DNA of 64,000 nucleotides from Methanovulcanius yangii (GTDB taxonomy: Archaea; Halobacteriota; Methanomicrobia; Methanomicrobiales; Methanomicrobiaceae), in the NCBI RefSeq assembly GCF_018687785.1, contig NZ_LTBL01000001.1, positions 1,913,780 to 1,977,779 on the forward strand, given 5' to 3'. The translations under genes were made by a program, and so were the position numbers. Numbering within the stretch: the stretch's first letter is position 1; each line of letters opens with the position of its first letter. Positions 1 through 64,000 of this stretch are shown here, piece by piece. The notes beneath the pieces were generated by a model. The model was given only the letters and a program-made list of their open reading frames with translations, ran no database searches and was not told the DNA's origin.

Positions 1-437
1 TCGGCGAGGAGTTCGGGTGGAGGGGCGTCTTCCAGAACCGTCTCGTGGCACGGTACGGGGTCGTTGCGGGCCTCGTCTTCCTCGGGATATTCTGGGGCAT
101 CTGGCACGCCCCCATCATCTACGCAGGCTACAACTTCCCCGGCTACCCGCTCCTCGGGAGCCTCGTCCTCATGCCGCTCTTCACCCTCGGCACCAGCGGT
201 GTCTTTGCGTGGTTGACGCTTCGGTCGGGAAGCTTCTGGCCGGCGGTGCTCGCCCACGCATCGTTCAACAGCACCGCAGGCCCCCTCATCTACCTGCCGG
301 TCTTCGATGCGGAACCGCTGGTGAAGTACCTCCTCTTCGTCATCCCGTGGGCGGTTCTGGGCATCGCCGCGATCCTCCATTTGAAGATGACCGAGGGGAC
401 GGGGGCGTGGGCCCTTTACCCCGCAGAAGAGCTCTGA
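1..437 (+). CDS. CPBP-family intramembrane metalloprotease, C-terminal part (5' end outside window)
   Basis: The open frame enters from the left edge (first complete codon at 3) and stops at 437. It begins with EEFGWRG, the EExxxR motif of the CPBP/Abi (CAAX prenyl protease 2-like) family, whose glutamates form the catalytic site in the membrane. Further on are the second family motifs, FWGIWHAPII and HASFNS, which supply the metal-binding/catalytic histidines. At least three hydrophobic segments follow or surround these motifs. Family knowledge: CPBP proteins are multi-pass membrane proteases, and in prokaryotes the substrate is usually unknown. The N-terminal half lies upstream of the window, so its start and total length cannot be judged. 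The next gene (PAS protein) begins 184 bases downstream, so co-transcription is possible but not shown. Confidence 0.9.
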   Translation, partial: GEEFGWRGVFQNRLVARYGVVAGLVFLGIFWGIWHAPIIYAGYNFPGYPLLGSLVLMPLFTLGTSGVFAWLTLRSGSFWPAVLAHASFNSTAGPLIYLPVFDAEPLVKYLLFVIPWAVLGIAAILHLKMTEGTGAWALYPAEEL

Positions 438-621
438 GGGTCCGGGGTCTCATCCCTGCAGCCCTCCGGTTGAGGATCTCTTCTCCCCGCCTTATTTTTA
501 AGTCATCCCGATCACCTCCTCTTCATTCCCGGATTGTCTCGTCCCGGTGGGCAGGCCGCCACCGCCTCCTCCATCACCACTCATTACATATAGCAGACGG
601 GCAATCAATGCATGATCAGCC

Positions 622-1437
622 ATGCAGGATGAGAGGATGTTCCTCGCCCGGGGGGAGGACGACTGGTATGCGCTCATGGAGCATGCCCCGGTGATGTTCC
701 AGAGTACCGGCCCGGACGGGCATTTTGTCCATGTGAACCGGGCGTGGCGGGAGGCCCTCGGATATACGGCGGAGGAGGCGATGCGGCTTACCCCTGCGGA
801 TGTCATCGACCCGTCCTGTGAGGGGATGTGCCGGACCCTCTTCGGGGAGCCGGTGCCGGGCTGTGGGGCGGATGCGGTCGATGCGGTTCTCCTGACGAGC
901 GGGGGCGAGGAGCTCCGGGTCCGGGGGACCTCGCTCTGCCTCACCCGGATGGGCCGTCCCGTCGGGAGTATGGCCCTCTTCGTCCCCGCCGCCTGCGAGC
1001 CCGCGGGCCCGGCAGAGGAGGGGCGGTCGGCATGCATGGAGCGCTTTCTCGCCGCCCTCTCCGTGCCGGTCTATCGCAAGGACCGGCAGGGGCGGCTCAC
1101 GTGGGCGAACGGCGCCTTCGAGACGTTCACGGGCGTGGCCGCCGAGGCGCTCCCCGGCATGCCGGCGGCGGATCTCGTCCCGCCCCCCTTTTCTGCCCGC
1201 CTCCGGGAGATGGACGAACAGCTCCTTGAAACGGGCGGGGTCCAGCAGTTCGAGGAGCCGGTCACCCTCGCAGACGGCACCGTCCGGCTCGTGACCGTCA
1301 CGCAGGTGGCCTGTGAGGACGCCCCGGGAGAGATCGCAGGGATTCTCGGGACCTTTCACGAGAGATCGTCAGGGCAGAGAGGGGTGGAAAAAAAGGACGC
1401 GGGGGAGTGGTGCGCCGTGCCGGGGGACGAGCCCTAG
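622..1437 (+). CDS. PAS-domain sensory protein with two PAS modules, no output domain
   Basis: A 271-residue soluble protein. Residues ~15-125 form a PAS fold (ALMEHAPVMFQ then FVHVNRAWREALGY), and residues ~140-250 a second one (LSVPVYRKDRQGRLTWANGA...FTGVAAEALPGM). No histidine-kinase, GGDEF, helix-turn-helix or transmembrane segment is visible, so it is a stand-alone sensor or adaptor. PAS domains bind small ligands, haem or flavin, or mediate protein contacts; which applies here is unknown. The C-terminal ~20 residues are charged and probably disordered. Start ATG 622 was chosen because the first PAS begins shortly after it. The stop overlaps by a few bases the end of a thioredoxin remnant on the opposite strand. 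Confidence 0.8.
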   Translation: MQDERMFLARGEDDWYALMEHAPVMFQSTGPDGHFVHVNRAWREALGYTAEEAMRLTPADVIDPSCEGMCRTLFGEPVPGCGADAVDAVLLTSGGEELRVRGTSLCLTRMGRPVGSMALFVPAACEPAGPAEEGRSACMERFLAALSVPVYRKDRQGRLTWANGAFETFTGVAAEALPGMPAADLVPPPFSARLREMDEQLLETGGVQQFEEPVTLADGTVRLVTVTQVACEDAPGEIAGILGTFHERSSGQRGVEKKDAGEWCAVPGDEP

Positions 1438-1520
1438 TAAGACATCAGGATCCGGCGTACGTTTTTGAGCTGCCGCCTGCACTTCATGCAGCCCGTTCCG
1501 GGAACTTCAATGGTTACCAG
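1434..1520 (-). pseudogene. Truncated remnant of a small redox thioredoxin (TM0996/MTH895 type)
   Basis: Read on the minus strand, this stretch encodes VTIEVPGTGCMKCRRQLKNV and then stops after only six further residues. It matches the first ~25 residues of the intact small thioredoxin at 7631-7870 (IEVLGTGCMKCKRLAKNV), including the redox-active CxxC. The remaining ~50 residues of the fold are absent, and the in-frame codon at the expected start is CTG directly after a stop. It sits downstream of the remnant at 1507-1776, in the same order as the intact genes at 7.6-8.1 kb. I interpret it as a dead gene fragment. Confidence 0.75.
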
Positions 1521-1776
1521 CGTTCACCGTCTCGTCCCCCGGACTTTGCGGATGGTGCCCCGGGGAAATGTCCGGTGCTGCGTTTGAGGCATGATTATAT
1601 TGCTTCGCCCGGGAGGCGAGCGCCGCCCGCAGCGTCTGTTCATCCGTGATGGTCTCATCGGTGATGCCGGCAAAGACGGACTCGGCCATGGGAAGGCCCC
1701 CGTCCAGACCGGCGGTGTCGAGATGGCGGAGCCATCGCAACACATCTGCCCTGAAGCATGGAATGGTGTGCTTCAA
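1507..1776 (-). pseudogene. Probable decayed copy of the small conserved protein that precedes the thioredoxin
   Basis: An 89-codon frame that can only start at TTG 1776 (overlapping the stop of a short upstream frame 1773-1952). Its middle (GLDGGLPMAESVF...ITDEQTLRAAL...KQYN) has the layout of the small protein at 7867-8127 (VGLAMLDDAIDEV...EILKIVKIHNYVP), but the conserved C-terminal Y-A-L-L-R-E-Y block is missing and replaced by proline/glycine-rich sequence, as after a frameshift. It is followed at once by the thioredoxin remnant. The region 1777-1997 above it shows no recognisable gene. The family match is weak by eye and is an inference. Confidence 0.4.
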
Positions 1777-1997
1777 TTTCTCACCCGAACTGATTTTCCG
1801 TATAATACTCCTGCGATTGCTGAGGAGATAATACCGGAGACTGCGCTGATGGTGGGCGTGCGACGTGGTCCGGCACTAATCCGCTCCCCGGCGAGGTCAC
1901 CAGGCGGGGTTTTTCGCTTCGGAAGAACCGTTCCGGTGCGGGATTCTGTCATGATGGGTATTGTGTGTGGCCGCCGGTGGGCTGAACACTATTCCTG

Positions 1998-2831
1998 TCA
2001 TACGGCCACAAGGATTTGGAAGGCGACCCCGGCAAGGACGGCGATCCCGAGGACGGTGACGACGAAGGCTGCCACGAGCCGCCGCTCGAATATTGCCGCA
2101 AGGAGGGTCACTTCAGGGATGCTCGCCCCCGCACCCCCGATGATAAGAGCCATCACCGCCCCGGCCCCCATCCCCTTCTGGAGCAGGACGGCGCTGATAG
2201 GAATGATGGTTTCTGCCCTGATGTACATCGGCACACCGATCAACGCCGCCACGGGGATCGCGAGGGGGTTGTCCTGCCCTGCCAGCGAGACGATGAGGTC
2301 TGCAGGGACGAACCCGTAGATGAAGGCCCCGATGCCAGCACCGAGGATGAGATAGGGAAGCACCTGGCGGAAGAGCGAGACGGCGAAGTGCAGGGCGGCG
2401 GAGAACCGCGGGCCGTGTCGCTGTGCAAAGGTGCCCGCCTCGCACCCGCATGCCGGCGCCTGCGCCATCCCCTCGACGGTTACTTCCTTCACGTATCGCG
2501 CAAACCCGAACCGCCCGAGGAGGGTTGCAAGGACGAGAGCGGCACAGAAGGTGATGATGGCGTACACCACCGTCGGCACCAGGCCGATGAGGGCGGCGAG
2601 GAGGGAGAGGATCACCGGGTTGAGGAGGGGCGAGGAGAGGAGGAATGCCATACAGGCGGAAAACGGGATTCCGGCGTTCAGAAGGCCCACCAGGATCGGG
2701 ATCGTGGAGCATGAGCAGAAGGGGGTGAGTGCCCCGAAGATGCCGCCGAGAGCGGTGGCTGTCCCCTCGCCGCGGCCTGCGAGGGTCCGCCGGATCCTCT
2801 CCTCCGGGATATAGGACTGGAGCAGGCCCAC
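1998..2831 (-). CDS. YraQ/ArsP-type (DUF318) permease
   Basis: A polytopic membrane protein of at least 277 residues. It has the family hallmark CSCSTIPILVGLLNAGIPF, a central loop with CGCE, and a repeated second half (IGVPMYIRAETIIPISAVLL). Family knowledge: DUF318 permeases occur in arsenic or metal clusters, and ArsP members export trivalent organoarsenicals. The only usual start codon in frame is GTG 2831, but recognisable family sequence (a hydrophobic segment FFVIIAGELILLFIGISF) continues in frame to about 2915 with no ATG/GTG/TTG before a stop codon. The true start is therefore non-canonical, or it has been lost. A Cys-rich small ORF and an ArsR regulator lie upstream, which ties it to ArsR control. 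Either an active gene with an unusual start or an early-stage pseudogene. Confidence 0.75.
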   Translation of the reverse strand: MGLLQSYIPEERIRRTLAGRGEGTATALGGIFGALTPFCSCSTIPILVGLLNAGIPFSACMAFLLSSPLLNPVILSLLAALIGLVPTVVYAIITFCAALVLATLLGRFGFARYVKEVTVEGMAQAPACGCEAGTFAQRHGPRFSAALHFAVSLFRQVLPYLILGAGIGAFIYGFVPADLIVSLAGQDNPLAIPVAALIGVPMYIRAETIIPISAVLLQKGMGAGAVMALIIGGAGASIPEVTLLAAIFERRLVAAFVVTVLGIAVLAGVAFQILVAV

Positions 2832-3091
2832 CAGGAATGATATGCCGATGAAGAGCAGTATCAGTTCTCCGGCGATGATGACGAAGAACTGCCCGGCAGT
2901 AAGAAGTGCTTCAGAGATTGCCGTTGGTCTCCCCCCGTCCCTTTCCGCGGCAGCCGCATCCCTCTTTTCTCATCGGCCGGGACATCAGGATCATCCCCCT
3001 TCCCTGATCTCATCGGGGCAGATGCAGGGGAAGATTGCCTTCCTCTCCCCCTCCGGGGTGCCGCTCTTCCCGGTCCCGGAAGTTTCGGTGT

Positions 3092-3250
3092 TCATTTCTG
3101 TTCGGAATCCTCATCGTCCGGGCTCTTCTCTTTCGGGACGATCTTCATGCCACCGCAGCAGCCGCACCCGCAGTCCTGTTTGCCCATCGAACGCAGCCTG
3201 GAGAGAAAGCCGCCTTTTTTCTCTTCTGTGTCTTTTTCTGCCAATCTCAT
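3092..3250 (-). CDS. Small cysteine-rich protein with a CGCGCCGG cluster
   Basis: A 52-residue protein starting MRLAEKDTEEKKGG and containing CGCGCCGG near the middle, then a charged tail rich in Asp, Glu and Lys. A longer frame to 3298 exists but would read through an operator-like palindrome, so the internal ATG at 3250 is preferred. No enzyme family is recognised. The vicinal cysteines suggest binding of a soft metal or As(III), possibly as a metallochaperone. It is divergent from arsR and upstream of the YraQ-type permease on the same strand. The intergenic region holds three TTCAW-N6-TTGAA palindromes, so it is probably controlled by the neighbouring ArsR. Confidence 0.6.
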   Translation of the reverse strand: MRLAEKDTEEKKGGFLSRLRSMGKQDCGCGCCGGMKIVPKEKSPDDEDSEQK

Positions 3251-3265
3251 CACTACCGTTGATGT

Positions 3266-3281
3266 TTCAAATATTTTTGAA
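3266..3281. promoter_or_regulatory. Candidate ArsR operator (TTCAA-N6-TTGAA)
   Basis: Perfect inverted repeat TTCAA-atattt-TTGAA just upstream of the minus-strand cysteine-rich small gene. The same pattern occurs at 3319, 3442, 9283 and 9331. Confidence 0.6.
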
Positions 3282-3318
3282 ATTCTTGTTGGCGACACTG
3301 TAGCATATAGATTGCTAT

Positions 3319-3334
3319 TTCATCTAATTTTGAA
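3319..3334. promoter_or_regulatory. Candidate ArsR operator (TTCAT-N6-TTGAA)
   Basis: Lies inside a longer perfect inverted repeat, CTATTTCA (3315-3322) and TGAAATAG (3331-3338), in the arsR / cysteine-rich-gene divergent region. One base differs from the consensus TTCAA-N6-TTGAA. Confidence 0.55.
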
Positions 3335-3421
3335 ATAGATGAGGAGGCCTACGTTATGCAGGAGGCAACAATCCCAGAATACAACCATAAGTTTCCGGGT
3401 GCAGGCCGTGGTGGTTCCCGC

Positions 3422-3457
3422 CCTTATATATGGGTGGGTATTTCATATTATGTTGAA
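3422..3457 (+). promoter_or_regulatory. arsR promoter: TATA box plus overlapping operator
   Basis: TTATATAT at about 3424-3431 is a good archaeal TATA box placed to start transcription near 3450-3455. The palindrome TTCAT-attatg-TTGAA at 3442-3457 overlaps that start site, the expected place for an autoregulating repressor. This also argues that the real arsR start is ATG 3476, not 3356, because the promoter would otherwise lie inside the gene. Confidence 0.6.
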
Positions 3458-3475
3458 CCGGAATGGGGCGATCCG

Positions 3476-3844
3476 ATGGAAGAGAACGATATGTGCAGGG
3501 ATGAATACATGGCACTCCCCGAGCAGATCGAGGCGTCGCTTACCCAATGCGGCGGGATCGAGGGACTGACTTCCCGTCTGCCCGACGATGCCGGGCTGGA
3601 GGCGGAGTGCAGCGTCCACCGGGCGCTTGCGGACCCCCTTCGGATGAAGACCATCTCCATGCTTGCCGTCCAGCCCCTCTGCGTCTGCGTCATCAAGGAG
3701 GTGCTCGGGATCGCTGACTCAAAACTTTCCTACCACCTGTCGGTGCTGAAGAAGGCAGGGCTGATCCGGGGGGAGCAGCAGGGGAACTGGATCATCTATC
3801 ATCTTACGGATGAGGGCGAGCGGTGGGCGGCGCCCCGCACCTGA
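3476..3844 (+). CDS. arsR: ArsR-family metalloregulator 1
   Basis: A 122-residue winged-helix repressor. Residues ~45-115 carry the ArsR/SmtB fold (ADPLRMKTISMLAVQPLCVC, then SKLSYHLSVLKKAGL as recognition helix, then NWIIYHLTDEG as wing). The C-x-C in PLCVC sits where As(III)/metal-sensing cysteines are found in this family, and further cysteines occur upstream (CRDEY, QCGG, AECS). Family role: binds operator DNA and leaves it when metal(loid) binds. It is divergent from the Cys-rich protein and YraQ-type permease, and convergent with arsG/arsF. Start chosen at ATG 3476, which follows a TATA box and an overlapping palindrome. The paralogue at 9410 has the same organisation and near-identical helix sequence. 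Confidence 0.88.
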   Translation: MEENDMCRDEYMALPEQIEASLTQCGGIEGLTSRLPDDAGLEAECSVHRALADPLRMKTISMLAVQPLCVCVIKEVLGIADSKLSYHLSVLKKAGLIRGEQQGNWIIYHLTDEGERWAAPRT

Positions 3845-3919
3845 CCTGACGTGGAGGGGATCAAATGTGTCGCTGCACGGTGCAGTGGGGAGGACGACGG
3901 GTTCAGGCTCAGGCAAACC

Positions 3920-4636
3920 TCATCCGGCCACCAGTGCCACGAGGAGTTGGATTCCGATCCCGATGAAGAGCACGCCGACGATCCGGCGCATCCAGTACTC
4001 GAATGTCTCCGCCGACTTCATCGCGGTTCCAACCTTCGCTACTCCCGTCACAATGATCAGCGAGAACGCAATCACCGGCAGGGCTGTTGCCATGGCAAAG
4101 ACCGTCGGGACACCCAGTGGATCGCCGCTCCGGAGAGCCAGCGGGACGAGCATCGCAAAGAAGAGGACCGCCGAGAACGGGCAGAAGCTCAGCGCGAAGA
4201 GCACGCCGAGAAAAAAACTCCCCGCCATGCCCTGTTCGGCGAGCCGTTCCTTGATGGCGGCAAGCCTGCTGCTGCCGCCGTATCCAAAGCTCAGGGGGAC
4301 AAGATCGATCATCACGATGCCGACCACAATCAGCAGCGGGCCGATCAGCACCTCGCCCCATGTCTGCAGGAAGAGCGCGACCGCCTGAATGTTCAACCCG
4401 AACACGACGATCAGGGCCGCAAGCCCGACGTAGACGACCATCCTCCCAGCGCAATAGAGCGACCCGGCGATGAGCGTCTGTACGGGGTTTCCGAGCCGGC
4501 GGGAGAGGTAACCGATCGCGGCCATGTTCGTTGCGAGAGGGCAGGGGGAGAGCCCCATCATCAGCCCGATGAAGAATGCGGCGACGAGGGGGATGCTGCT
4601 CGTCCCCATCGTCTCCATGAACCCCATCAGGCTCAT
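3920..4636 (-). CDS. arsG: ArsG-type CcdA-like membrane transporter
   Basis: A 238-residue membrane protein with about six hydrophobic segments. It has the CcdA/DsbD-like paired motifs GLSPCPLATNMAAIGYL near residue 28 and ALSFCPFSAVLFFAML near residue 150, each with the Pro-flanked cysteine of that fold. It overlaps by ATGA the gene for a secreted CxxC protein (ArsF-like), a pairing typical of ArsF/ArsG. Family knowledge: ArsG is annotated as an efflux permease for aromatic arsenicals, related to thiol-disulfide electron carriers. The sequence also allows that it passes electrons to ArsF across the membrane rather than transporting arsenic. Convergent with arsR. Confidence 0.75.
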   Translation of the reverse strand: MSLMGFMETMGTSSIPLVAAFFIGLMMGLSPCPLATNMAAIGYLSRRLGNPVQTLIAGSLYCAGRMVVYVGLAALIVVFGLNIQAVALFLQTWGEVLIGPLLIVVGIVMIDLVPLSFGYGGSSRLAAIKERLAEQGMAGSFFLGVLFALSFCPFSAVLFFAMLVPLALRSGDPLGVPTVFAMATALPVIAFSLIIVTGVAKVGTAMKSAETFEYWMRRIVGVLFIGIGIQLLVALVAG

Positions 4637-5163
4637 CGCGTGAGGTCTCCCCGGAGGCGCATCTCAAGGAGCGTCTTCAGGTATGCCGAGAATCCGGGTT
4701 TGTCGTTCAGTTTGTACCACACCCGGAGATCCTCCTCCGGGAAGAACCGCCCCTCGTCGTCATAGACGCCAATCCAGAGGGACGACCCGGTCGCGCCATA
4801 GCGCTCGACGATATCCTGCTGTGCCGGATCGGCGATGCTGACGTGCTCGAAGCTCATCTTTCCGGAGGCTATTTCGTCGGCAAAGTGTGTCCTGACGGTC
4901 TCTTCGGCATAGTCGCCGAGCACGACGCAGGAGTAGCACTGGTTCGGTGTGGTGAAGTGGATGACCTCGACCGTGGTGACATTGCTTGTTGCCGTCGTAA
5001 CATCCTCCCCGGAGGGTGCCGCGACACATCCGGCAAAGACGGCAGCGCAGGCCAGGACCACTGACAGTGCAATGAACGGCAGGATAGTTCGTCGGGGTAT
5101 GATGCAGGCCGCCCACCGCCGCTTGCGGGAAGCCGTATGCAGGTATGGGTCTTCTGTTTTCAT
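4633..5163 (-). CDS. arsF: ArsF-like lipoprotein with thioredoxin-fold CxxC
   Basis: A 176-residue protein with a hydrophobic N-terminal segment ending in a lipobox-like FAGC (Cys46), so probably exported and lipid-anchored. The domain begins VEVIHFTTPNQCYSCVVLGD, with a CxxC at residues 76-79, and continues as a short thioredoxin-like fold ending in DLRVWYKLNDKPGFSAYLKTLLE. This matches proteins annotated as ArsF, partner of the ArsG membrane protein, with which its stop overlaps (ATGA). Likely role: thiol redox chemistry outside the membrane linked to arsenic detoxification; the substrate cannot be inferred from sequence. A TATA-like GGTATATAT lies at ~5228-5236 on this strand. Confidence 0.7.
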   Translation of the reverse strand: MKTEDPYLHTASRKRRWAACIIPRRTILPFIALSVVLACAAVFAGCVAAPSGEDVTTATSNVTTVEVIHFTTPNQCYSCVVLGDYAEETVRTHFADEIASGKMSFEHVSIADPAQQDIVERYGATGSSLWIGVYDDEGRFFPEEDLRVWYKLNDKPGFSAYLKTLLEMRLRGDLTR

Positions 5164-5497
5164 CGGGGCACCTCTATCGCATGACTATTACGATTTGATT
5201 TGAAATGATGAACATGGAGAGGGGCCGGATATATACCTTTCTCCGGATACCCCCCACACCTTACAGGAAATATCGGTCATTGTCTTTTTTACGCCCGGTA
5301 CCCCGGCTTCGTTGGTTTCAGGGATTCTGTTCATTCGGCAGAAGTACAGGACAGGATGCGCCGCTGGCCCGGGTCGGCCCCCTTCCATCCCCGCATCGGC
5401 TGGACCGGGAGTGCCACCATTCCGGAAATTACGGGCGATAGCCGCACCCGCACCACCGCACTCCCACAGTTCCCGGGGCATCTTCGCCCCATATCCA
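5164..5497. other. Intergenic region (arsF promoter and arsB-operon 3' end)
   Basis: It holds the arsF promoter near 5165-5240, with TTCAT and TTTCAAATC half-sites close to the expected transcription start but no full operator palindrome. The rest is GC-rich. I see no gene in it on either strand; the longer open frames there have no recognisable protein features. Confidence 0.4.
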
Positions 5498-5671
5498 TCA
5501 CTCCCTGTCATGGGCACGGACACCGGGATACGCGGCGGTATCACGGATATTGATCACGTACAGAAGGTCGGCCTCATCGACATCAAGGCGGGCGATCTCC
5601 TCCACGGCAGGCGCCATTGCAGCCGCCGCACCATGGATCTCCAGCGGGACAAGCATTGATTGCATCTTCAT
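5498..5671 (-). CDS. Short coupled ORF after the arsenite exporter, distantly like the 7867 small protein
   Basis: A 57-residue frame whose ATG overlaps the ACR3 stop (ATGA at 5668-5671), so translation would be coupled. The sequence runs [20 protein letters not shown], then ...[20 protein letters not shown]. Its layout (short beta, helix with VEEIA, acidic DEADLL, then a hydrophobic stretch) resembles the first three quarters of the small proteins at 7867-8127 and 1507-1776, but it lacks the C-terminal Tyr-Leu-rich block. No function is known. It may be a divergent member or a shortened, decaying copy. Confidence 0.5.
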
Positions 5672-6747
5672 ACCGGTTCACTCCGAAACATACCCTGCGT
5701 TCGCAGGCAGATTTTGACCAGCATCAGCATCACCGGCACCTCGATGAGGACGCCCACGACCGTCGCCAGCGCCGCCCCCGACCCCAGCCCGAAGAGGATG
5801 GTCGCGGTGGCGATCGCCACCTCGAAGTGGTTCGAGGCCCCGATCATTCCTGCAGGGGCCGCGTCACGGTACGGCAGCCCGAGCCGGCGGGCGAGAACGA
5901 AATACCCGAGGGTGAAGATGAGCACCGTCTGGAGAAAGAGCGGAATTGCTATCCAGAGGATGGTGAGGGGGTTTTCGACGATGACATCCCCCTTGAAGGT
6001 GAAGAGGAGGACGAGGGTGCCGAGGAGCGCTGTGATCGAGACCGGTGTAAGAACGTTCAAAAACCGGGTCTCGAACCATGCCCGGCCCTTCCGGGCGATG
6101 ATCCATCTCCGGGTGACGTACCCGGCGGCGAGCGGGAGGGCGACATACACGGCGACTGAGAGGAGGATCGTCTGCCAGGGAATCGGCATCGCGTTCACCC
6201 CAAGAAGGAAGCTCCCCAGCGGGGCGTAGAGGACGAGCATGAGGAGGGAGTTGACCGCCACCATGATGAGCGTGAGGCCGTCGTTGCCCTTCGCGAGATA
6301 ACTCCACATCAGGACCATCGCGGTGCAGGGGGCGATGCCCAGAAGGATGCACCCGGAAACGTAGCTTCGCCAGAGTTCGACGGTGCTCCCGTCGGCGAGC
6401 ACCTCGGTGCCCGGGATGAAGCCGACGAAGACGTACCCGAGGAAGACGGTCGCGAGGATGTACATCGTGAAGGGCTTGACGGCCCAGTTGATGAAGAGGG
6501 TGAGGGCGACCGGTTTCGGGGTGCGGGCCGCCCGCAGCACCTCGGCAAAATCGATCTTTACCATGATGGGGTACATCATGAAGAAGAGGGCGATCGCGAT
6601 CGGGATCGAGACCTGATAGACAGAGAGCGAGTCAAGGGCGACCGCGAGGCCGGGGGCGGCCCGCCCGAGCGCGATGCCCGCAACGATGCAGAGCGCCACC
6701 CACACGGTGAGATATTTCTCGAAGGTGGAGAGGCGGCGTTCGGTCAT
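5668..6747 (-). CDS. arsB: ACR3-family arsenite efflux transporter
   Basis: A 359-residue membrane protein with about ten hydrophobic segments, the normal size for ACR3. The diagnostic stretch [18 protein letters not shown] (Cys133 and Cys141) contains the conserved cysteine of the As(OH)3 pathway. [10 protein letters not shown] and the C-terminal [11 protein letters not shown] are further ACR3 signatures. Role: extrusion of arsenite driven by the membrane potential/proton gradient. It overlaps by ATGA both the DUF2703 gene upstream and the short ORF downstream, as part of an operon reading leftwards from the permease at 9209. Regulation is probably by the ArsR at 9410, from the shared palindromic operators. 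Confidence 0.93.
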
Positions 6748-7130
6748 GGCTCCACGACCTTCAGGGCGGCCTTCAGGATGAGATCCGCGGGTATTTCCTC
6801 ATGGGTCTCCCCCCCGCAGACGATCGCCCGGCAGATGGCGTCGGTCCCGGTGATGCAGGAGCAGGAGGCACACGGGGTCATCTCCACCCGCGCCTCGTCG
6901 ATGAGGTCTTCGAGCGGCACGCCGTTGAAGAGGATCATGTTCGATTCAGCAATCCGCTCGTCCGGGAGCACCGTCTCCACCACCCGCACCCGGACACGAC
7001 GGGCCGAGAGCGCCGGGCGGATGGCGTCGACGACCTCTGCAAGGGTGCGACCGGTCGCCGCACACCGCACGCACGTCCCATCGACGCTCTCGCCGATGTG
7101 CCGCCATTCAACGACAAGGGTGCCGGACAC
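6744..7130 (-). CDS. DUF2703 family cysteine-rich protein
   Basis: A 128-residue soluble protein starting [19 protein letters not shown], with a CxxC, and ending with the block [20 protein letters not shown]. The spacing matches DUF2703, a family found in arsenic/metal clusters of anaerobes and of unknown function. The central part ([15 protein letters not shown]) has a ferredoxin/thioredoxin-like alternation of strands and helices. It lies between the DGC protein and ACR3 with a 4-base overlap into ACR3. The cysteine groups suggest As(III), metal or persulfide binding; that is an inference. Confidence 0.8.
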
Positions 7131-7154
7131 CTTCTTCTCCTCCTCCTCCTCCGT

Positions 7155-7628
7155 TCAGCAGCCCCCGCCGCAGCCGCAGCCACAGCCGGTGCCGCTCTTC
7201 CCCTGCTTGTTCCCTTCGGGGGGAGTCTTCGTTTCGACTTTCCCCTTCCCTTCCCAGACTGCCGCAACGACCGCCTCCACATCATCGTCGGTGTAAGACC
7301 GCGAGGACCCTTTGGCGATGCCGAGGTCGGTAACGACGAGGTGCTGCCCCACCGGGACGCCCTGCGCCTCTGCGATCTTTTTTGCGCAGAGCATCGGGCA
7401 GCCGTCGAGGACGACGACCTCATCGGCATTCGTTGCATTGGCGAGAATCCCTTCGGCCCCGGTCGCAAGGAGGGCGACGCAGGCGATGCTCCCGAACCCC
7501 TCTTCGGTCAGCTGAATCGCCGCGAGGTTCGTGATCTGGCCGGTGTTCGCCTGCCCGGCACACGGGAAGATGATCCGCCGCTCCTCGCTTCGCCCGCAGG
7601 TGCAGGTGCAGACCGGTTGGTCCGCCAC
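7155..7628 (-). CDS. DGC-domain putative zinc-binding protein with Cys/Gly tail
   Basis: A 157-residue protein starting at GTG 7628, two bases after the thioredoxin stop, with the G-rich end of that gene serving as ribosome binding site. The domain reads IIFPCAGQANTGQITNLAA, then VVVLDGCPMLCAKKI, where D-G-C is the name-giving motif. It ends with TDLGI, as in the family. The extreme C-terminus is CGCGCGGGC, an added metal-binding tail. Family knowledge: DGC proteins are predicted zinc-binding, of unknown function, common in metal/thiol clusters. A second member is at 9793. No other in-frame start exists except inside the upstream gene. Confidence 0.8.
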   Translation of the reverse strand: MADQPVCTCTCGRSEERRIIFPCAGQANTGQITNLAAIQLTEEGFGSIACVALLATGAEGILANATNADEVVVLDGCPMLCAKKIAEAQGVPVGQHLVVTDLGIAKGSSRSYTDDDVEAVVAAVWEGKGKVETKTPPEGNKQGKSGTGCGCGCGGGC

Positions 7629-7630
7629 CT

Positions 7631-7870
7631 TCAGTTCGCCCCCTGCAGGATCTCCTTGATCTCCTTTACGTCCGCCACGCGGCCGGAGACCTTCAGTTCC
7701 CCGTCGACCATCAGCGCCGGGGTGAGCATCACGCCGCGGTCCATGATGGCGGTGATATCCTCCACCTTCTCGACCTCTGCGGATATGCCGAGTTCTGCGA
7801 CCGCGACGTCGACGTTCTTTGCCAGGCGTTTGCATTTCATGCATCCGGTTCCAAGTACTTCTATCTTCAT
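7631..7870 (-). CDS. Small redox-active thioredoxin (TM0996/MTH895 family)
   Basis: A 79-residue thioredoxin-fold protein: MKIEVLGTGCMKCKRLAKNV with CxxC at residues 10-13, a TPALMVDGELKVSGR stretch with the cis-Pro of the fold, and a C-terminal helix. The length is typical for this minimal family, seen in archaea and anaerobes beside permeases. It overlaps by ATGA the small conserved gene upstream and is followed by the DGC gene. Likely role: thiol-disulfide exchange or delivery of a thiol-bound metalloid within the arsenic/permease operon. A truncated copy lies at 1434-1520. Confidence 0.9.
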   Translation of the reverse strand: MKIEVLGTGCMKCKRLAKNVDVAVAELGISAEVEKVEDITAIMDRGVMLTPALMVDGELKVSGRVADVKEIKEILQGAN

Positions 7871-8127
7871 GGTGTCACCTTGTTCTCGTATTCCCGGAGC
7901 AGTGCCGTTCGGTATGCCGCTTCGGCCGGGCCCGGGACATAGTTGTGGATTTTTACGATTTTGAGGATTTCGCCCGCTATACGGTCGGCGCCGGCAAGGT
8001 GCATCTCCCGCACCTCGTCGATGGCGTCATCCAGCATGGCGAGGCCGACGACGCCGCCGCCCACCTCGATCTTTGTGATCCGCCGCATCGCCTCGGCGGC
8101 GCAGCACGGTTGTGGTCGTTCTGTCAT
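7867..8127 (-). CDS. Small conserved protein between permease and thioredoxin
   Basis: An 86-residue protein. The N-terminus has paired cysteines (PQPCCAAEA), followed by ITKIEVGGGVVGLAMLDDAI and the block KIVKIHNYVP...AYRTALLREYEN. I recognise it only as a small conserved protein that accompanies YraQ-type permeases and TM0996 thioredoxins in methanogens. Its function is unknown. It begins 8 bases after the permease stop and its own stop overlaps the thioredoxin start, so all three are translated together. Related or decaying versions appear at 1507-1776 and perhaps 5498-5671. Confidence 0.7.
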   Translation of the reverse strand: MTERPQPCCAAEAMRRITKIEVGGGVVGLAMLDDAIDEVREMHLAGADRIAGEILKIVKIHNYVPGPAEAAYRTALLREYENKVTP

Positions 8128-8135
8128 ACTCTGTC

Positions 8136-9209
8136 TCACCCGATGATCATGCCGTAGGCAAATCCCGCGAGGCCCGAGAAGACGACTACGAGCAGTGCAT
8201 AGACGATGGTCTTCTTCGGCCCCATGACCCTCGATATGACGAGGAGCGAGGGCAGGCTCACCGAGGGGCCCGAGAGGAGGAGGGCGAGCGCCGGCCCGCC
8301 GGCCATCACGCCGGAGGTGTAGCCGAACGTCGTCCCTATCACCGGCACCTCGAGGAGTGTCGGCATGTACAGGATCGTCCCGACGAGCGAGGCGAGCAGG
8401 GTCGATGCAAGCGAGTTCGTCCCGAAGTAGGGGGCGAAGGTCTCCGGCGGGAGGAAGTAGGCGAGCATGCCGAGGAGGAAGGTTCCCACGATCAGGATGG
8501 GGAAGATCTTCTTCGTGAGATCCCAGGTCTCCCAGCCCCACTCGGTCACCTCATCCCGCTCGAAGAAGTAGATGAGGAGGTACGCCGTCCCGAGGGTGAG
8601 GGCGTAGATGACGGGGAACTTGATCAGCCAGTCGGCCTGTGCGGTGCCCGCGATCAGGATGCCTATGAGCATGACGAAGAAGGCCGGGACGACCCAGCGG
8701 GGGCGTTCCGTCCCGCCGCCGGCGGGCACCTGCGGCATCGCGGCCATCTTCTTCTGCGTGTCGGTGTCGTGCGACCGGAAGAGGGCCGCCATGATAAGGC
8801 CGATGACGATCGCAAGGACGATCGCGAAGAGGGCCCGTGCGAGGCCGAGGTCGAAGCCGAGCACCTTTGCGGTGTAGACGATCGCAAGGATGTTGATCGC
8901 GGGGCCGGCGTACAGGAAGGTCGTGGCAGGCCCGATGCCGCTGCCCCGCTTGAAGAGCCCGGCGAACATCGGCAGGATCGTGCAGGAGCAGACGGCGAGC
9001 ACCGTCCCCGAGACCGAGGCGAGGCCGTAGGCGACGCTCTTCTTTGCGTCCGGACTGAAGTACTTCAGGATTGCGTCCTTTTTTATAAACGCCGCAATGG
9101 CGCCCGCGATGAAGAACGCCGGTACCAGGCAGGTGAGGACGTGTTCGGCGAGGTAGCCCGCGAGGGTCTCCCAGCCCATCAGGAGCGATCCGATAAGAAG
9201 GTCGATCAT
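8136..9209 (-). CDS. YraQ-family permease, first gene of the arsenic operon
   Basis: A 357-residue membrane protein with about eight to ten hydrophobic segments. It has the family signatures SGTVLAVCSCTILPMFAGL, GPATTFLYAGPAINILAIVY and, in the second half, YMPTLLEVPVIG...GPSVSLPSLLVISR. The CSC motif matches the thiol-metal motif of ArsP-like permeases. ATG 9209 was chosen because GGAG precedes it and a hydrophobic N-terminus follows; longer frames to 9287 would run through the operator region. It heads an operon (small protein, thioredoxin, DGC, DUF2703, ACR3). Substrate unknown: an organoarsenical or another soft-metal/thiol compound. Confidence 0.88.
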   Translation of the reverse strand: MIDLLIGSLLMGWETLAGYLAEHVLTCLVPAFFIAGAIAAFIKKDAILKYFSPDAKKSVAYGLASVSGTVLAVCSCTILPMFAGLFKRGSGIGPATTFLYAGPAINILAIVYTAKVLGFDLGLARALFAIVLAIVIGLIMAALFRSHDTDTQKKMAAMPQVPAGGGTERPRWVVPAFFVMLIGILIAGTAQADWLIKFPVIYALTLGTAYLLIYFFERDEVTEWGWETWDLTKKIFPILIVGTFLLGMLAYFLPPETFAPYFGTNSLASTLLASLVGTILYMPTLLEVPVIGTTFGYTSGVMAGGPALALLLSGPSVSLPSLLVISRVMGPKKTIVYALLVVVFSGLAGFAYGMIIG

Positions 9210-9282
9210 GACTGGTTCTCCATGGTGTGTTGGCAGGTGAAATGCATGTGATGGTCCCCGGGAATGCCTGCGGCATTCATTG

Positions 9283-9298
9283 TTCAAATTTTGTTGAA
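9283..9298. promoter_or_regulatory. Candidate ArsR operator (TTCAA-N6-TTGAA)
   Basis: Part of a perfect 8-bp inverted repeat TTGTTCAA-attttg-TTGAACAA (9280-9301), midway between the divergent permease operon and arsR 2. Confidence 0.65.
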
Positions 9299-9315
9299 CA
9301 ACAATGGGCGGTATA

Positions 9316-9346
9316 CCTATATAATATTAATTCAAATTTTCTTGAA
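9316..9346 (+). promoter_or_regulatory. arsR 2 promoter with second operator
   Basis: CTATATAATATT (~9318-9329) is an archaeal TATA-like box, directly followed by TTCAA-attttc-TTGAA at 9331-9346. Two operators in one divergent region suggest coordinated repression of arsR 2 and the leftward operon. Confidence 0.6.
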
Positions 9347-9409
9347 CAATACGGTGGCAGCGCCGGGCGGGCATCTCCTTCCCGACAGTCGGCGTAGCCC
9401 CGCCGTCTT

Positions 9410-9796
9410 ATGCCTATGAAACCTGCATGCTGTTCTGACATACCGCCGGAGGCGCTGGCGGACATTCTCGATATCGGTGGAGTGGAGGGCCTCGTCGCCC
9501 TCCTGCCGGATGAGGAGACGACCGCTCTCCAGCGGGACTTCCATCGTCTCTGCGCCGATGAATACCGCCTGCGCATCCTCGCGATGCTCGGCATCCGGCC
9601 GCTGTGCGCCTGTATCATCCGCGAAGTGCTCGGCGTCGCCAAGTCGAAGCTCTCGTACCACCTGCGGCTGCTGCAGGAGGGCGGGATGATCGCGGGTACG
9701 GCAAAGGGCACCTTCATCGTCTACGAGCTGACCGACTACGGGCGGTTCTGTCTCGACCTTACCCGGAAGGCCGGCGCATACGGGAGGAGCCGATGA
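9410..9796 (+). CDS. arsR: ArsR-family metalloregulator 2
   Basis: A 128-residue winged-helix protein. The N-terminus has a CCSD pair. The ArsR fold covers residues ~45-115, with IRPLCACIIREVLGVAKSKL (C-x-C sensor position, followed by the recognition helix SKLSYHLRLLQEGG) and the wing GTFIVYELTDYG. It is very similar to the repressor at 3476 and lies beside the same palindrome type, so both probably recognise TTCAA-N6-TTGAA. It overlaps the following DGC gene by ATGA. Divergent from the permease-ACR3 operon, its most likely target. Confidence 0.9.
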   Translation: MPMKPACCSDIPPEALADILDIGGVEGLVALLPDEETTALQRDFHRLCADEYRLRILAMLGIRPLCACIIREVLGVAKSKLSYHLRLLQEGGMIAGTAKGTFIVYELTDYGRFCLDLTRKAGAYGRSR

Positions 9797-10158
9797 CGGG
9801 GGACGACCCGGTCGTCCTCGTCACCTGCTCGGGCATCTCGAACACGGGGAAGTGCACGACGCGGGCGGCGGCGCTCCTTTGCCAGAGAAAGCCGGGCGAG
9901 GTCGAGGAGCATATCCCCGCCCTCTCACCGGAGGGGTTCTCCCCGGCTGTCGCCCGCCGCTCTCAGGGGTGCCGGGTGTTCGTTGTCGACGGCTGCGGCG
10001 ACTGCTGTGCCGCCAATAAAGTCACCCTGCACGGCCTCGATATCGATATCCACCTCATCGCAACCGACTGCGGCATCGTAAAGGCGGGAATGGACGAACC
10101 GTCCTTTGCCGATATCGACCGGCTGGCCCGTGAGATGGCCCGGCTGCTGCGGGAATAG
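9793..10158 (+). CDS. DGC-domain putative zinc-binding protein 2
   Basis: A 121-residue protein. VVLVTCSGISNTGKCTTRAA is the N-terminal Cys motif, VFVVDGCGDCCAANKVTLHG contains the D-G-C motif with extra cysteines, and TDCGIVKAG closes the domain. It is a compact family member without the Cys/Gly tail of the 7155-7628 paralogue. The start overlaps the arsR stop (ATGA), so the two are co-expressed and probably autorepressed together. Function is unknown in the family; metal or metalloid handling is an inference from the cysteines and context. Confidence 0.8.
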   Translation: MTGDDPVVLVTCSGISNTGKCTTRAAALLCQRKPGEVEEHIPALSPEGFSPAVARRSQGCRVFVVDGCGDCCAANKVTLHGLDIDIHLIATDCGIVKAGMDEPSFADIDRLAREMARLLRE

Positions 10159-10318
10159 ATACCCTCAAGGTCCGGTGTCCCCGATATCCTGCAATATTCT
10201 GTTTTTCCCCTCCGTACGTACGATATGGGGCATATTCCCTCCTCTCCCCGGGAAGGGGGCATCCACTCCGGCAGCCGCCCCGGTGTCATGCGGGTGGCGC
10301 TGCGGAACCCTGCGGCCC

Positions 10319-10942
10319 CTAGAAGTGCATCCGCAGCTTCGACGGGTACTGGAGGCTCGTCCGGATGGCATAGATCCGAAAGGCGATGATGAAGCCGATG
10401 GCGACGATCGCCCATATGTCGACATAGGCGGGCATCGTCTTCAGGAGGACGGCGTAGAGGACGCCGCCCACGACGGCAGGCGTGACGAAGAGGTCCTCGG
10501 AGGCGATGATGAGCGGGGGGGTGCCGGTTAAAAGGTCACGGACGACACCGCCCATGCAGGCGGTGACAAAACCCATCGTCACCGCGACCGTCGCTGTGTG
10601 GCCAAGGAGGAGGGTCTTGTCGATGGCGGCGATGGTAAAGAAGGCGACTCCTATCGCATCGGCGTAGAGAAACGTCCGTGCAAGCCGGGTGATCACATGC
10701 TTCGCAAAGAAAAACGCGATGCATGAGGCTGCGATGGCGACCCAGATGAGGGTGAACGCCTCCGTCCAGAAGATCGGCACCTCGAGGAGCACGTCCCGGA
10801 CCGTCCCGCCGCCCACTGCCGTGACGACACCGAGGATGACGACGGTGAAGATATTTGCGTCCTGCCGGGCACCGGCAATGACGCCGGTGATCGCAAAGGC
10901 GGCGACGCCGATGATCATCGCAAGGGCGGGGATTTCGATCAT
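10319..10942 (-). CDS. TRIC/UPF0126-type membrane channel family protein
   Basis: A 207-residue membrane protein made of two similar halves of about three helices each. The first half has GVVTAVGGGTVRDVLLEVPI and the second FVTACMGGVVRDLLTGTPPL, the GGGxxRD motif of UPF0126. The family is related to trimeric intracellular cation channels; bacterial members (YicG/YadS) were proposed to carry glycine or cations. Start ATG 10942 gives the normal family length, and the upstream extension is low-complexity. It is separated by about 60 bases from proC on the same strand. Substrate not deducible. Confidence 0.88.
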   Translation of the reverse strand: MIEIPALAMIIGVAAFAITGVIAGARQDANIFTVVILGVVTAVGGGTVRDVLLEVPIFWTEAFTLIWVAIAASCIAFFFAKHVITRLARTFLYADAIGVAFFTIAAIDKTLLLGHTATVAVTMGFVTACMGGVVRDLLTGTPPLIIASEDLFVTPAVVGGVLYAVLLKTMPAYVDIWAIVAIGFIIAFRIYAIRTSLQYPSKLRMHF

Positions 10943-11000
10943 GTTGTATCTGAAGTGGGCGCGCGGACTCAAAAGAGGATCGGCGGGGGGCGCCGGAAAT

Positions 11001-11822
11001 TCAGGGTGGATGCCTCCGTTCGACCTCGTTTCGGAGGGTGCGGTGGCGGGCGCCGGTCGCGGCATGGACGGCGTCCCAGACATCCGGCATCTCCTCTGCA
11101 AGGACGTCGACCCCTTCCCGCGTGATGCCCGCGGGCGTCGCCACCTCATGGATGAGGGCGGCGCAGGTCATCCCCTCGCGATCGAGGGCGAGCGCGGTGC
11201 CGATGAGGGTCTCGCGGACCATCTCCTCCGCTGCCTTCCGGTCGATACCCGTCCTCCGCGATGCGGCGGCCGCCCACTCCTCCGCGACGGCGGCAATGAA
11301 GGCCGGGCCGCAGCTGGTGAGGTCGGTGAGGGCGCCCGTCCGCTCCTCCGTCGTGACATACGGCCGGCTGATCGCCCCAAACAGTCCCGTCAGACGTTCC
11401 CGGTCCGCCTCCGTCGCCGTATCCCCGAAGGCGAGGAGGGTGATGCCGCGGCCGCACCACGAGGTGATGGTGGGAATCGCCCGGGCGACCCGTGCGGGCG
11501 TCCATGCGGCAAGGCATGCGAGGGAGACATCGGCCGCAACCGAGACGACGAGCTGTGCCGGGGTGCAGACGGGGGCGATCTCCGCCATGACATCGCGGAC
11601 CTGAAGGGGTTTGACGCAGAGGAAGAGGACGTCCGCCCCCCGTGCCGCCTCCCGGTTGTCCGCCGCCGCCGTGATGCCGGTTGCCGCCGCAAGGGCCGCG
11701 AGGGGCCCCTCGCTCCGGCTCGATGCGATGATGTCTGCGGGCGTGGCGACGCCCCGGTCGATGAACGTGTGGGCGAGCATGCGTCCCATGCTCCCGGTGC
11801 CGATGATGCCAATCCTTGTCAT
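11001..11822 (-). CDS. proC: Pyrroline-5-carboxylate reductase
   Basis: A 273-residue enzyme reducing 1-pyrroline-5-carboxylate to proline with NAD(P)H in the cytosol. The N-terminal Rossmann motif is IGIIGTGSMGRM (residues 4-15). The middle has VLFLCVKPLQV and SVAADV. The C-terminal dimer domain contains LTSCGPAFIAAVAEEWAAAA and EVATPAGITREGVDVL, the ProC signature. Start ATG 11822 directly precedes the Rossmann strand; the frame extends further upstream only as low-complexity. Divergent from the uncharacterised gene at 12012. Confidence 0.92.
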   Translation of the reverse strand: MTRIGIIGTGSMGRMLAHTFIDRGVATPADIIASSRSEGPLAALAAATGITAAADNREAARGADVLFLCVKPLQVRDVMAEIAPVCTPAQLVVSVAADVSLACLAAWTPARVARAIPTITSWCGRGITLLAFGDTATEADRERLTGLFGAISRPYVTTEERTGALTDLTSCGPAFIAAVAEEWAAAASRRTGIDRKAAEEMVRETLIGTALALDREGMTCAALIHEVATPAGITREGVDVLAEEMPDVWDAVHAATGARHRTLRNEVERRHPP

Positions 11823-12011
11823 TGCCGTCTCCAGTAAGTGGATATCCATTGACGGAGAGGCAGAAAAATCATATGGCCCTTCCGGGTGCAGGATCCCGGA
11901 AGACGGGCCGAAGCCGGGACGACCGGGGCGGGAGGCGGCGGGCATGTCGGGGGACATGGCAGATTCCTTCAGGCATACCTACATGTACTGGCATGCCGAA
12001 ATCTGAGGAAT

Positions 12012-12815
12012 ATGACGGGACAGGAGGGAGGATACTTCACGCTCGACGACTTCGACTGGTTTACCCACTTCGTCGTCCGGCACCCGAGGGAGCGGGACCA
12101 GTATGAGCAGCACTTCGAGGACTTCATCGCGGAGAAGGTCCGCCCCCTCCACCGGACCCTGAAGGACACCCTCGGCTCCCGCACATCACGGGTGGGATAT
12201 GACCGGCGCGACTTCGAGTACGTCCACCTTGCCTTCTTCGATGCCCCGGAGGAGGAGCTTGCCACCTTTCTGAACATCTTCATCGGCAGGCACGGCATCC
12301 ATATCCTCGCAAACACCGAGTACCCGACCTCCGTGGCCCGGTTCGAGCGCAACATGGCCGCAGACCCGGCGGGGTTCGACGCCTGCATCGCCGCCCTTCC
12401 CCCCGATGTCCGGTTCACCTCCCGGCTCTATACGAAGATCCCGCTGCACCCGTACGGGTGGGACGAGTACTTCTTCCAGCTGGTCGTCAAGTACGTGCGG
12501 GAACAGACGACGGCCGCGGCCCTCACCGGACAGATCGAACGGTTCCGGTCGGGCTTTGCCAAGGCGATTCGAAAGGGGCTTGTGACGATGGAGATCGACC
12601 CCCGGTACGGGACGGACGGGACCGAGTACTACCGCTCCTTCTACGAGGGGCCGGCGGCGCAGATGGCCCCCGACCCGGACGCGTTTCTCGCGCTGCGGTT
12701 CTATTATGTGATCCCCCTCGGTGCGGTCATCCGGATGGATGAGGAGACGCTCGCAGGCGAGATTGCGGCGTGTGCAGACCGTCTGCGGCCGCTGATCGCG
12801 TTCGGCAACCGGTGA
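12012..12815 (+). CDS. Uncharacterised 267-residue protein
   Basis: A soluble, moderately acidic protein with no signal peptide or membrane segment. ATG 12012 is preceded by GAGG at a suitable distance. Sequence features include FDWFTHFVVRHPRERDQYEQ at the N-terminus, FLNIFIGRHGIHILANTEYP in the middle, and a C-terminal half with many aromatics. I do not recognise a family; no cysteine cluster, nucleotide-binding loop or known catalytic motif stands out. Divergent from proC, followed by a secreted CAP protein. Normal GC-rich codon use suggests a resident gene. Confidence 0.65.
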   Translation: MTGQEGGYFTLDDFDWFTHFVVRHPRERDQYEQHFEDFIAEKVRPLHRTLKDTLGSRTSRVGYDRRDFEYVHLAFFDAPEEELATFLNIFIGRHGIHILANTEYPTSVARFERNMAADPAGFDACIAALPPDVRFTSRLYTKIPLHPYGWDEYFFQLVVKYVREQTTAAALTGQIERFRSGFAKAIRKGLVTMEIDPRYGTDGTEYYRSFYEGPAAQMAPDPDAFLALRFYYVIPLGAVIRMDEETLAGEIAACADRLRPLIAFGNR

Positions 12816-12970
12816 GGGATGGCCTGTTCTCCCCCCTCCCGCCGCATCTTTCCGCCGTGCACACCTCCTGCATGGTGCCATAAGTATTAGATGACGGACG
12901 CCGGAGTATCATCGAACAACGACGGGGTTCACCGTGGCCGGTGCCGATCGAAACGAGGGGGGTGCGACAC

Positions 12971-13642
12971 ATGACGAAGATGAAGGGAAGGCGGCGGATG
13001 ATGGAAAAGGGCCCCGTTCCCGGCTGGGCGGTGCTTCTCATCCTCATTCTTCTTCTCTGTATCGCCGGCGGGGTTCTTCTTTTGACAGGACATATGGATG
13101 GGTTCCTCCCGGGCGGGCCGTCCTCCGGGGAGCCTGTCCCGTCCGTCACGCCCTCCATCGGTACGGGACCGGGGGCACCGCCGGTGTCGACTGCCGCCGT
13201 CGAGCAGTACATCGTCCTCGCAACGAACGTGGAGCGGGCGGACGCAGGCCTCGCCCCCCTCCAGTGGGACGCGGAGCTCGCCGCCGTCGCCCGGTCGCAC
13301 AGCGGGGACATGGCGGCACACGGCTACTTCAGCCACATCAATCTTCAGGGGGAGGACCCGACGGCCCGTGCAGTCCGGCTGGAGTACCCGGTGATCAAGC
13401 ACCTCGGCGGGGGCCGGATTGCGACCGGCATCGCGGAAAACATCGGGATGATGCCGACGGGCAACGTCGCGGACGTCGGCTTCGTGGACGAGGACGCAAA
13501 GGCCGTTGCAGAGGCGATGGTTGCGATGTGGATGGCAAGTCCCGGCCACCGCGAGAACATCCTCGCACCCGGCTACGACCGCATCGGCGTCGGGGTCGCG
13601 TATGACGGGACGTCGTACATCGCGACGCAGAACTTCTGGTAG
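12971..13642 (+). CDS. Membrane-anchored CAP/SCP-domain protein
   Basis: A 223-residue protein with a positively charged N-terminus, one transmembrane segment (WAVLLILILLLCIAGGVLLL, residues ~19-38), a Pro/Ser/Gly-rich linker, and a CAP (SCP/PR-1-like) domain from residue ~75. CAP landmarks are NVERADAGLAPLQWDAELAA, HSGDMAAHGYFSHIN, the MVAMWMASPGHRENIL block and the C-terminal GVAYDGTSYIATQNFW. Role: extracytoplasmic; family functions vary and the substrate is unknown. ATG 12971 is favoured because GAGGGGGG lies about 8 bases upstream; a GTG at 12941 would add ten residues. Convergent with mrp. Confidence 0.88.
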   Translation: MTKMKGRRRMMEKGPVPGWAVLLILILLLCIAGGVLLLTGHMDGFLPGGPSSGEPVPSVTPSIGTGPGAPPVSTAAVEQYIVLATNVERADAGLAPLQWDAELAAVARSHSGDMAAHGYFSHINLQGEDPTARAVRLEYPVIKHLGGGRIATGIAENIGMMPTGNVADVGFVDEDAKAVAEAMVAMWMASPGHRENILAPGYDRIGVGVAYDGTSYIATQNFW

Positions 13643-13699
13643 GCGAAAACAGGATTTTTGTGGATTGTTCCCGGGAGGTGCCAAAGGGGGGGCCTCCCT

Positions 13700-14572
13700 C
13701 TATTCTTTTCCCGGTGCCTCGCTCGCCTTGATCACCCGGAGGATCTCCTCCATCACCGCTTCGACCGTTTTCCGTGTCGGGTCGTCCGGGTCGGTGCCGG
13801 GGCCGCGGATGAGGTAGGGGCGCCCCTCGTCGGCCGCCTTGCGGATTTCGGGGTCGACGGGAATGGCGCCGAGGAAGGGGACGCCCATCTCCGCTGCAGC
13901 CCGTTTTCCCCCGCCGGAGCCGAAGAGATCGATCGCCCCCCCGCAGTGGGGGCAGACCATGCCGCTCATGTTCTCGACGATGCCGATCACGGGGAGGTCG
14001 ATCGTCCGGGCGAAGGTGATCGCCTTTTTGATGTCGAGGACGGCGACGTCCTGCGGGGTGGTGACGATCACAGCCCCGGCGATGTTCGGGGCGAGCTGGG
14101 CGACGGTGAGCGCCTCGTCCCCGGTCCCCGGCGGGAGGTCGACGACGAGGTAGTCGAGCTCGCCCCACTCGACGTCCTCGAGAAACTGCCGGATCACGGC
14201 CGCCTTCATCGGCCCCCGCCAGATGACGGCGCTCGACTCCTCCGGGAGGAGAAAGGCGATCGAGACGACCGCGAGGTTGCCGGTCACCGCCACCGGCTGG
14301 ATGTGGCGCTCGTCGTACGAGGTCATGTGGCGCCCCTCGAGGCCGAGGATCTCCGGGATGTCCGGGCCGTGAATGTCGAGGTCGAGGAGGCCGGTGGCAA
14401 AGCCGTGGTTCGCGAATGCGAAGGCGAGGTTTGCAGCGACGGTCGTCTTGCCGACGCCCCCCTTGCCGGAGAGGACGAGGACGACGTGCCGGACGGGGAT
14501 GTCGACCCGGTCGGGTGGGGCGTGCTGCGGTGCGTGGGGTGCGGGGGCGGATGCGGGAGTAGTTTCGGGCAT
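13700..14572 (-). CDS. Mrp/ApbC (NBP35-like) iron-sulfur carrier ATPase
   Basis: A 290-residue P-loop ATPase of the MinD/Mrp class. The deviant Walker A is LSGKGGVGKTTVAANLA, the switch region DLDIHGPDIPEILG and the Walker B LDYLVVDLPPGTGDE. The CxxC in MVCPHCGG (residues ~208-214) is the bridging [4Fe-4S] ligand pair. Role: assembly and transfer of Fe-S clusters to apo-proteins in the cytosol, abundant work in methanogens. The Ala/Pro-rich N-terminal ~25 residues are probably flexible. It stands alone, with a G/C-rich hairpin and T-run between it and the next gene on the same strand. Confidence 0.93.
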   Translation of the reverse strand: MPETTPASAPAPHAPQHAPPDRVDIPVRHVVLVLSGKGGVGKTTVAANLAFAFANHGFATGLLDLDIHGPDIPEILGLEGRHMTSYDERHIQPVAVTGNLAVVSIAFLLPEESSAVIWRGPMKAAVIRQFLEDVEWGELDYLVVDLPPGTGDEALTVAQLAPNIAGAVIVTTPQDVAVLDIKKAITFARTIDLPVIGIVENMSGMVCPHCGGAIDLFGSGGGKRAAAEMGVPFLGAIPVDPEIRKAADEGRPYLIRGPGTDPDDPTRKTVEAVMEEILRVIKASEAPGKE

Positions 14573-14611
14573 ATGCCCTTCCTCGGGGGTGGAGAGGATA
14601 AAGATTTGGGC

Positions 14612-14660
14612 GATAAAAAAAAGGGAAGGGGATTCTCCGTCCCCCCTGCACCAAGGGGGG
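14612..14660 (-). terminator. Hairpin plus T-run downstream of the 14730-15935 gene
   Basis: On the minus strand a CCCCCC/GGGGGG stem (14641-14646 with 14655-14660, 8-base loop) is followed about 20 bases later by eight T residues (14615-14622). It fits transcription termination between the lipoprotein gene and mrp. Confidence 0.45.
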
Positions 14661-14729
14661 TGGAATCAGGTGGCGATTGGAGGGCCCGGCCCTTCAGCGT
14701 ATGGGTGGTGCGACCGTGCCACGACGCAT

Positions 14730-15935
14730 TCAGAAGTCAAGGTCCGCCCCGAAGAGCGCGAACCCGCCGTCGGCCGTCCGGATGATCGAGGTGACGGGCC
14801 GGTGCTCCCCGATCTTGAATGTGGTGTCCCAGACGACCGCCCCGGCGCTGTCGAGCCTGACGACCCTGAGGGGAGAGCCGGGATACTCATGTGAACGGAG
14901 ATCGTTGTACTGGGGGTTGGCGTACCCGCAATAGACATACCCGCCGTCCCCGGTCGTGGTGATGATCGTGGAGACCTCCACCGGCCGTTCCCCGGTGACG
15001 TCGCCGTCCGCGGAGAGGGAGACTTCGGTCGTCTCCGTGATCCACTCGTACTCCCGGTAATTCACCTCAATTTCCTGCGTGGTGCCATAGATCAGGTCGT
15101 ACGTGCCGTCGGGGGAGAGGCGGATGATATAGAGGCGGGCGGGCTGTGCGGTCGCCACCGTCCGGTCCCATACCTCGTCTCCGTCGGCATCGAGCCGGGA
15201 GACCCACACGCCTCCATCGCAGGTCCCGGCGGTGACAAAGCCTCCCGCGGGTGCCGCGATGATCGTATCGGCGCTCCGGTCCGGTGCATATGACGTCTCC
15301 CAGAGGACTGTTCCCTCGTCGTCAAGCCCGACGGACCGGTTGGTCCCCGCTGCGGCGTACCCGCCGTCCGGTGCCCTGACCACTCTCCACGCCCACTCGT
15401 CGCTCTCTTCGCCGAGGTCCGTGCTCCAGAGGACGGTTCCGCTCTCATCAATCCGCTTCAGGCATCCCAACCGCGTGGTGACGACATATCCCCCGCCCGG
15501 CGCCTCGACAAGGGTATACCCGGAGTCCGGGGAGGTGTTGGTTTTGAGATCCAATCCCGCTTCTCCCCCCGCGCCAAGTGTGACGATGCGGATGAGTCCA
15601 TAGTTCCCCCCCACGACGACGTGCCCGCCGTCGGCCGTGGTCATGGTGCCCGGCGGTCTCGCCGGCCCCGTCCCGCTCCCCACGATGGCGTACCCGCCGT
15701 CCACGGTCTGGATCATATCATTTCCCTGCCCGTTCGGGTCGCCGTCAATCGTCGCGGTCCACTGCTCGTTCCCGTCTGCATCGATCTTCAGGACCCAGAT
15801 CGTAAAGGTGAGCGGTTTATGCCCCACATCGGAACACCCGGCGGTGAAGAGCAGGGTGAATACGAGAAGGACGATGATGACTGCGTATGCCGCGGTCTTC
15901 GGCGACGGCGTGAGATGGGACTGATGGGCTGGCAT
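14730..15935 (-). CDS. Lipoprotein with PQQ/delta-60-like beta-propeller repeats
   Basis: A 401-residue secreted protein with a signal segment ending in the lipobox LFTAGC (Cys34). The body consists of ~45-residue repeats containing DGGYAIVGSG, DGGHVVVGGN, GGGYVVTTR, DGGYAAAGTN, GGFVTAGTC, DGGYVYCGY and DGGFALFGAD, interleaved with strands such as VLWSTDLGE and VWDTTF. This is a beta-propeller of the kind built from 'W-x-T-F-G ... DGGY' repeats. No catalytic residue is visible; a binding or scaffold role outside the cell is likely. An AT-rich promoter lies just upstream (TTTATATTTATA near 15955-15968). Confidence 0.8.
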   Translation of the reverse strand: MPAHQSHLTPSPKTAAYAVIIVLLVFTLLFTAGCSDVGHKPLTFTIWVLKIDADGNEQWTATIDGDPNGQGNDMIQTVDGGYAIVGSGTGPARPPGTMTTADGGHVVVGGNYGLIRIVTLGAGGEAGLDLKTNTSPDSGYTLVEAPGGGYVVTTRLGCLKRIDESGTVLWSTDLGEESDEWAWRVVRAPDGGYAAAGTNRSVGLDDEGTVLWETSYAPDRSADTIIAAPAGGFVTAGTCDGGVWVSRLDADGDEVWDRTVATAQPARLYIIRLSPDGTYDLIYGTTQEIEVNYREYEWITETTEVSLSADGDVTGERPVEVSTIITTTGDGGYVYCGYANPQYNDLRSHEYPGSPLRVVRLDSAGAVVWDTTFKIGEHRPVTSIIRTADGGFALFGADLDF

Positions 15936-16099
15936 AATATTTCACTCTCATTTGTATAAATATAAAAATATCTTATTTTGGAGTATAGTCGTGGATACTC
16001 ACCTCTTCCGGCGTATCCGGTTGTAAGAAATATGGGGATGGAATCCTCCCGCATGAATCCAATCGCTCAAGCGATCGCCGGCAGATCACCGCGGTAGGG

Positions 16100-17434
16100 T
16101 TACCGTCCGGTCGCGGATTCGTACCATACGATGGCATAGGAGACATCCTCCCTGACCGACTCGCCGGATACGGCGCAGTACCACCTGCCGGGGATGATTC
16201 CTGCTGGAGATGTGACGGAGACCCGTATCCTTGCGTCCATTGCCTCGTCGTCGCTGTCGGTGAACCGGAACACCGCTCCACCGGGACCGATCAGCGTGCA
16301 CGAGAGCGATTCATCCACAATCTCCCACGAAAAGTCCAATGAGATGCCGGTGGTGCCGGGGGAGACGTCAAGGGCGTACCATGCGCACTCTCCCTCCCGT
16401 ATCCGGCCGCCCTGTGTTCCCATCGACACCGGCGTGACCACCGCGGCAGGTTCCACCTGCAGCCCGCCCGGATGCGGGGATGCAAACGGCTGATACCGGA
16501 TGGAGAGCACTCCGCCGTTGCCCTCATCCACCCATGCGATCCCGTCGTCCAGGATCGCCGGTTTCGTCGAGGCCTGCCGTTTTCCGGTCCGGGTCGTCTG
16601 CCCGTCCGAGAGATCGTGGCATATAATCCTGCCTTCCTCCGACCATGCAACGATAGCTTCCCCGATGATCGCGCCGGAACGCGGTGCCGGTTCCCTGGTG
16701 AGGGTGGTCACCCCGTCTTCGGTCGATGCGAGCTGGATCAACCCCTCATCCTCCCATACCGTCCTTCCTCCATCGATGCGGGGAGAGACCGGGACGGAGG
16801 GTACGCCGAGGACATCCCGCCGTCCGGACACCAGGTCCGCCGAGACGATCGCGTAGGCATCACGATCGGATTGTTCGACCCAGACAACGGTGGTCCCGTC
16901 GATATCGGGGGCAAAACAGTCGTTCTTCCCGGTGGAAAGGCCATACAGGCTGCCCGTCGTCATATCATACATCCGGATGCCGCGTTCGCCGTCGAACCCC
17001 TCCTCCCAGACGATGCGGCTTCCGCTTACTCGGGGATTGTGCTGGAGGGCGGCGGTGTGGAGTGCCGAGACCGTTCCCGTGCGGAAGTTGTAGAGGACGA
17101 TATCGGTCGTGGTCCCCCGCTCCTCCTCCCATACCGCGAGGTCCCCGTCGATATCGGGGGAACGGGCATTGGCCGCACGGGATCGGATGAGGGTCGCGGT
17201 CCCCGAGGTGGTGTTGTAGGCATGGATGGCGCGATCGCCAAAAAGTGCAAACTCGGGTACGGTGGCAAGTTCGATCCACAGGATGCGGTCCCCACCCGCC
17301 GCCGGCGTGCCCACGATGGCATCCGGCTGTGCGACGAGGAACGGCCCCTCGTCTGCAAAGGGCATCGCCGCCCCGGTTCCTGCAAGGACGACCGAGACGG
17401 CTGCGACGAGCGCGAAGAAACGTTCCCGCTTCAC
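16100..17434 (-). CDS. Secreted TolB-like beta-propeller protein
   Basis: A 444-residue protein with a cleavable signal peptide (FFALVAAVSVVLAGTGAAMP). Repeats of about 45-50 residues carry VWEEERGTTTDIVLYNFRTG, IVWEEGFDGERGIRMYDMTT and VVWVEQSDRDAYAIVSADLV, typical of the TolB/'WEE-x-n-D-I-Y' propeller blades of methanogens. The C-terminal ~110 residues (from about VTPVSMGTQGGRIREGECAW) form a separate beta-sandwich, resembling a pre-peptidase-type domain. Its start overlaps the stop of the 17431-19491 gene (ATGA), so the pair is one operon. Probably cell-surface; ligand unknown. Confidence 0.78.
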   Translation of the reverse strand: MKRERFFALVAAVSVVLAGTGAAMPFADEGPFLVAQPDAIVGTPAAGGDRILWIELATVPEFALFGDRAIHAYNTTSGTATLIRSRAANARSPDIDGDLAVWEEERGTTTDIVLYNFRTGTVSALHTAALQHNPRVSGSRIVWEEGFDGERGIRMYDMTTGSLYGLSTGKNDCFAPDIDGTTVVWVEQSDRDAYAIVSADLVSGRRDVLGVPSVPVSPRIDGGRTVWEDEGLIQLASTEDGVTTLTREPAPRSGAIIGEAIVAWSEEGRIICHDLSDGQTTRTGKRQASTKPAILDDGIAWVDEGNGGVLSIRYQPFASPHPGGLQVEPAAVVTPVSMGTQGGRIREGECAWYALDVSPGTTGISLDFSWEIVDESLSCTLIGPGGAVFRFTDSDDEAMDARIRVSVTSPAGIIPGRWYCAVSGESVREDVSYAIVWYESATGR

Positions 17435-19491
17435 CTGCTCTCCCTCTTCCAGAGCACCGCCGCCGCCGCAATGCCCGCGATCACGACGCCGAATCCGATC
17501 AGGAGGGCGTCGGCGAGGACATTCGTTCCGCTCTGTGCCGCCGTTTCACCGGGCGAGGGCTGTTCTCCGGTGAATGTGGTGAGCCAGAGACTGCTGATGC
17601 CCCGTAATTCATCGCCGTTGGTGAAGATGAGGTGATTGTCGTCGAGGTCCAGATTCCAGCCGGATGGCGTGATTTGTCCGAGTAGCGTGCCCTGTTGTAT
17701 ATCGTAGACCATGATCCGGCCGGAAGAGTTCCCATCGCCTTCCTCCCAGACGATCCATGCGCCGCCCGTCTGCGGGCGTGCACGTTCGGGCGTCTCCGGG
17801 AGAGGGAGGGTCGTCGTCTCCATGCCGGGAAGGGTCGTTGTCACGACCTCCGTCTTGTAGGGCCCGGGTGTTTCAAAGTTCAGGTAATGGAGGAGCGCCA
17901 CCGCCCGTCCCCCGCCCACCGCGGGTGCCGCGTAGTGCGCACCGTCGGGGGGCGTGAGGGTGATATGGGTGGCATCCGCGAGCGAGTATATGGTGATCGT
18001 ATCGTGGGCCCCGTCCTCCGTCGTTCGCCACGCGACATATCCGCCCCCTATCGCCGGTTCGATCTGGTGGCCGGATTGCCGGTAGAGCACCTCTGTCGTC
18101 CCCGTCGAGATGGAATGGAGGAATATGCTCCTGAATATCCGGCTGTCATCGCCATCGGCGGCCGACCAGTCCACCCCAGAAAAGGCGATCAGGTCCCCGT
18201 CCATGGCAATCCCGCCGATGTGGTACTTGAAGGGGATCTCCTCGACACGGCCGTTCGAGATGGTGTAGAGCCCGATCCCATCGGACACCGTGCGCTCGTC
18301 GGTCCGAAGAATTCTCCACGCGATATGATCGCCCGAGATGTCCATCGTGAAGGTGTGGTACCGGGCGCCCTCGATGATCGTACGGGTGGTCCCGGTCGGA
18401 ATGTGATACAGGTAGATGTTCGTCTCGTCGTCCTCAGTTTTCTCGGCCCAGGTGACATACTCGCCGTCGATGGCCGAACACCATATCACCGCGTCGTCGG
18501 TCGTATAGATGAGGTCGTCGGTGGTGGGAATCGTTGCATACGTCGTGGTTTTGGCGGGAACCGGCTCCGGTTCGGCCGGCTGGCTGGATACCTCCTCCGG
18601 CCCCTCCTGGAGTGGGACGACGGTGATTCCGGGGGTCGGCGGCAGGGTAAACCGGTTGTCGCAGAGAAGAAACGTCGTGGTGGCAGTGCAGAAGCCGGAG
18701 CCGGCATCGAGGGTCAGGACGTACGTCTCGCTGTCGAGGTCGCCCGTATCGACATCGACATACCAGTAGTTGTGGGACCCGCCCTTCACGACCTCGATGG
18801 TTCCCGATGCCGCGACGTCATCGTCCCCGGGGGGATTGGCAGAAGCGAGGTAGATGGAAAAGGGGATCACGCGGCCCGCCGGCAGGTTGGTGGACCCCGA
18901 GAACCGCAGGAGGTCGCCCGGGTGGCCGGTGGGAGTTTGATCAATCCTTATCCACGGCTCTTCCACGAGAAACACCATCTTCATCGACGCATCGTCGATC
19001 TCGGGACGGTCCAGCGCTTCGGAGAGCGCCATTGCGGTGTCCGAGTAGATGGTGTCGGGATCGTCGAGGGCAAAAAGGGGCATACCCTGGTACCAGACCA
19101 TCGTTTGATCGCCATCTTCGGCGGTATCGAGGGCAAATTTCGCGTCGGGGCCGGTATCCTCTATGATCAGGAAATACTGGCCGCTTGCAAGCTCGCGCGT
19201 TGTTTCCGCCGAGAGTAATTCTTCCGTAAAGGCGTCGTTTTTTGTGGTGAAGGCCTGGCGTTCGTAATAGTTCTTGCCGATGATCCATACGGCGACTCCG
19301 GGAAAGTCCGTCTGCCCGGTGATCGAGAGGGGGACTCCCTTGGGAAGGATGGGCTGGGACACCTGTGCGGTCAGTGCGGCAGCGGGGATAACTGCCGCAC
19401 AGAGGCACAGTGCGACCAATGCGCAGCATGCACCATAGGAGCGGGCGTTCTTCCGTACCGGCATCTTATGCCGGTTCAACTTTGCAGGCAT
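17431..19491 (-). CDS. Surface protein: DUF3821-like domain plus TolB-like propeller, C-terminal membrane anchor
   Basis: A 686-residue protein. A signal segment (ALVALCLCAAVIPAAALTAQ) is followed by ISPG-like opening strands (ITGQTDFPGVAVWIIGKNYY) of a DUF3821-type domain to residue ~300, a Pro/Thr linker, and a beta-propeller from ~330 to 650 (YVTWAEKTEDDETNIYLYHI, IAWRILRTDERT, YVAWRTTEDG, WIVWEEGDGN). A hydrophobic helix LLIGFGVVIAGIAAAAVLW and Lys-Arg tail anchor it. DUF3821 is largely confined to methanogens. It overlaps by ATGA the propeller gene at 16100-17434. ATG 19464 is an alternative start. Divergent from a membrane-linked regulator. Confidence 0.75.
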   Translation of the reverse strand: MPAKLNRHKMPVRKNARSYGACCALVALCLCAAVIPAAALTAQVSQPILPKGVPLSITGQTDFPGVAVWIIGKNYYERQAFTTKNDAFTEELLSAETTRELASGQYFLIIEDTGPDAKFALDTAEDGDQTMVWYQGMPLFALDDPDTIYSDTAMALSEALDRPEIDDASMKMVFLVEEPWIRIDQTPTGHPGDLLRFSGSTNLPAGRVIPFSIYLASANPPGDDDVAASGTIEVVKGGSHNYWYVDVDTGDLDSETYVLTLDAGSGFCTATTTFLLCDNRFTLPPTPGITVVPLQEGPEEVSSQPAEPEPVPAKTTTYATIPTTDDLIYTTDDAVIWCSAIDGEYVTWAEKTEDDETNIYLYHIPTGTTRTIIEGARYHTFTMDISGDHIAWRILRTDERTVSDGIGLYTISNGRVEEIPFKYHIGGIAMDGDLIAFSGVDWSAADGDDSRIFRSIFLHSISTGTTEVLYRQSGHQIEPAIGGGYVAWRTTEDGAHDTITIYSLADATHITLTPPDGAHYAAPAVGGGRAVALLHYLNFETPGPYKTEVVTTTLPGMETTTLPLPETPERARPQTGGAWIVWEEGDGNSSGRIMVYDIQQGTLLGQITPSGWNLDLDDNHLIFTNGDELRGISSLWLTTFTGEQPSPGETAAQSGTNVLADALLIGFGVVIAGIAAAAVLWKRESR

Positions 19492-19654
19492 ATCTGTTTC
19501 ATCTCTATTGCGTGCTTATACGCTTTCTGTGAGAATCGCCGACTCAACAGGGAGGGCGGCCGCAGGCCGGGCACGGTGCCGCTCGAAAAGCCGCGAAAGG
19601 GACGAAGATTGTCACAGATCATTTTTAGTGGTCCGGTTCCATACTCTCACTCAG

Positions 19655-20443
19655 GTGGCAGAGGTGACGGCTGGTACGCTCCGGACCGCAATGGTGGCAG
19701 TGGTTCTCGTTCTCGGCAGCGCCGCCCCGGCCGCGGCGGCCGGTCTGTATTCCGTGGAGCCGTGGGACGCCCTTTCCCCCGGAGGGGACGTCATGACATC
19801 CTCTGCCGTATCGTGGTGGGAGGTTGCTCCAATGGCCCTCGCCCTCTATGGATTGTGTGCGGTCTGTCCGCTGGCAGGCCAACCGGCATATCTTCTCTAC
19901 GCACTGGGGGGATGGTTCGGCCTCGGATTTCGACGGGTGGCACTCGAGGGGGTATTGTCCCACCCGCTCCGTGCAAAGGTGTACGGATATATCCGGGAGC
20001 ACCCTGGAACATCGTTTTCGACTATTGTCAGGCAGACCGCCATCAACCGCGGTACCCTGCACTACCATCTCCATATCCTTCTGCGGGAGGGCAAGATTTC
20101 GGAACTAAGGGATGGTGGCACTACGACCTATTTTGAAAACAACGGCACGTATTCGCTGGAGGAAAAACGGATCCTCTCCCACATCCGGGAGGGCCCTGCA
20201 GGTGAAATCTGCAGGTTTCTTGCCATGTGCCGTGGGGCGACGCGCTTGGAGATTGCCCACCGGATGGGGGTGGCCCCGACGTCGGTGTCCTGGCACCTGT
20301 CCCGCCTGAACGGCAGCGGCGTCATCGTCGCCGAACGGGCGGGCGGGAAGACCAGGTACCGCCTGACGCCCGACGCTGCGGCTCTCCTCGATACGTACAT
20401 GCAGGAACGTGCTCACTGTTGCCGGGCCGAAGCCTCGAACTGA
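19655..20443 (+). CDS. Membrane-associated transcriptional regulator with two winged helices
   Basis: From GTG 19655 the protein has 262 residues: a signal-like hydrophobic stretch (MVAVVLVLGSAAPAAAAG), a short outside segment, another hydrophobic stretch (MALALYGLCAVCPLAGQPAY), then two winged helix-turn-helix domains. The first holds TSFSTIVRQTAINRGTLHYH with LLREGKI; the second holds EIAHRMGVAPTSVSWHLSRL followed by RAGGKTRYRLTP. This layout (exported N-terminus, two cytoplasmic wHTH) is frequent in Methanomicrobiales. Exact start is uncertain (GTG 19655, GTG 19664 or ATG 19691). Divergent from the propeller operon, which it may control. Confidence 0.75.
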   Translation: MAEVTAGTLRTAMVAVVLVLGSAAPAAAAGLYSVEPWDALSPGGDVMTSSAVSWWEVAPMALALYGLCAVCPLAGQPAYLLYALGGWFGLGFRRVALEGVLSHPLRAKVYGYIREHPGTSFSTIVRQTAINRGTLHYHLHILLREGKISELRDGGTTTYFENNGTYSLEEKRILSHIREGPAGEICRFLAMCRGATRLEIAHRMGVAPTSVSWHLSRLNGSGVIVAERAGGKTRYRLTPDAAALLDTYMQERAHCCRAEASN

Positions 20444-20540
20444 GATTTCGTGGTATCTGTTCGACACATGGGATCGACGCATGATCACCCTCCGCTCGCA
20501 GAGGTGACGGTGGCGGCCCGGAAAAAAGATGAGAGGGTGT

Positions 20541-22160
20541 TCACGCCTCGGGGACGAGGAGGGCCATGTCCTTTTCCACGGTGGTGATGCCGCGGATGCC
20601 GAAATTCTCTACGAGAACGTTCAGGACGCCGGGGGAGACGAAGGCGGGGAGGCGGGGTCCGAGGGTAATATTGGTGACGCCGAGGTGGAGGAGGGAGAGG
20701 AGGACGAGGACCGCCTTCTGTTCGTACCATGCGATGTTGTACGAGATGGGCAGGTCGTTCACCCCGACGCCGAAGGCGTCTGCAAGCGCGAGGGCGATGA
20801 CGACGAGGGAGTAGCAGTCGTTGCACTGCCCCGCGTCGAGGACGCGGGGGATGCCGCCGATGTCACCGAGGTCGAGGCGGTTGTAGCGGTACTTCGCGCA
20901 CCCCGCCGTGAGGATGACGGTGTCGTGCGGGAGCGCCTCCGCGAACCGGGTGTAGTAGTCGCGTTCGGGGTGGCGGCCGTCGCAGCCGGCCATCACGACG
21001 AAGCGGCGGATGTCGCCGGCCTTCACCGCGCCCACCACCGTGTCCGCAAGGGAGAGGACGGCGTCATGGCCGGCGCCGGTGAGGAGCTCGCGGCCGGCTT
21101 CGGGGAGGGGCTCGGGTGCCGGGCAGGTCTTCGCCATCGCGATGACCGTGGCAAAGTCCTTCGTCCCGTCCGTCTGTGCGGGGATGTGGGCGAGGCCGGG
21201 GAAGCCGGTGACGCCGGTCGTAAAGACGCGGCCCGCGTAGGTCTCCTTCGGGGGAACGAGGCAGTTCGTCGTGACGACGATGGGGCCGTTGAAGCGCTCG
21301 AACTCCGTTCGCTGGTGGGGCCACGAGCCGCCGTAGTTCCCCACGAGGTGGGGGTACGTGTTCAGGCCGGGGTAGGCGTGGGCCGGGAGCATCTCGCCGT
21401 GGGTGTAGACGTCAATCCCTGCGTCCATCGACTGGTCGAGGAGCCCGGCGAGGTCCTTGAGGTCGTGGCCGGTGATCAGGATCCCGGGCCGGGTGCCGGG
21501 GAGGGTGGCGACGGGGGTGATCGCGGGCGTCCCGTAGGCGCCGGTGTTCGCCGCATCGAGGAGGGCGAGCATGTCGACGCCCACCTTCCCGCACTCGAGG
21601 ACGAGGCCGACCATCGTATCGACGGGGAGGTCCTCGAGGGTGGAGGCGAGCGCCCGCTGCATGAAGGCGAGGATTGCGGGGTCGGTCGAGCCGAGCACCT
21701 CGGCGTGGGTGTAGTAGGCGCCGAGGCCCTTGAGGCCGTAGACGAGGAGCTCGCGGAGCGAGCGGACGTCCTCGTTTGCCGTTGCAAGGACGCCGACCGT
21801 CGCCGCCTTTGCGAGGATGGATGCCTCTCCCGCGGGGGTCCAGGTGCAGGCGTCCGGTTCGCCGTCGCCTGCGGGGGGCAGGGCGTCACGCATCCGGACG
21901 GCGCGGTCGATCATCGCCCCGAGCCGGGCGACATCGAAGTTCACGTTCGTGAGCGTTGCAAAGAGGGATTCTGCGATAAAGAGGCCCGCATCGGGGTTCT
22001 CCTGTCCCGTCTCCATGGCCGCGAGGTTTCGGACGGAAAGCCCCTTGCAGAGGTGGATGAGCACATCCTGGTAGGCCGCCGTCGTCTCGTCCTTGCCGCA
22101 GACGCCCCGTTTGGTGCATCCGGTGTTGTTTGCTGCTTCTTCGCACTGGTAACAGAACAT
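20541..22160 (-). CDS. hcp: Hybrid cluster protein (hydroxylamine reductase)
   Basis: A 539-residue enzyme. The N-terminus CYQCEEAANNTGC...CG gives C-x2-C-x8-C-x5-C, the short-spaced cluster motif of Hcp from strict anaerobes. Hybrid-cluster ligands are visible: MAGCDGRHPERDYY, ILTAGCAKYRYN, DAGQCNDCYS and TNCLVPPKETY. Role: cytosolic reduction of NO or hydroxylamine and nitrosative-stress defence. A good ribosome binding site (AAAGGAG) precedes ATG 22160. It is divergent from an HxlR-type regulator. The promoter region contains GATAC repeats likely to be the operator. Confidence 0.95.
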   Translation of the reverse strand: MFCYQCEEAANNTGCTKRGVCGKDETTAAYQDVLIHLCKGLSVRNLAAMETGQENPDAGLFIAESLFATLTNVNFDVARLGAMIDRAVRMRDALPPAGDGEPDACTWTPAGEASILAKAATVGVLATANEDVRSLRELLVYGLKGLGAYYTHAEVLGSTDPAILAFMQRALASTLEDLPVDTMVGLVLECGKVGVDMLALLDAANTGAYGTPAITPVATLPGTRPGILITGHDLKDLAGLLDQSMDAGIDVYTHGEMLPAHAYPGLNTYPHLVGNYGGSWPHQRTEFERFNGPIVVTTNCLVPPKETYAGRVFTTGVTGFPGLAHIPAQTDGTKDFATVIAMAKTCPAPEPLPEAGRELLTGAGHDAVLSLADTVVGAVKAGDIRRFVVMAGCDGRHPERDYYTRFAEALPHDTVILTAGCAKYRYNRLDLGDIGGIPRVLDAGQCNDCYSLVVIALALADAFGVGVNDLPISYNIAWYEQKAVLVLLSLLHLGVTNITLGPRLPAFVSPGVLNVLVENFGIRGITTVEKDMALLVPEA

Positions 22161-22175
22161 CGTGGTGTCTCCTTT

Positions 22176-22219
22176 GTATCTTTATGATACCAAATAGTAA
22201 ATTGATACTAAGATATAAG
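22176..22219. promoter_or_regulatory. hcp/HxlR divergent promoter with GATAC repeats
   Basis: GTATC-tttat-GATAC is an inverted repeat (22176-22190), and TGATAC recurs as a direct repeat at 22185 and 22203 (18 bases apart). GATATAAG at ~22211-22218 reads as a TATA box on both strands (CTTATATC on the minus strand). It lies ~27 bases before ATG 22246, so the regulator mRNA is probably leaderless. Confidence 0.5.
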
Positions 22220-22245
22220 TAGGGAAGAGTTTCCATGAGTATACC

Positions 22246-22605
22246 ATGCAGGAAGGGTGCACGGTCAACCTGACCGTGAAGTATCTGGCGAAGAAGTGGA
22301 CGCTCCTCATTCTCCTCGAGCTCTACAAGGGCGAGGACTACAACCGGCGGTTCTCGGAGCTGAGAGACGCCCTTGGGGACATCACCCCGAAGATCCTCTC
22401 GGCCCGCCTCCGCGAGCTCGAGGACGAGGGACTGATCACGAAGACGGTCGATGCCTCGAGCTTTCCCGTGAAGGCGGAGTACCGGCTGACGGAATCGGGC
22501 CTCGAGATCATCGACGTGATAAAAGACATCAAGCGGTGGGCGCTGAAGTGGAAAGTCGACAACATCGCCTGCGGGAGCCAGGACTGCCGGGATTGTGTGC
22601 TGTAG
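22246..22605 (+). CDS. HxlR-family transcriptional regulator next to hcp
   Basis: A 119-residue winged-helix protein: VKYLAKKWTLLILLELYKGE is the HxlR opening, RFSELRDALGDITPKILSAR the recognition region, LRELEDEGLITKTVD the turn into the wing, and PVKAEYRLTESG the wing. Cys5 in QEGCTV occupies the place of a redox-sensing cysteine seen in some HxlR proteins, and the C-terminus adds CGSQDCRDC. Role (inferred): senses nitrosative or redox stress and controls hcp, from which it is divergent. No ribosome binding site; leaderless start supported by the TATA position. Confidence 0.88.
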   Translation: MQEGCTVNLTVKYLAKKWTLLILLELYKGEDYNRRFSELRDALGDITPKILSARLRELEDEGLITKTVDASSFPVKAEYRLTESGLEIIDVIKDIKRWALKWKVDNIACGSQDCRDCVL

Positions 22606-22726
22606 GGGCTAAAGGTGGATTGCCCCACGGATGAATTTTCATCAATATTGGCTGATACACTAATTGAGAACAATTCATCCTCAGAATGCCTCTTCGTTCA
22701 TCCTGAGTATGAAACCACAAGACTAA

Positions 22727-24997
22727 TTAATTGATATTTGCCGTAAAATCGCCCATGAACATGCCGACCATTAAATTGTCAATAAACTTCTGGGCTTCAG
22801 ACTGTCCATCCCTCCAGAGATTCAGGAATTCCTTTAATTCTTTTATTTTTTCCAGAACCATTTGCTGATCTTCAAGGGACGTCATCAATGGGACTGTGAT
22901 GTTGCCAATATATTTTTTAAACCTGCGTGGTGAATGGCTGATAGTATCAACACAGGGGAGATAGTCTAGGTCTTCTGCAACTTTTTTTCCTGCGGGGGAA
23001 TCGCAGAGATAGTGATGGAGGTATTCAGGCACCACTTTTTTAGAATTAGCACGGATGAGGAGGAAGTCCTTTGAGAAATATCGGTCTTTCATCTGTTCAG
23101 TACAAATAATCCACAGGGGCGTATCCGACGGTCTTGGGCAGCTATCTGGTTGTGGTATTCTGAACAGGATGTCCCCTTTCCGGATACTTTGCTTCGAACC
23201 GTGAGCCGCAATTCCGGATGCCCCGTTAAACTGTCCACTGGCATCGAAATCCCGCCCACAAATCATATCGGGCTTTTTCTCCATGCTGTCAGCAATGGAT
23301 TTCATTTCTACGCCATCTATGATTTTGCTGATATCTCTGAGATGAATCTCCTGAACCCGGTCTTCATTTGAAGATATATACCCGATTGGAGTCATTTTTG
23401 CTTCTTCAGGAGGGATGTCGCCCTTGTGATTATCCTGGAATCTGTCTAACCACTCTGATATTTCATTCGTTTTCTTTCCAAATTCTTCCCGACTCGCACT
23501 AGGGTCGGGTGTTTCTCTCAGATCACCGACGGAGGGAACGACATACAACCATGGGTCCAAGTCATATTCTCTGTCCCGTACCTCATCAACAGGGACCGCA
23601 CGCGCTATACCAACACGATCTCCATCAAGTTCGCTGATATATTCCACAAAATCTTCCCAATCCTCCGGAATATCTTCAGCATTGATGATCAGCACATAAT
23701 CCTGCTCTGCTTTCGGCCTTCCGTCACGGAGTATCAGCATACAGTCCTGTTTGATGGCCTTCTTTCCCACCGCCTTCGGAAAGAGAATTATGCTCTCCAG
23801 GATTCCTCTTTCGATGATACGCTCTCGGATCTTCTGCTCTTCACCGCCGCGGGAGAGGGCACTTCGATCGAGAACCACTGCACCACGCCCGCCCTTGGTA
23901 AGTGAACCATACACTTTCTGGACCCAGAGCCATCCGGTGAATTTTGGCATCCCATCCTGGAACCTGAACTGCTCTTTTTCCATTGCGGAAGGGTCCAAAT
24001 CACTGGTACGTCTGGTTGATGCAGGGGCGACATAAAAAAAATCGTACTGCTCTGATGGCGTTACGGATTGAAGGGAATTTTTTATTGAGAGGGTGATATT
24101 GCCCAATGCCATCGTGTAGAGGGCCATAAACAGTTCTGCCGTCGTGCGGTCATCCTTGTCAACGGTTAGATCGAAGGTGAGATCATAGTTTTCAGGATAT
24201 ACCTGCTTTATGCAGGGGAGGAGTGAGAGAAATTCCTTCTCATCATCGAAGTGAACCGATACGCGGTCTTTCTCTTCCAGGTCACCGGACATCGAGAGGG
24301 CAAGATGGGGGCGGATACCGAGTGGGCGCAGATTGAGTTTCTGGTCTTCATCTTCGGGTACATCCTCGTTTATGGATGATGGCAACGATTCGAAATTGAA
24401 TAAATCGGCGATAAAGCGAGGACTGAGATTTTTCAAAGATGGGTCGTTAAAATCTTCTTTGAACTGTTCCTCCCAATTGGGACTGAGAGTGAAATAATCC
24501 GATGAACCAAGGGTGTTCAGGATCTTCTTCCGGGTCTCAGGATCGGTGACGGTGACCGCGCTGGATTGGAACAATAGTTCAGAATACAGTGAAAAGTCGA
24601 TAGTCTTCGAACCAAAGAGACTGTTCAATGCTATTTCGGGCTGTTGTTCCTTTGCGTTTTTAAAGAATGTGGAAATGAATGTGAGTTTCAGGATCTCCAG
24701 CGCATCCTCTCCGGAAAATCCATCCTCTGCGTTATCCTGACAATTCTCCTGGCCGTCGGCAGGGATGAAACGGTAGAACTTTTTCCTTCTGTCTTGGAGA
24801 TTTTGCCACTTTATGACCTTATTGTTCTTCACCAACGTTGAAATGATCCCAATCACCTGATTTTTATTGTCGGCGAGCGGCTTGCCGTCAGATTTGGGAT
24901 ATTCGCGAAGGAATTTCAGGGCATCATCAGTCGTAAATTGTCTTGTGCCGAAGTGCTTTTCGAGTAGTTCAGACCGCCTTTTTATCCATGTTTTCAT
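22727..24997 (-). CDS. Degenerate N6-adenine methylase / specificity-subunit-like fusion
   Basis: A 756-residue protein. Residues ~1-80 look like a winged helix (EKHFGTRQFTTDDALKFLRE). Residues ~95-500 follow type I HsdM: a central FTGWLWVQKVYGSLTKGGRG then AVVLDRSALSRGGEEQKIRE then GILESIILFPK, all as in N6-MTases. The SAM motif I (DPxxGSG) is not visible, and the catalytic NPPF/Y is replaced by VAPA in YDFFYVAPAS (~315), so methylation is unlikely. Residues ~540-750 resemble one HsdS target-recognition domain with a helical spacer (GNITVPLMTSLEDQQMVLEKI). I infer a DNA- or MTase-like recognition protein without methylation. A+T-rich. ATG 24997 has GAGG upstream; ATG 25003 is an alternative. 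Divergent from the HEAT protein. Confidence 0.7.
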   Translation of the reverse strand: MKTWIKRRSELLEKHFGTRQFTTDDALKFLREYPKSDGKPLADNKNQVIGIISTLVKNNKVIKWQNLQDRRKKFYRFIPADGQENCQDNAEDGFSGEDALEILKLTFISTFFKNAKEQQPEIALNSLFGSKTIDFSLYSELLFQSSAVTVTDPETRKKILNTLGSSDYFTLSPNWEEQFKEDFNDPSLKNLSPRFIADLFNFESLPSSINEDVPEDEDQKLNLRPLGIRPHLALSMSGDLEEKDRVSVHFDDEKEFLSLLPCIKQVYPENYDLTFDLTVDKDDRTTAELFMALYTMALGNITLSIKNSLQSVTPSEQYDFFYVAPASTRRTSDLDPSAMEKEQFRFQDGMPKFTGWLWVQKVYGSLTKGGRGAVVLDRSALSRGGEEQKIRERIIERGILESIILFPKAVGKKAIKQDCMLILRDGRPKAEQDYVLIINAEDIPEDWEDFVEYISELDGDRVGIARAVPVDEVRDREYDLDPWLYVVPSVGDLRETPDPSASREEFGKKTNEISEWLDRFQDNHKGDIPPEEAKMTPIGYISSNEDRVQEIHLRDISKIIDGVEMKSIADSMEKKPDMICGRDFDASGQFNGASGIAAHGSKQSIRKGDILFRIPQPDSCPRPSDTPLWIICTEQMKDRYFSKDFLLIRANSKKVVPEYLHHYLCDSPAGKKVAEDLDYLPCVDTISHSPRRFKKYIGNITVPLMTSLEDQQMVLEKIKELKEFLNLWRDGQSEAQKFIDNLMVGMFMGDFTANIN

Positions 24998-25003
24998 CAG
25001 CAT

Positions 25004-25348
25004 CCCTCGGTGTTGGGTAATCGATCACCTGATCGGTGTGCAATGGAGAATTGGTTCATCATCTGCAATAATATTACTTTAGTAATGTAATAAAAAAACA
25101 TTATTTCAAAATATTGCATTACCTAGCGTATATTAACCATGCATGCATAGGTATCTGAGTGCGCCTTCCGGGTTGGCATGGTGGCGTAAGCCCCGACGAC
25201 CGGTACGGGGGAACGTTGCAGAACGGGAACAGCCCGGCAGTGCTTGCCAACCGGATGGGATGGCTATGAATGATCATGGTCCTCGTCACCGATAAAAATG
25301 ATCACACTGCTGTGAATCCTTCCTTCAGGGTGCAGGGAGCTGATATGA
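25004..25348. other. Divergent intergenic region of the accessory island
   Basis: It separates the degenerate methylase gene from the HEAT-repeat gene. The left third is very A+T-rich with the inverted repeat ATTAC-ttta-GTAAT (25073-25086), and further GTAAT/ATTAC copies nearby, suitable for an operator over a promoter. The middle third is GC-rich and highly foldable (see the ncRNA candidate at 25161). No protein-coding frame with recognisable features is present. Confidence 0.5.
25161..25260 (+). ncRNA. Candidate structured RNA
   Basis: A GC-rich block inside an A+T-rich intergenic region. A long-range stem pairs CCGGGTTGGCA (25168-25178) with TGCCAACCGG (25245-25254), about ten pairs with one bulged G. 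Inside it are CCCCG/CGGGG (25191-25195 with 25206-25210), CGGG-aacag-CCCG (25224-25236) and two alternative short hairpins, GGC-GTAA-GCC (25183-25192) and CGTT-gcag-AACG (25214-25225). I do not recognise a known RNA family and the strand is not certain. It could also be a mobile-element end or a DNA cruciform. Confidence 0.35.
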
Positions 25349-26866
25349 ATGGATGAGAAAAAAGTGCGCAAAGAGGTCGAAGAATGGCGGCGAACCGTCA
25401 TTCGGGCAGCCATCGAACAGGGAAAACAGGCAAGTGCCGGAGATTTTCTGATGCAGACGCTCTGGGCGGTTGCTGCAGAGAGGAATCATGAGGATATTCC
25501 GCTGATCATGGAAATCGTCCAGAAAGGCAATGACGCCATTCGCCTTGAGGCGGGCAAAGTGCTCCTCGCCTACGGTGAGAGCGCCACCGAGCATCTTCTC
25601 GGCAAAATTCATGAGAACTCCCCGGAATCGACCCCTCCGGCACTTGTCGCGCTGGGCATGATGCGGCGGGAATCTGATACGGACCTGATTCTGGAGATGA
25701 CAGGCCATGAGGATGCGGGCATCCGCTGTGCCGCGGCAGAGGCGCTTGGTTTCCTCGGCCAGCCGAGCGTTGCCGCAATCCTGAAACTCTATGGGCTTCT
25801 GGAGGATGAGAGCGATGAGGTCAAATGTGCGGCCTCACATGCGTTTGTTCTGCTCTGCCATTCGGATGCGGCAATTCCCATGGTCCAGTGTGCTGCAGGT
25901 GTCGCATCATCTTTTCATCGGATGAAAATCCTCGAAGATGTGAGCATTATGAAGAATCCTGAGGTGACGCCATACCTTCTTGATATGATCCGCACGGAGT
26001 TTGAACAGTGCAGGGATGATCAATTCCGTGGATCGTATGGAAGTCTCATCCGTGAACGGAGGCTAAAACCCTTCCTTGACGCCCTTAAAGCCTGTATGAC
26101 ACCTGCCTATTGTGATGAATTCAGTCAGATCCTCCATCCCGACCCTGCAATTAGTGAGATCTTTGCACAGGAGGGCGCTCCGTCGATGAGGGATGACTAC
26201 TTCAGGGTCCACCAGCACCTCCTCAGGATCGCGAAGGTATGCGGGGATTCATATGCCGATTGCCTGTCCTTTCTGGTGCGCGAATACCTGAAGGAGGCAG
26301 ACGCGTTTCTCTCGTTACGAAATCAGCCATTCAGCTACATCAGTGATTTTCCGGCATACGAGGGGGTTCGGACCCTCTCCTCCCTCGGCCCAAGGGGAAA
26401 GGTGTGTGCGTATGAACTGCTCCATGAAAGCGAGATGCCCTCTCTTGTCATTATTGCAATGGCGCTGAGCGAGGACGAAGAGGGGTTGTTTTCACTCCTG
26501 AAGATTGCGCTTGAGTCAGAGAACAAGGATATCCGTGAACAGGCGAGAAAATGTCTTTTCAAGGGTGATATTCGGGAGATCCTGCAGAAATTCATCACCT
26601 TGCCCCGGAGGGATGAGGGCACGTTTACCCTTTGCGACCTGGAGTTTGCAACCAAGCTGAACAAACACATCCTCGATAGGGTTATGTCCGGGTTGTTCTC
26701 ACCGGACCCGGCCAAGCGTAAGGAAACTGTGGAGTATTTTCTGTATGGTGCGGAGAAGGTGCATGGGACTGACATTGATGAGCAGTTCCTTTTCATGCGT
26801 AAGGTGCACCAGCTGCAGATGGCAAACCTTCGTTTTGAACTCGGAGGGGATTGCGATGTGGTGTAG
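25349..26866 (+). CDS. HEAT-repeat protein of the accessory island
   Basis: A 505-residue, all-helical soluble protein. ATG 25349 follows a GGGAGCTGAT ribosome binding site. HEAT/PBS-lyase-like repeats are clear between residues ~50 and 190: IRLEAGKVLLAYGESATEHL, ALVALGMMRRESDTDLIL, IRCAAAEALGFLGQPSVAAI, VKCAASHAFVLLCHSDAAIP, and again around residue 380 (IREQARKCLFKGDIREIL). Such solenoids bind proteins or nucleic acids. No catalytic motif is seen. It is divergent from the methylase-like gene and about 185 bases before the AAA+ operon on the same strand. Likely an adaptor of the system; this is inferred from position. Confidence 0.75.
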   Translation: MDEKKVRKEVEEWRRTVIRAAIEQGKQASAGDFLMQTLWAVAAERNHEDIPLIMEIVQKGNDAIRLEAGKVLLAYGESATEHLLGKIHENSPESTPPALVALGMMRRESDTDLILEMTGHEDAGIRCAAAEALGFLGQPSVAAILKLYGLLEDESDEVKCAASHAFVLLCHSDAAIPMVQCAAGVASSFHRMKILEDVSIMKNPEVTPYLLDMIRTEFEQCRDDQFRGSYGSLIRERRLKPFLDALKACMTPAYCDEFSQILHPDPAISEIFAQEGAPSMRDDYFRVHQHLLRIAKVCGDSYADCLSFLVREYLKEADAFLSLRNQPFSYISDFPAYEGVRTLSSLGPRGKVCAYELLHESEMPSLVIIAMALSEDEEGLFSLLKIALESENKDIREQARKCLFKGDIREILQKFITLPRRDEGTFTLCDLEFATKLNKHILDRVMSGLFSPDPAKRKETVEYFLYGAEKVHGTDIDEQFLFMRKVHQLQMANLRFELGGDCDVV

Positions 26867-26962
26867 GGGTATGGTCCGCCGAAAAGATCTGCGGAATAAA
26901 AGTCGGAATATAATATATTTTTTCGAAATTTGCGGCGAAATGCTTCTATATGGAATGAATGG

Positions 26963-26981
26963 ATTCAATGAATATTTGAAT
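26963..26981. promoter_or_regulatory. Inverted repeat ATTCAA-N7-TTGAAT before the AAA+ operon
   Basis: A perfect 6-bp palindrome in the A+T-rich spacer, about 70-90 bases upstream of the first small ORF and near several TATA-like stretches (for example ATATTTAAA at ~27033-27041). Possible operator. Confidence 0.3.
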
Positions 26982-27050
26982 ACAAAATATCCGACCAAAT
27001 CAGAGATATATGTGAAAAATATTCATTAAAAAAATATTTAAATTATCTTG

Positions 27051-27200
27051 ATGTATTTGCCAATAGTGTACTTTGGATCAGGGTATTCCGCCATTTTGGA
27101 GGGAACTTCCCTGAGCGAACTTCCTGCAAAGGTGGGGGAAATGAAAGAACGGGGCAGGACCACAACGGCCCTGATGAAGATTGAATTTGAGGAGAAGTGA
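27051..27200 (+). CDS. 49-residue protein heading the AAA+ operon
   Basis: A short frame beginning MYLPIVYFGSGYSAILEGTS and ending GRTTTALMKIEFEEK. The stop is five bases before the next ATG, and its last codons carry the GAGGAG ribosome binding site of that gene, so the two are tightly joined. The basic MKERGRTTT segment followed by alternating hydrophobics suggests a defined peptide, not chance coding. No family is recognised; it could be an inhibitor, a tag-like substrate or an assembly factor of the downstream AAA+ complex. Confidence 0.6.
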   Translation: MYLPIVYFGSGYSAILEGTSLSELPAKVGEMKERGRTTTALMKIEFEEK

Positions 27201-27204
27201 ACGA

Positions 27205-28365
27205 ATGAACAAAATTACTGCAAACTTCGACGAACTTGTCGGATTCGATTACACCGACGAAGAGGAATGGAGAACATTTGTTGAGGAAACCGTGGTGCCG
27301 GTGTACCAGGATGTTCAGGCTCTTTGTGAGTTGAGGGAATGGATGAAGGAGATTGCCGGTGAGAAGGGGATAATCACAAAAGACGATCTGGACAAGAATG
27401 AATCGCTCAAGACAATCCTATTTGGTGGCTTAACGGATGATTTGGAACAACCTCCAGATGGAGAATACCCGGTTTGTGGGATATATCGCAATATTCTCGA
27501 GTTCAAATTTGATCCTCAGGGGGCGAAGTTCAGCAGATCTGCGACCTTGGAATTTTTTAAAGGTGAAGATCTGTTTGGGCTCTCCCATTCTAAAAATCTA
27601 CTCGAATTATCAAACACTTGCAATAAAATTATGGAGAGATTCGGTATTCATGGAGGGTGCTGTAAATATGATTTAAGGCAACATCCTGAGAAATTACAGG
27701 AATTCCTTAATGATTTCCTTTGTCACCTCCAGAAGGCGACGATCAATCATAATTCGAAGATATTTTTCATTAAAGGGCTGAATTATGCTCATCTAAAAGG
27801 ATTAGAGGAGTATTACCCGCGGTTGGGGAATGGAACGATCCGGGACCAGGTTTTCTTATTAATTGGGATTGAACCTTGGGATTTCCCATGCCATGTTGAA
27901 GATGATGACAGGGATGCCTATACCCTTTATCGGCATCAGGAAGGTGGATTTGCGGAATCCGTTGCAAAGATGAACTGGCAGATATGGGTACTTCTTGACG
28001 CATTAGCTGTAAAATTTGGGTATTTACCAATATCGATTGGTTCATCCAGCAGATCCTATATTGCTGCATTAAAAGAAGATGGGTTCAATGCATCAATTAC
28101 GGAATTTGAAGATTATTTTTCGAAAAGGTCCTATACAAGTGATAACCGTAAAGAAAATCCGGAAAGGACACTGTTAATTGACGAATCTGGTTTTATCTCT
28201 GTCCAAGGGGACTATTCAGATTATATTAGAGAAATTATCCCTCAATATCCGACAATTCAGAAAAAAAAAGGTATTGAAGAAATTATGGATAAGCTCTTTC
28301 CTGCCGTGATCACGGGGCTACTGGAATTAAAGTGTAATTCAGGCACTGAATTGACATTTTACTAA
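27205..28365 (+). CDS. Uncharacterised 386-residue protein of the AAA+ operon
   Basis: Soluble, acidic, no signal or membrane segment. ATG 27205 with GAGGAG nine bases upstream. Recognisable landmarks are only descriptive: an acidic N-terminus (FDELVGFDYTDEEEWRTFVE), a central FGIHGGCCKYDLR and IKGLNYAHLKGLEEYYP, and PISIGSSSRSYIAALKEDGF towards the C-terminus. I find no nuclease, protease or nucleotide-binding motif. A+T-rich codon use matches its neighbours and differs from the GC-rich flanks, consistent with acquisition as a block. Only about 18 bases separate it from the next gene. Confidence 0.7.
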   Translation: MNKITANFDELVGFDYTDEEEWRTFVEETVVPVYQDVQALCELREWMKEIAGEKGIITKDDLDKNESLKTILFGGLTDDLEQPPDGEYPVCGIYRNILEFKFDPQGAKFSRSATLEFFKGEDLFGLSHSKNLLELSNTCNKIMERFGIHGGCCKYDLRQHPEKLQEFLNDFLCHLQKATINHNSKIFFIKGLNYAHLKGLEEYYPRLGNGTIRDQVFLLIGIEPWDFPCHVEDDDRDAYTLYRHQEGGFAESVAKMNWQIWVLLDALAVKFGYLPISIGSSSRSYIAALKEDGFNASITEFEDYFSKRSYTSDNRKENPERTLLIDESGFISVQGDYSDYIREIIPQYPTIQKKKGIEEIMDKLFPAVITGLLELKCNSGTELTFY

Positions 28366-28383
28366 CCGATACTGGTGATCGTG

Positions 28384-30372
28384 ATGTCGGAAAATCGAAA
28401 TAAATTCCGTTCAATACAGAAGGAGTCACAGACATCTTCAGAGGAGCAAGTCAACGCAGAGAAAATTGTCTCCGGTGTGAGACCTTCTCATCGGTTTACT
28501 TTCATCTTCAGAAATCTCAAAGAAACAGGTTTCTCCAAACTTAATATATCCCCGAAAGAGCCAGATTTCGCGTTCTTCGAAAAATTAGACTGTAATGCGT
28601 CTTTGATGGGTGTGAATATCTCCTTTCACGCTCCCAAAAATACGGGCCTTGGCACTCTTCCCATCCTCACCAAGATTCCCGAATATGACTTCTTTGGAAT
28701 GTCCGGTGATGCTCTGTCAATGGCGGACGTTTTTCTTACCTTTCGCCCTCCGGAAGAAACGGGTTTTTCCACCGTTACGATTTGTGTCCAGACGCCGGAT
28801 GTTAATTTTTTCGCTGCTAGTGAAAAGACCCTGTGTCTCGATGCATCTTCCCTCTTTAAAGAGGTTGGTGAGACCGGAATCTCAGAACTGAAAGTGGTGA
28901 GTTCCCGGCCACTTGGCATAGCATATGACTACGAAAAATTTGGAAAATTATCGAATGTTAACAATTCAGAGGAGGATTCTATGGAAAAATCTGAGAATGA
29001 ACAGACAAATGAAGCTAACCACAGCGGTTCGGTCCCAAAGGAACCTTTCCTGGAATTTGAAGAACTTCTCGGTGCCGACGGAGCCTTTCCCCGCTCATAC
29101 AGTGACATGCTTCGCGGCCCGCTCCTGGTGATCGTAAAGGAGGATTCGGAGAATTCCTGCAAGCATGTGCCGGTCCTCTTTGCCGTGAAGTATCTTACGA
29201 CTGTTCTTTCAAAGGAACGGTTCGATACCACTTTCCGGAAATCCGAATTCAGGTTTGATGTTGGCTCATCGTGGTCCGGGTCGACCGATCAGCTGGACTC
29301 GTTCAGCGAGCAGAGCCTCAGTAACTACACGCTCGGGAAAAAGATTGAATTTGCAGACCTCAGGAAAGTGCCGGCAGAGGCGGAAATCCTCTTTGGCACC
29401 ATCCAAAACCGGCTTGCGGGTGCATCCATGCAGGAGTTCGGATTTGGCATCTTTGCAACCGAGGAACCCGAGGAGGTTAAGGGGATGATAGAAGAATGCT
29501 GGGCAAACGCAGGGTACTCCGACGTCTGCAGAATCATTACGTGCAACGGCGTTGACGAGGAACATCTGAGAAGCCGGTTGACCGGGTACGATGCCACTAC
29601 CACGAAGACGAAGACATTTCATGCGATGCAGAACCGTCGACAGGATGCCCTGTCTGCGACGAACAGGCTCTTCGACACTTTTGTCAAGCTTGGGCCGGGT
29701 GACCAGGACGAATACCAGTATCCATTTAAGGTGGCGTGCTATGCTGCGGCCTTGTTTGAGTGTACCGACCAATTCATCTTTACCGATAAAAATTTCGAAC
29801 AACTTTCTCGGGCGGAAACCGAATCCCTGCAAAATTGGATGGAGAAGATATTGGAGGAGAATTCTGACGAATCTGATCTACTATTCGAGAAGTTATTGAA
29901 AATTGTTGATATTAAAGAATCAAAATTGGCCGGAGAGATATTTTCGGTAAGAACAGAGAAGAAATTAGACAAATTCGAGATCACTCCTGACATTAGCATA
30001 TTCCGCAACCTCAAGTCCGAAGAAGAGAAGTTAGGAGATATAATCGAATTTGAATCTCTCACCCATTCGGTATATCCGATGAAGACAATCGATGGCACAC
30101 TGAAGAAATATCTGGATATAGGTTCGGATTCAGGTTTGGAAAATTCACTTCTGCGTCTCGTCGTTTCCCCAGAGGCGGGACTTTTATTCCGTGAACAACT
30201 TCTCCGTCACGAGAAATTCTGGAAAAATCAGTTAGAGAAAAATATTTTCAAGGAAATTCAGTTCTGTACTCTCAATCCACCTGAACCAGGACTTTACCGC
30301 TGGACCATCGAACCGATTCCTGAAAAGAATACGAAGAAAAAGAATGGCACAGATGAGGCGGAGGCAAACTAA
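28384..30372 (+). CDS. Uncharacterised 662-residue protein with N-terminal ~38-residue repeats, partner of the AAA+ ATPase
   Basis: ATG 28384 follows a full GGTGATC ribosome binding site. The first ~190 residues contain four degenerate repeats, each with an ETGF/NTGL/ETGI-type turn, a beta strand and a P-[DE]-x-x-FF motif (FRNLKETGFSKLNISPKEPD; APKNTGLGTLPI; RPPEETGFSTVTI; KEVGETGISELKV). An acidic Asn/Glu linker follows, then a ~440-residue region of mixed alpha/beta character with no known motif (FGFGIFATEEPEEVKGMIEE, FDTFVKLGPGDQDEYQYPFK). The C-terminus is Lys-rich. The stop TAA shares its last base with the ATG of the AAA+ gene, so the two products are translationally coupled and probably form a complex. 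Confidence 0.7.
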   Translation: MSENRNKFRSIQKESQTSSEEQVNAEKIVSGVRPSHRFTFIFRNLKETGFSKLNISPKEPDFAFFEKLDCNASLMGVNISFHAPKNTGLGTLPILTKIPEYDFFGMSGDALSMADVFLTFRPPEETGFSTVTICVQTPDVNFFAASEKTLCLDASSLFKEVGETGISELKVVSSRPLGIAYDYEKFGKLSNVNNSEEDSMEKSENEQTNEANHSGSVPKEPFLEFEELLGADGAFPRSYSDMLRGPLLVIVKEDSENSCKHVPVLFAVKYLTTVLSKERFDTTFRKSEFRFDVGSSWSGSTDQLDSFSEQSLSNYTLGKKIEFADLRKVPAEAEILFGTIQNRLAGASMQEFGFGIFATEEPEEVKGMIEECWANAGYSDVCRIITCNGVDEEHLRSRLTGYDATTTKTKTFHAMQNRRQDALSATNRLFDTFVKLGPGDQDEYQYPFKVACYAAALFECTDQFIFTDKNFEQLSRAETESLQNWMEKILEENSDESDLLFEKLLKIVDIKESKLAGEIFSVRTEKKLDKFEITPDISIFRNLKSEEEKLGDIIEFESLTHSVYPMKTIDGTLKKYLDIGSDSGLENSLLRLVVSPEAGLLFREQLLRHEKFWKNQLEKNIFKEIQFCTLNPPEPGLYRWTIEPIPEKNTKKKNGTDEAEAN

Positions 30373-31409
30373 TGGAAGATCCAACATTTGCGAGTACGAA
30401 TGATAAAAAGGCAGAGAGGCTGACTGACTGCATTACTAATATTGAGAAGAAGTTCTGGCAGCCATCATCCGGGGAAGAGAATGTTCTACACAAGATGGTA
30501 CACCTTTTTGATGCCATCAATACTGGCAGTTATCCCGGGATGACTCCTCCGAGGGGTATTATTCTCTATGGCGAACCAGGCACAGGAAAGACACACCTGA
30601 TGAATCTTATTGCACGGGAGATGTTTGCCGAAGGGATAGAAGATAAAAAGAAAGCTGATGCGGAGGTGAACAAGCGTATGGTGGTCATCCATGGACCTGC
30701 AATCTACTCCCAGTACTACGGGAAGAGTGAGGAGAACCTGAGGCTTGCCTTTATGCAGGCGGAGCGAATGGCCACAAAGGCTGCCAAGGCTGGGAAAGGG
30801 CGACTCGCTCTTATCTATATCGATGAACTGGACTCCCTCGCACCAAACCGGGCAGAAACACGTGGGGACCTTGAACCGCGTATCGTGGGGGAGCTTCTGA
30901 CACGGATGGACGGCTTCAAGCACAAATCCGAAAATTATGCCGAAGGCCATGTGATCGTTATCGGTTCAACCAACCGGCTTTCAAAAATTGATCCCGCCCT
31001 GAGGCGTCCCGGACGGTTTGGTTCGGAGTTTGAATTCAAATCTGCGACTTCCCCGGAAGAAATCTCAAAAATTATTGAAAAGACTCTGAAACACAGAGTT
31101 GGTAAGGATCATCATACCATAGGTGAATCCGAATGCATAAGCGTGGGTGAAATGATATTTGCCGAGCAGAAGAAGGTAACAGAGGAAAAGGAGGTAACAG
31201 AGGTAACACCTGCCGAGATTTTGGGAATAATCCATAAAGCCCAGATGCATGCTCTCATGAACACTTCTGAATCCGGGGAATGTAAGCTCAATATTGAAAA
31301 TATGAAATATGCTGTGGAGAATTTTGAGTTTAAATCAAAGGAAGAATCCTCGGAAATTAAATATCAAATACAAATCATTTCTGACATTCAACAGTCAGAT
31401 AAGGAATAG
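30372..31409 (+). CDS. Single-domain AAA+ ATPase (Cdc48/FtsH-like core)
   Basis: A 345-residue ATPase. Walker A GEPGTGKTH is near residue 67, the aromatic pore-loop SQYYGKSEENLR near 113, Walker B LALIYIDELDSLAPNR near 150, sensor 1 GSTNRL near 198, and the second region of homology with arginine fingers DPALRRPGRF near 211. It then has the small helical lid. These are classical-clade AAA features; the YYG pore loop implies threading of a polypeptide. No protease domain or second AAA module is present, so a partner must supply any cutting activity. Last gene of the operon, overlapping the 662-residue gene by one base. Convergent with the TIM-barrel gene. Confidence 0.88.
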   Translation: MEDPTFASTNDKKAERLTDCITNIEKKFWQPSSGEENVLHKMVHLFDAINTGSYPGMTPPRGIILYGEPGTGKTHLMNLIAREMFAEGIEDKKKADAEVNKRMVVIHGPAIYSQYYGKSEENLRLAFMQAERMATKAAKAGKGRLALIYIDELDSLAPNRAETRGDLEPRIVGELLTRMDGFKHKSENYAEGHVIVIGSTNRLSKIDPALRRPGRFGSEFEFKSATSPEEISKIIEKTLKHRVGKDHHTIGESECISVGEMIFAEQKKVTEEKEVTEVTPAEILGIIHKAQMHALMNTSESGECKLNIENMKYAVENFEFKSKEESSEIKYQIQIISDIQQSDKE

Positions 31410-31454
31410 GCACCTTAGATGCTTACGGGCGATATTTGCCGAATACCCAAAATC

Positions 31455-32597
31455 CTACACTCTTCTCCTTCTCCCCAACGCCTCCCGCTGCGCCCGAAGC
31501 GCCTCCCCGTGCTCCTCAGCCGTCCCCGCGATGAACTCATGTACGACCCACTCCGGCGCCGCCGCCTCAACGATCTCCCCGCACCGCTCCGAGGTGAAGG
31601 GCCGGTGCTGGTCCGTGAGGACCGCGTGCTGGAAGGCGAGCGTCTCCTGGTCGTGGCGGGCCATCTCGAAAAAGCCGTTCGGGACGCCCCGGCGGCGGCG
31701 TTCCTGCCGGAGGGAGTGCGACCCGCTCCAGTGGAGGTGGACGACGCCGATCTTCTCGACGATCGCCGGCGGCAGAGCCCGGATGCAGTCGCAGACGGCG
31801 TCGATGCAGTCGTCTTCATCGTCGGAGAGGGCAACTGCATTCATCAGGTGGCCGGTGTCGAGGAGGAATCCGTAGCCCTTGAAGGCAAGCCGGTCCATGA
31901 ATGAGAGGACGGCGTCCGGGTCGGTGTAGGTGAGGCCGGGGTACCAGAGGTTCTCGAACATCAGGGGGACGGGGGGTTCGCCCTCCGGGAAGGCGCGGGC
32001 GAGCTCGTTGAGGAAGTCAGCAGCCCGGTCGAGCACCCCGGCATCGCCCATCGCGTAGGTCTGCAGAAACATCTCGACCGGCTGGTAGTACCCGACGTGG
32101 TAGACCGCGTACGCCGCCCCGGCCTCGGCTGCCCGTTCCAGCTGGAGGCGGAGGGCGGCCAAGAGCGAGGCGTGGGTGGTGTGCGGGAAGAAGGAGGGGT
32201 CGAGGGGGTCGGGGACGGAGGCATTCCCGGGATCATTGGAAGTCGTGGCGTTGTTCGGATCTCCGGCCGGGGCCGTCCCGTCCTCCTCCAGCTCCTGCTC
32301 CTGTTCTTCCTCCCGTGCCGCCGCCATCATCTCCGGCCATGCGGAGTGGAAGGGGAGGTGGACGCTCCTCACGAGGCCGGGCGGGAGGTCCTCAGGCATC
32401 GGTTCGTAGCCGGTGTAGAGCTCGACGCCTGCACAGCCGTGGGCGGCGCAGAAGCGGGCGACGTCCTCCCATGTCCCGCCGAAGCGGGCCCGGTCCCACG
32501 GGTAGACGGCGAGGTTGATGAGCTCGCTGTATGAGTGGGGGGCGGTTCCGGCGGCAACGGGTGCCGGGGTGGTGGATGGAATAGGCGAACGGTCCAC
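31455..32597 (-). CDS. Xylose-isomerase-like TIM-barrel protein (sugar phosphate isomerase/epimerase family)
   Basis: A 380-residue protein from GTG 32597, which has AAGGAG seven bases upstream; longer frames add only Pro/Ser-rich sequence. The barrel starts INLAVYPWDRARFGGTWEDV and proceeds through GVELYTGYEP, VRSVHLPFHSAWP, YAVYHVGYYQPVEMF, MFENLWYPGLTY, GFLLDTGHLMNA and IGVVHLHWSGSHS, which carry the usual His/Glu/Asp metal ligands of AP-endonuclease-2-like barrels. An acidic Gln/Glu insertion (EEEQEQELEEDG and an Asn/Pro stretch) interrupts the barrel near residue 95-130. Substrate unknown. GC-rich again, marking the end of the acquired island. Confidence 0.78.
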   Translation of the reverse strand: MDRSPIPSTTPAPVAAGTAPHSYSELINLAVYPWDRARFGGTWEDVARFCAAHGCAGVELYTGYEPMPEDLPPGLVRSVHLPFHSAWPEMMAAAREEEQEQELEEDGTAPAGDPNNATTSNDPGNASVPDPLDPSFFPHTTHASLLAALRLQLERAAEAGAAYAVYHVGYYQPVEMFLQTYAMGDAGVLDRAADFLNELARAFPEGEPPVPLMFENLWYPGLTYTDPDAVLSFMDRLAFKGYGFLLDTGHLMNAVALSDDEDDCIDAVCDCIRALPPAIVEKIGVVHLHWSGSHSLRQERRRRGVPNGFFEMARHDQETLAFQHAVLTDQHRPFTSERCGEIVEAAAPEWVVHEFIAGTAEEHGEALRAQREALGRRRRV

Positions 32598-32943
32598 GGG
32601 ACGACTCCTTGAATGAGAAGAGGTCGACGGGACGGGGGATGAGGGTTTTCTTTTGAATGGTGGGAAGAGGTGGCTGATTAAGGAAACGCGAATGGACACC
32701 ATGTGGTGCCTGTCCGGAAGAGGTGGGATGCTCCGGGTTTTCCTTTGGATTCCCTCTCCGGCAATAGTGTTTTTCCGTGTGGTGAAGAGGTTCACTAAAT
32801 TAAATTATCTTCGTCCTTTATTGACAAAAAAATAATATTCCTTATATAAGCTGTGTAGAGGGGCCCCTACTGGAAAAACCCTTATAAACGGACATATCGC
32901 AGAAATGGCCTCTTAAACAGAAATTTGAACAATCTGCGAGGGA
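32598..32943. other. Divergent promoter region before the BIG2 protein
   Basis: It contains two rightward TATA-like elements, CTTATATAAG (32841-32850, palindromic) and CTTATAAAC (~32881-32889), and a GC palindrome GTAGaGGGGCCCCTAC (~32854-32869) between them. The leader before ATG 32944 ends with GCGAGGG. AT-rich stretches near 32800-32830 could serve the leftward gene. No further gene is seen. Confidence 0.45.
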
Positions 32944-35900
32944 ATGAATGTGATACGATTGACGAGGAGATCTCAGGCCTGCCTGATCGGTATGCTTATC
33001 CTCCTGCTGATGGTGGTTCCGGCCTCAGCTGCAGGAACGACGGAAATTACCGTCACGAAACTGGCAAATGACGGGGTTACCGTTCTCAATGAAACGACAG
33101 TGGATTATATCTGGATGGAGGCGAACCTCCCGGTCTATGGCGACGGGGTGACGCACTACTACCACCAGGGCCCGGTCTTCATCGACTATCCTGACCCCGA
33201 GATTGAGGCGGCGTTGCGCTGGAACCCGGATGAGGACATTAATTGTTACGGATATTTCGATAAGGACATGGGCGCCGTAAAAGGCACGAATGCAGTCGAT
33301 CTTTTAAATCTCGTGGGCGGAATGAATGCCGGCGAAGAAGCGAAATTCATAGCGAGGGACGGATGGAGCGATACTCTCTCCTATGACAACATCTACCAAT
33401 ATTCAGATCGCGAGGGGCCAATAGTGCTTGCATGGTGGCGCCCGGATCTGGGGTATGTATCAGAAGCGTATGTCGAAGGTATCCGGATGGTGTGGTTCGC
33501 GGACACCTCGACGAATCCGTGGGGAGTACATATCTTTGGGGCCTGGGACTGGCACGAGGCGGCGGATGAAAATTACTGGTATTATTATTATCAGTATGAC
33601 TCCCAAACCCAGACGGTAGAGGCATATCCTACCACTACTGGTCTATCCGGGAAGTATATCGATCAGATAACGATTTACAGCGATGATCCCGTCCCCGAAC
33701 TGACCTCGATCGCGGTCACGCCGGCGGATGCCACCGTCGAGATCGGTTCGACGCAGCAGTACGCGGCGACGGGCTATGACCAGTCCGGCCATGTAATGGA
33801 GGACCTCACCTTCACATGGGCAAGTTCGGACCCGTCGGTGGGACCCATCGGCACGGACGGCCTCTTCTCCGCTGCGGCGGCCGGGTCCTCGACCATCACC
33901 GCAACCTCCGGGGGTATCAGCGGCAGCACATTGGTGACCGTCCCCCTGCCCCCGCCCGTCCTGACGGAGATTATCGTTTCGCCCGCTACGGCGAGCGTCT
34001 CCCTGGGAGATACCTCCACCTTTACGGCGACGGCGTATGACCAGTACGGCGATACGATGACCGGCGTCGATATCATCTGGTCGAGTTCGAACGAGACGGT
34101 GGGGACGATCACCCCGGCCGGTCTCTTCACCGCGCTTGCCGTTGGTGAAACGACCCTCGCCGCCTCCGCGAGCGGCATCAGCGGGACCGCCGCGGTGACC
34201 GTCCCCCTCCCGCCACCGGAGCTTGCCTCCATCCTCCTGATGCCGGAGACTGCCACGGTCGAGATTGGTTCGACGCAGTCGTTCACTGCGACGGGCTATG
34301 ACCAGTACGGCGATCTCCTGCCGGACGTCGTCTTCGCGTGGTCGAGCTCGAACGAGACGGTGGGTACTGTCGGTGCGGACGGGTTGTTCTCGGCTGCGGT
34401 CCCCGGCACCACTGTGGTGACCGCCTCCTCCGGGAGCATCTCTGCAACCGCGGCGGTGACCGTTCCCCTGCCGCCGCCTGAACTCACGACCATCGAGGTT
34501 ACGCCGTCCACCGCGACGGTCGAGATCGGTTCGACGCAGCAGTTCTCGGCGACAGCGTACGACCAGTATGGCGATGTAATGGATGATATCACGATTGGCT
34601 GGTCGAGTTCTGATGAAGGGGTCGGGACGATCACGTCCGCCGGCCTCTTCAGTGCCGCCTCCGCGGGTGAGGCGACTATCACGGCCTCTTCCGGAAGCAT
34701 CTCCGGGACTGCCGTAGTGACGGTGCCGCTTCCGCCGCCTGAGCTCGCAACAATCGAGGTTGCGCCGTCCACCGCGACGGTCGAGATCGGTTCGACGCAG
34801 CAGTTCTCGGCGACGGCATATGACCAGTATGGCGACGTGATGGCGTGCATCACGATTGCGTGGTCGAGTTCGGATGAAACGGTGGGCACCATCACCGAAG
34901 GCGGCCTCTTCAGTGCCGCCTCCGCGGGCGAGGCAACGGTCACGGCTACTTCCGGGAGTGTTTCCGGCACTGCCGTTGTGACGGTGCCGCTTCCGCCGCC
35001 TGAGCTCGCGACAATCGAGGTTCTGCCGGCCGATGCCACAGTCGAGATCGGGGCAACACAGTCGTACAGCGCAACAGGCTATGACCAGTACGGCGAGCCA
35101 ATGCCGGATATCACGGTCTCTTGGGCCTGCTCTGATACGGCCGTCGGCACCATCAACAAGAAGGGCTTGTTCTCCGCCGATGCCGCGGGAACGGCGACGA
35201 TCACCGCCACCGCCGGCAGCATCACCGGGCAGACCGGCGTGACGGTTCCGCTCCCACCGTCCGAACTGACGACGATCGAGGTCACGCCTGCCTCTGCTGA
35301 AGTTGCTATCGGTGAGACGCAGCAGTTCACCGCAACCGGCTATGACCAGTATAGTGCGGTGATGACGGGTGTCACGTTCACGTGGTCGAGCTCCGACGAG
35401 AGCGTTGGTTCGATCACCTCCGGCGGTCTGTTCAGTGCTTCCGCAGCCGGTTCGACGACGGTGACCGCTACCTCCGGCCTCATCTCTGATGGTGCAAGCG
35501 TCACCGTCCCGCTGCCCGCCCCTGTCCTGACCTCTATCGCGGTCTCCCCGTCCAGTGCAACGGTCGGTATCGGCGAAACCCAACAGTTCACCGCGACCGG
35601 GTATGACCAGTATGGCGATGTGATGGCAGGTGCCACGTTCACGTGGTCGAGCTCCGATGAATCGGTCGGTACCGTGACATCCGATGGTCTCTTCAGTGCT
35701 TCAGAAGCAGGTTCGACGACAATTACAGCGAGCTCCGGTTTCATCTCCGACATTGCAAGCGTCACCGTCCCGCTGGCCGCCCCTGTCCTGACCTCTATCG
35801 CGGTGTCCCCGTCCACTGCAACGGTTGAGATCGGCGAGACGCAGCAGTTCACCGCAACCGGGTATGACCAGTATGGCGATGTGATGACGGGTGTCACGTT

Positions 35901-38706
35901 CATTTGGTCGAGTTCTGATGAAGGCGTTGGGAGCATAACTTCTGCTGGCCTCTTCAGTGCTTCCGCAGCTGGTTCGACGACAATTACAGCGAGCTCCGGT
36001 TTCATCTCCGACATTGCAAGCGTCACCGTCCCGCTACCCGCCCCTGTCCTGACCTCTATCGCGGTGTCCCCGTCCACTGCAACGGTTGAGATCGGCGAGA
36101 CGCAGCAGTTCACCGCGACCGGGTATGACCAGTATGGCGATGTGATGGCGGGTGCCACCTTCGTGTGGTCGAGTTCTGATGAAGGCGTAGGGAGCATAAC
36201 TTCTGCTGGCCTCTTCAGTGCTTCCGCAGCTGGTTCGACGACAATTACAGCGAGCTCCGGTTTCATCTCCGACAGTGGAAGCGTCATTGTCCCGCTGCCC
36301 GCCCCTGTCCTGACCTCTATCGCGGTGTCCCCGTCCACTGCAACGGTTGAGATCGGCGAGACGCAGCAGTTCACTGCAACCGGGTATGACCAGTATGGTG
36401 ATCCAATGGCTGGCATCGTCTTTATCTGGTCGAGCTCCGACGAGAGCGTTGGTTCGATCACCTCCGGCGGTCTGTTCAGTGCTTCCGCAGCCGGTTCGAC
36501 GACAATAACAGCAAGCTCCGGTCTGATCTCCGACATTGCAAGCGTCACTGTCCCGCTGCCCGCCCCTGTCCTGACCTCTATCGCGGTGTCCCCGTCCACT
36601 GCAACGGTTGCGATTGGTGAGACCCAGCAGTTCGCCGCGATCGGCTACGACCAGTATGATGCGGTGATGGAAGGCGTCACTTTCGTATGGTCGAGCTCCG
36701 ACAAATCGGTTGGGGGCATAACCTCTGATGGTCTCTTCAGTGCCGCTACAAGTGGAACGACGACAGTAACCGCTACCTCCGGCCTCGTCTCCGATGATGC
36801 AAGCGTCACCGTTCCGCTCCCTGCCCCTGTCCTGACCTCCATCGTCGTCTCCCCGTCCACTGTGACGGTTGAGATCGGCGAGACGCAGCAGTTCACCGCA
36901 ACCGGGTATGACCAGTATGACGATGCGATGGCGGGTATTGTGTTTACATGGTCGAGCTCCGACGAGAGCGTTGGTTCGATCACCTCGAGCGGTCTGTTCA
37001 GTGCTTCCGCAGCTGGTTCGACGACAATTAAAGCGAGCTCCGGTCTTATTTCCGACAGTGCAAGCGTCACTGTCCCGCTGCCCGCCCCAGTCCTGACCTC
37101 GATCGTGGTCTCCCCGTTTACGGCGACGGTGGAGATCGGTGAGACTCGGCAGTTCACCGCGACCGGGTACGACCAGTATGGCGATGTGATGGCGGGTGCC
37201 ACGTTCACGTGGTCGAGCTCCGATGAATCGGTCGGTACCGTGACATCCTATGGACTCTTCAGTGCTTCAGAAGCAGGTTCGACGACAATAACAGCAAGCT
37301 CCGGTTTCATCTCCGACAGTGCAAGCGTCACTGTCCCGCTGCCCGCTCCCGTCCTGACCTCGATCGCGGTGTCCCCGTCCACTGCAACGGTGGAGATAGG
37401 TGAGACGCAGCAGTTTACCGCGACCGGGTATGACCAGTATGGCGATGTGATGGCGGGTGCCACCTTCGTGTGGTCGAGTTCTGATGAAGGCGTTGGGAGC
37501 ATAACCTCCGATGGCCTCTTCAGTGCTTCCGCAGCCGGTTCGACGACAATTACAGCGAGCTCCGGTCTTATTTCCGACAGTGCAAGCGTCACCGTCCCAC
37601 TCCCTGCCCCTGTCCTGACCTCGATCGCGGTGTCCCCGTCCACTGCGACGGTGGAGATCGGCGAGACGCAGCAGTTCACGGCCACCGGGTATGACCAGTA
37701 TGGCGATGCGATGGCGGGTGTCACCTTCGTGTGGTCGAGCTCCGATGAGGATGTCGGGACAATCACCTCCGGCGGTCTGTTCAGTGCTTCCGCAGCCGGT
37801 TCGACGACAATAACAGCAAGCTCCGGTCTGATCTCCGACAGTGTAAGCGTCACTGTCCCACTGCCCGCCCCTGTCCTGACCTCGATCGCGGTCTCCCCGT
37901 CCACTGCAACGGTTGAGATCGGCGAGACGCAGCAGTTCACGGCCACCGGGTATGACCAGTATGGCGATGCGATGGCGGGTGCCACGTTCACGTGGTCAAG
38001 TTCCGATGAAGGTGTCGGAACCGTGACATCCGATGGTCTCTTCAGTGCCGCCACAGGCGGAACGACAACGATCACCGCGACCTCCGGCCTCATCGCCGGC
38101 GATGCCACGGCGACTGTAGCGCTTCCGCTCCCCGCTCCCGAACTGACCCGCATCGAGGTCCTTCCCGCAACCTCCACCGTTGCCATCGGAGCAAGGGAGC
38201 AGTTCTCTGCCATCGCGTATGACCAGTATGACGCGGTGATGGAGGACCTCATTGTCACCTGGTCGGTCTCCGATGCCGCTGTCGGCACCATCAGTCCCAC
38301 CGGCCTCTTCACCGCCGCATCGCCCGGCTCTGCGACCATCACCGCCATGAACAATGCCGTCTCCGGCAGCGCAGTGGTCGCGGTTCCTGCGACCGACACC
38401 CCGCTGGAAGCAACGATTGCGCTCAAAGAGTATGTTATCAGCCTCGGTCTCCACCACGGGACGGAACAGGCGCTGACCGTGAAGCTTGACGCCGCCATCG
38501 GATGCCTCGAATTCCAAACAGGCAGTGAGGATTCCGGAACAATGAAGGGAATGAGTGAAGAAGAGGCGGTGAACCTCGCAGGGTCGCACCTGAGTGCATT
38601 CATCAACCAGGTCGAGGCACTTGAAGGAAAGAAGATCCCTCAGGAAGATGCCGGTTCCCTGATTACGATGGCTCAGAAGATCCTTGACGCGCTTGCCGAT
38701 GGCTGA
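32944..38706 (+). CDS. Giant secreted protein: island N-terminal domain, 18 BIG2 repeats, C-terminal FIMAH domain
   Basis: 1920 residues. Signal peptide ~1-29 (LILLLMVVPASAAG). Residues ~31-250 form the N-terminal domain shared by six proteins here (WMEANLPVYGDGVTHYYHQG ... KDMGAVKGTN ... NPWGVHIFGAWDWHEAADEN). Then 18 bacterial Ig-like (BIG2) domains of exactly 87 residues run from ~252 to 1818, each opening LTSIAVSPSTATVEIGETQQ-like and containing WSSSDE and GLFSA. Residues ~1820-1920 (LKEYVISLGLHHGTEQALTV...FINQVEALEGKKIP) match the FIMAH helical domain. Likely a long surface or matrix adhesin. Repeats 8-17 are nearly identical and repeats 1-7 and 18 more divergent, indicating recent expansion in the middle. 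Strong GCGAGGG ribosome binding site. Confidence 0.88.
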   Translation: MNVIRLTRRSQACLIGMLILLLMVVPASAAGTTEITVTKLANDGVTVLNETTVDYIWMEANLPVYGDGVTHYYHQGPVFIDYPDPEIEAALRWNPDEDINCYGYFDKDMGAVKGTNAVDLLNLVGGMNAGEEAKFIARDGWSDTLSYDNIYQYSDREGPIVLAWWRPDLGYVSEAYVEGIRMVWFADTSTNPWGVHIFGAWDWHEAADENYWYYYYQYDSQTQTVEAYPTTTGLSGKYIDQITIYSDDPVPELTSIAVTPADATVEIGSTQQYAATGYDQSGHVMEDLTFTWASSDPSVGPIGTDGLFSAAAAGSSTITATSGGISGSTLVTVPLPPPVLTEIIVSPATASVSLGDTSTFTATAYDQYGDTMTGVDIIWSSSNETVGTITPAGLFTALAVGETTLAASASGISGTAAVTVPLPPPELASILLMPETATVEIGSTQSFTATGYDQYGDLLPDVVFAWSSSNETVGTVGADGLFSAAVPGTTVVTASSGSISATAAVTVPLPPPELTTIEVTPSTATVEIGSTQQFSATAYDQYGDVMDDITIGWSSSDEGVGTITSAGLFSAASAGEATITASSGSISGTAVVTVPLPPPELATIEVAPSTATVEIGSTQQFSATAYDQYGDVMACITIAWSSSDETVGTITEGGLFSAASAGEATVTATSGSVSGTAVVTVPLPPPELATIEVLPADATVEIGATQSYSATGYDQYGEPMPDITVSWACSDTAVGTINKKGLFSADAAGTATITATAGSITGQTGVTVPLPPSELTTIEVTPASAEVAIGETQQFTATGYDQYSAVMTGVTFTWSSSDESVGSITSGGLFSASAAGSTTVTATSGLISDGASVTVPLPAPVLTSIAVSPSSATVGIGETQQFTATGYDQYGDVMAGATFTWSSSDESVGTVTSDGLFSASEAGSTTITASSGFISDIASVTVPLAAPVLTSIAVSPSTATVEIGETQQFTATGYDQYGDVMTGVTFIWSSSDEGVGSITSAGLFSASAAGSTTITASSGFISDIASVTVPLPAPVLTSIAVSPSTATVEIGETQQFTATGYDQYGDVMAGATFVWSSSDEGVGSITSAGLFSASAAGSTTITASSGFISDSGSVIVPLPAPVLTSIAVSPSTATVEIGETQQFTATGYDQYGDPMAGIVFIWSSSDESVGSITSGGLFSASAAGSTTITASSGLISDIASVTVPLPAPVLTSIAVSPSTATVAIGETQQFAAIGYDQYDAVMEGVTFVWSSSDKSVGGITSDGLFSAATSGTTTVTATSGLVSDDASVTVPLPAPVLTSIVVSPSTVTVEIGETQQFTATGYDQYDDAMAGIVFTWSSSDESVGSITSSGLFSASAAGSTTIKASSGLISDSASVTVPLPAPVLTSIVVSPFTATVEIGETRQFTATGYDQYGDVMAGATFTWSSSDESVGTVTSYGLFSASEAGSTTITASSGFISDSASVTVPLPAPVLTSIAVSPSTATVEIGETQQFTATGYDQYGDVMAGATFVWSSSDEGVGSITSDGLFSASAAGSTTITASSGLISDSASVTVPLPAPVLTSIAVSPSTATVEIGETQQFTATGYDQYGDAMAGVTFVWSSSDEDVGTITSGGLFSASAAGSTTITASSGLISDSVSVTVPLPAPVLTSIAVSPSTATVEIGETQQFTATGYDQYGDAMAGATFTWSSSDEGVGTVTSDGLFSAATGGTTTITATSGLIAGDATATVALPLPAPELTRIEVLPATSTVAIGAREQFSAIAYDQYDAVMEDLIVTWSVSDAAVGTISPTGLFTAASPGSATITAMNNAVSGSAVVAVPATDTPLEATIALKEYVISLGLHHGTEQALTVKLDAAIGCLEFQTGSEDSGTMKGMSEEEAVNLAGSHLSAFINQVEALEGKKIPQEDAGSLITMAQKILDALADG
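33699..38397 (+). repeat. Tandem 261-bp repeats encoding BIG2 domains (18 copies)
   Basis: The period is 261 bases, seen for example between CTGACCTCTATCGCGGT at ~35528 and ~35789. Copies 8-17 (about 35.5-38.1 kb) are the most alike. The repeat composition leaves long open frames on the minus strand that are not genes. Confidence 0.9.
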
Positions 38707-39015
38707 AAATTCTCATCCTCTTTTTCTCATGGTGAGATGGTTTGGAGTTACAGGTGGCGTCGATTTTTCAATTCGTAGGACTGTGAAAGGCAATTTGCCG
38801 TTCAGACTAATTATTTATTAATTTTTTCTTTTTGATGCAAAATTACCGCCTAATTTTAAATCGAATGGGTGGGTTCCCTCCAATACGGATAAAATTAATT
38901 TATTTAATTCAATTATATTAATAATAACAACTTTTATGAATCCGGCTTCCGACCGTTTTCTTAACTGTAAGTGCTGAGGGGGACGTCTCTTTTCAGTGTA
39001 CGGCAGGTGATAGAA
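38707..39015. other. Intergenic region between BIG2 and PKD/metallophosphatase genes
   Basis: A T-rich stretch with a small hairpin, TCTCA-tgg-TGAGA (38725-38737), probably ends transcription of the upstream gene. The right half (38800-38960) is strongly A+T-rich, with several TATA-like stretches around 38900-38935, and presumably holds the promoter of the next gene. No gene is seen. Confidence 0.45.
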
Positions 39016-42000
39016 TTGAAGGACAAATTTATCGTTTTATTGGGATTTACGCTATGCATCCTGTTATTTGCCGCACCGGCGATGGCGGCGACGACCGAGG
39101 TGCATATTATCAAGTACGACGAGGACGGGACGACTGTCCTTGCCGAGACAACCGTCGATTACCACTGGATGGAGGCGAACCTCCCGGTGATGGGAGACGG
39201 CGTGACCCACTACTTCCACCAGGGGCCGGTCTTTATCGACTATCCCGACCCCGAAATTGAGGCGGCACTGCGCTGGAATCCCGACGAGGACATGAATGTC
39301 CGCGAAAAGGACATGGGTGCATTGAAGGGTACCAATGTCAAAGACCTCTGCGACCTCGTCGGGGGGATGGACGACGGCGATGAGGTAAAAATCAACGCCG
39401 CGGATGGCTGGTACGACTATTTCGCGTATGAAAATATCTACGAGTATTCATCCCGCGAGGGTCCGGTCGTGCTCACCTGGTATGTCGATGACCTCGGATT
39501 ATATCCATCAGAATCATATCCCGACACCGGGTACTACGACGGCATGCGGCTGGTCTGGTTCGCGGATGACTCGACCAATCCCTGGGGCGTTCACGCCTTC
39601 GGCGCCTGGGACTGGCACGAGGCCGCCGATGAGGAGTACTGGTACTACTACTACGGCTCACCCACCGAAAAGTATCCGACCACGACCGGGCTTTCAGGCA
39701 AGGTCATCTCCAGGATCAGCATCTACAGCCATCCCGGTTTCTCCGCCGAATTTTCCGCCGATCCGGTCTCCGGCGATGCACCGCTGACGGTGCAGTTCAC
39801 CGATGCATCCACGGATGCACTTGGGTGGGCGTGGGACTTCGACAACGACGGCACGGTCGACTCCACCGGGCAGAACCCCGCCTGGACCTACACCTCCGGC
39901 GGCACCTACACGGTGACGCTGACCGTGACGGGCGATGCGGGAACGGCAACCGAGACGAAGACGGACTACATCACCGTCACCGAAGTCCCGATCGCGGATT
40001 TTGCGGCAGATGTCACGGCGGGGACTATTCCCCTCACCGTGCAGTTTACCGATCTCTCCTCTGCGAATCCCACCTCCTGGGCGTGGGACTTCAATGGTGA
40101 CTCCATCGTGGATTCAACCCTCCAGAACCCGTCGTATACCTACGACTTCCCCGGCACCTACACAGTCGCACTCACGGTAACGAATGCCGACGGCACCGAT
40201 AGCGCGGTGAAGGCCGACTACATCCAGGTGGCGGGAGTTGCCCCCGTCGCCGCCTTCGAGGCGCCGGTCCGGAGCGGGATGATCCCGTTTGAGGTGCAGT
40301 TCGTTGACCAGTCGGCCAACTTCCCGACCTCGTGGGAGTGGAACTTCGGGGACCGGAGCACCTCCACCGAGCAGAACCCGGTGCACACCTACACGAAGAA
40401 GGGTGCCTACACGGTGACGCTCACCGTGACCAATGATCTCGGCACCGACACCGTGAAGATGTCCAAGTACATCACCGTGACCGATACCCCCGTCAGCCCG
40501 ACCGCGGCCTTCACGGCAGACGTGACGGAGGGGCCCGCACCGCTCACCGTCCGGTTCACCGATTATTCGGCGGATTCGCCGACCTCATGGGCATGGGACT
40601 TTGAGAGTGACGGGACGGTGGACTCCACCGAACAGCACCCGACCTACACGTATGATACCGCCGGCACCTACACCGTCACCCTGACCGTCACCAACGCTGC
40701 GGGGACTGACTCCGAAGTGAAGGCGGACTACATCGCGGTTACGGAAGGAACGGTCCCGCCAATCGCGTCTTTCATCGCGGATGTGACCGCGGGTGAAGCA
40801 CCGCTCACCGTCTTTTTCACCGACATATCCGAAGGATCCCCGACCTCCTGGGCGTGGGACCTTGATGGGGACGGTGTGGTGGATGCAACCACCCGGAATC
40901 CCGTATACAATTATTCGGATGTTGGAACCTACACGGTCTCGCTCACCGTATCCAACGATGCAGGTTCCGACACCGTCACGCAAACCGGGTATATCGGCGT
41001 GTATGCGGATATGCCGGTCCACAACCTGAACACCGGCGCCGGCTACCTGACCATACGGAACGCCGTCGACGGCGCCTCTGCAGGAGACGTGATCGAGGTC
41101 GCTGACGGCGAGTACACCGAAAATGTGCTCGTCGACAAGGCGCTGACCATCAGGAGCGGAAACGGCGCCTCTGCCGTGACGGTGACCGCCGCATCGCCGG
41201 CGCTGCCGGTCTTCGACATCGATGCCGACGGCGTCACCATCGAGGGCTTTTCTGTCCGCGGGCCGACGAATGAACACGTCGCCGGTATCGAGATCGTCGG
41301 ATTCGACGACTGCCTGATTATCGCAAACGACTGCGCCGGCTGTTACAACGGTATCCACATCGGCGGTGAGGGGACGAACAACACCGTTGCGGAGAACTAC
41401 TGCCACGACAACACCCAGCGTGGGATCAGCATCCGGGACACCGCGTACGAGAATTACCTCATCGGGAACACCGTCTCAAACAACGTTGATGCCGGTATCT
41501 GCATCAAGGATACGCCGCATGACAACGTCCTCTGGCTCAACGCCGTGATTGGCGATGATCTGGAGATCCTGACCGCAAATGTCGCCCGCTCGCCCGAGCC
41601 GCTCACCTACACCTACGACGGCGGCATCCACACCGGCTACCTCGGCAACTACTACAGCGCCTATGCCGGGAGCGACGCCGACGGCGACGGCGTGGGCGAG
41701 ACGGTATTCACGTCGGGAGTCTACACCGACAGCTACCCGCTCGCAGGCCTCCCCTCCGAATACGCCGAGACCGTCCTCTTTGCCTGGGGACCGTACCTCA
41801 CCGGAACGACCACGACCGGGACCACCGTGAACGTGAAGACCCCGGAAGCCGCGATCGTGAGCGTCGAGTACGCCGATGACGCATACTTCTCGGCAACCGG
41901 CGGCTACGACCGGAGCGCAACCGACGAGACCGGTGCCCTGCTGCACCACGTCGCCCTTGCGGATCTCTCCCCCGGCACCCTCTACCACTACCGCGTCGTC

Positions 42001-44037
42001 AGGGACGGCGGGACGACTGCGGACCTGCACTTTTCGACCCTGCCCGAGAGCGGCCCGTTCACCTTCATCTTCTATGGCGATTCACAGGACCAGCTCCCGA
42101 CCTTCTCGCAGGAGGAGCGTCACAAACTTGTCGCCGACCGGATTGCAGACGAGGAGGACGTCGCCTTCGTGATCCACAGTGGTGACCTCGTGAACGATGC
42201 AACGCTCACTACCGACTGGGACCGCTTCTTTGCGGCCGGCGGGCCGATGCTTGGCAATCTGACCATCTTCCCTGCGCTCGGCAACCACGAGCAGAATGCC
42301 ACCCTCTACTACGACATCTTCGGCATGCCGGAGTGGTATTCGTTCGATTGCGGCGGGGCGCATTTCACGGTGCTGGACAGCAACGAATGGGCCTGGCCGG
42401 CGATGAGCGAACAGACGACATGGCTCACTGCCGATCTCGCCGGGCCGGCCGACTGGAACTTCGTTGCGTTCCACCAGCCGCCCTACAGCTCGAGCCTGAA
42501 GCACTATGGCGGCTATCTCAATGTCAGGGAACAGTGGGAGGACATCCTGACTGCGGGCGGTGTGGATATGGTCATGAACGGCGATGTCCATGCCTATGAG
42601 CGCTACTTCGAATCGGGCATCATGTACACCGTGATGGGCACCGGTGGCGGGCCGTCCTACCTGCTGCTCGACGAGGAGAAGATCGAGGGCTACCGGAACA
42701 GCCTCGAGCTGACCCTCGGCTACGCCCGCGTGACCATCGACCCGCAGGCGGGCACCGCCACCGTGGACGTCGTCCCGGTCGCGGAGATCTCCCCCGACGG
42801 CAGCGAGGTCGCCTATCTCTATCCGGAAGGGAGTGTGTATGACACCTTCGTGCTCGGGCCGCCGGGTGCGGCATTCGCAGCCGATCCCCTCTCCGGCGAA
42901 GCCCCGCTGACAGTGCAGTTTACCGATCTCTCGTCCAACGAGCCGACCGGATGGGCGTGGGACTTCGACGGTGACGGTACGGTGGACAGCACAGAACAGC
43001 ATCCCGCATGGACCTACACCGCCCCCGGTACCTACACCGTGGCGCTGACGGTCACAAACGCCTACGGCACCGACACCGCAACGGAGACGGATGTCGTGAG
43101 CGTTTCCGCCCTGACCGCCGACTTTGCAGGCGCAGTGGAGATCGTGGCAAACGGCGGGTTCGAGAGCGGGGATGCCACGGGCTGGACGCTGACCTCCGCG
43201 GAGGTCGTCGGCGGCGTTGCCAACACCGGCACGTACAGTGTTTCGCTCGCCTCGACGAAGGGCGTCGTCTCGTCGGCGTCGCAGGTGATCGATCTGACTG
43301 GAGTGAACACGCTGACGTACAGTTTCAGGATCAATCAGGCGACATCCGGGTCGCTTGCGGTTCTCATCGACGGGACGAAGGTTGACGAGTATTCCTCCGT
43401 CATCGCCTGGTACCGCCCCACGATCAGTGTCGCAGGGTATTCGGGTGAACACACCGTCACCTTCGAGGTGACGAGCGGACCGACGGGGAAGGATATCCTG
43501 ACGGCGTATGTCGATGACGTCTCTGCCTATGCCTCCTCGACGGAGGGCGCCCTCGGGTACGCGCCGCTGACGGTCTCGTTCAGGGATCTGTCGAGCGGCG
43601 CACCGACGTCGTGGGCATGGGACCTCGACGGCAACGGTGCGATCGATGCCACCGTGAAAAACCCGGTCCACACCTATGACCAGCCCGGTACGTACTCCGT
43701 GACCCTGACCGCTTCGAATGCGGAAGGAACCGCCACGGTCACGAAGAGCGGCTTTGTCACGGTGGCGGAAGTGCCGGTGCAGCCGGAGCCGCCGACGGCG
43801 GCATTCAGTGCCGACCCGCTCACCGGTACGATCCCGCTCGCGGTCTCGTTCACCGACCTGTCGTCGGGCGAACCGACGTCGTGGGAATGGAACTTCGGCG
43901 ACAAGGGCACCTCGACGGAGCAGAACCCCGTGTATACCTACACGAAGAAGGGCTCGTACACGGTGACCCTCACCGTAACAAACGAGTTCGGCACCGACAC
44001 GCTGAGCATGAGCAAGTACATCACTGTGCTGGCGTGA
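39016..44037 (+). CDS. Multi-domain surface protein: N-terminal island domain, PKD repeats, beta-helix, metallophosphatase, nested jelly-roll
   Basis: 1673 residues from TTG 39016 (GGTGA upstream; GTG 39007 is an alternative). A signal peptide and the shared N-terminal domain occupy ~1-240. Then five PKD domains (~241-663; WAWDFDNDGTVDS type), a parallel beta-helix with NosD-like turns (~665-915; GIHIGGEGTNNTVAENYCHD), an FN3/purple-acid-phosphatase N-terminal domain (~917-1012), and a metallophosphatase (~1014-1279) with FIFYGDSQ, HSGDLV, ALGNHE, AFHQPPY and GDVHAYERY in order, so the metal ligands look intact. Three more PKD domains follow, one interrupted by a jelly-roll module (VANGGFESGDATGWTL, ~1369-1510). 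Secreted; a surface phosphatase/adhesin is the best reading. Confidence 0.85.
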   Translation: MKDKFIVLLGFTLCILLFAAPAMAATTEVHIIKYDEDGTTVLAETTVDYHWMEANLPVMGDGVTHYFHQGPVFIDYPDPEIEAALRWNPDEDMNVREKDMGALKGTNVKDLCDLVGGMDDGDEVKINAADGWYDYFAYENIYEYSSREGPVVLTWYVDDLGLYPSESYPDTGYYDGMRLVWFADDSTNPWGVHAFGAWDWHEAADEEYWYYYYGSPTEKYPTTTGLSGKVISRISIYSHPGFSAEFSADPVSGDAPLTVQFTDASTDALGWAWDFDNDGTVDSTGQNPAWTYTSGGTYTVTLTVTGDAGTATETKTDYITVTEVPIADFAADVTAGTIPLTVQFTDLSSANPTSWAWDFNGDSIVDSTLQNPSYTYDFPGTYTVALTVTNADGTDSAVKADYIQVAGVAPVAAFEAPVRSGMIPFEVQFVDQSANFPTSWEWNFGDRSTSTEQNPVHTYTKKGAYTVTLTVTNDLGTDTVKMSKYITVTDTPVSPTAAFTADVTEGPAPLTVRFTDYSADSPTSWAWDFESDGTVDSTEQHPTYTYDTAGTYTVTLTVTNAAGTDSEVKADYIAVTEGTVPPIASFIADVTAGEAPLTVFFTDISEGSPTSWAWDLDGDGVVDATTRNPVYNYSDVGTYTVSLTVSNDAGSDTVTQTGYIGVYADMPVHNLNTGAGYLTIRNAVDGASAGDVIEVADGEYTENVLVDKALTIRSGNGASAVTVTAASPALPVFDIDADGVTIEGFSVRGPTNEHVAGIEIVGFDDCLIIANDCAGCYNGIHIGGEGTNNTVAENYCHDNTQRGISIRDTAYENYLIGNTVSNNVDAGICIKDTPHDNVLWLNAVIGDDLEILTANVARSPEPLTYTYDGGIHTGYLGNYYSAYAGSDADGDGVGETVFTSGVYTDSYPLAGLPSEYAETVLFAWGPYLTGTTTTGTTVNVKTPEAAIVSVEYADDAYFSATGGYDRSATDETGALLHHVALADLSPGTLYHYRVVRDGGTTADLHFSTLPESGPFTFIFYGDSQDQLPTFSQEERHKLVADRIADEEDVAFVIHSGDLVNDATLTTDWDRFFAAGGPMLGNLTIFPALGNHEQNATLYYDIFGMPEWYSFDCGGAHFTVLDSNEWAWPAMSEQTTWLTADLAGPADWNFVAFHQPPYSSSLKHYGGYLNVREQWEDILTAGGVDMVMNGDVHAYERYFESGIMYTVMGTGGGPSYLLLDEEKIEGYRNSLELTLGYARVTIDPQAGTATVDVVPVAEISPDGSEVAYLYPEGSVYDTFVLGPPGAAFAADPLSGEAPLTVQFTDLSSNEPTGWAWDFDGDGTVDSTEQHPAWTYTAPGTYTVALTVTNAYGTDTATETDVVSVSALTADFAGAVEIVANGGFESGDATGWTLTSAEVVGGVANTGTYSVSLASTKGVVSSASQVIDLTGVNTLTYSFRINQATSGSLAVLIDGTKVDEYSSVIAWYRPTISVAGYSGEHTVTFEVTSGPTGKDILTAYVDDVSAYASSTEGALGYAPLTVSFRDLSSGAPTSWAWDLDGNGAIDATVKNPVHTYDQPGTYSVTLTASNAEGTATVTKSGFVTVAEVPVQPEPPTAAFSADPLTGTIPLAVSFTDLSSGEPTSWEWNFGDKGTSTEQNPVYTYTKKGSYTVTLTVTNEFGTDTLSMSKYITVLA

Positions 44038-44100
44038 GGTCCGGACCAAACCTCATTTTTTCAAGAAAATGGATCGATAATCCCAATGGAGGGATGTAGA

Positions 44101-45708
44101 ATGAAAAAAATGTTGATTCTGGCTACTATTTTCCTCATCCTGGTTTTGGCGCTGCCGGGCTCGGTCTCGGCGGCGACGACGGAGATCCAGGTGACACGCT
44201 ACGCGAACGACGGGATCTATGTCCTGAACCAGACGACTGTCACCTATACCTGGATGGAGGCGAACCTCCCTGTCTACGGCGACGGGGTGACGCACTACTA
44301 TCACCAGGGCCCGGTTTTTGTCGATGATGAGGATCCCGATGAAGAGATGTTGCTGCGCTGGAATATCGCGGAGGATACGAATGTCCTTACGAAGGATATG
44401 GGCGCGGTGAAGGGGACGAACGCAAAGGACCTCTGCGATCTTGTCGGCGGGATGAAGGCAGGGGAGGAGGCGAAGTTCATCTCTTCGGACAACTGGAACA
44501 GGTACCTTGCCTACGAGAATATCTACGGATATTCCGACCGCGAAGGGCCGGTCGTGCTGACATGGTGGCGCTCTGGTCAGGGCAATGTCTCGGATGGCTA
44601 CTATGACGGGATGCGAATGGTCTGGTTTGCGGACAACTCGACGAATCCCTGGGGCGTTCATGCATTCGGAAACTGGGACTGGCACGAGGCTGCCGATGAG
44701 CAGTACTGGTACTACTATTACGGGGGGCCGACCGAGCTCTACCCGACAACGACCGGCCTTTCCGGCAAGTACATCAACAGGATACAGATCTTCAGCACCG
44801 ACCCGGTACCCCTCCCCCCAGGCGCCGACTTCTCGGCGAACGTGTCCTCAGGGGTCATGCCGGTAACCGTGCAGTTCACCGACCTCTCGACGTACGCCCC
44901 GACCTCCTGGGAATGGGACTTCGGTGACGGGAACGCCTCGACGCTGCAAAATCCCTCCCACACCTTCACGGCCGCCGGGACGTATACGGTGAACCTGACG
45001 GCGACGAATGCCTTCGGGAATGGCACGGAGACGAAGGCAGGATTCATCACCGTGAAGGCGCTCGAGGCGGACTTCAGTGCAGCCGCGGACGCGGTGGCGA
45101 ACGGAGGATTCGAGACGGGCAGCCTCACCGGCTGGACGGGAACGGGCGTCTCCGTGGCTGCCGGAGCAGCGTATGTGGGTTCATACGGTGCTTCCCTGTA
45201 TTCGTTGGAGGGGAGCGATTCGTACATCGAGCAGCAGGTGAACTTCACCGATGCGGGCTCACTGACATTTGCCTATGCCATTCCCTCGCTGAACAAGGGG
45301 AAGCTGTTTGTGTACCTCAACGGCTCGCCTGTCCGTACCTATGAAAGTACGACGGGGTGGGCGACCGATACGATCAGCGGATACTCGGGAATCCAGACGG
45401 TCCGTTTCCTGGCGTGGACCAACACGAAGAATAACAACATGATTGCCGCATACATCGACGACGCGACCGCACCGTACGATGCAGACGACGGTGCCGGCGG
45501 CGCTGCTCCGCTGACCGTGCACTTCACGGACGCTTCAACCGATACCCCGACAATGTGGGCATGGACATTCGGGGACGGCGGGACGTCGAACGAACAGAAT
45601 CCGACTCACCTGTACACCGCCGAAGGGGTCTACAATGTCACCCTCACGGCGACGAATGCCGGCGGAAGCGATACGGAGACGAAAGTCGGTTTCGTGACGG
45701 TTTCATGA
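44101..45708 (+). CDS. Secreted protein: N-terminal island domain, PKD, nested jelly-roll, PKD
   Basis: 535 residues. ATG 44101 follows GGAGGG with a 7-base spacer; an upstream ATG 44086 contains the ribosome binding site and is less likely. Signal peptide ~1-23 (LILATIFLILVLALPGSVSA). The N-terminal domain (~24-239) is very close to that of the two upstream giants. PKD 1 is at ~240-318. The next PKD opens as ADFSAAADAV, is interrupted by a ~135-residue jelly-roll (NGGFETGSLTGWTGTGVSVA ... IAAYIDDATAP), then resumes with APLTVHFTDAS. It is the shortest paralogue in the array, 63 bases after the metallophosphatase gene and possibly co-transcribed. Confidence 0.85.
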   Translation: MKKMLILATIFLILVLALPGSVSAATTEIQVTRYANDGIYVLNQTTVTYTWMEANLPVYGDGVTHYYHQGPVFVDDEDPDEEMLLRWNIAEDTNVLTKDMGAVKGTNAKDLCDLVGGMKAGEEAKFISSDNWNRYLAYENIYGYSDREGPVVLTWWRSGQGNVSDGYYDGMRMVWFADNSTNPWGVHAFGNWDWHEAADEQYWYYYYGGPTELYPTTTGLSGKYINRIQIFSTDPVPLPPGADFSANVSSGVMPVTVQFTDLSTYAPTSWEWDFGDGNASTLQNPSHTFTAAGTYTVNLTATNAFGNGTETKAGFITVKALEADFSAAADAVANGGFETGSLTGWTGTGVSVAAGAAYVGSYGASLYSLEGSDSYIEQQVNFTDAGSLTFAYAIPSLNKGKLFVYLNGSPVRTYESTTGWATDTISGYSGIQTVRFLAWTNTKNNNMIAAYIDDATAPYDADDGAGGAAPLTVHFTDASTDTPTMWAWTFGDGGTSNEQNPTHLYTAEGVYNVTLTATNAGGSDTETKVGFVTVS

Positions 45709-46054
45709 TGAAGGGAAAGAGCTGGTGCGATGGCGACGCGGGCGACCGGGAACCGCCCGGAGGAGGGACTCTCATCCCGCCATCCGTGGCAGGCCCCCAT
45801 TGTGCAACGCCGGCGATTCCATACATTGTGCCGGGATCCGTTGGGTCTGGCAGGGGTATTCTCCCCGCAGCTCTCTCTTTCATAGGAGTACGTGAAGGAT
45901 AGTGAATCAATTATATTAGCTTTACTCAATGGACTTAATAAATCAAAAATTATATCCATCGCCGGGCATCAACAATGGTTACAGGCATAGTCATGGCGCT
46001 CGCTGTCGGGCAGCAGCGTCGGGAAGGCCTGCATTCCGAGGAGAAGCATTGATT
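45709..46054. other. Intergenic region before the 46055 gene
   Basis: The left part is GC-rich and unremarkable. TATA-like AATTATATTAG (~45907-45917) and AAATTATATCC (~45948-45958) precede a leader of 100 bases or more. GAGGAG at ~46038 is the probable ribosome binding site. No gene is seen. Confidence 0.4.
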
Positions 46055-48913
46055 ATGGAAAGGAACCAACGCGCCATGTACCGGATTCTACTGATACTCT
46101 GTCTTCTCTCTGTTCTCGCGTTCTCCTGCAGCGCCTACTCGACCGAGGTCACGGTTCGAAGATACGCAATCGACGGGCTGACTCCCATCAATGAAACGAC
46201 GGTGTCGTACGAATGGATGGAGGAGAACCTCGAGGTGTGGGGCGACGGAAACACGTACTACTACTTCCAGGGGCCGATCTTCGAGGGAGAATGGGAGAAT
46301 GAGTACGGGGTCTCCTTCCCGGACTACCGGGACGACTGGCCGGGCGGTGTGGCCCCGTCATGGGATGACAGCGAAGAGAAATGGGACCGCATCTGGAACG
46401 CCTCCACCCAGTCGTACGAACAGAATGAGCGGACGAACTGGGAAGGGAAGAACCTCGGGAAACTGAAGGGCACGAATATCGCGGACCTCTGCGACCTCGT
46501 CGGGGGTCTTCCCGAGGGAAAGGACGCAAAGGTGATCGCGGCCGACAACGTGAACAAGGTCGTCCCGTATAGCGTCCTCTACGAGAACACGTCGGAGCTC
46601 GGCCCGTATGTCCTGACGTGGTATTCCATGGATGCCGGGGAATCGGGAATGACAAGCGGCTACACCGGCCCGGATTACACCAACGGCATGCGAGCCACCT
46701 TCTTTGCCGACACCTCCCGGAACGTGGATGGGTTCCATGTAGCGGGACTCGCGGACATGTTCGATGGCATGTCCGAGGAGTACTGGTATTATTATTACAG
46801 TGGCGGTATCCAGTACCCTTCGCTCGGCGGCTGGACATTGAAGTATGTCGACCGGATCTATGTCTCCTCCAACGACCCGGTGCCTGCTCCCGAGGCCGCA
46901 TTCGCCGCGAACGTGAAGACCGGACGGATAACCAACGGTGATTTCGAGACCGGTATCGTTTCGCCCTGGACAGGGACGGGAGTGAGCATTTATACGGCCT
47001 ATCTCCCCTCGACAAAAACGCACGGCACATACAGTGCCAAACTTTCGGCACCTTCATTGGGAAGTGCCTCCCTGGAGCAGGAGGTGGATCTCACGGATGT
47101 GGAGAGCATCAGGTTCTATACGTACTACTATGGGGAACCGGAGGTGTACATGCAGGTTCTTGTCGATGATACCGTCGTTGGCACCTTTTCATCAGGCGAT
47201 GGAGAGTACTACGAGACAGAGATGATTGACATCTCGTCCTTAGGGTTCAGCGGGACTCATACCCTGACATTCAGGGCCGTGAGCGACCTGGATGATTCTG
47301 GCTATACCGTGTATCTGGATGATATCGAAGATCTCGCCCTCTGCACGTCCGGACCTGCGCCACTGGACCTTCTCTTCACCGACCTCTCTGCGAAGATGGA
47401 GGATTCCGCCTATGCGTCCTGGTCCTGGGACTTCGGGGACGGGAACACCTCGACCGAGCAGCATCCGCTCCACACCTACACCGACGTCGGCACCTACACG
47501 GTGACGCTCACCGCGACGAACGCCGCCGGGAGTGATACGGAGACGAAGACCGGCTACATCGAGGTGCTTCCCCCGGCACCGGTGGCGGACTTTTCGGCGA
47601 GTGCCGATGTGGTGGTGAACGGCGGGTTTGAGGACGATCTGACGGGATGGACATCGGCAGGAGTTACTGCAGATACCTCCTCCCAACACTCCGGCATCAA
47701 GAGTGCACAATTGCAGTCCACCAAGGGCACGCCGCCCTCGTATCTCGAACAGGACCTCAACCTTACGGGTATTGATCAGCTCTCCTATTTCTATGAAGTT
47801 AGCGCTGAGGGAGGTGTCTCGCGTCTGGATGTCTCCATCGACAGTACCGTGGAGGCCACCTATTCTTCAAGTACCTTCCCCTGGTCGCAGGAGACCCTTG
47901 ACGTTTCGTCATATACGGGAGTGCACACCCTCCGGTTCGAGGCGATCACCGGCACCAACAAGAAGGACACAATCACGGCGAATGTGGACGATGTGAGCGC
48001 CCTCGTTGTCTCCTCCACAGGCGTTACCGGCAGCCCGCCCTTCGAGGTTTCGTTCACCGACACTTCGACGGGCGACCCTACCTCATGGGCATGGGATTTC
48101 GATACGAACGGGGTTGTCGACAGCACCCTGCAAAATCCCGTCTATACCTACAATTATCCCGGCCTCTACACGGTGAGCCTCACCGCAACCAATTTGGGTG
48201 GGAGTACGACCGTAACAAAGACGGCGTTCGTCAATGTTTCCGGTACGGTGACGACACCGGTCGCTGATTTCACCGCCAACCCGACGACCGGGAGTGCACC
48301 GCTTCCGGTCTCCTTCACCGATACCTCGACGAACAATCCCACGAGCTGGAGCTGGACATTCGGGGATGGGGAGTCGTCCACCCTCCAGCACCCGGTCCAT
48401 GAGTACGAGAACGAAGGGACGTACACGGTCACATTGACGGCAACGAACAGCGCCGGCAGCGACACGATGACGAAGACCGGGTACATCACCGTCGGCAGCA
48501 CCACTCCCTCTATCACCGTCGAGGCGACGGGCGACCTGACGGGCTGGAACCTTGGTACCGAGACCGACACCGTGGACAGCACCTCCATTGACCTCAGTGT
48601 CTCCACAACAGCGTCCACGTGGGAGGTGCGGGTGAGCGACACCTCAGCCAACCCCCACCCCGGCCACATGGCGGCGTGGCTTGAAGGCACGGGGTATGTC
48701 ACGGACGGCGCCTATCTCTATAACCCGTTGCAGGTGAAGGCGAAGGAGAGCGATGCCTATGTCGGAGCAAACAGCAACAGCGTTATCCTCGACAACGGCG
48801 ACGGTACCGGTACCTACGACATCTGGCTGAAGCAGACCACGGTGGCGGGCGATGAGCAGCTTGCGTCGGGCGTCTACCGTGCGGAGATCACCTTCACCGG
48901 GGCGGTGACCTGA
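46055..48913 (+). CDS. Surface protein: divergent N-terminal island domain, PKD with two nested jelly-rolls, WxL-like C-terminus
   Basis: 952 residues from ATG 46055 (GAGGAG upstream). Signal peptide ~1-28. The N-terminal domain (~29-280) is a divergent copy: WMEENLEVWGDGNTYYYFQG, then an insertion rich in Trp/Asp (PDYRDDWPGGVAPSWDDSEE), then LKGTNIADLCDLVGG. Two PKD domains are each interrupted by a jelly-roll module (ITNGDFETGIVSPWTGTG at ~290; VVNGGFEDDLTGWTSAGV at ~515). A third PKD is intact (~734-814). The last ~135 residues (VEATGDLTGWNLGTETD ... YRAEITFTGAVT) resemble a WxL-like beta domain and the secreted protein at 50021. Four bases separate its stop from the next gene. Confidence 0.8.
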   Translation: MERNQRAMYRILLILCLLSVLAFSCSAYSTEVTVRRYAIDGLTPINETTVSYEWMEENLEVWGDGNTYYYFQGPIFEGEWENEYGVSFPDYRDDWPGGVAPSWDDSEEKWDRIWNASTQSYEQNERTNWEGKNLGKLKGTNIADLCDLVGGLPEGKDAKVIAADNVNKVVPYSVLYENTSELGPYVLTWYSMDAGESGMTSGYTGPDYTNGMRATFFADTSRNVDGFHVAGLADMFDGMSEEYWYYYYSGGIQYPSLGGWTLKYVDRIYVSSNDPVPAPEAAFAANVKTGRITNGDFETGIVSPWTGTGVSIYTAYLPSTKTHGTYSAKLSAPSLGSASLEQEVDLTDVESIRFYTYYYGEPEVYMQVLVDDTVVGTFSSGDGEYYETEMIDISSLGFSGTHTLTFRAVSDLDDSGYTVYLDDIEDLALCTSGPAPLDLLFTDLSAKMEDSAYASWSWDFGDGNTSTEQHPLHTYTDVGTYTVTLTATNAAGSDTETKTGYIEVLPPAPVADFSASADVVVNGGFEDDLTGWTSAGVTADTSSQHSGIKSAQLQSTKGTPPSYLEQDLNLTGIDQLSYFYEVSAEGGVSRLDVSIDSTVEATYSSSTFPWSQETLDVSSYTGVHTLRFEAITGTNKKDTITANVDDVSALVVSSTGVTGSPPFEVSFTDTSTGDPTSWAWDFDTNGVVDSTLQNPVYTYNYPGLYTVSLTATNLGGSTTVTKTAFVNVSGTVTTPVADFTANPTTGSAPLPVSFTDTSTNNPTSWSWTFGDGESSTLQHPVHEYENEGTYTVTLTATNSAGSDTMTKTGYITVGSTTPSITVEATGDLTGWNLGTETDTVDSTSIDLSVSTTASTWEVRVSDTSANPHPGHMAAWLEGTGYVTDGAYLYNPLQVKAKESDAYVGANSNSVILDNGDGTGTYDIWLKQTTVAGDEQLASGVYRAEITFTGAVT

Positions 48914-48917
48914 GGCG

Positions 48918-49559
48918 ATGACGACGATGACGACGATGCGGCGATGGCAGGCGGTTCTGGCGATTTTCTTCTGTGCGGCCCTTCTCGTACCGGCGGGTCT
49001 TGCGGGCAATACCCTGACCGTCACCGGCACGGTGGTCGCGGCCCCCCTGCCGGTCGCAAACTTCACCGCCGATCCGACGGCGGGAGCGGCGCCGCTTCCC
49101 GTGCAGTTCACCGACTGCTCGGAGAACGTCCAGACGACCTACGCGTGGGACTTCGAGAGCGACGGCATCTGCGACAGCATGGAACAGAATCCCGTCCACG
49201 TCTACGAGTCGCCGGGCATCTACACGGTGACGCTCACGGTCGCCAACGGGGCGGGCGGCGATACGCTCATCCGGGAGAACTACATCGTGGTGACGGGCGA
49301 CACCGCAGGGGCCCGCATCGATGCCCTCATCCTGCACGTGGAGGGGCTCGATACCATCCCGTCATGGGTGAAGACGATCCTCGTGGGCGAACTCGAGGCG
49401 GCCTCCTCTGCCTACGAGGCGGGCGACATGGAGCAGTGTGCGACGTATGTCCGGCTCTTCAAGAACACCGTCGCCGTCCTGAACGGCAAGATCATTCCCT
49501 CGAAGGACGGGGTCGAGCTGATCCATGAGGCACAGGACATCATCGCCCTGCTCGCCTGA
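48918..49559 (+). CDS. Secreted PKD-FIMAH protein
   Basis: 213 residues. Signal peptide (WQAVLAIFFCAALLVPAGLA), one PKD domain (~40-125: VANFTADPTAGAAPLPVQFT ... YAWDFESDGICDS), then a helical FIMAH domain (~130-213: RIDALILHVEGL, VLNGKIIPSKDGVELIHEAQ). It lacks the island N-terminal domain. Starting four bases after the previous stop, it is surely in one operon with the WxL-like/PKD protein and may be its partner. The FIMAH type links it to the giants at 32944 and 57849. Confidence 0.85.
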   Translation: MTTMTTMRRWQAVLAIFFCAALLVPAGLAGNTLTVTGTVVAAPLPVANFTADPTAGAAPLPVQFTDCSENVQTTYAWDFESDGICDSMEQNPVHVYESPGIYTVTLTVANGAGGDTLIRENYIVVTGDTAGARIDALILHVEGLDTIPSWVKTILVGELEAASSAYEAGDMEQCATYVRLFKNTVAVLNGKIIPSKDGVELIHEAQDIIALLA

Positions 49560-50020
49560 TCATCGGCGGTTTCCGACCCAAAATTCATTTCCTTTTTCCG
49601 CTCGTTCTTCGCACGTGTTTTTGTTTGGATATCCGTTTTTATTTCTTCTATCAAATTGGTCGATGATGCGGTGGGCGGGGCACCTTAACGGATATTGTGG
49701 CTCCGGCCACATCCTTGTCTGCGCGGTGCGATATGCAATAATGGCATTCATTCCTGGCCGACGGGAACTCGTCCCCCGGTGCCTCAGGCCCATCGAAGCA
49801 TCCTCCGTCCCGAAATGTCCCGACCGCCGCTGCAGAGGTGCCGGATGCGAACAAAAGGCCCCGCCCGCGGCGTCTCCCTCCCCCGTCTGCACCCTCCTGC
49901 CGGGGGTTGCCGCAGTGGTCACCCCGTCAATTTAATTAAATTTACTCAAATCTATAAATTACAAATAATTATTAAAAGGCCGGGTTCATCGTTTATTATT
50001 CCTACTGGAGGAATGAACGA
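49560..50020. other. Intergenic region before the WxL-like secreted protein
   Basis: A T-rich 49580-49660 segment probably terminates the upstream operon. A small perfect hairpin, TGTGGC-tccg-GCCACA, lies at 49696-49711. The GC-rich middle shows no convincing gene on either strand. TCTATAAATTAC (~49950-49961) is the likely TATA box and GGAGGAATGA (50010) the ribosome binding site of the next gene. Confidence 0.4.
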
Positions 50021-50491
50021 ATGAAGAGAATGTTTATCATGGGCGCACTCGCCCTTATCGTGCTCCTGGCCCTGCCGGGAGCGGCAATGGCGGCCGAAGA
50101 TTCGGTTGTTGTTTCAGGTAATATTGGACTTGACATTGAAGTAACGGCAGGTGCTGATTTTGATCTTTCTGCCATGTCTCGTACAACTGCCGGAACTGGT
50201 AGCACAACTGTGAAAGTAACGACATCCTCGGACGATTGGGATATTGTGGCATCGGGTAGTAATGGTGGATTCATGTACAACGATGTCGATCTGGTTACGC
50301 TCAGCAACCCAATCGGAATAAGCCTTACTCAGGGTTCGTACATCTCGCTGGCAACTGGCCCGACGCTTATCGAAGGCGCTGCACCCTGTGTTAACTCAGA
50401 GACTACTGTTTATTTTGAGCAGATCGTTGACGCAGCAGATGTGAATGGTGATTATGATATTACGGTCACTTTCATTGGAACTGCAGTCTAG
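50021..50491 (+). CDS. Small secreted WxL-like beta protein
   Basis: 156 residues with signal peptide (FIMGALALIVLLALPGAAMA). The mature part is Ser/Thr/Val-rich and all-beta: VVVSGNIGLDIEVTAGADFD, SSDDWDIVASGSNGGFMYND, ending DYDITVTFIGTAV. The layout (Trp-x-hydrophobic motif DDWDIV, an N-terminal glycine strand, and the closing ITVTF strand) matches the C-terminal domain of the 46055 protein and is reminiscent of WxL surface domains, which associate non-covalently with cell envelopes. The following gene is DUF916-like, the usual partner type. It has its own promoter and a strong hairpin terminator. Confidence 0.65.
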   Translation: MKRMFIMGALALIVLLALPGAAMAAEDSVVVSGNIGLDIEVTAGADFDLSAMSRTTAGTGSTTVKVTTSSDDWDIVASGSNGGFMYNDVDLVTLSNPIGISLTQGSYISLATGPTLIEGAAPCVNSETTVYFEQIVDAADVNGDYDITVTFIGTAV

Positions 50492-50514
50492 ACATCTCCC
50501 TAAACCATGACACC

Positions 50515-50543
50515 GATACGCCCCATGCCTGTCGGGGCGTATC
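50515..50543 (+). terminator. Perfect 10-bp hairpin followed by T-rich tract
   Basis: GATACGCCCC (50515-50524), a 9-base loop, and GGGGCGTATC (50534-50543), then CTTTTTCCTTG. It fits a terminator after the small WxL-like gene. Confidence 0.65.
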
Positions 50544-50593
50544 ACAACTCTTTTTCCTTGTAACTCCAACCTACATACATCGGAGAATAATCA

Positions 50594-51955
50594 ATGAACA
50601 ATAGTTACCGCATCCGCATCCTCTGTGCCGCCGCCGCGGTGCTCCTCCTCGCGGCGCTCGTTGTCTCGCCCGGCACCGCCGTCAAGGTGGAGGGGGCAAA
50701 GATCATGTACGACGTCGAGCCCGGCACGACGTACCTCTTCCCCATGGCCGTCTCCATCAAGGAAACCGACGGCGCCGCCGACTATGCCGTCGACGTCCTC
50801 GGCTTCGGCCAGTCGCTCGACGGCGGGTCGTACACCGGTCTCGCCGCCGCGGATGACAACAGTCCCTACTCCGCCCGGTCGTTTGTTACGACCGAAGAGA
50901 CCCTCGTCCATCTTGAACCCGGCGACCGGGTCGCCTTCAACGCGGTCGTCGACGTGCCCGCAAACGTCGGGAGCGGCGGGCGCTACGCGATCATCCTCAT
51001 CCACCCTGCCACGACCGGCGGGGCGCAGGCCTCCTTTGCGACCGCTGTCGCGGTGCCCGTGATGCTCACCATCGCCGGGACGAGTGCAATCGAGACCGGT
51101 GACGTCGGCACCGTCTCGGTGGGCGAGGTCGTCGCCGGAAAGCCCATCGTCGTAACCACGGCCCTTACGAACACCGGCAACCATCACTACTACGGCGCCG
51201 TCAACACGCTTTCCGTCACCGACGCTGCGGGCACGACCGTTGCGACCGCCACGTCCGATCCCTTCTCGCGGGCGGTGATCCCCGGCCAGACCGTCGCCTT
51301 CGAAACACCGCTTGCCACCGGCCTGCCCGTCGGCACCTACACGGTCACCTCGGCGATGACGCTCGAGGACGGCACCGTCCTCGACGAGGCGACCGCGACC
51401 TTCACCGTCGCCGAGGAATACATCCCGCCCTTCACCGCGGCGACCCTGACCATCACCCCCGAGGCGGGCGGCATCCTCGCCGTCCCTGAGGGCACGGTTA
51501 CGATCTCCTTCCCGAAGGGTGCGGTATTCGCCGAGACCGACGTCACCGTCGCCCCGTACGCAGGCGCCCTCCCGGCCCTGCCCGCCGGGGCCGCGGCCGG
51601 CACGACCGCGTTCACCGTCGACGGCCTGACGGGCCTTCTTGCAAAGGACGCGACCGTCACCGTCACCTACGCCGCAGGCGACCTCGCGGCGGCGGGCGGC
51701 AGCGCCTCCCACCTCGCCCTTGCCCGCTGGGACCGCGGCGAAGGGGCATGGACGCTCATGCCCACCAAGGTTGACACCGGCAGGGGAACGCTCACTGCAA
51801 CCACGAACCGCTTCTCCACCTGGGCGGTCGTTGCAACGGACGCCGCCCCCGCCGCCCCGACCGGCGAGTCGGGCCCCGGCATCCTCGTGGTCGTCCTCAC
51901 CATTGCGGCAGCCCTCGCCTGTGCCGCTGGCGGTACACAGGTGCGGCGGGAGTAA
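50594..51955 (+). CDS. DUF916-like secreted protein with C-terminal membrane anchor
   Basis: 453 residues. Signal peptide ~1-28 (VLLLAALVVSPGTAVK). Residues ~30-170 resemble the DUF916/WxL-partner domain (IMYDVEPGTTYLFPMAVSIK, LEPGDRVAFNAVVDVPANVG, GRYAIILIHP), residues ~175-275 a second beta-sandwich of the CARDB/DUF3324 kind (TALTNTGNHHYYGAVNTLSV), and residues ~280-420 a third. The C-terminus GPGILVVVLTIAAALACAAG with a basic tail is an anchor and could be a CTERM-type sorting signal. It directly follows the WxL-like gene, the classical pairing in bacteria. Function inferred: anchoring partner at the cell surface. Confidence 0.7.
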   Translation: MNNSYRIRILCAAAAVLLLAALVVSPGTAVKVEGAKIMYDVEPGTTYLFPMAVSIKETDGAADYAVDVLGFGQSLDGGSYTGLAAADDNSPYSARSFVTTEETLVHLEPGDRVAFNAVVDVPANVGSGGRYAIILIHPATTGGAQASFATAVAVPVMLTIAGTSAIETGDVGTVSVGEVVAGKPIVVTTALTNTGNHHYYGAVNTLSVTDAAGTTVATATSDPFSRAVIPGQTVAFETPLATGLPVGTYTVTSAMTLEDGTVLDEATATFTVAEEYIPPFTAATLTITPEAGGILAVPEGTVTISFPKGAVFAETDVTVAPYAGALPALPAGAAAGTTAFTVDGLTGLLAKDATVTVTYAAGDLAAAGGSASHLALARWDRGEGAWTLMPTKVDTGRGTLTATTNRFSTWAVVATDAAPAAPTGESGPGILVVVLTIAAALACAAGGTQVRRE

Positions 51956-52344
51956 GGGGGATCTCCTCGTCCCATTTTTTCTCCAAATTGCCTTCTGATA
52001 TATGAGCATTTTGCCGTAATTTATCTGGTTTAATAAACATTTGTGGCTTATTTCAGAGAGCGCATGCCTTGTCCTTTTAAAGGAAACATGGTTTGCAAAA
52101 TATTATCCGAATTTTCAAATAACTCTGATATTTTATTATTTAGTTCTTTAATTGGATAATTTTAGATTAAATGAAAGAATTGACCGAATTTCAACGTCGC
52201 AATCGAACCAAAACTCCTACTTAATGGTTGGCAGATTTGATAGTCGAATGGCGGCGGGTTATATATATCCCAGTCAACCGTGTTCAATTGATAAATCGTT
52301 TTATTTAAACACAGTTCTTATATCCGGCCCGGATGACCTCATTT
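51956..52344. other. A+T-rich intergenic region upstream of the first SUOX/DUF4430 giant
   Basis: It contains a 28-base block at 52221-52248 (TTAATGGTT...TGATAGTC) matched 22/28 at 57611-57638 before the second giant, and a TATATATA stretch (52259-52268) suitable as promoter. The short open frames here look like chance. Confidence 0.5.
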
Positions 52345-52454
52345 TCATGTCTGTTTGTGTGTATTGACGGGCATCTGATTTCGACCACGGTGCCGTCCGG
52401 CCTCATCCCCAAAAGGTCGGGCGGTCTGACAAGGTGATTGCAAAAGGTGAAACT
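52345..52454 (+). promoter_or_regulatory. Conserved structured 5' leader, copy 1
   Basis: The block CATGTC-TGTTTGTG...GACGGGCATCTG (52346-52376) is shared with 57735-57764. After it a 10-pair RNA stem (52393-52402 with 52415-52424, two G-U pairs, 12-base loop) is followed by AAGGTGATTG-CAAAAGGTGAA and ATG 52455. The same order occurs before the 57849 gene with a different stem sequence. Confidence 0.55.
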
Positions 52455-55400
52455 ATGAACAATCTGTCAAGAATTTCGGTATCGACTTTTCTACTACTCA
52501 TGCTGGTCATGCTCGTGGCCGCACCCGCAAGTGCGTACACCACCGAGCTGACCGTCACCAAACTGGCAAACGACGGTGTCACCGTCCTTGACCAGCAGAC
52601 GGTGGACATCGCGTATATGGAGGCAAACATGCCCGTCTACGGCGATGGGGTAACGCACTACTACCACCAGGGACCGGTCTTCAGCGACTATCCTGACGAT
52701 CCGGCAATAGAGGAAATGCTCCGCTGGAATCCGGATGAGGATCTCAATGTTAAAGAAAAGGACATGGGTGCCGTGAAGGGCACGAATGTCAGGGACCTCT
52801 GTGATCTTGTCGGCGGCATGAACGAGGGTGAAGAACTGCTCGTCGTTGCCGAAGACGGCTTCTCGAAGCCCTTTGCCTACGAGAACGTGTACAATTACTC
52901 GTCTCGCGAAGGCCCGATGATCATCTCCTGGTACTGCGACGGGCTTGACGCCTATCCTGCTCCGTATCCATCCGATACCGGCTACTGGGAGGGCATGCGG
53001 CTCGTCTGGCTCGCTGACGACTCCACGAATCCCTGGGGCATTCACGCCTTCGGGAACTACGACTGGTACCTCGCCGCCGATGAGGCGTATTATTACTACT
53101 ACTATGGCTCGGCAACCGAGAGGTACCCCACGACCACCGGTCTCTCGGTGAAGGTCGTCGCGGAGATCCAGATCCTCAGTGACGACCCCGCTCCGGGAAT
53201 GGACGTCCTCTACGACGGCCCGGTGACGCTGACGCCCGGTGCGACCTTCGATGTGACCTCCTATGTCAACGACCCGAACGGGATCACCTACACCGTGAGC
53301 GAGACGACGCCCTTGGGCGCTCTCCAGGCAACGGGCCTCACCTACGATGTGAGCGACAAGCGCTACGTATATGACGACGGCGTGCTCCTCGTCGACAACA
53401 TCGACACCTACCTCCGCAAGACGCCCGGCTACTGGTATGCCTACGTGAACGACGTTTACAAGGACGGGTACATGAACAAGCCCGACGCCGTCAACGTGAT
53501 CGAGCTTGTGACCGGTGACACCGTTGAGTACTACTACGCAGCAGACATCGCCGACCCGACCGACCTCGCCGGCATGCAGGCCGCAGCCACCGCCGCGGTG
53601 AAGACCGTCGCGGTCATCCAGACGGGCCCTGTCATGGACGTCCTCTACGACGGTGAAGTGACGCTGACGCCCGGTGCGACCTTCGATGTGACCTCGTATG
53701 TCAACGATCCGACAGGGATCACCTACACCGTAAGCGAGACGACGCCGCTCGGAGCTCTCCAGGCGACCGGCCTCACCTACGATGTGAGCGACAAGCGCTA
53801 TGCGTATGATGACGTGCTCCTCCTCGACAACGTGGAGACCTACCTCCGCAAGGCCCCCGGCTACTGGTATGCCTACGTGAACGGCGTCTACAAGGACGGG
53901 TACATGAACACGCCCGCGGGCCTGAACGTGATCGAGCTCGCCGACGGCGACACCGTCGAGTACTACTACGCAGCAGACATCGCGGACCCGGCCGACCTCG
54001 CCGGCATGCAGGCCGCAGCCACCGCCGCGGTGAAGACCGTCGTTGCCCTGCCGCTTGCGTATGACGTGATCTACGACGGCACGGTGTCCCTCGACCCCGA
54101 CGCAACCTTTGACGTCGTCGCCTACAACTCCGGTGCGACCTACACCGTGAGCGAGACGACGCCCCTCGGGGCCCTCAAGGCAACTGGCCTCACCTACGAT
54201 GTCACGGACAAGAACTACGCCACCTCCGGCGCACTGCTGGTGGACAACGTGGACAGCTATCTCCGCAAGACCCCCGGCTACTGGTATGCCTACGTCAATG
54301 ACGAGTACAAGGACGGCTACAACAACGCAGCCGGTGCCCTGAACCTGATCGAGCTCGCCGACGGCGACCGTGTCGAGTTCTACTACGCGGAAAATGTCTC
54401 CGCTCCGGCCGACCTTGCCGAAGTCAAGAGCAAGACGATCGCAGCCGTGCTGACGACAGCCTCCACCGGTGTCACGCCAGACACCTGGACGCTCGCCCTC
54501 GCCGGCGCGATGGACGCAACCGTCACCAAGGCCGACTTTGAGTCCGGCATCGCCTGCGTCCACTCTGCTGAGTGGACCGACGAGGACGGCAATGTCTGGG
54601 GCGGCATCCCGCTCTGGGTGCTCGTCGCCATGGTGGACGACAACCCCGACGTGGGAGACGACCACATCAACTTTAACGACGACCTTGCCGCACAGGACTA
54701 CGAGATCGAAGTCATCGCCGGCGACGGCTGGTCGACCACGCTCTCCAGTGCCGCCATCGCACGCAATGACGGCTACATCATTGCAAACACCCTCAACGGC
54801 GAGGAACTCCCGCTCCTGACCGCCGACGGCAAGCCGTTCTGGCCGCTCCAGCTCAAGGGAGCTGCGATCTTCGGCGGCCAGCAGGTCGGCAACATCGCCC
54901 GCATCGAGCTTTCCGGGCTTCCGGAGCCGCCTGCGGGATGGACGCTTGCCCTCAACGGTGAAGTCGACGACGTCATCACCCAGGCAGAGTTCGAGTGGGG
55001 CGTCAGCGGCCACCCCGCAACCTACACCGACATCAACGGCGACACCTGGACCGGCATGCCGCTCTGGTACGTCGTCGGTGCTGTCGACGACTATGAAGTG
55101 GAATCCCACTGGACCATCGACGAGGCCCTCATGGCAACCGGCTATGACATCGTCATCGCCGACGTCGACACCGACTACGCAAAGACCCTCAGCAGCGAAG
55201 GTATCGCCTACAGCGACGCCTACATTGTTGCCAACCTGAAGAACGGGGAGGAGCTCCCCGCAGACGAGTACCCGCTCCGCCTCGTAGGAACGGGTGTCGA
55301 GAAGGATGACGGCTCCCTCGGCGGCATGAGTGTCGGCGGCATCGACGCGATCACGCTTCCGTCCCTCCAGACCGCCGCGGCCGAACCCGGCAGCTACAAC

Positions 55401-57311
55401 CTCGCCATGAAGGGTCTCATCTCCGATGTCCTCACGCAGGCGGAGATTGAAGCGGCCCTTGCCTGTCCCTACTCCGGCCACTGTGTCGAGTGGACCGATG
55501 GCGAAGGCAACGTCTGGTCCGGCATCCCGCTCTGGTTCCTCTGCGGATGGGTCGACGACCGCCTCCCGCACGAATTCAGCTCCACCGCCGCCATGGCAGG
55601 CTACACGATCACCGTGAAGGCCGGTGACGGCTACTCCAAGGCCTTTGCAAGCGCCGACGTCGCATGGAGCGACGGCTTCATCATCGCAAACCAGTGCAAT
55701 GGCGTACCGCTTGAGGACTCCTGGCCGCTGCGCCTCGTGGGCGAGAGTGTCGCCAATGACGACGGCAGCCTCGGCGGCATGGCCGTCGGCGGGATCGCCG
55801 AGATCGAACTGACCGAATTTAACGAACCGACCGAGATCCCGCAGCTCCACATCGTGAAGTTCGGTGAAGACGGGCAGACCATCGTTGACGAGGTATGGAT
55901 CGACTACACCGAGATGATGCAGCAGTTCGAGGTCGTCGGTGACGGCGAGACCGTCTATTACTACCAGGGCGTCACGATGGACCCCGCAGACCCGTGGGGT
56001 GTTGCAGACGAGACGAAGGGCGGCACCAAGATCGCCAACGCCGTGAAGGGTACGAAGGTCATTGACCTCGTCGGCCTCGTCGGCGGCATGGGCGAGGGCA
56101 CCGACATCGTCTTCATGGCAGACGACGGCTACAAGACCATCCTGCCGTACACCTCCATCTACACGACACCTGAAATCCAGGAACGCCAGGGCGATGCGAT
56201 CCTCGCATGGTATGCCGACGGCTCCTACGTCCCCGGCTACCGTGACGGCATGCGTCTCTTCTTCACGCCGGAAGACCACCTCTACGGACAGTGGGATATG
56301 CACGAGACGATGCCTGCAGGACACTGGCACTACTACTACCAGCCGTACAGTGAAAACGACCCGGTCTACGCGGAGTACGCTCCGGGCGTCCTCTACCCGT
56401 CCTGCGCCGGCACCTCGGCGAAGTTTGTGGCTGAGATCTATGTCTATACCGTCCCCGAACCCGACTGGAACCTCGAGCTTGACGGTACCGCTGTCGGCGG
56501 CATAGAGTACACGATCAACAAGGCGTACTTCGAGGCGGCGCTCGCCTGCCAGTTCGGCGCAAACCACGACGCAACCTTCACCGATGCCGACGGCAATGTC
56601 TGGGAAGGCATGCCGCTCTGGTTCCTGATGGGATTCGTCGATGATGCGGATATGCACTCGGATCAGGCGTTTAACGAAGATCTGGCGCTCGAAGGCTATG
56701 ATGTCGTGATTACCGCAGCCGACGGCTATTCGGTCACACTCAACAGCCAGGACGTCATCCGGAGCACCGATTACATCGTCGCGAATTCGGTGGGCGGCCT
56801 GACGCTGCCGGAGGGTGACTGGCCGCTCAAGCTTGTCGGTGCGAATGTCTCAAGGAGGCAGTCGGTCGGCGAGATCGTGAAGATCGAGCTGATCAGCAAC
56901 ATCTTCCAGAGCTTTGATGTAAGCGACGGATGGATCGAATACGGCCGCAGCGCCGGCAGCGATGCCCTGTCACTGGATGCCGCATTCGTTCTTCCTGTGG
57001 GCAAGACCGCAGATCTGACAACGGATGCCGTCGTAATCGACCTCGACGGATACCTCGTGGAGATACCTGTCGGCGAATGGACCGAGAAGAAGGGTGTGTA
57101 CACCTATCAGAGTCCCTCCGGCACCGACCCGTTCGTGCAGGTGAAAATCAGTCTGGTTGACGGCACCCTGGATGTGTTCATGGAAAAGGCTGACTTCAGT
57201 GCGTTCACGTATGATGACGGCATTGATGTGGGTCTTACCATCGGACCGATGAAGGGATACGAGAACCTGCGTATGTATGCGCAGCGGTACACCTTCCCCT
57301 CACCCAGATAA
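52455..57311 (+). CDS. Giant secreted protein with three DUF4430 and four sulfite-oxidase-like domains
   Basis: 1618 residues from ATG 52455 (GGTGA upstream). Signal peptide ~1-28. N-terminal island domain ~29-248. Three DUF4430 domains (~249-668; each with TTPLGAL, KTPGYWYAYVNDVYKDGYMN and DTVEYYYA). Three SUOX/oxidoreductase-molybdopterin-like domains (~672-1127; GIPLWVLVAMVDDN ... IEVIAGDGWSTTLSSAAIAR ... WPLQLKGA). A second, C-terminal copy of the island domain (~1128-1334; WIDYTEMMQQFEVVGDGETV). A fourth SUOX-like domain (~1335-1484). A final beta domain (FVLPVGKTADLTTDAVVIDL). A Cys in the LAC context recurs in three of the four SUOX-like copies, but no NQCAGN-type cofactor motif is seen. 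Exported binding protein; ligand unknown. Confidence 0.82.
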   Translation: MNNLSRISVSTFLLLMLVMLVAAPASAYTTELTVTKLANDGVTVLDQQTVDIAYMEANMPVYGDGVTHYYHQGPVFSDYPDDPAIEEMLRWNPDEDLNVKEKDMGAVKGTNVRDLCDLVGGMNEGEELLVVAEDGFSKPFAYENVYNYSSREGPMIISWYCDGLDAYPAPYPSDTGYWEGMRLVWLADDSTNPWGIHAFGNYDWYLAADEAYYYYYYGSATERYPTTTGLSVKVVAEIQILSDDPAPGMDVLYDGPVTLTPGATFDVTSYVNDPNGITYTVSETTPLGALQATGLTYDVSDKRYVYDDGVLLVDNIDTYLRKTPGYWYAYVNDVYKDGYMNKPDAVNVIELVTGDTVEYYYAADIADPTDLAGMQAAATAAVKTVAVIQTGPVMDVLYDGEVTLTPGATFDVTSYVNDPTGITYTVSETTPLGALQATGLTYDVSDKRYAYDDVLLLDNVETYLRKAPGYWYAYVNGVYKDGYMNTPAGLNVIELADGDTVEYYYAADIADPADLAGMQAAATAAVKTVVALPLAYDVIYDGTVSLDPDATFDVVAYNSGATYTVSETTPLGALKATGLTYDVTDKNYATSGALLVDNVDSYLRKTPGYWYAYVNDEYKDGYNNAAGALNLIELADGDRVEFYYAENVSAPADLAEVKSKTIAAVLTTASTGVTPDTWTLALAGAMDATVTKADFESGIACVHSAEWTDEDGNVWGGIPLWVLVAMVDDNPDVGDDHINFNDDLAAQDYEIEVIAGDGWSTTLSSAAIARNDGYIIANTLNGEELPLLTADGKPFWPLQLKGAAIFGGQQVGNIARIELSGLPEPPAGWTLALNGEVDDVITQAEFEWGVSGHPATYTDINGDTWTGMPLWYVVGAVDDYEVESHWTIDEALMATGYDIVIADVDTDYAKTLSSEGIAYSDAYIVANLKNGEELPADEYPLRLVGTGVEKDDGSLGGMSVGGIDAITLPSLQTAAAEPGSYNLAMKGLISDVLTQAEIEAALACPYSGHCVEWTDGEGNVWSGIPLWFLCGWVDDRLPHEFSSTAAMAGYTITVKAGDGYSKAFASADVAWSDGFIIANQCNGVPLEDSWPLRLVGESVANDDGSLGGMAVGGIAEIELTEFNEPTEIPQLHIVKFGEDGQTIVDEVWIDYTEMMQQFEVVGDGETVYYYQGVTMDPADPWGVADETKGGTKIANAVKGTKVIDLVGLVGGMGEGTDIVFMADDGYKTILPYTSIYTTPEIQERQGDAILAWYADGSYVPGYRDGMRLFFTPEDHLYGQWDMHETMPAGHWHYYYQPYSENDPVYAEYAPGVLYPSCAGTSAKFVAEIYVYTVPEPDWNLELDGTAVGGIEYTINKAYFEAALACQFGANHDATFTDADGNVWEGMPLWFLMGFVDDADMHSDQAFNEDLALEGYDVVITAADGYSVTLNSQDVIRSTDYIVANSVGGLTLPEGDWPLKLVGANVSRRQSVGEIVKIELISNIFQSFDVSDGWIEYGRSAGSDALSLDAAFVLPVGKTADLTTDAVVIDLDGYLVEIPVGEWTEKKGVYTYQSPSGTDPFVQVKISLVDGTLDVFMEKADFSAFTYDDGIDVGLTIGPMKGYENLRMYAQRYTFPSPR

Positions 57312-57734
57312 CTTTTTTTAATTCACCCGGGGACGTGGAATACCATCCACCCCTCGTTCGGGTTGGAGAGATATTGCAGCGGTTGTTGGAGAGCGACGAT
57401 ACCGCCTGCAAACAAATTACCGATTCCCGTTTCTCCGTGTAATCCGGTCGGTCACGATCAGATAGTCTGTCCCCATGGTCCGCCCGGAAGTCCGCTGTTC
57501 CTCATCCGTGGGGCGATGGGCCGGTGGTGCACTCCCGTTCCCTCCGTTTCTACTGCCGCATGGGGGGGAAAATGTTCACCGAAAACTCGTTTTCAGACAC
57601 GTTTTCCTATTTAATGGTTATCAAAACTGATAGTCAAAATCCTACATGTTTTTTATAGTATGCTAGTTTGGTAAACCGGGTTAACCAACACGAGTGAACA
57701 GAGGCATTATATGCCGCGGTGCCCATTCCAATGC
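57312..57734. other. Intergenic region upstream of the second SUOX/DUF4430 giant
   Basis: The GC-rich left part shows no gene. The block at 57611-57638 (TTAATGGTT...TGATAGTC) matches 52221-52248. TTTTTTATAGTATGC (~57649-57663) is a TATA-like element. GGTTAACC lies at 57679-57686. Confidence 0.45.
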
Positions 57735-57848
57735 CATGTCCTGTTGGTGTACCGACGGGCATCTGCATTTGATCCGGGGGGTGCTGGTTCCGGCATATGG
57801 GGTGCCGGAACCCCTTGCCATACCGAAGGTGATTGAAGAGGTGAATGA
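57735..57848 (+). promoter_or_regulatory. Conserved structured 5' leader, copy 2
   Basis: CATGTCCTGTTGGTGTACCG then GACGGGCATCTG matches the 52345 leader. It is followed by a perfect 10-bp hairpin (57786-57795 with 57803-57812, 7-base loop) and AAGGTGATTG-AAGAGGTGAA before ATG 57849. The stem sequence differs from copy 1 while its length and position are kept. Confidence 0.55.
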
Positions 57849-60800
57849 ATGAAACAATTCCGACGAACAACTGTATTGACGATACTGATTATTTTGATGG
57901 CTCTGCTCGTGGCTGCACCCGCAAGTGCGGCGAACGCGACCACCGAACTGACCATCACAAAGCTCGCGAGCGACGGGTCGACCGTCCTTGCGCAGCAGAC
58001 CGTGGACATCCCGTGGATGGAGGCGAACCTCCCCGTCTACGGCGATGGGATAACGCACTACTACCACCAGGGGCCGGTCTTCAAGGACGACTCTGATGAT
58101 GCAATCGAACAGGCGCTCCGGTGGAACCCGGAAGAGGATGCAAACGTCCTCGATAAGGACATGGGGGCCGTCAAGGGGACGAACCTGAAAGACCTCTGTG
58201 ACCTTGTCGGCGGAATGAACGACGGTGAGGAAGTCCTCGTCGTGGCCGAAGACGGCTTATCCAAGGCGTTTGAGTGGGAGAACGTGTACAACTACACGTC
58301 CCGCGAAGGCCCGATGGTTGTCACGTGGTACTGCGACGGGCTTGCCACCTATCCCGACCCGTATCCCTCCGAGACGGGGTACTGGGAGGGCATGCGGCTC
58401 GTCTGGTTCGCTGACAACGCAACAAACCCCTTCGGCGTCCACGCCTTCGGGAACTATGACTGGTACCTTGCAGCGGATGACGACTACTGGTACTACTACT
58501 ATGCCTCACCCACCGAGAAGTATCCCACCACCACGGGGCTCTCGGTGAAGTGGGTCGCCGAGATCACGATCCTTTCCGACGACCCCGCACTGCCGACCGC
58601 CGCATTCACGGCGGATGTGACGGGCGGTGTCGCCCCCCTGACCGTCCAGTTCACCGACCTGTCCATCGGTGACCCGGCGGCATGGGCGTGGGACTTCGAG
58701 AGCGACGGGACGGTGGATTCCACCCAGCAGAACCCGGGCCATGTCTATGCCGCCGCCGGCACGTACACCGTCACCCTCACCGTCACGAACGACGGGGGGA
58801 GTGACGACGAGGTCCGGGCGGACTACATCACGGTGACAGCGGCCCCGGTGGCACCCGTTGCCGCCTTCACGGCGGATGTGACGAGCGGTGTCGCTCCCCT
58901 GACCGTCCGGTTCACCGACGAGTCCACGGGTGTCCCGACCGCATGGGCATGGGACTTCGAGAGTGACGGCACGGTGGATTCCACCCTGCAGGATACGGTC
59001 TTTGAATACGCCACCCCCGGAACATACACGGTCACCCTCACCGTGACAAATGCCGTCGGCAGCGATGACGAGGTCAAGACGGACTACATCACGGTGACGG
59101 CGCCGCCTGCGATGGACGTCCTCTACGACGGTGCGGTGACGCTCGCCGCCGGTGCGACGTTCGATGTCGTCGCCTACGACTCCTCCGAGACGTATACGGT
59201 GAACGAGACGACGCCCCTCGGGGCGCTCGATGCGACCGGCCTCGCCTACGATGTGACCGACAAGCGCTACGCGTATGATTCGGTGCTCCTCCTCGACAAC
59301 GTGGAGACCTATCTCCGGAAGAGCCCCGGGTACTGGTATGCCTATGTCAATGACGTCTACAAGGACGGCTACATGAACACGCCCGCGGGCCTGAACGTCC
59401 TTGAACTTGTGGAGGGCGACACCGTCGAGTTCTACTACGCGGCCGCCGTCCTCGACCCGGCTGACCTTGCCGAAGTGCAGGGGAAGGCGACGGCGGCGGT
59501 GCTCACAATCGCGGAGATCGCGTCTGCGCCGCCGACGATGGACGTCCTCTATGACGGTGCGGTGACGCTTGCGCCCGGTGCGACCTTCGAGGTCGTCCCG
59601 TACAACAACCTTGCGATGTCCTACATCGTGAACGAGACGACGCCCCTCGGGGCGCTCGATAAGGCTGCATCGGCCGGCGGGTTCACCTATGACGTGACCG
59701 ACAGCCGGTGGACATTTGATGAGGTGCTCCTCCTCGACAACGTGGATACGTACCTGTACAATGACCCCGGCAAGTGGTATGCCTATGTCGACGGCGTCTT
59801 TAAGGACGGCTACAAGAACACCCCCGCGGGCCTCAACGTGATCGAACTTGTCGGCGGCGAGACCGTCGAGTTCTATTACGCGGCAGATGTCGTGGACAAA
59901 ACCGACCTTGCCGAGGTGAAGGCGAAGGCGACCGCGGCGGTACTCACCGATGTCGAACTGCCGCTGCCGTATGATGTCCTCTTCGACGGCACGGTCGTCC
60001 TCGACCCGGAGGCGACCTTTGATGTCGTCGCCTACAACTCCGCTGCGACCTACATCGTAAACGAGACGACGCCCCTCGGGGCGCTCGATAAGGCTGCATC
60101 GGCCGGCGGGTTCACCTATGACGTGACCGACAGCCGGTGGACATTTGATGAGGTGCTCCTCCTCGACAACGTGGATGTGTACCTGTACAATGACCCCGGC
60201 AAGTGGTATGCCTATGTCGACGGCGTCTTTAAGGACGGCTACAAGAACAACCCCGCGGGCCTCAACGTGATCGAACTTGTCGGCGGCGAGACCGTCGAGT
60301 TCTATTACGCGGCAGATGTCGTGGACAAAACCGACCTTGCCGAGGTGCAGGCGAAGGCGACCGCGGCGGTCCTGACCGTCGTATCGACCGGTGTCACGCC
60401 GGACGACTGGACGCTCGAGCTCTCCGGCGCGATGGACGAGACCGTCTCGAAGGCATTCTTTGAAGAGGGCCTTGCCTGCCCGTCCTCCGGCCACTATGTC
60501 GAGTGGACCGACGACGACATGAACGTCTGGGGCGGCATCCCGCTCTGGGTGCTCGTTTCGATGGTCGACGACGACCCCGATGTCGGTCCCGAGCACTACA
60601 ACTTCAACGACGCGATCGCCGCAACGGACTACGAAGTCGAAGTGATCGCGGGCGACGGGTGGTCGACGACGCTCTCCAGCGTTGACATCGCCCGCAATGA
60701 CGGCTACATCGTTGCAAACACCCTCAACGGCACCGAACTCCCGCTCCTGACCGACGGCGGCAAGCCGTTCTGGCCGCTTCAGCTGAAGGGCGCTGCGGTC

Positions 60801-63683
60801 TTCGGCGGCCAGCAGGTGGGCAACATCGCCCGCATCGAGCTTACCGGCCTGCCGGCACCCGCCGAAGGCTGGACACTCGCGATGGCAGGGGAGGTCGGCG
60901 ATACGATCACCCAGTCCGAGTTCGAGGAGGGCCTCGCGTGCCCCGGCTCCGGCCACCTCGTCACCTATATCGACGGGGACGACACCTGGTCTGGCGTGCC
61001 CCTCTGGGTGCTTCTTGGCGCCATCGATGACTACGAACTTTATGACCACTGGACCTTCAATGATGGTGTCGCCGCCGGCAACTACACGATCAACGTGATC
61101 GCAGAGGACGGGTACACGCGGACGTTCTACGCGGATGACGTTGCCCGTAACGACGGCTACATCGTCGCGAACATGCTGAACGGCACCGAACTCGACGCAG
61201 AGGGCGGCTACCCGCTCAAGCTCATCGGGCCTGCCGTCACCTCCGGCAAGGACAAGGTGGGGAGCATCGCCGCAATCGAGATTCTCGAGCTCCAGACGCC
61301 TGCCGCAGCGCCGGGCAGCTGGAACCTGAACCTCTCGGGGAAGATCACCGATGTGATCCCGCAGGCGGAGTTCGAGGAGGGTCTCGCCTGCCCCGGTTCA
61401 GGGCACAACGTTTCCTGGACTGATATCGACGGCAACGTCTGGTCGGGGATGCCGCTCTGGTTCCTCTGCGGATGGGTCGACGACCGCATCCCGCACGCGT
61501 TCGACGCGACCGCCGCGGGGGCCGGGTACACGATCACCGTGAAGGCCGGCGACGGCTATTCCAAGGCCTTTGCGAGCGCCGACGTCGCATGGAATGACGG
61601 GTATATCGTCGCGGACAAGGTGAACGGCGCACCGCTCGATGAGTCGTGGCCGCTGCGCCTCGTGGGCGACGGCGTCGCCACCGACGGGGCCCTGGGCGGC
61701 AAGGCCGTCGGCAATATCGCCGAGATCGAGCTGACCGAGTTTGGCGAACCGACCGAAATTCCGCAGCTCCACATCGTGAAGTACGGTGCGGACGGGCAGA
61801 CGGTCGCGGACGAGGTCTGGATCGACTACACGGAGATGATGGTGCAGTTCGATGTCATCGGCGACGGTGAGACCCTGCACTCCTACCAGGCCATCACCGG
61901 TGACCCGGAGGATATCTGGGGTGTTGACAACGACACGAAGGGCGGCGTCAAGATCTCCAATGCCGTGAAGGGAACAAGGGTCGCCGACCTCGTCGGCCTC
62001 GTGGGCGGCATGGGTGTAGGCACCGATATCGTCTTCATCGCGAGTGACGGCTACGAAACCGTCCTGCCCTACACCTCCATCTACCCGACGGCGGAGATCT
62101 ACGAGCACCAGGGCGATGCGATCATCGCGTGGTATGCCGACGGTGCGTTCGTGCCCGGCTACAAGGACGGCATGCGCCTCTTCTTCATGCCCGAGGACAC
62201 CATCTACGGCCAGTGGGACATGCACGAGAGCCTGCCCGAGGGGTACTGGCACTACTATTTCCAGTCCTACAGCGCAAGCGACCCGGTCTACGGGCAGTAC
62301 GCCCCCGGTATCTTCTACCCCTCCTGTGCGGGCACCTCGGCGAAGTACGTAACCGAGATTGCCGTCTATTCGACCGCCGCGGCCGGCTGGGACCTCGAAC
62401 TTGACGGCACCCGGATCGGCGGGATGACCACGACCGTCGACAAGGCCTACTTCGAGGCGGCGCTCGCCTGCCAGTTCGGTGCGAACCATGATGCGGAGTA
62501 CACGGACGCGGACGAGAACGTCTGGGCCGGCATGCCGCTCTTCTTCCTGCAGGGCTTCGTCGATGATGCGGACCAGCACTCCGACCATGCGTACAACGAG
62601 ACCCTTGCCGCGGCCGGCTACGACATCATCGTCGCGGCGTCCGATGGCTACGCCAAGACCTTCGACAGCCGCGACACCATCCGGAGCACCGGCTACCTCG
62701 TGGCCAACACGATGAACGGCTACGCCATCCCGGAGGATGATGCGAGCTGGCCGCTCCGGCTCCTCGGTGAGAACGTCTCGAAGAGGGACAACGTGAAGGC
62801 GGTCGCCGCCATCGTCCTGAATTACGCGCCGAACGTCACCGCCATCGACGCGCCCACAGCGGCGATGACGGGCGACGACGTGATGCTCACCGCATTCTTC
62901 ACCGACCCGTATGACACGGACGCGGCGGTCATCGACTGGGGTGACGGGATGAACGACACCGTCAGTGATGTGGCGGGCACCGTCACCGGGTCGCATGCCT
63001 ACGCGGCGGCCGGCGTCTATACGATCAATGTCACCGTGACCGACAGCATGGGAGCGGAGGACATGATGTCCCATACCATCGAGGTTGCCGAACCCAGCCC
63101 CTATGACCGGACGATGGCGCTTCGCGAGTACGTCATCGCACTGGAGCTCCACCAGGGAACGGAGACCTCCCTCCTTGCAAAGCTCGACGCAGCCCTGAAA
63201 CAGATGGAGAAGAACCCGAAGACCGCGGCGAACATCCTCGGCGCCTTCGTGAACAATGTGGAGGCGCAGGACGGCAAGAAGATCCCGCATGATGCGGCGA
63301 TGTACATGATCGGCGAGGCGAACGAGATCATCGCGATGCTCATGGAGGACGGAACTGCCCCGATGGGCTTCACCGTCATGCAGCAGAACACCGTTGCATC
63401 CGGCACCGCCGTCCAGAGCGGTTCGGGAACGAATGACGACACCGCCGCAACCAACGACGAGAATGCAGAGACGAACAACGACAAGGGCAAGAGCGACAAT
63501 GGAAATGCGGGCAGGAACGACGATACCGCCGGGGCGAACGACTCGAATGCAGACACGAACAACGACAACGCGGGCGAGAACGACGACAACGACAACGACA
63601 ACGACAATGGCAATGCCGGGAACAATGGCAACCATTCAGGACAGACGAAAGAGAAGAGCAACAACGGAAACGGGAAGAAATAA
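57849..63683 (+). CDS. Giant secreted protein: PKD, DUF4430, sulfite-oxidase-like repeats, FIMAH, Asn/Asp-rich tail
   Basis: 1944 residues. Signal peptide ~1-29; N-terminal island domain ~30-248; PKD 1-2 (~250-417); DUF4430 1-3 (~421-845; copies 2 and 3 nearly identical); SUOX-like 1-3 (~848-1300; GIPLWVLVSMVDDDPDVGPE, IEVIAGDGW-type strands, AFASADVAWNDGYIVADKVN); a second island-type domain (~1301-1508; WIDYTEMMVQFDVIGDGETL); SUOX-like 4 (~1510-1657); PKD 3 (~1659-1748); FIMAH (~1752-1834; LREYVIALELHQGTETSLLA); and a ~105-residue Asn/Asp/Gly tail of NDN-type repeats ending in lysines. Its middle is a full-length homologue of the 52455 protein; PKD, FIMAH and tail are extra. The LAC cysteine is kept in all four SUOX-like copies. 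Probably cell-surface or matrix. Confidence 0.82.
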   Translation: MKQFRRTTVLTILIILMALLVAAPASAANATTELTITKLASDGSTVLAQQTVDIPWMEANLPVYGDGITHYYHQGPVFKDDSDDAIEQALRWNPEEDANVLDKDMGAVKGTNLKDLCDLVGGMNDGEEVLVVAEDGLSKAFEWENVYNYTSREGPMVVTWYCDGLATYPDPYPSETGYWEGMRLVWFADNATNPFGVHAFGNYDWYLAADDDYWYYYYASPTEKYPTTTGLSVKWVAEITILSDDPALPTAAFTADVTGGVAPLTVQFTDLSIGDPAAWAWDFESDGTVDSTQQNPGHVYAAAGTYTVTLTVTNDGGSDDEVRADYITVTAAPVAPVAAFTADVTSGVAPLTVRFTDESTGVPTAWAWDFESDGTVDSTLQDTVFEYATPGTYTVTLTVTNAVGSDDEVKTDYITVTAPPAMDVLYDGAVTLAAGATFDVVAYDSSETYTVNETTPLGALDATGLAYDVTDKRYAYDSVLLLDNVETYLRKSPGYWYAYVNDVYKDGYMNTPAGLNVLELVEGDTVEFYYAAAVLDPADLAEVQGKATAAVLTIAEIASAPPTMDVLYDGAVTLAPGATFEVVPYNNLAMSYIVNETTPLGALDKAASAGGFTYDVTDSRWTFDEVLLLDNVDTYLYNDPGKWYAYVDGVFKDGYKNTPAGLNVIELVGGETVEFYYAADVVDKTDLAEVKAKATAAVLTDVELPLPYDVLFDGTVVLDPEATFDVVAYNSAATYIVNETTPLGALDKAASAGGFTYDVTDSRWTFDEVLLLDNVDVYLYNDPGKWYAYVDGVFKDGYKNNPAGLNVIELVGGETVEFYYAADVVDKTDLAEVQAKATAAVLTVVSTGVTPDDWTLELSGAMDETVSKAFFEEGLACPSSGHYVEWTDDDMNVWGGIPLWVLVSMVDDDPDVGPEHYNFNDAIAATDYEVEVIAGDGWSTTLSSVDIARNDGYIVANTLNGTELPLLTDGGKPFWPLQLKGAAVFGGQQVGNIARIELTGLPAPAEGWTLAMAGEVGDTITQSEFEEGLACPGSGHLVTYIDGDDTWSGVPLWVLLGAIDDYELYDHWTFNDGVAAGNYTINVIAEDGYTRTFYADDVARNDGYIVANMLNGTELDAEGGYPLKLIGPAVTSGKDKVGSIAAIEILELQTPAAAPGSWNLNLSGKITDVIPQAEFEEGLACPGSGHNVSWTDIDGNVWSGMPLWFLCGWVDDRIPHAFDATAAGAGYTITVKAGDGYSKAFASADVAWNDGYIVADKVNGAPLDESWPLRLVGDGVATDGALGGKAVGNIAEIELTEFGEPTEIPQLHIVKYGADGQTVADEVWIDYTEMMVQFDVIGDGETLHSYQAITGDPEDIWGVDNDTKGGVKISNAVKGTRVADLVGLVGGMGVGTDIVFIASDGYETVLPYTSIYPTAEIYEHQGDAIIAWYADGAFVPGYKDGMRLFFMPEDTIYGQWDMHESLPEGYWHYYFQSYSASDPVYGQYAPGIFYPSCAGTSAKYVTEIAVYSTAAAGWDLELDGTRIGGMTTTVDKAYFEAALACQFGANHDAEYTDADENVWAGMPLFFLQGFVDDADQHSDHAYNETLAAAGYDIIVAASDGYAKTFDSRDTIRSTGYLVANTMNGYAIPEDDASWPLRLLGENVSKRDNVKAVAAIVLNYAPNVTAIDAPTAAMTGDDVMLTAFFTDPYDTDAAVIDWGDGMNDTVSDVAGTVTGSHAYAAAGVYTINVTVTDSMGAEDMMSHTIEVAEPSPYDRTMALREYVIALELHQGTETSLLAKLDAALKQMEKNPKTAANILGAFVNNVEAQDGKKIPHDAAMYMIGEANEIIAMLMEDGTAPMGFTVMQQNTVASGTAVQSGSGTNDDTAATNDENAETNNDKGKSDNGNAGRNDDTAGANDSNADTNNDNAGENDDNDNDNDNGNAGNNGNHSGQTKEKSNNGNGKK
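59631..59940 (+). repeat. Internal direct repeat, copy 1 (DUF4430 domain 2)
   Basis: About 310 bases repeated 429 bases further on with roughly five mismatches by eye; encodes GGFTYDVTDSRWTFDEVLLL and following residues. Confidence 0.8.
60060..60369 (+). repeat. Internal direct repeat, copy 2 (DUF4430 domain 3)
   Basis: Partner of 59631-59940. Differences include GATACG to GATGTG and ACACCC to ACAACC. Indicates recent duplication or gene conversion. Confidence 0.8.
63424..63680 (+). repeat. Simple coding repeat (Asn/Asp/Gly tail)
   Basis: A run rich in AAC-GAC-type codons, for example AACGACGACAACGACAACGA, encoding a low-complexity Asn/Asp tail with GNAG-like units. It is the likely cause of length variation at the 3' end of the gene. 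Confidence 0.7.
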
Positions 63684-63794
63684 TCCCGGCATCCTTTTTT
63701 TTTAAAATTCGCGGTTCGGGACGGTGCCCGGCCGTTCTTCGTCCCTCCCCTGTTTCCTTCTCCCGGCGAAACCATCATGAAGGAGGTGCGCCTT

Positions 63795-64000
63795 ATGGGT
63801 GCCTGGAGGAATGAAGAAATGTATGAAGCAGGCGAGGTCCACGTGGCCAAAGTGCTGGAACTGATCGGCAGCTCCCCGAAGGGATGGGACGATGCCGCCG
63901 CCAATGCCGTCCGGGAGGCGGCGAAATCCGTCCACGACATCAAGGGCGTCTACCTGAAGGAGTGCACCGCGAAGGTGGACGGCGACACAATTGTCGAGTA
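63795..64000 (+). CDS. Dodecin, 3' end outside window
   Basis: Partial frame. VAKVLELIGSSPKGWDDAAA, then VREAAKSVHDIKGVYLKECT and VDGDTIVEY, matches dodecin, the small flavin-binding dodecameric storage protein (normal length ~65-70). ATG 63795 has a strong GGAGGTG ribosome binding site six bases upstream; ATG 63819, also preceded by GGAGG, would give the more usual short N-terminus. The N-terminal extension MGAWRNEEMYEAGEVH is therefore doubtful. The gene is unrelated to the surface island and marks its right border. Confidence 0.85.
   Translation, partial: MGAWRNEEMYEAGEVHVAKVLELIGSSPKGWDDAAANAVREAAKSVHDIKGVYLKECTAKVDGDTIVE

What the first reader, a model, noticed from the sequence alone, without database searches (positions are those of the whole stretch)
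22727..31409. Candidate undescribed conflict system: dead methylase/specificity fusion, HEAT protein and a four-gene AAA+ operon
Six A+T-richer genes sit between GC-rich housekeeping genes. A degenerate HsdM/HsdS-like protein is divergent from a HEAT solenoid. Behind the HEAT gene a tight operon (49-aa peptide, 386-aa and 662-aa unknowns, Cdc48-like AAA+ ATPase) has 1-18-base junctions. An AAA threading motor with unknown partners, a DNA-recognition-like protein without methylation, and signs of transfer together look like a defence or conflict module. I know no named system with this set. Seen: gene order, motifs, composition. Inferred: common function.
Basis: partly seen in the sequence, partly recalled or inferred. 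Interest (0 to 1): 0.82.

Follow-up and report, generated by a model that had tools for sequence, protein, structure and literature searches.

The report
Archaeal nuclease operon with AAA+ motor

Summary
In detail: six genes with the stated order, motifs and low G+C. In a sister species the flanking genes are joined, so all six lie in one insertion (22607-31472) replacing about 130 bp. The six-gene 'system' does not hold. Only the 386-aa (D), 662-aa (E) and AAA+ (F) genes are a conserved operon. It recurs, without the methylase-like, HEAT or 49-aa genes, in three to four other archaea, three of them 80-90% identical across two phyla. E's C-terminus has a PD-(D/E)XK-like motif (D...E-x-E) invariant in 17 relatives, behind a tail of 39-aa repeats. 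Profile search found E relatives in 17 of 393 genomes; all 19 intact copies have a D-type or shorter G-type partner directly upstream. One G-E pair sits between BrxC and PglX of a BREX operon; one E domain is fused into a plasmid operon with ZacB-like and TmtA-like genes. No Pfam, NCBIfam, PHROGs or PADLOC model covers D or E. Best reading: an undescribed archaeal nuclease-effector family (D/G-E) with an AAA+-bearing branch, probably defensive. The motor's action on the nuclease is inferred.

The parts
22607..31472 (.). Inserted block holding all six genes; replaces about 131 bp present in the sister species between the HxlR-type regulator and the isomerase-like gene
   Evidence: blastn of sister contig L050: matches run 20505-22606 (90%) and 31473-32526 (81%), contiguous in the sister; no target-site duplication longer than an 11-nt chance-size match and no terminal inverted repeat
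22727..25003 (-). Gene A: degenerate HsdM-like domain plus HsdS-like C-terminal half (probably DNA-binding, not methylating)
   Evidence: Pfam N6_Mtase 7.5e-17; SAM and NPPF motifs lost; mad5 / type I specificity matches weak; only the ~150-aa methylase core matches HsdM-type genes elsewhere
25140..25280 (+). G+C-rich, hairpin-forming leader upstream of gene B; function unknown
   Evidence: dG -63.8 kcal/mol but z only -1.04; no Rfam family; unique in its genome and 59 relatives apart from a chance match
25349..26866 (+). Gene B: HEAT-repeat protein
   Evidence: HEAT_2 1.3e-15; no relative at E<=1e-10 in 147 other genomes of the phylum
27051..27200 (+). Gene c: 49-aa ORF directly before D; unproven as a gene
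   Evidence: reading frame only; no homologue upstream of D in related loci; no SD-like leader
27205..28365 (+). Gene D: 386-aa partner protein of a new archaeal family
   Evidence: full-length match to an HMM of 12 D proteins that excludes it, E 9.4e-26; no Pfam/NCBIfam
28384..30372 (+). Gene E: 662-aa probable PD-(D/E)XK-like nuclease: repetitive tail (about residues 45-200), central domain (about 225-410), C-terminal nuclease-like domain (about 430-650 of the 665-aa GTG-start ORF)
   Evidence: invariant D...E-x-E motif in 17 relatives; 39-aa tandem repeats, 0 of 200 shuffles as good; alignments; AF2 on the relative's C-terminal domain
30372..31409 (+). Gene F: single-module CDC48-type AAA+ ATPase of a module-specific lineage
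   Evidence: Pfam AAA 5.7e-30; forms a clade with the F proteins of the other D-E-F loci, 100/100, apart from plasmid CDC48 D1 and D2 domains

Best explanation
The block is a horizontally gained accessory island. Its core is a three-gene operon D-E-F, an AAA+-bearing branch of a previously unmodelled archaeal D/G-E family. Shown: E always follows a D- or G-type partner; E ends in a conserved acidic D...E-x-E motif of PD-(D/E)XK type and starts with a low-complexity tail that is tandemly repeated in several members; in the branch containing the window, F follows E immediately and is phylogenetically module-specific. Inferred: E is a DNA (or nucleic-acid) nuclease effector held in a complex with D. 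F, a ring ATPase with an intact YYG pore loop, pulls on E's repetitive tail or on D to switch the nuclease on or off. The module limits viruses or plasmids. A (dead methylase plus specificity half) and B (HEAT) are other cargo of the same island and may act as local add-ons, for example a DNA-recognition subunit, but are not needed for the family.
For: Conserved operon and HGT: D-E(-F) is 80-90% identical (E) in Ca. Methanoperedenaceae GB37, an Archaeoglobales MAG and a Thermoplasmata MAG, and complete D-E-F sits alone in G603. In 19 of 19 intact E loci D or G is immediately upstream. F is present in 4 of 4 loci of the window's branch whose contig continues past E (split in GB37) and in none of the other 14 non-branch loci. 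The E tree puts the window with those loci at 100/100, with a long-branch warning; the F tree agrees. Nuclease: invariant D, E, E in 17 aligned relatives and PD in many; AF2 of the isolated domain gives helix-strand-strand-helix-strand order with the E-x-E on a central strand. Defence setting: G-E between BrxC (2549 bits) and PglX (2473 bits) in L077; E domain fused in a Halorussus plasmid operon with ZacB-like PLD protein (6e-17), a TmtA-like protein (3.6e-86) and an integrase nearby. Auxiliary PD-(D/E)XK nucleases inside BREX loci are a documented pattern (PMC12839542). Patchy distribution: 17 of 393 genomes. Proteolysis link: a proteasome-type gene 2 nt behind E in L076.
Against: Most D-E pairs (Archaeoglobales and others) sit between housekeeping genes with no defence gene recognised next to them, so a cellular role is possible. 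The fold support is weak: AF2 pLDDT 62 with four sequences, and Foldseek found nothing below E 1e-3 in PDB or the viral library; full-length E gave no usable model. The catalytic lysine is replaced by glutamate. No physical contact between F and E or D was tested. The Thermoplasmata and Archaeoglobales copies come from MAG contigs and could be mis-binned.
Confidence: 0.55

Rival explanations
1. One integrated six-gene defence system: A recognises DNA, B is a scaffold, c a small regulator, D-E the effector and F the motor.
For: All six genes lie in one insertion with an exact empty site in the sister species; A and B are divergent and B-c-D-E-F run in one direction; a dead methylase-specificity fusion would make sense as a sensor.
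Against: D-E-F recurs without A, B or c in every other locus; full-length relatives of A and any relative of B were not found; B and c are separated by 184 nt of very A+T-rich sequence that could hold a separate promoter; GC3 differs between B (0.61) and D (0.41).
Confidence: 0.15
2. D/G-E is a cellular DNA-processing or repair pair of archaea, with F a remodelling ATPase, and not a conflict system.
For: Solitary D-E pairs beside housekeeping genes in several archaea; no defence model in PADLOC matches D or E.
Against: Presence in only about 4% of sampled genomes of the phylum, near-identical copies across phyla, decayed copies, and operon positions inside BREX and in a plasmid defence-like operon.
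Confidence: 0.22
3. D-E-F are genes of an integrated plasmid or virus (replication or segregation functions) rather than host defence.
For: CDC48-family AAA+ ATPases and PD-(D/E)XK nucleases are frequent in archaeal virus- and plasmid-derived islands (PMC4158269); one E is on a plasmid; an IS630-type transposase lies near the GB37 copy.
Against: No match for E in IMG/VR or in 50,697 phage records; no replication, capsid, integrase or partition gene in the window block; no tRNA site or direct repeats at its ends.
Confidence: 0.08

Closest known systems
IetAS anti-phage system (IetA AAA+ ATPase plus IetS protease)
   Same: Small operon with a CDC48-like AAA+; F matches PADLOC IetA models (P0006 5e-16; L017 F 1.3e-40)
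   Different: No subtilisin-like protease; partners are D and a probable nuclease E; F is better matched by CDC48 (NCBIfam TIGR01243 1.9e-37)
Auxiliary PD-(D/E)XK nucleases of BREX loci (PMC12839542)
   Same: A G-E pair lies inside a haloarchaeal BREX operon
   Different: Window has no PglZ, BrxC or PglX; the E family is not covered by any model searched; D/G partner and AAA+ F are extra
Type I restriction-modification (HsdM/HsdS)
   Same: Gene A has an HsdM-like core and an HsdS-like C-terminal half
   Different: Catalytic motifs of the methylase lost; no HsdR in the block
MADS (methylation-associated defence system)
   Same: Gene A weakly matches mad2 (5.7e-5) and mad5 (8.1e-5)
   Different: None of the other MADS subunits; methylase dead
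CDC48/VAT/PAN unfoldases of the archaeal proteasome
   Same: F is a CDC48-type AAA module with pore loop; a proteasome-type gene follows E in L076
   Different: F lacks the N-domain and a second intact ATPase module, and forms its own lineage

Membership tests
PD-(D/E)XK nuclease superfamily (gene E, C-terminal domain) | Acidic catalytic motif D...(D/E)-x-K; BamHI-type E-x-E variant known (own knowledge) | tested here: met
   D then E-x-E in all 17 relatives and in the window (D539, E558, E560); met only in the E-x-E variant, the lysine is absent
PD-(D/E)XK nuclease superfamily (gene E, C-terminal domain) | alpha-beta-beta-beta-alpha-beta core fold | tested here: inconclusive
   AF2 topology compatible, pLDDT 62; Foldseek no match below E 1e-3, although several weak hits are RecE-type nucleases
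PD-(D/E)XK nuclease superfamily (gene E, C-terminal domain) | Nuclease activity | not testable with these tools
   needs biochemistry
CDC48-type AAA+ ATPases (gene F) | Walker A, Walker B, second region of homology | tested here: met
   Pfam AAA 5.7e-30; motifs GEPGTGKT, IYIDELD, STN, RRPGRF
CDC48-type AAA+ ATPases (gene F) | Two tandem ATPase modules and N-domain of CDC48 proper | tested here: not met
   single module in the window; second module degenerate, without Walker A, in L011 and L017
IetAS | IetA AAA+ next to IetS subtilisin-like protease | tested here: not met
   no S8 protease among A-E by Pfam
Type I restriction-modification | Active HsdM | tested here: not met
   SAM and NPPF motifs lost
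Type I restriction-modification | HsdR translocase-nuclease | tested here: not met
   no such gene in the block
BREX | PglZ, BrxC and PglX | tested here: not met
   absent from the window block; BrxC and PglX present around the L077 relative
CBASS with TRIP13 | CD-NTase plus HORMA plus TRIP13 | tested here: not met
   F matches TRIP13 models only as a generic AAA+ (4e-13); no CD-NTase or HORMA match
MADS | mad1-mad8 set | tested here: not met
   only weak mad2, mad5 and mad8 similarities

The most novel reading that the evidence does not exclude
D-E-F is a new type of archaeal defence system in which a proteasome-style unfoldase ring grips the repetitive tail of a nuclease (or its D partner) and so gates DNA cleavage. 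Sister loci would use a proteasome-type peptidase (L076) or BREX components for the same purpose, and the window variant adds a dead methylase-specificity protein as DNA sensor.
Probability: 0.18. Interest if true: 0.85.

Novelty: new variant of a known kind. Interest (0 to 1): 0.6.

Why it matters
D, G and E are protein families with no Pfam, NCBIfam or PADLOC model found here (D and E also none in PHROGs), yet they form a consistent gene pair in about 4% of sampled genomes of one archaeal phylum and reach a second phylum by transfer. Archaeal antiviral systems are much less known than bacterial ones. This gives a defined, testable two- or three-gene module, with an annotatable nuclease motif, an AAA+ branch and a BREX link, in place of a string of 'hypothetical proteins'.

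Tried and rejected
Single-protein searches with D and E in IMG/VR, phages and plasmids gave nothing. Plain BLASTP of D against the GB37 partner gave no significant match; homology needed profiles. AF2 of full-length E failed (pLDDT 34). Foldseek of the isolated domain was not significant. A weak E hit in G243 did not hold up. The G+C-rich leader at 25140-25280 was tested as an RNA family member or repeated element: no Rfam hit, not repeated, and the one match in a relative is inside an unrelated coding gene. An 'LDT' motif in the E tail was considered (16 seen against 3.7 expected by shuffling) but is carried by a few members only; the tandem-repeat result is the safer statement. A literature search for ZacABC gave only unrelated hits.

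Full report
OBSERVATION. The six ORFs and their order are as described. The block is A+T-richer than its surroundings (GC3). Gene A has an HsdM-like core (N6_Mtase 7.5e-17), but in the alignment with an intact HsdM the SAM-binding DPACGSGG and the catalytic NPPF are gone while the neighbouring core is kept. Its C-terminal half weakly resembles specificity subunits. Gene B is a HEAT solenoid. Gene F is a CDC48-type AAA+. D and E have no significant match in Pfam, NCBIfam or PADLOC, nor in PHROGs. The 49-aa ORF is real as a reading frame, but nothing else supports it.

ONE INSERTION. In the closest relative with both flanks assembled (G001, same genus), the transporter-like gene, the HxlR-type regulator and the isomerase-like gene are contiguous. 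Alignment stops exactly at window base 22606 (the regulator's stop codon) and resumes at 31473, so 8866 bp in the window stand where the sister has about 131 bp. No target duplication, terminal inverted repeat or tRNA was found. The six genes were therefore gained, or lost in the sister, as one block. This supports transfer; it does not show common function.

WHICH GENES BELONG TOGETHER. A search of 393 genomes of the phylum with E alone gave two distant homologues, in GB37 and an Archaeoglobales genome. In both, the gene before E resembles D and the gene after it resembles F. A collection scan added a Thermoplasmata MAG, and a class-wide profile search added G603 with a complete D-E-F set. 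E is 80-90% identical between GB37, the Archaeoglobales contig and the Thermoplasmata contig, which belong to two phyla: recent horizontal spread of the operon. GB37 is a single-contig genome; the other two are MAG contigs, so mis-binning is possible for them. None of these loci has A, B or c, and neither a full-length relative of A nor any relative of B appeared in 148 sampled genomes of the phylum or among 72,556 plasmids. The conserved unit is D-E-F.

THE WIDER FAMILY. A six-row profile of E found matches in 17 of 393 genomes. Their neighbourhoods show a simple rule: all 19 intact E genes have a D-type gene (14 cases, including the window) or a shorter G-type gene (5 cases) directly upstream; L076 has D-G-E. 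Profile comparison suggests G is related to part of D (hhalign E 1.5e-6). The window's D matches an HMM built only from the other D proteins over most of its length (E 9.4e-26). F accompanies only the window's branch: 4 of 4 loci whose contig continues past E (the Thermoplasmata contig ends inside E), and none of the 14 loci outside the branch. Trees place the window's E with GB37, Archaeoglobales and G603 (100/100, long branches noted). They place its F with their F proteins, apart from plasmid CDC48 D1 and D2 domains (100/100, small outgroup). The D tree is unresolved.

WHAT E IS. The last ~200 residues of E carry an invariant D followed by E-x-E in all 17 aligned relatives, usually as D-(I/V/L)...(Y/V)E-(I/V)-E-(T), preceded by a helix with a conserved H or Q...K. 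In the window this is D539, E558, E560 (ORF numbering from the GTG). This is a PD-(D/E)XK-type motif with glutamate for lysine, as in BamHI (own knowledge). AlphaFold2 on the isolated domain of the Archaeoglobales relative gives a compatible topology at modest confidence (pLDDT 62); Foldseek was not significant. Family assignment therefore rests mainly on the motif and secondary structure. The N-terminal tail of the window's E is a tandem array with a period of 39 residues (best score 97, 0 of 200 shuffles; harmonics at 78 and 116); several other members have clear repeats of 28-43 residues, others do not.

CONTEXT. In a haloarchaeon-like genome (L077) the G-E pair lies between BrxC and PglX of a BREX operon, all on one strand. 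In Halorussus pelagicus the E central and nuclease domains form the C-terminus of a 1403-residue plasmid protein (E-family HMM 3.7e-61). It lies behind a ZacB-like PLD protein and near a TmtA-like protein and an integrase. In L076 a proteasome-type gene (PF00227 4.5e-17) starts 2 nt after E. Many other D-E pairs, in Archaeoglobales for instance, have no recognised defence neighbour. Literature: nucleases of the PD-(D/E)XK class are common extra effectors in BREX loci (PMC12839542), and CDC48-family ATPases are frequent in archaeal 'dark matter' islands (PMC4158269). Neither text, as far as searched, describes this operon.

MECHANISM. Shown: conserved D/G-E pairing, nuclease-type motif, repetitive tail, module-specific AAA+ with Walker motifs and a YYG pore loop, horizontal spread. 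Inferred: D holds or guides the nuclease E; F uses ATP to pull on E's tail or on D and so sets nuclease activity; the whole restrains foreign DNA or aborts infection. A could contribute DNA recognition locally; this is speculation, since A is not found with D-E-F elsewhere.

NOVELTY. The components are of known kinds (nuclease effector, AAA+ regulator), but the families and their pairing are not covered by any library searched here. I therefore call it a new variant of a known kind, with moderate-to-high interest and a clear set of tests.

Noticed in passing
window 32944-48913 (+): Four consecutive large genes (1920, 1688, 540 and 994 aa) share a related N-terminal region and look like tandemly duplicated secreted surface proteins.
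   Followed up: no
window 25140-25280: A G+C-rich, strongly folding stretch in the otherwise A+T-rich leader of the HEAT gene; unique in its genome and without an Rfam family.
   Followed up: partly
L087 (NZ_CP035121.1, Halorussus pelagicus plasmid) 404-15344: Plasmid gene group with integrase, TmtA-like DUF3883/sacsin protein, ZacA/ZacB-like proteins and a 1403-aa protein ending in the E nuclease domain: looks like an undescribed Zac-type variant.
   Followed up: partly
L077 2640-17345 (genome G152): BREX operon with a regulator, a nucleotidyltransferase-like gene and the G-E pair inserted between BrxC and PglX; the G gene is split into two frames.
   Followed up: partly
L076 6272-10853 (genome G191): D-G-E followed 2 nt later by a proteasome-type (Ntn hydrolase) gene.
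   Followed up: partly
L010 9377-10672 (Ca. Methanoperedenaceae GB37); L036 8389-9259; L078 8888-9826: Decayed copies: the AAA+ gene is split in GB37 beside an IS630-type transposase, and the E gene is broken in two other genomes.
   Followed up: no
G697 contigs C27 and C8 (L037, L036): One Thermoplasmata genome carries two E-family copies, one intact to the contig edge and one broken.
   Followed up: no
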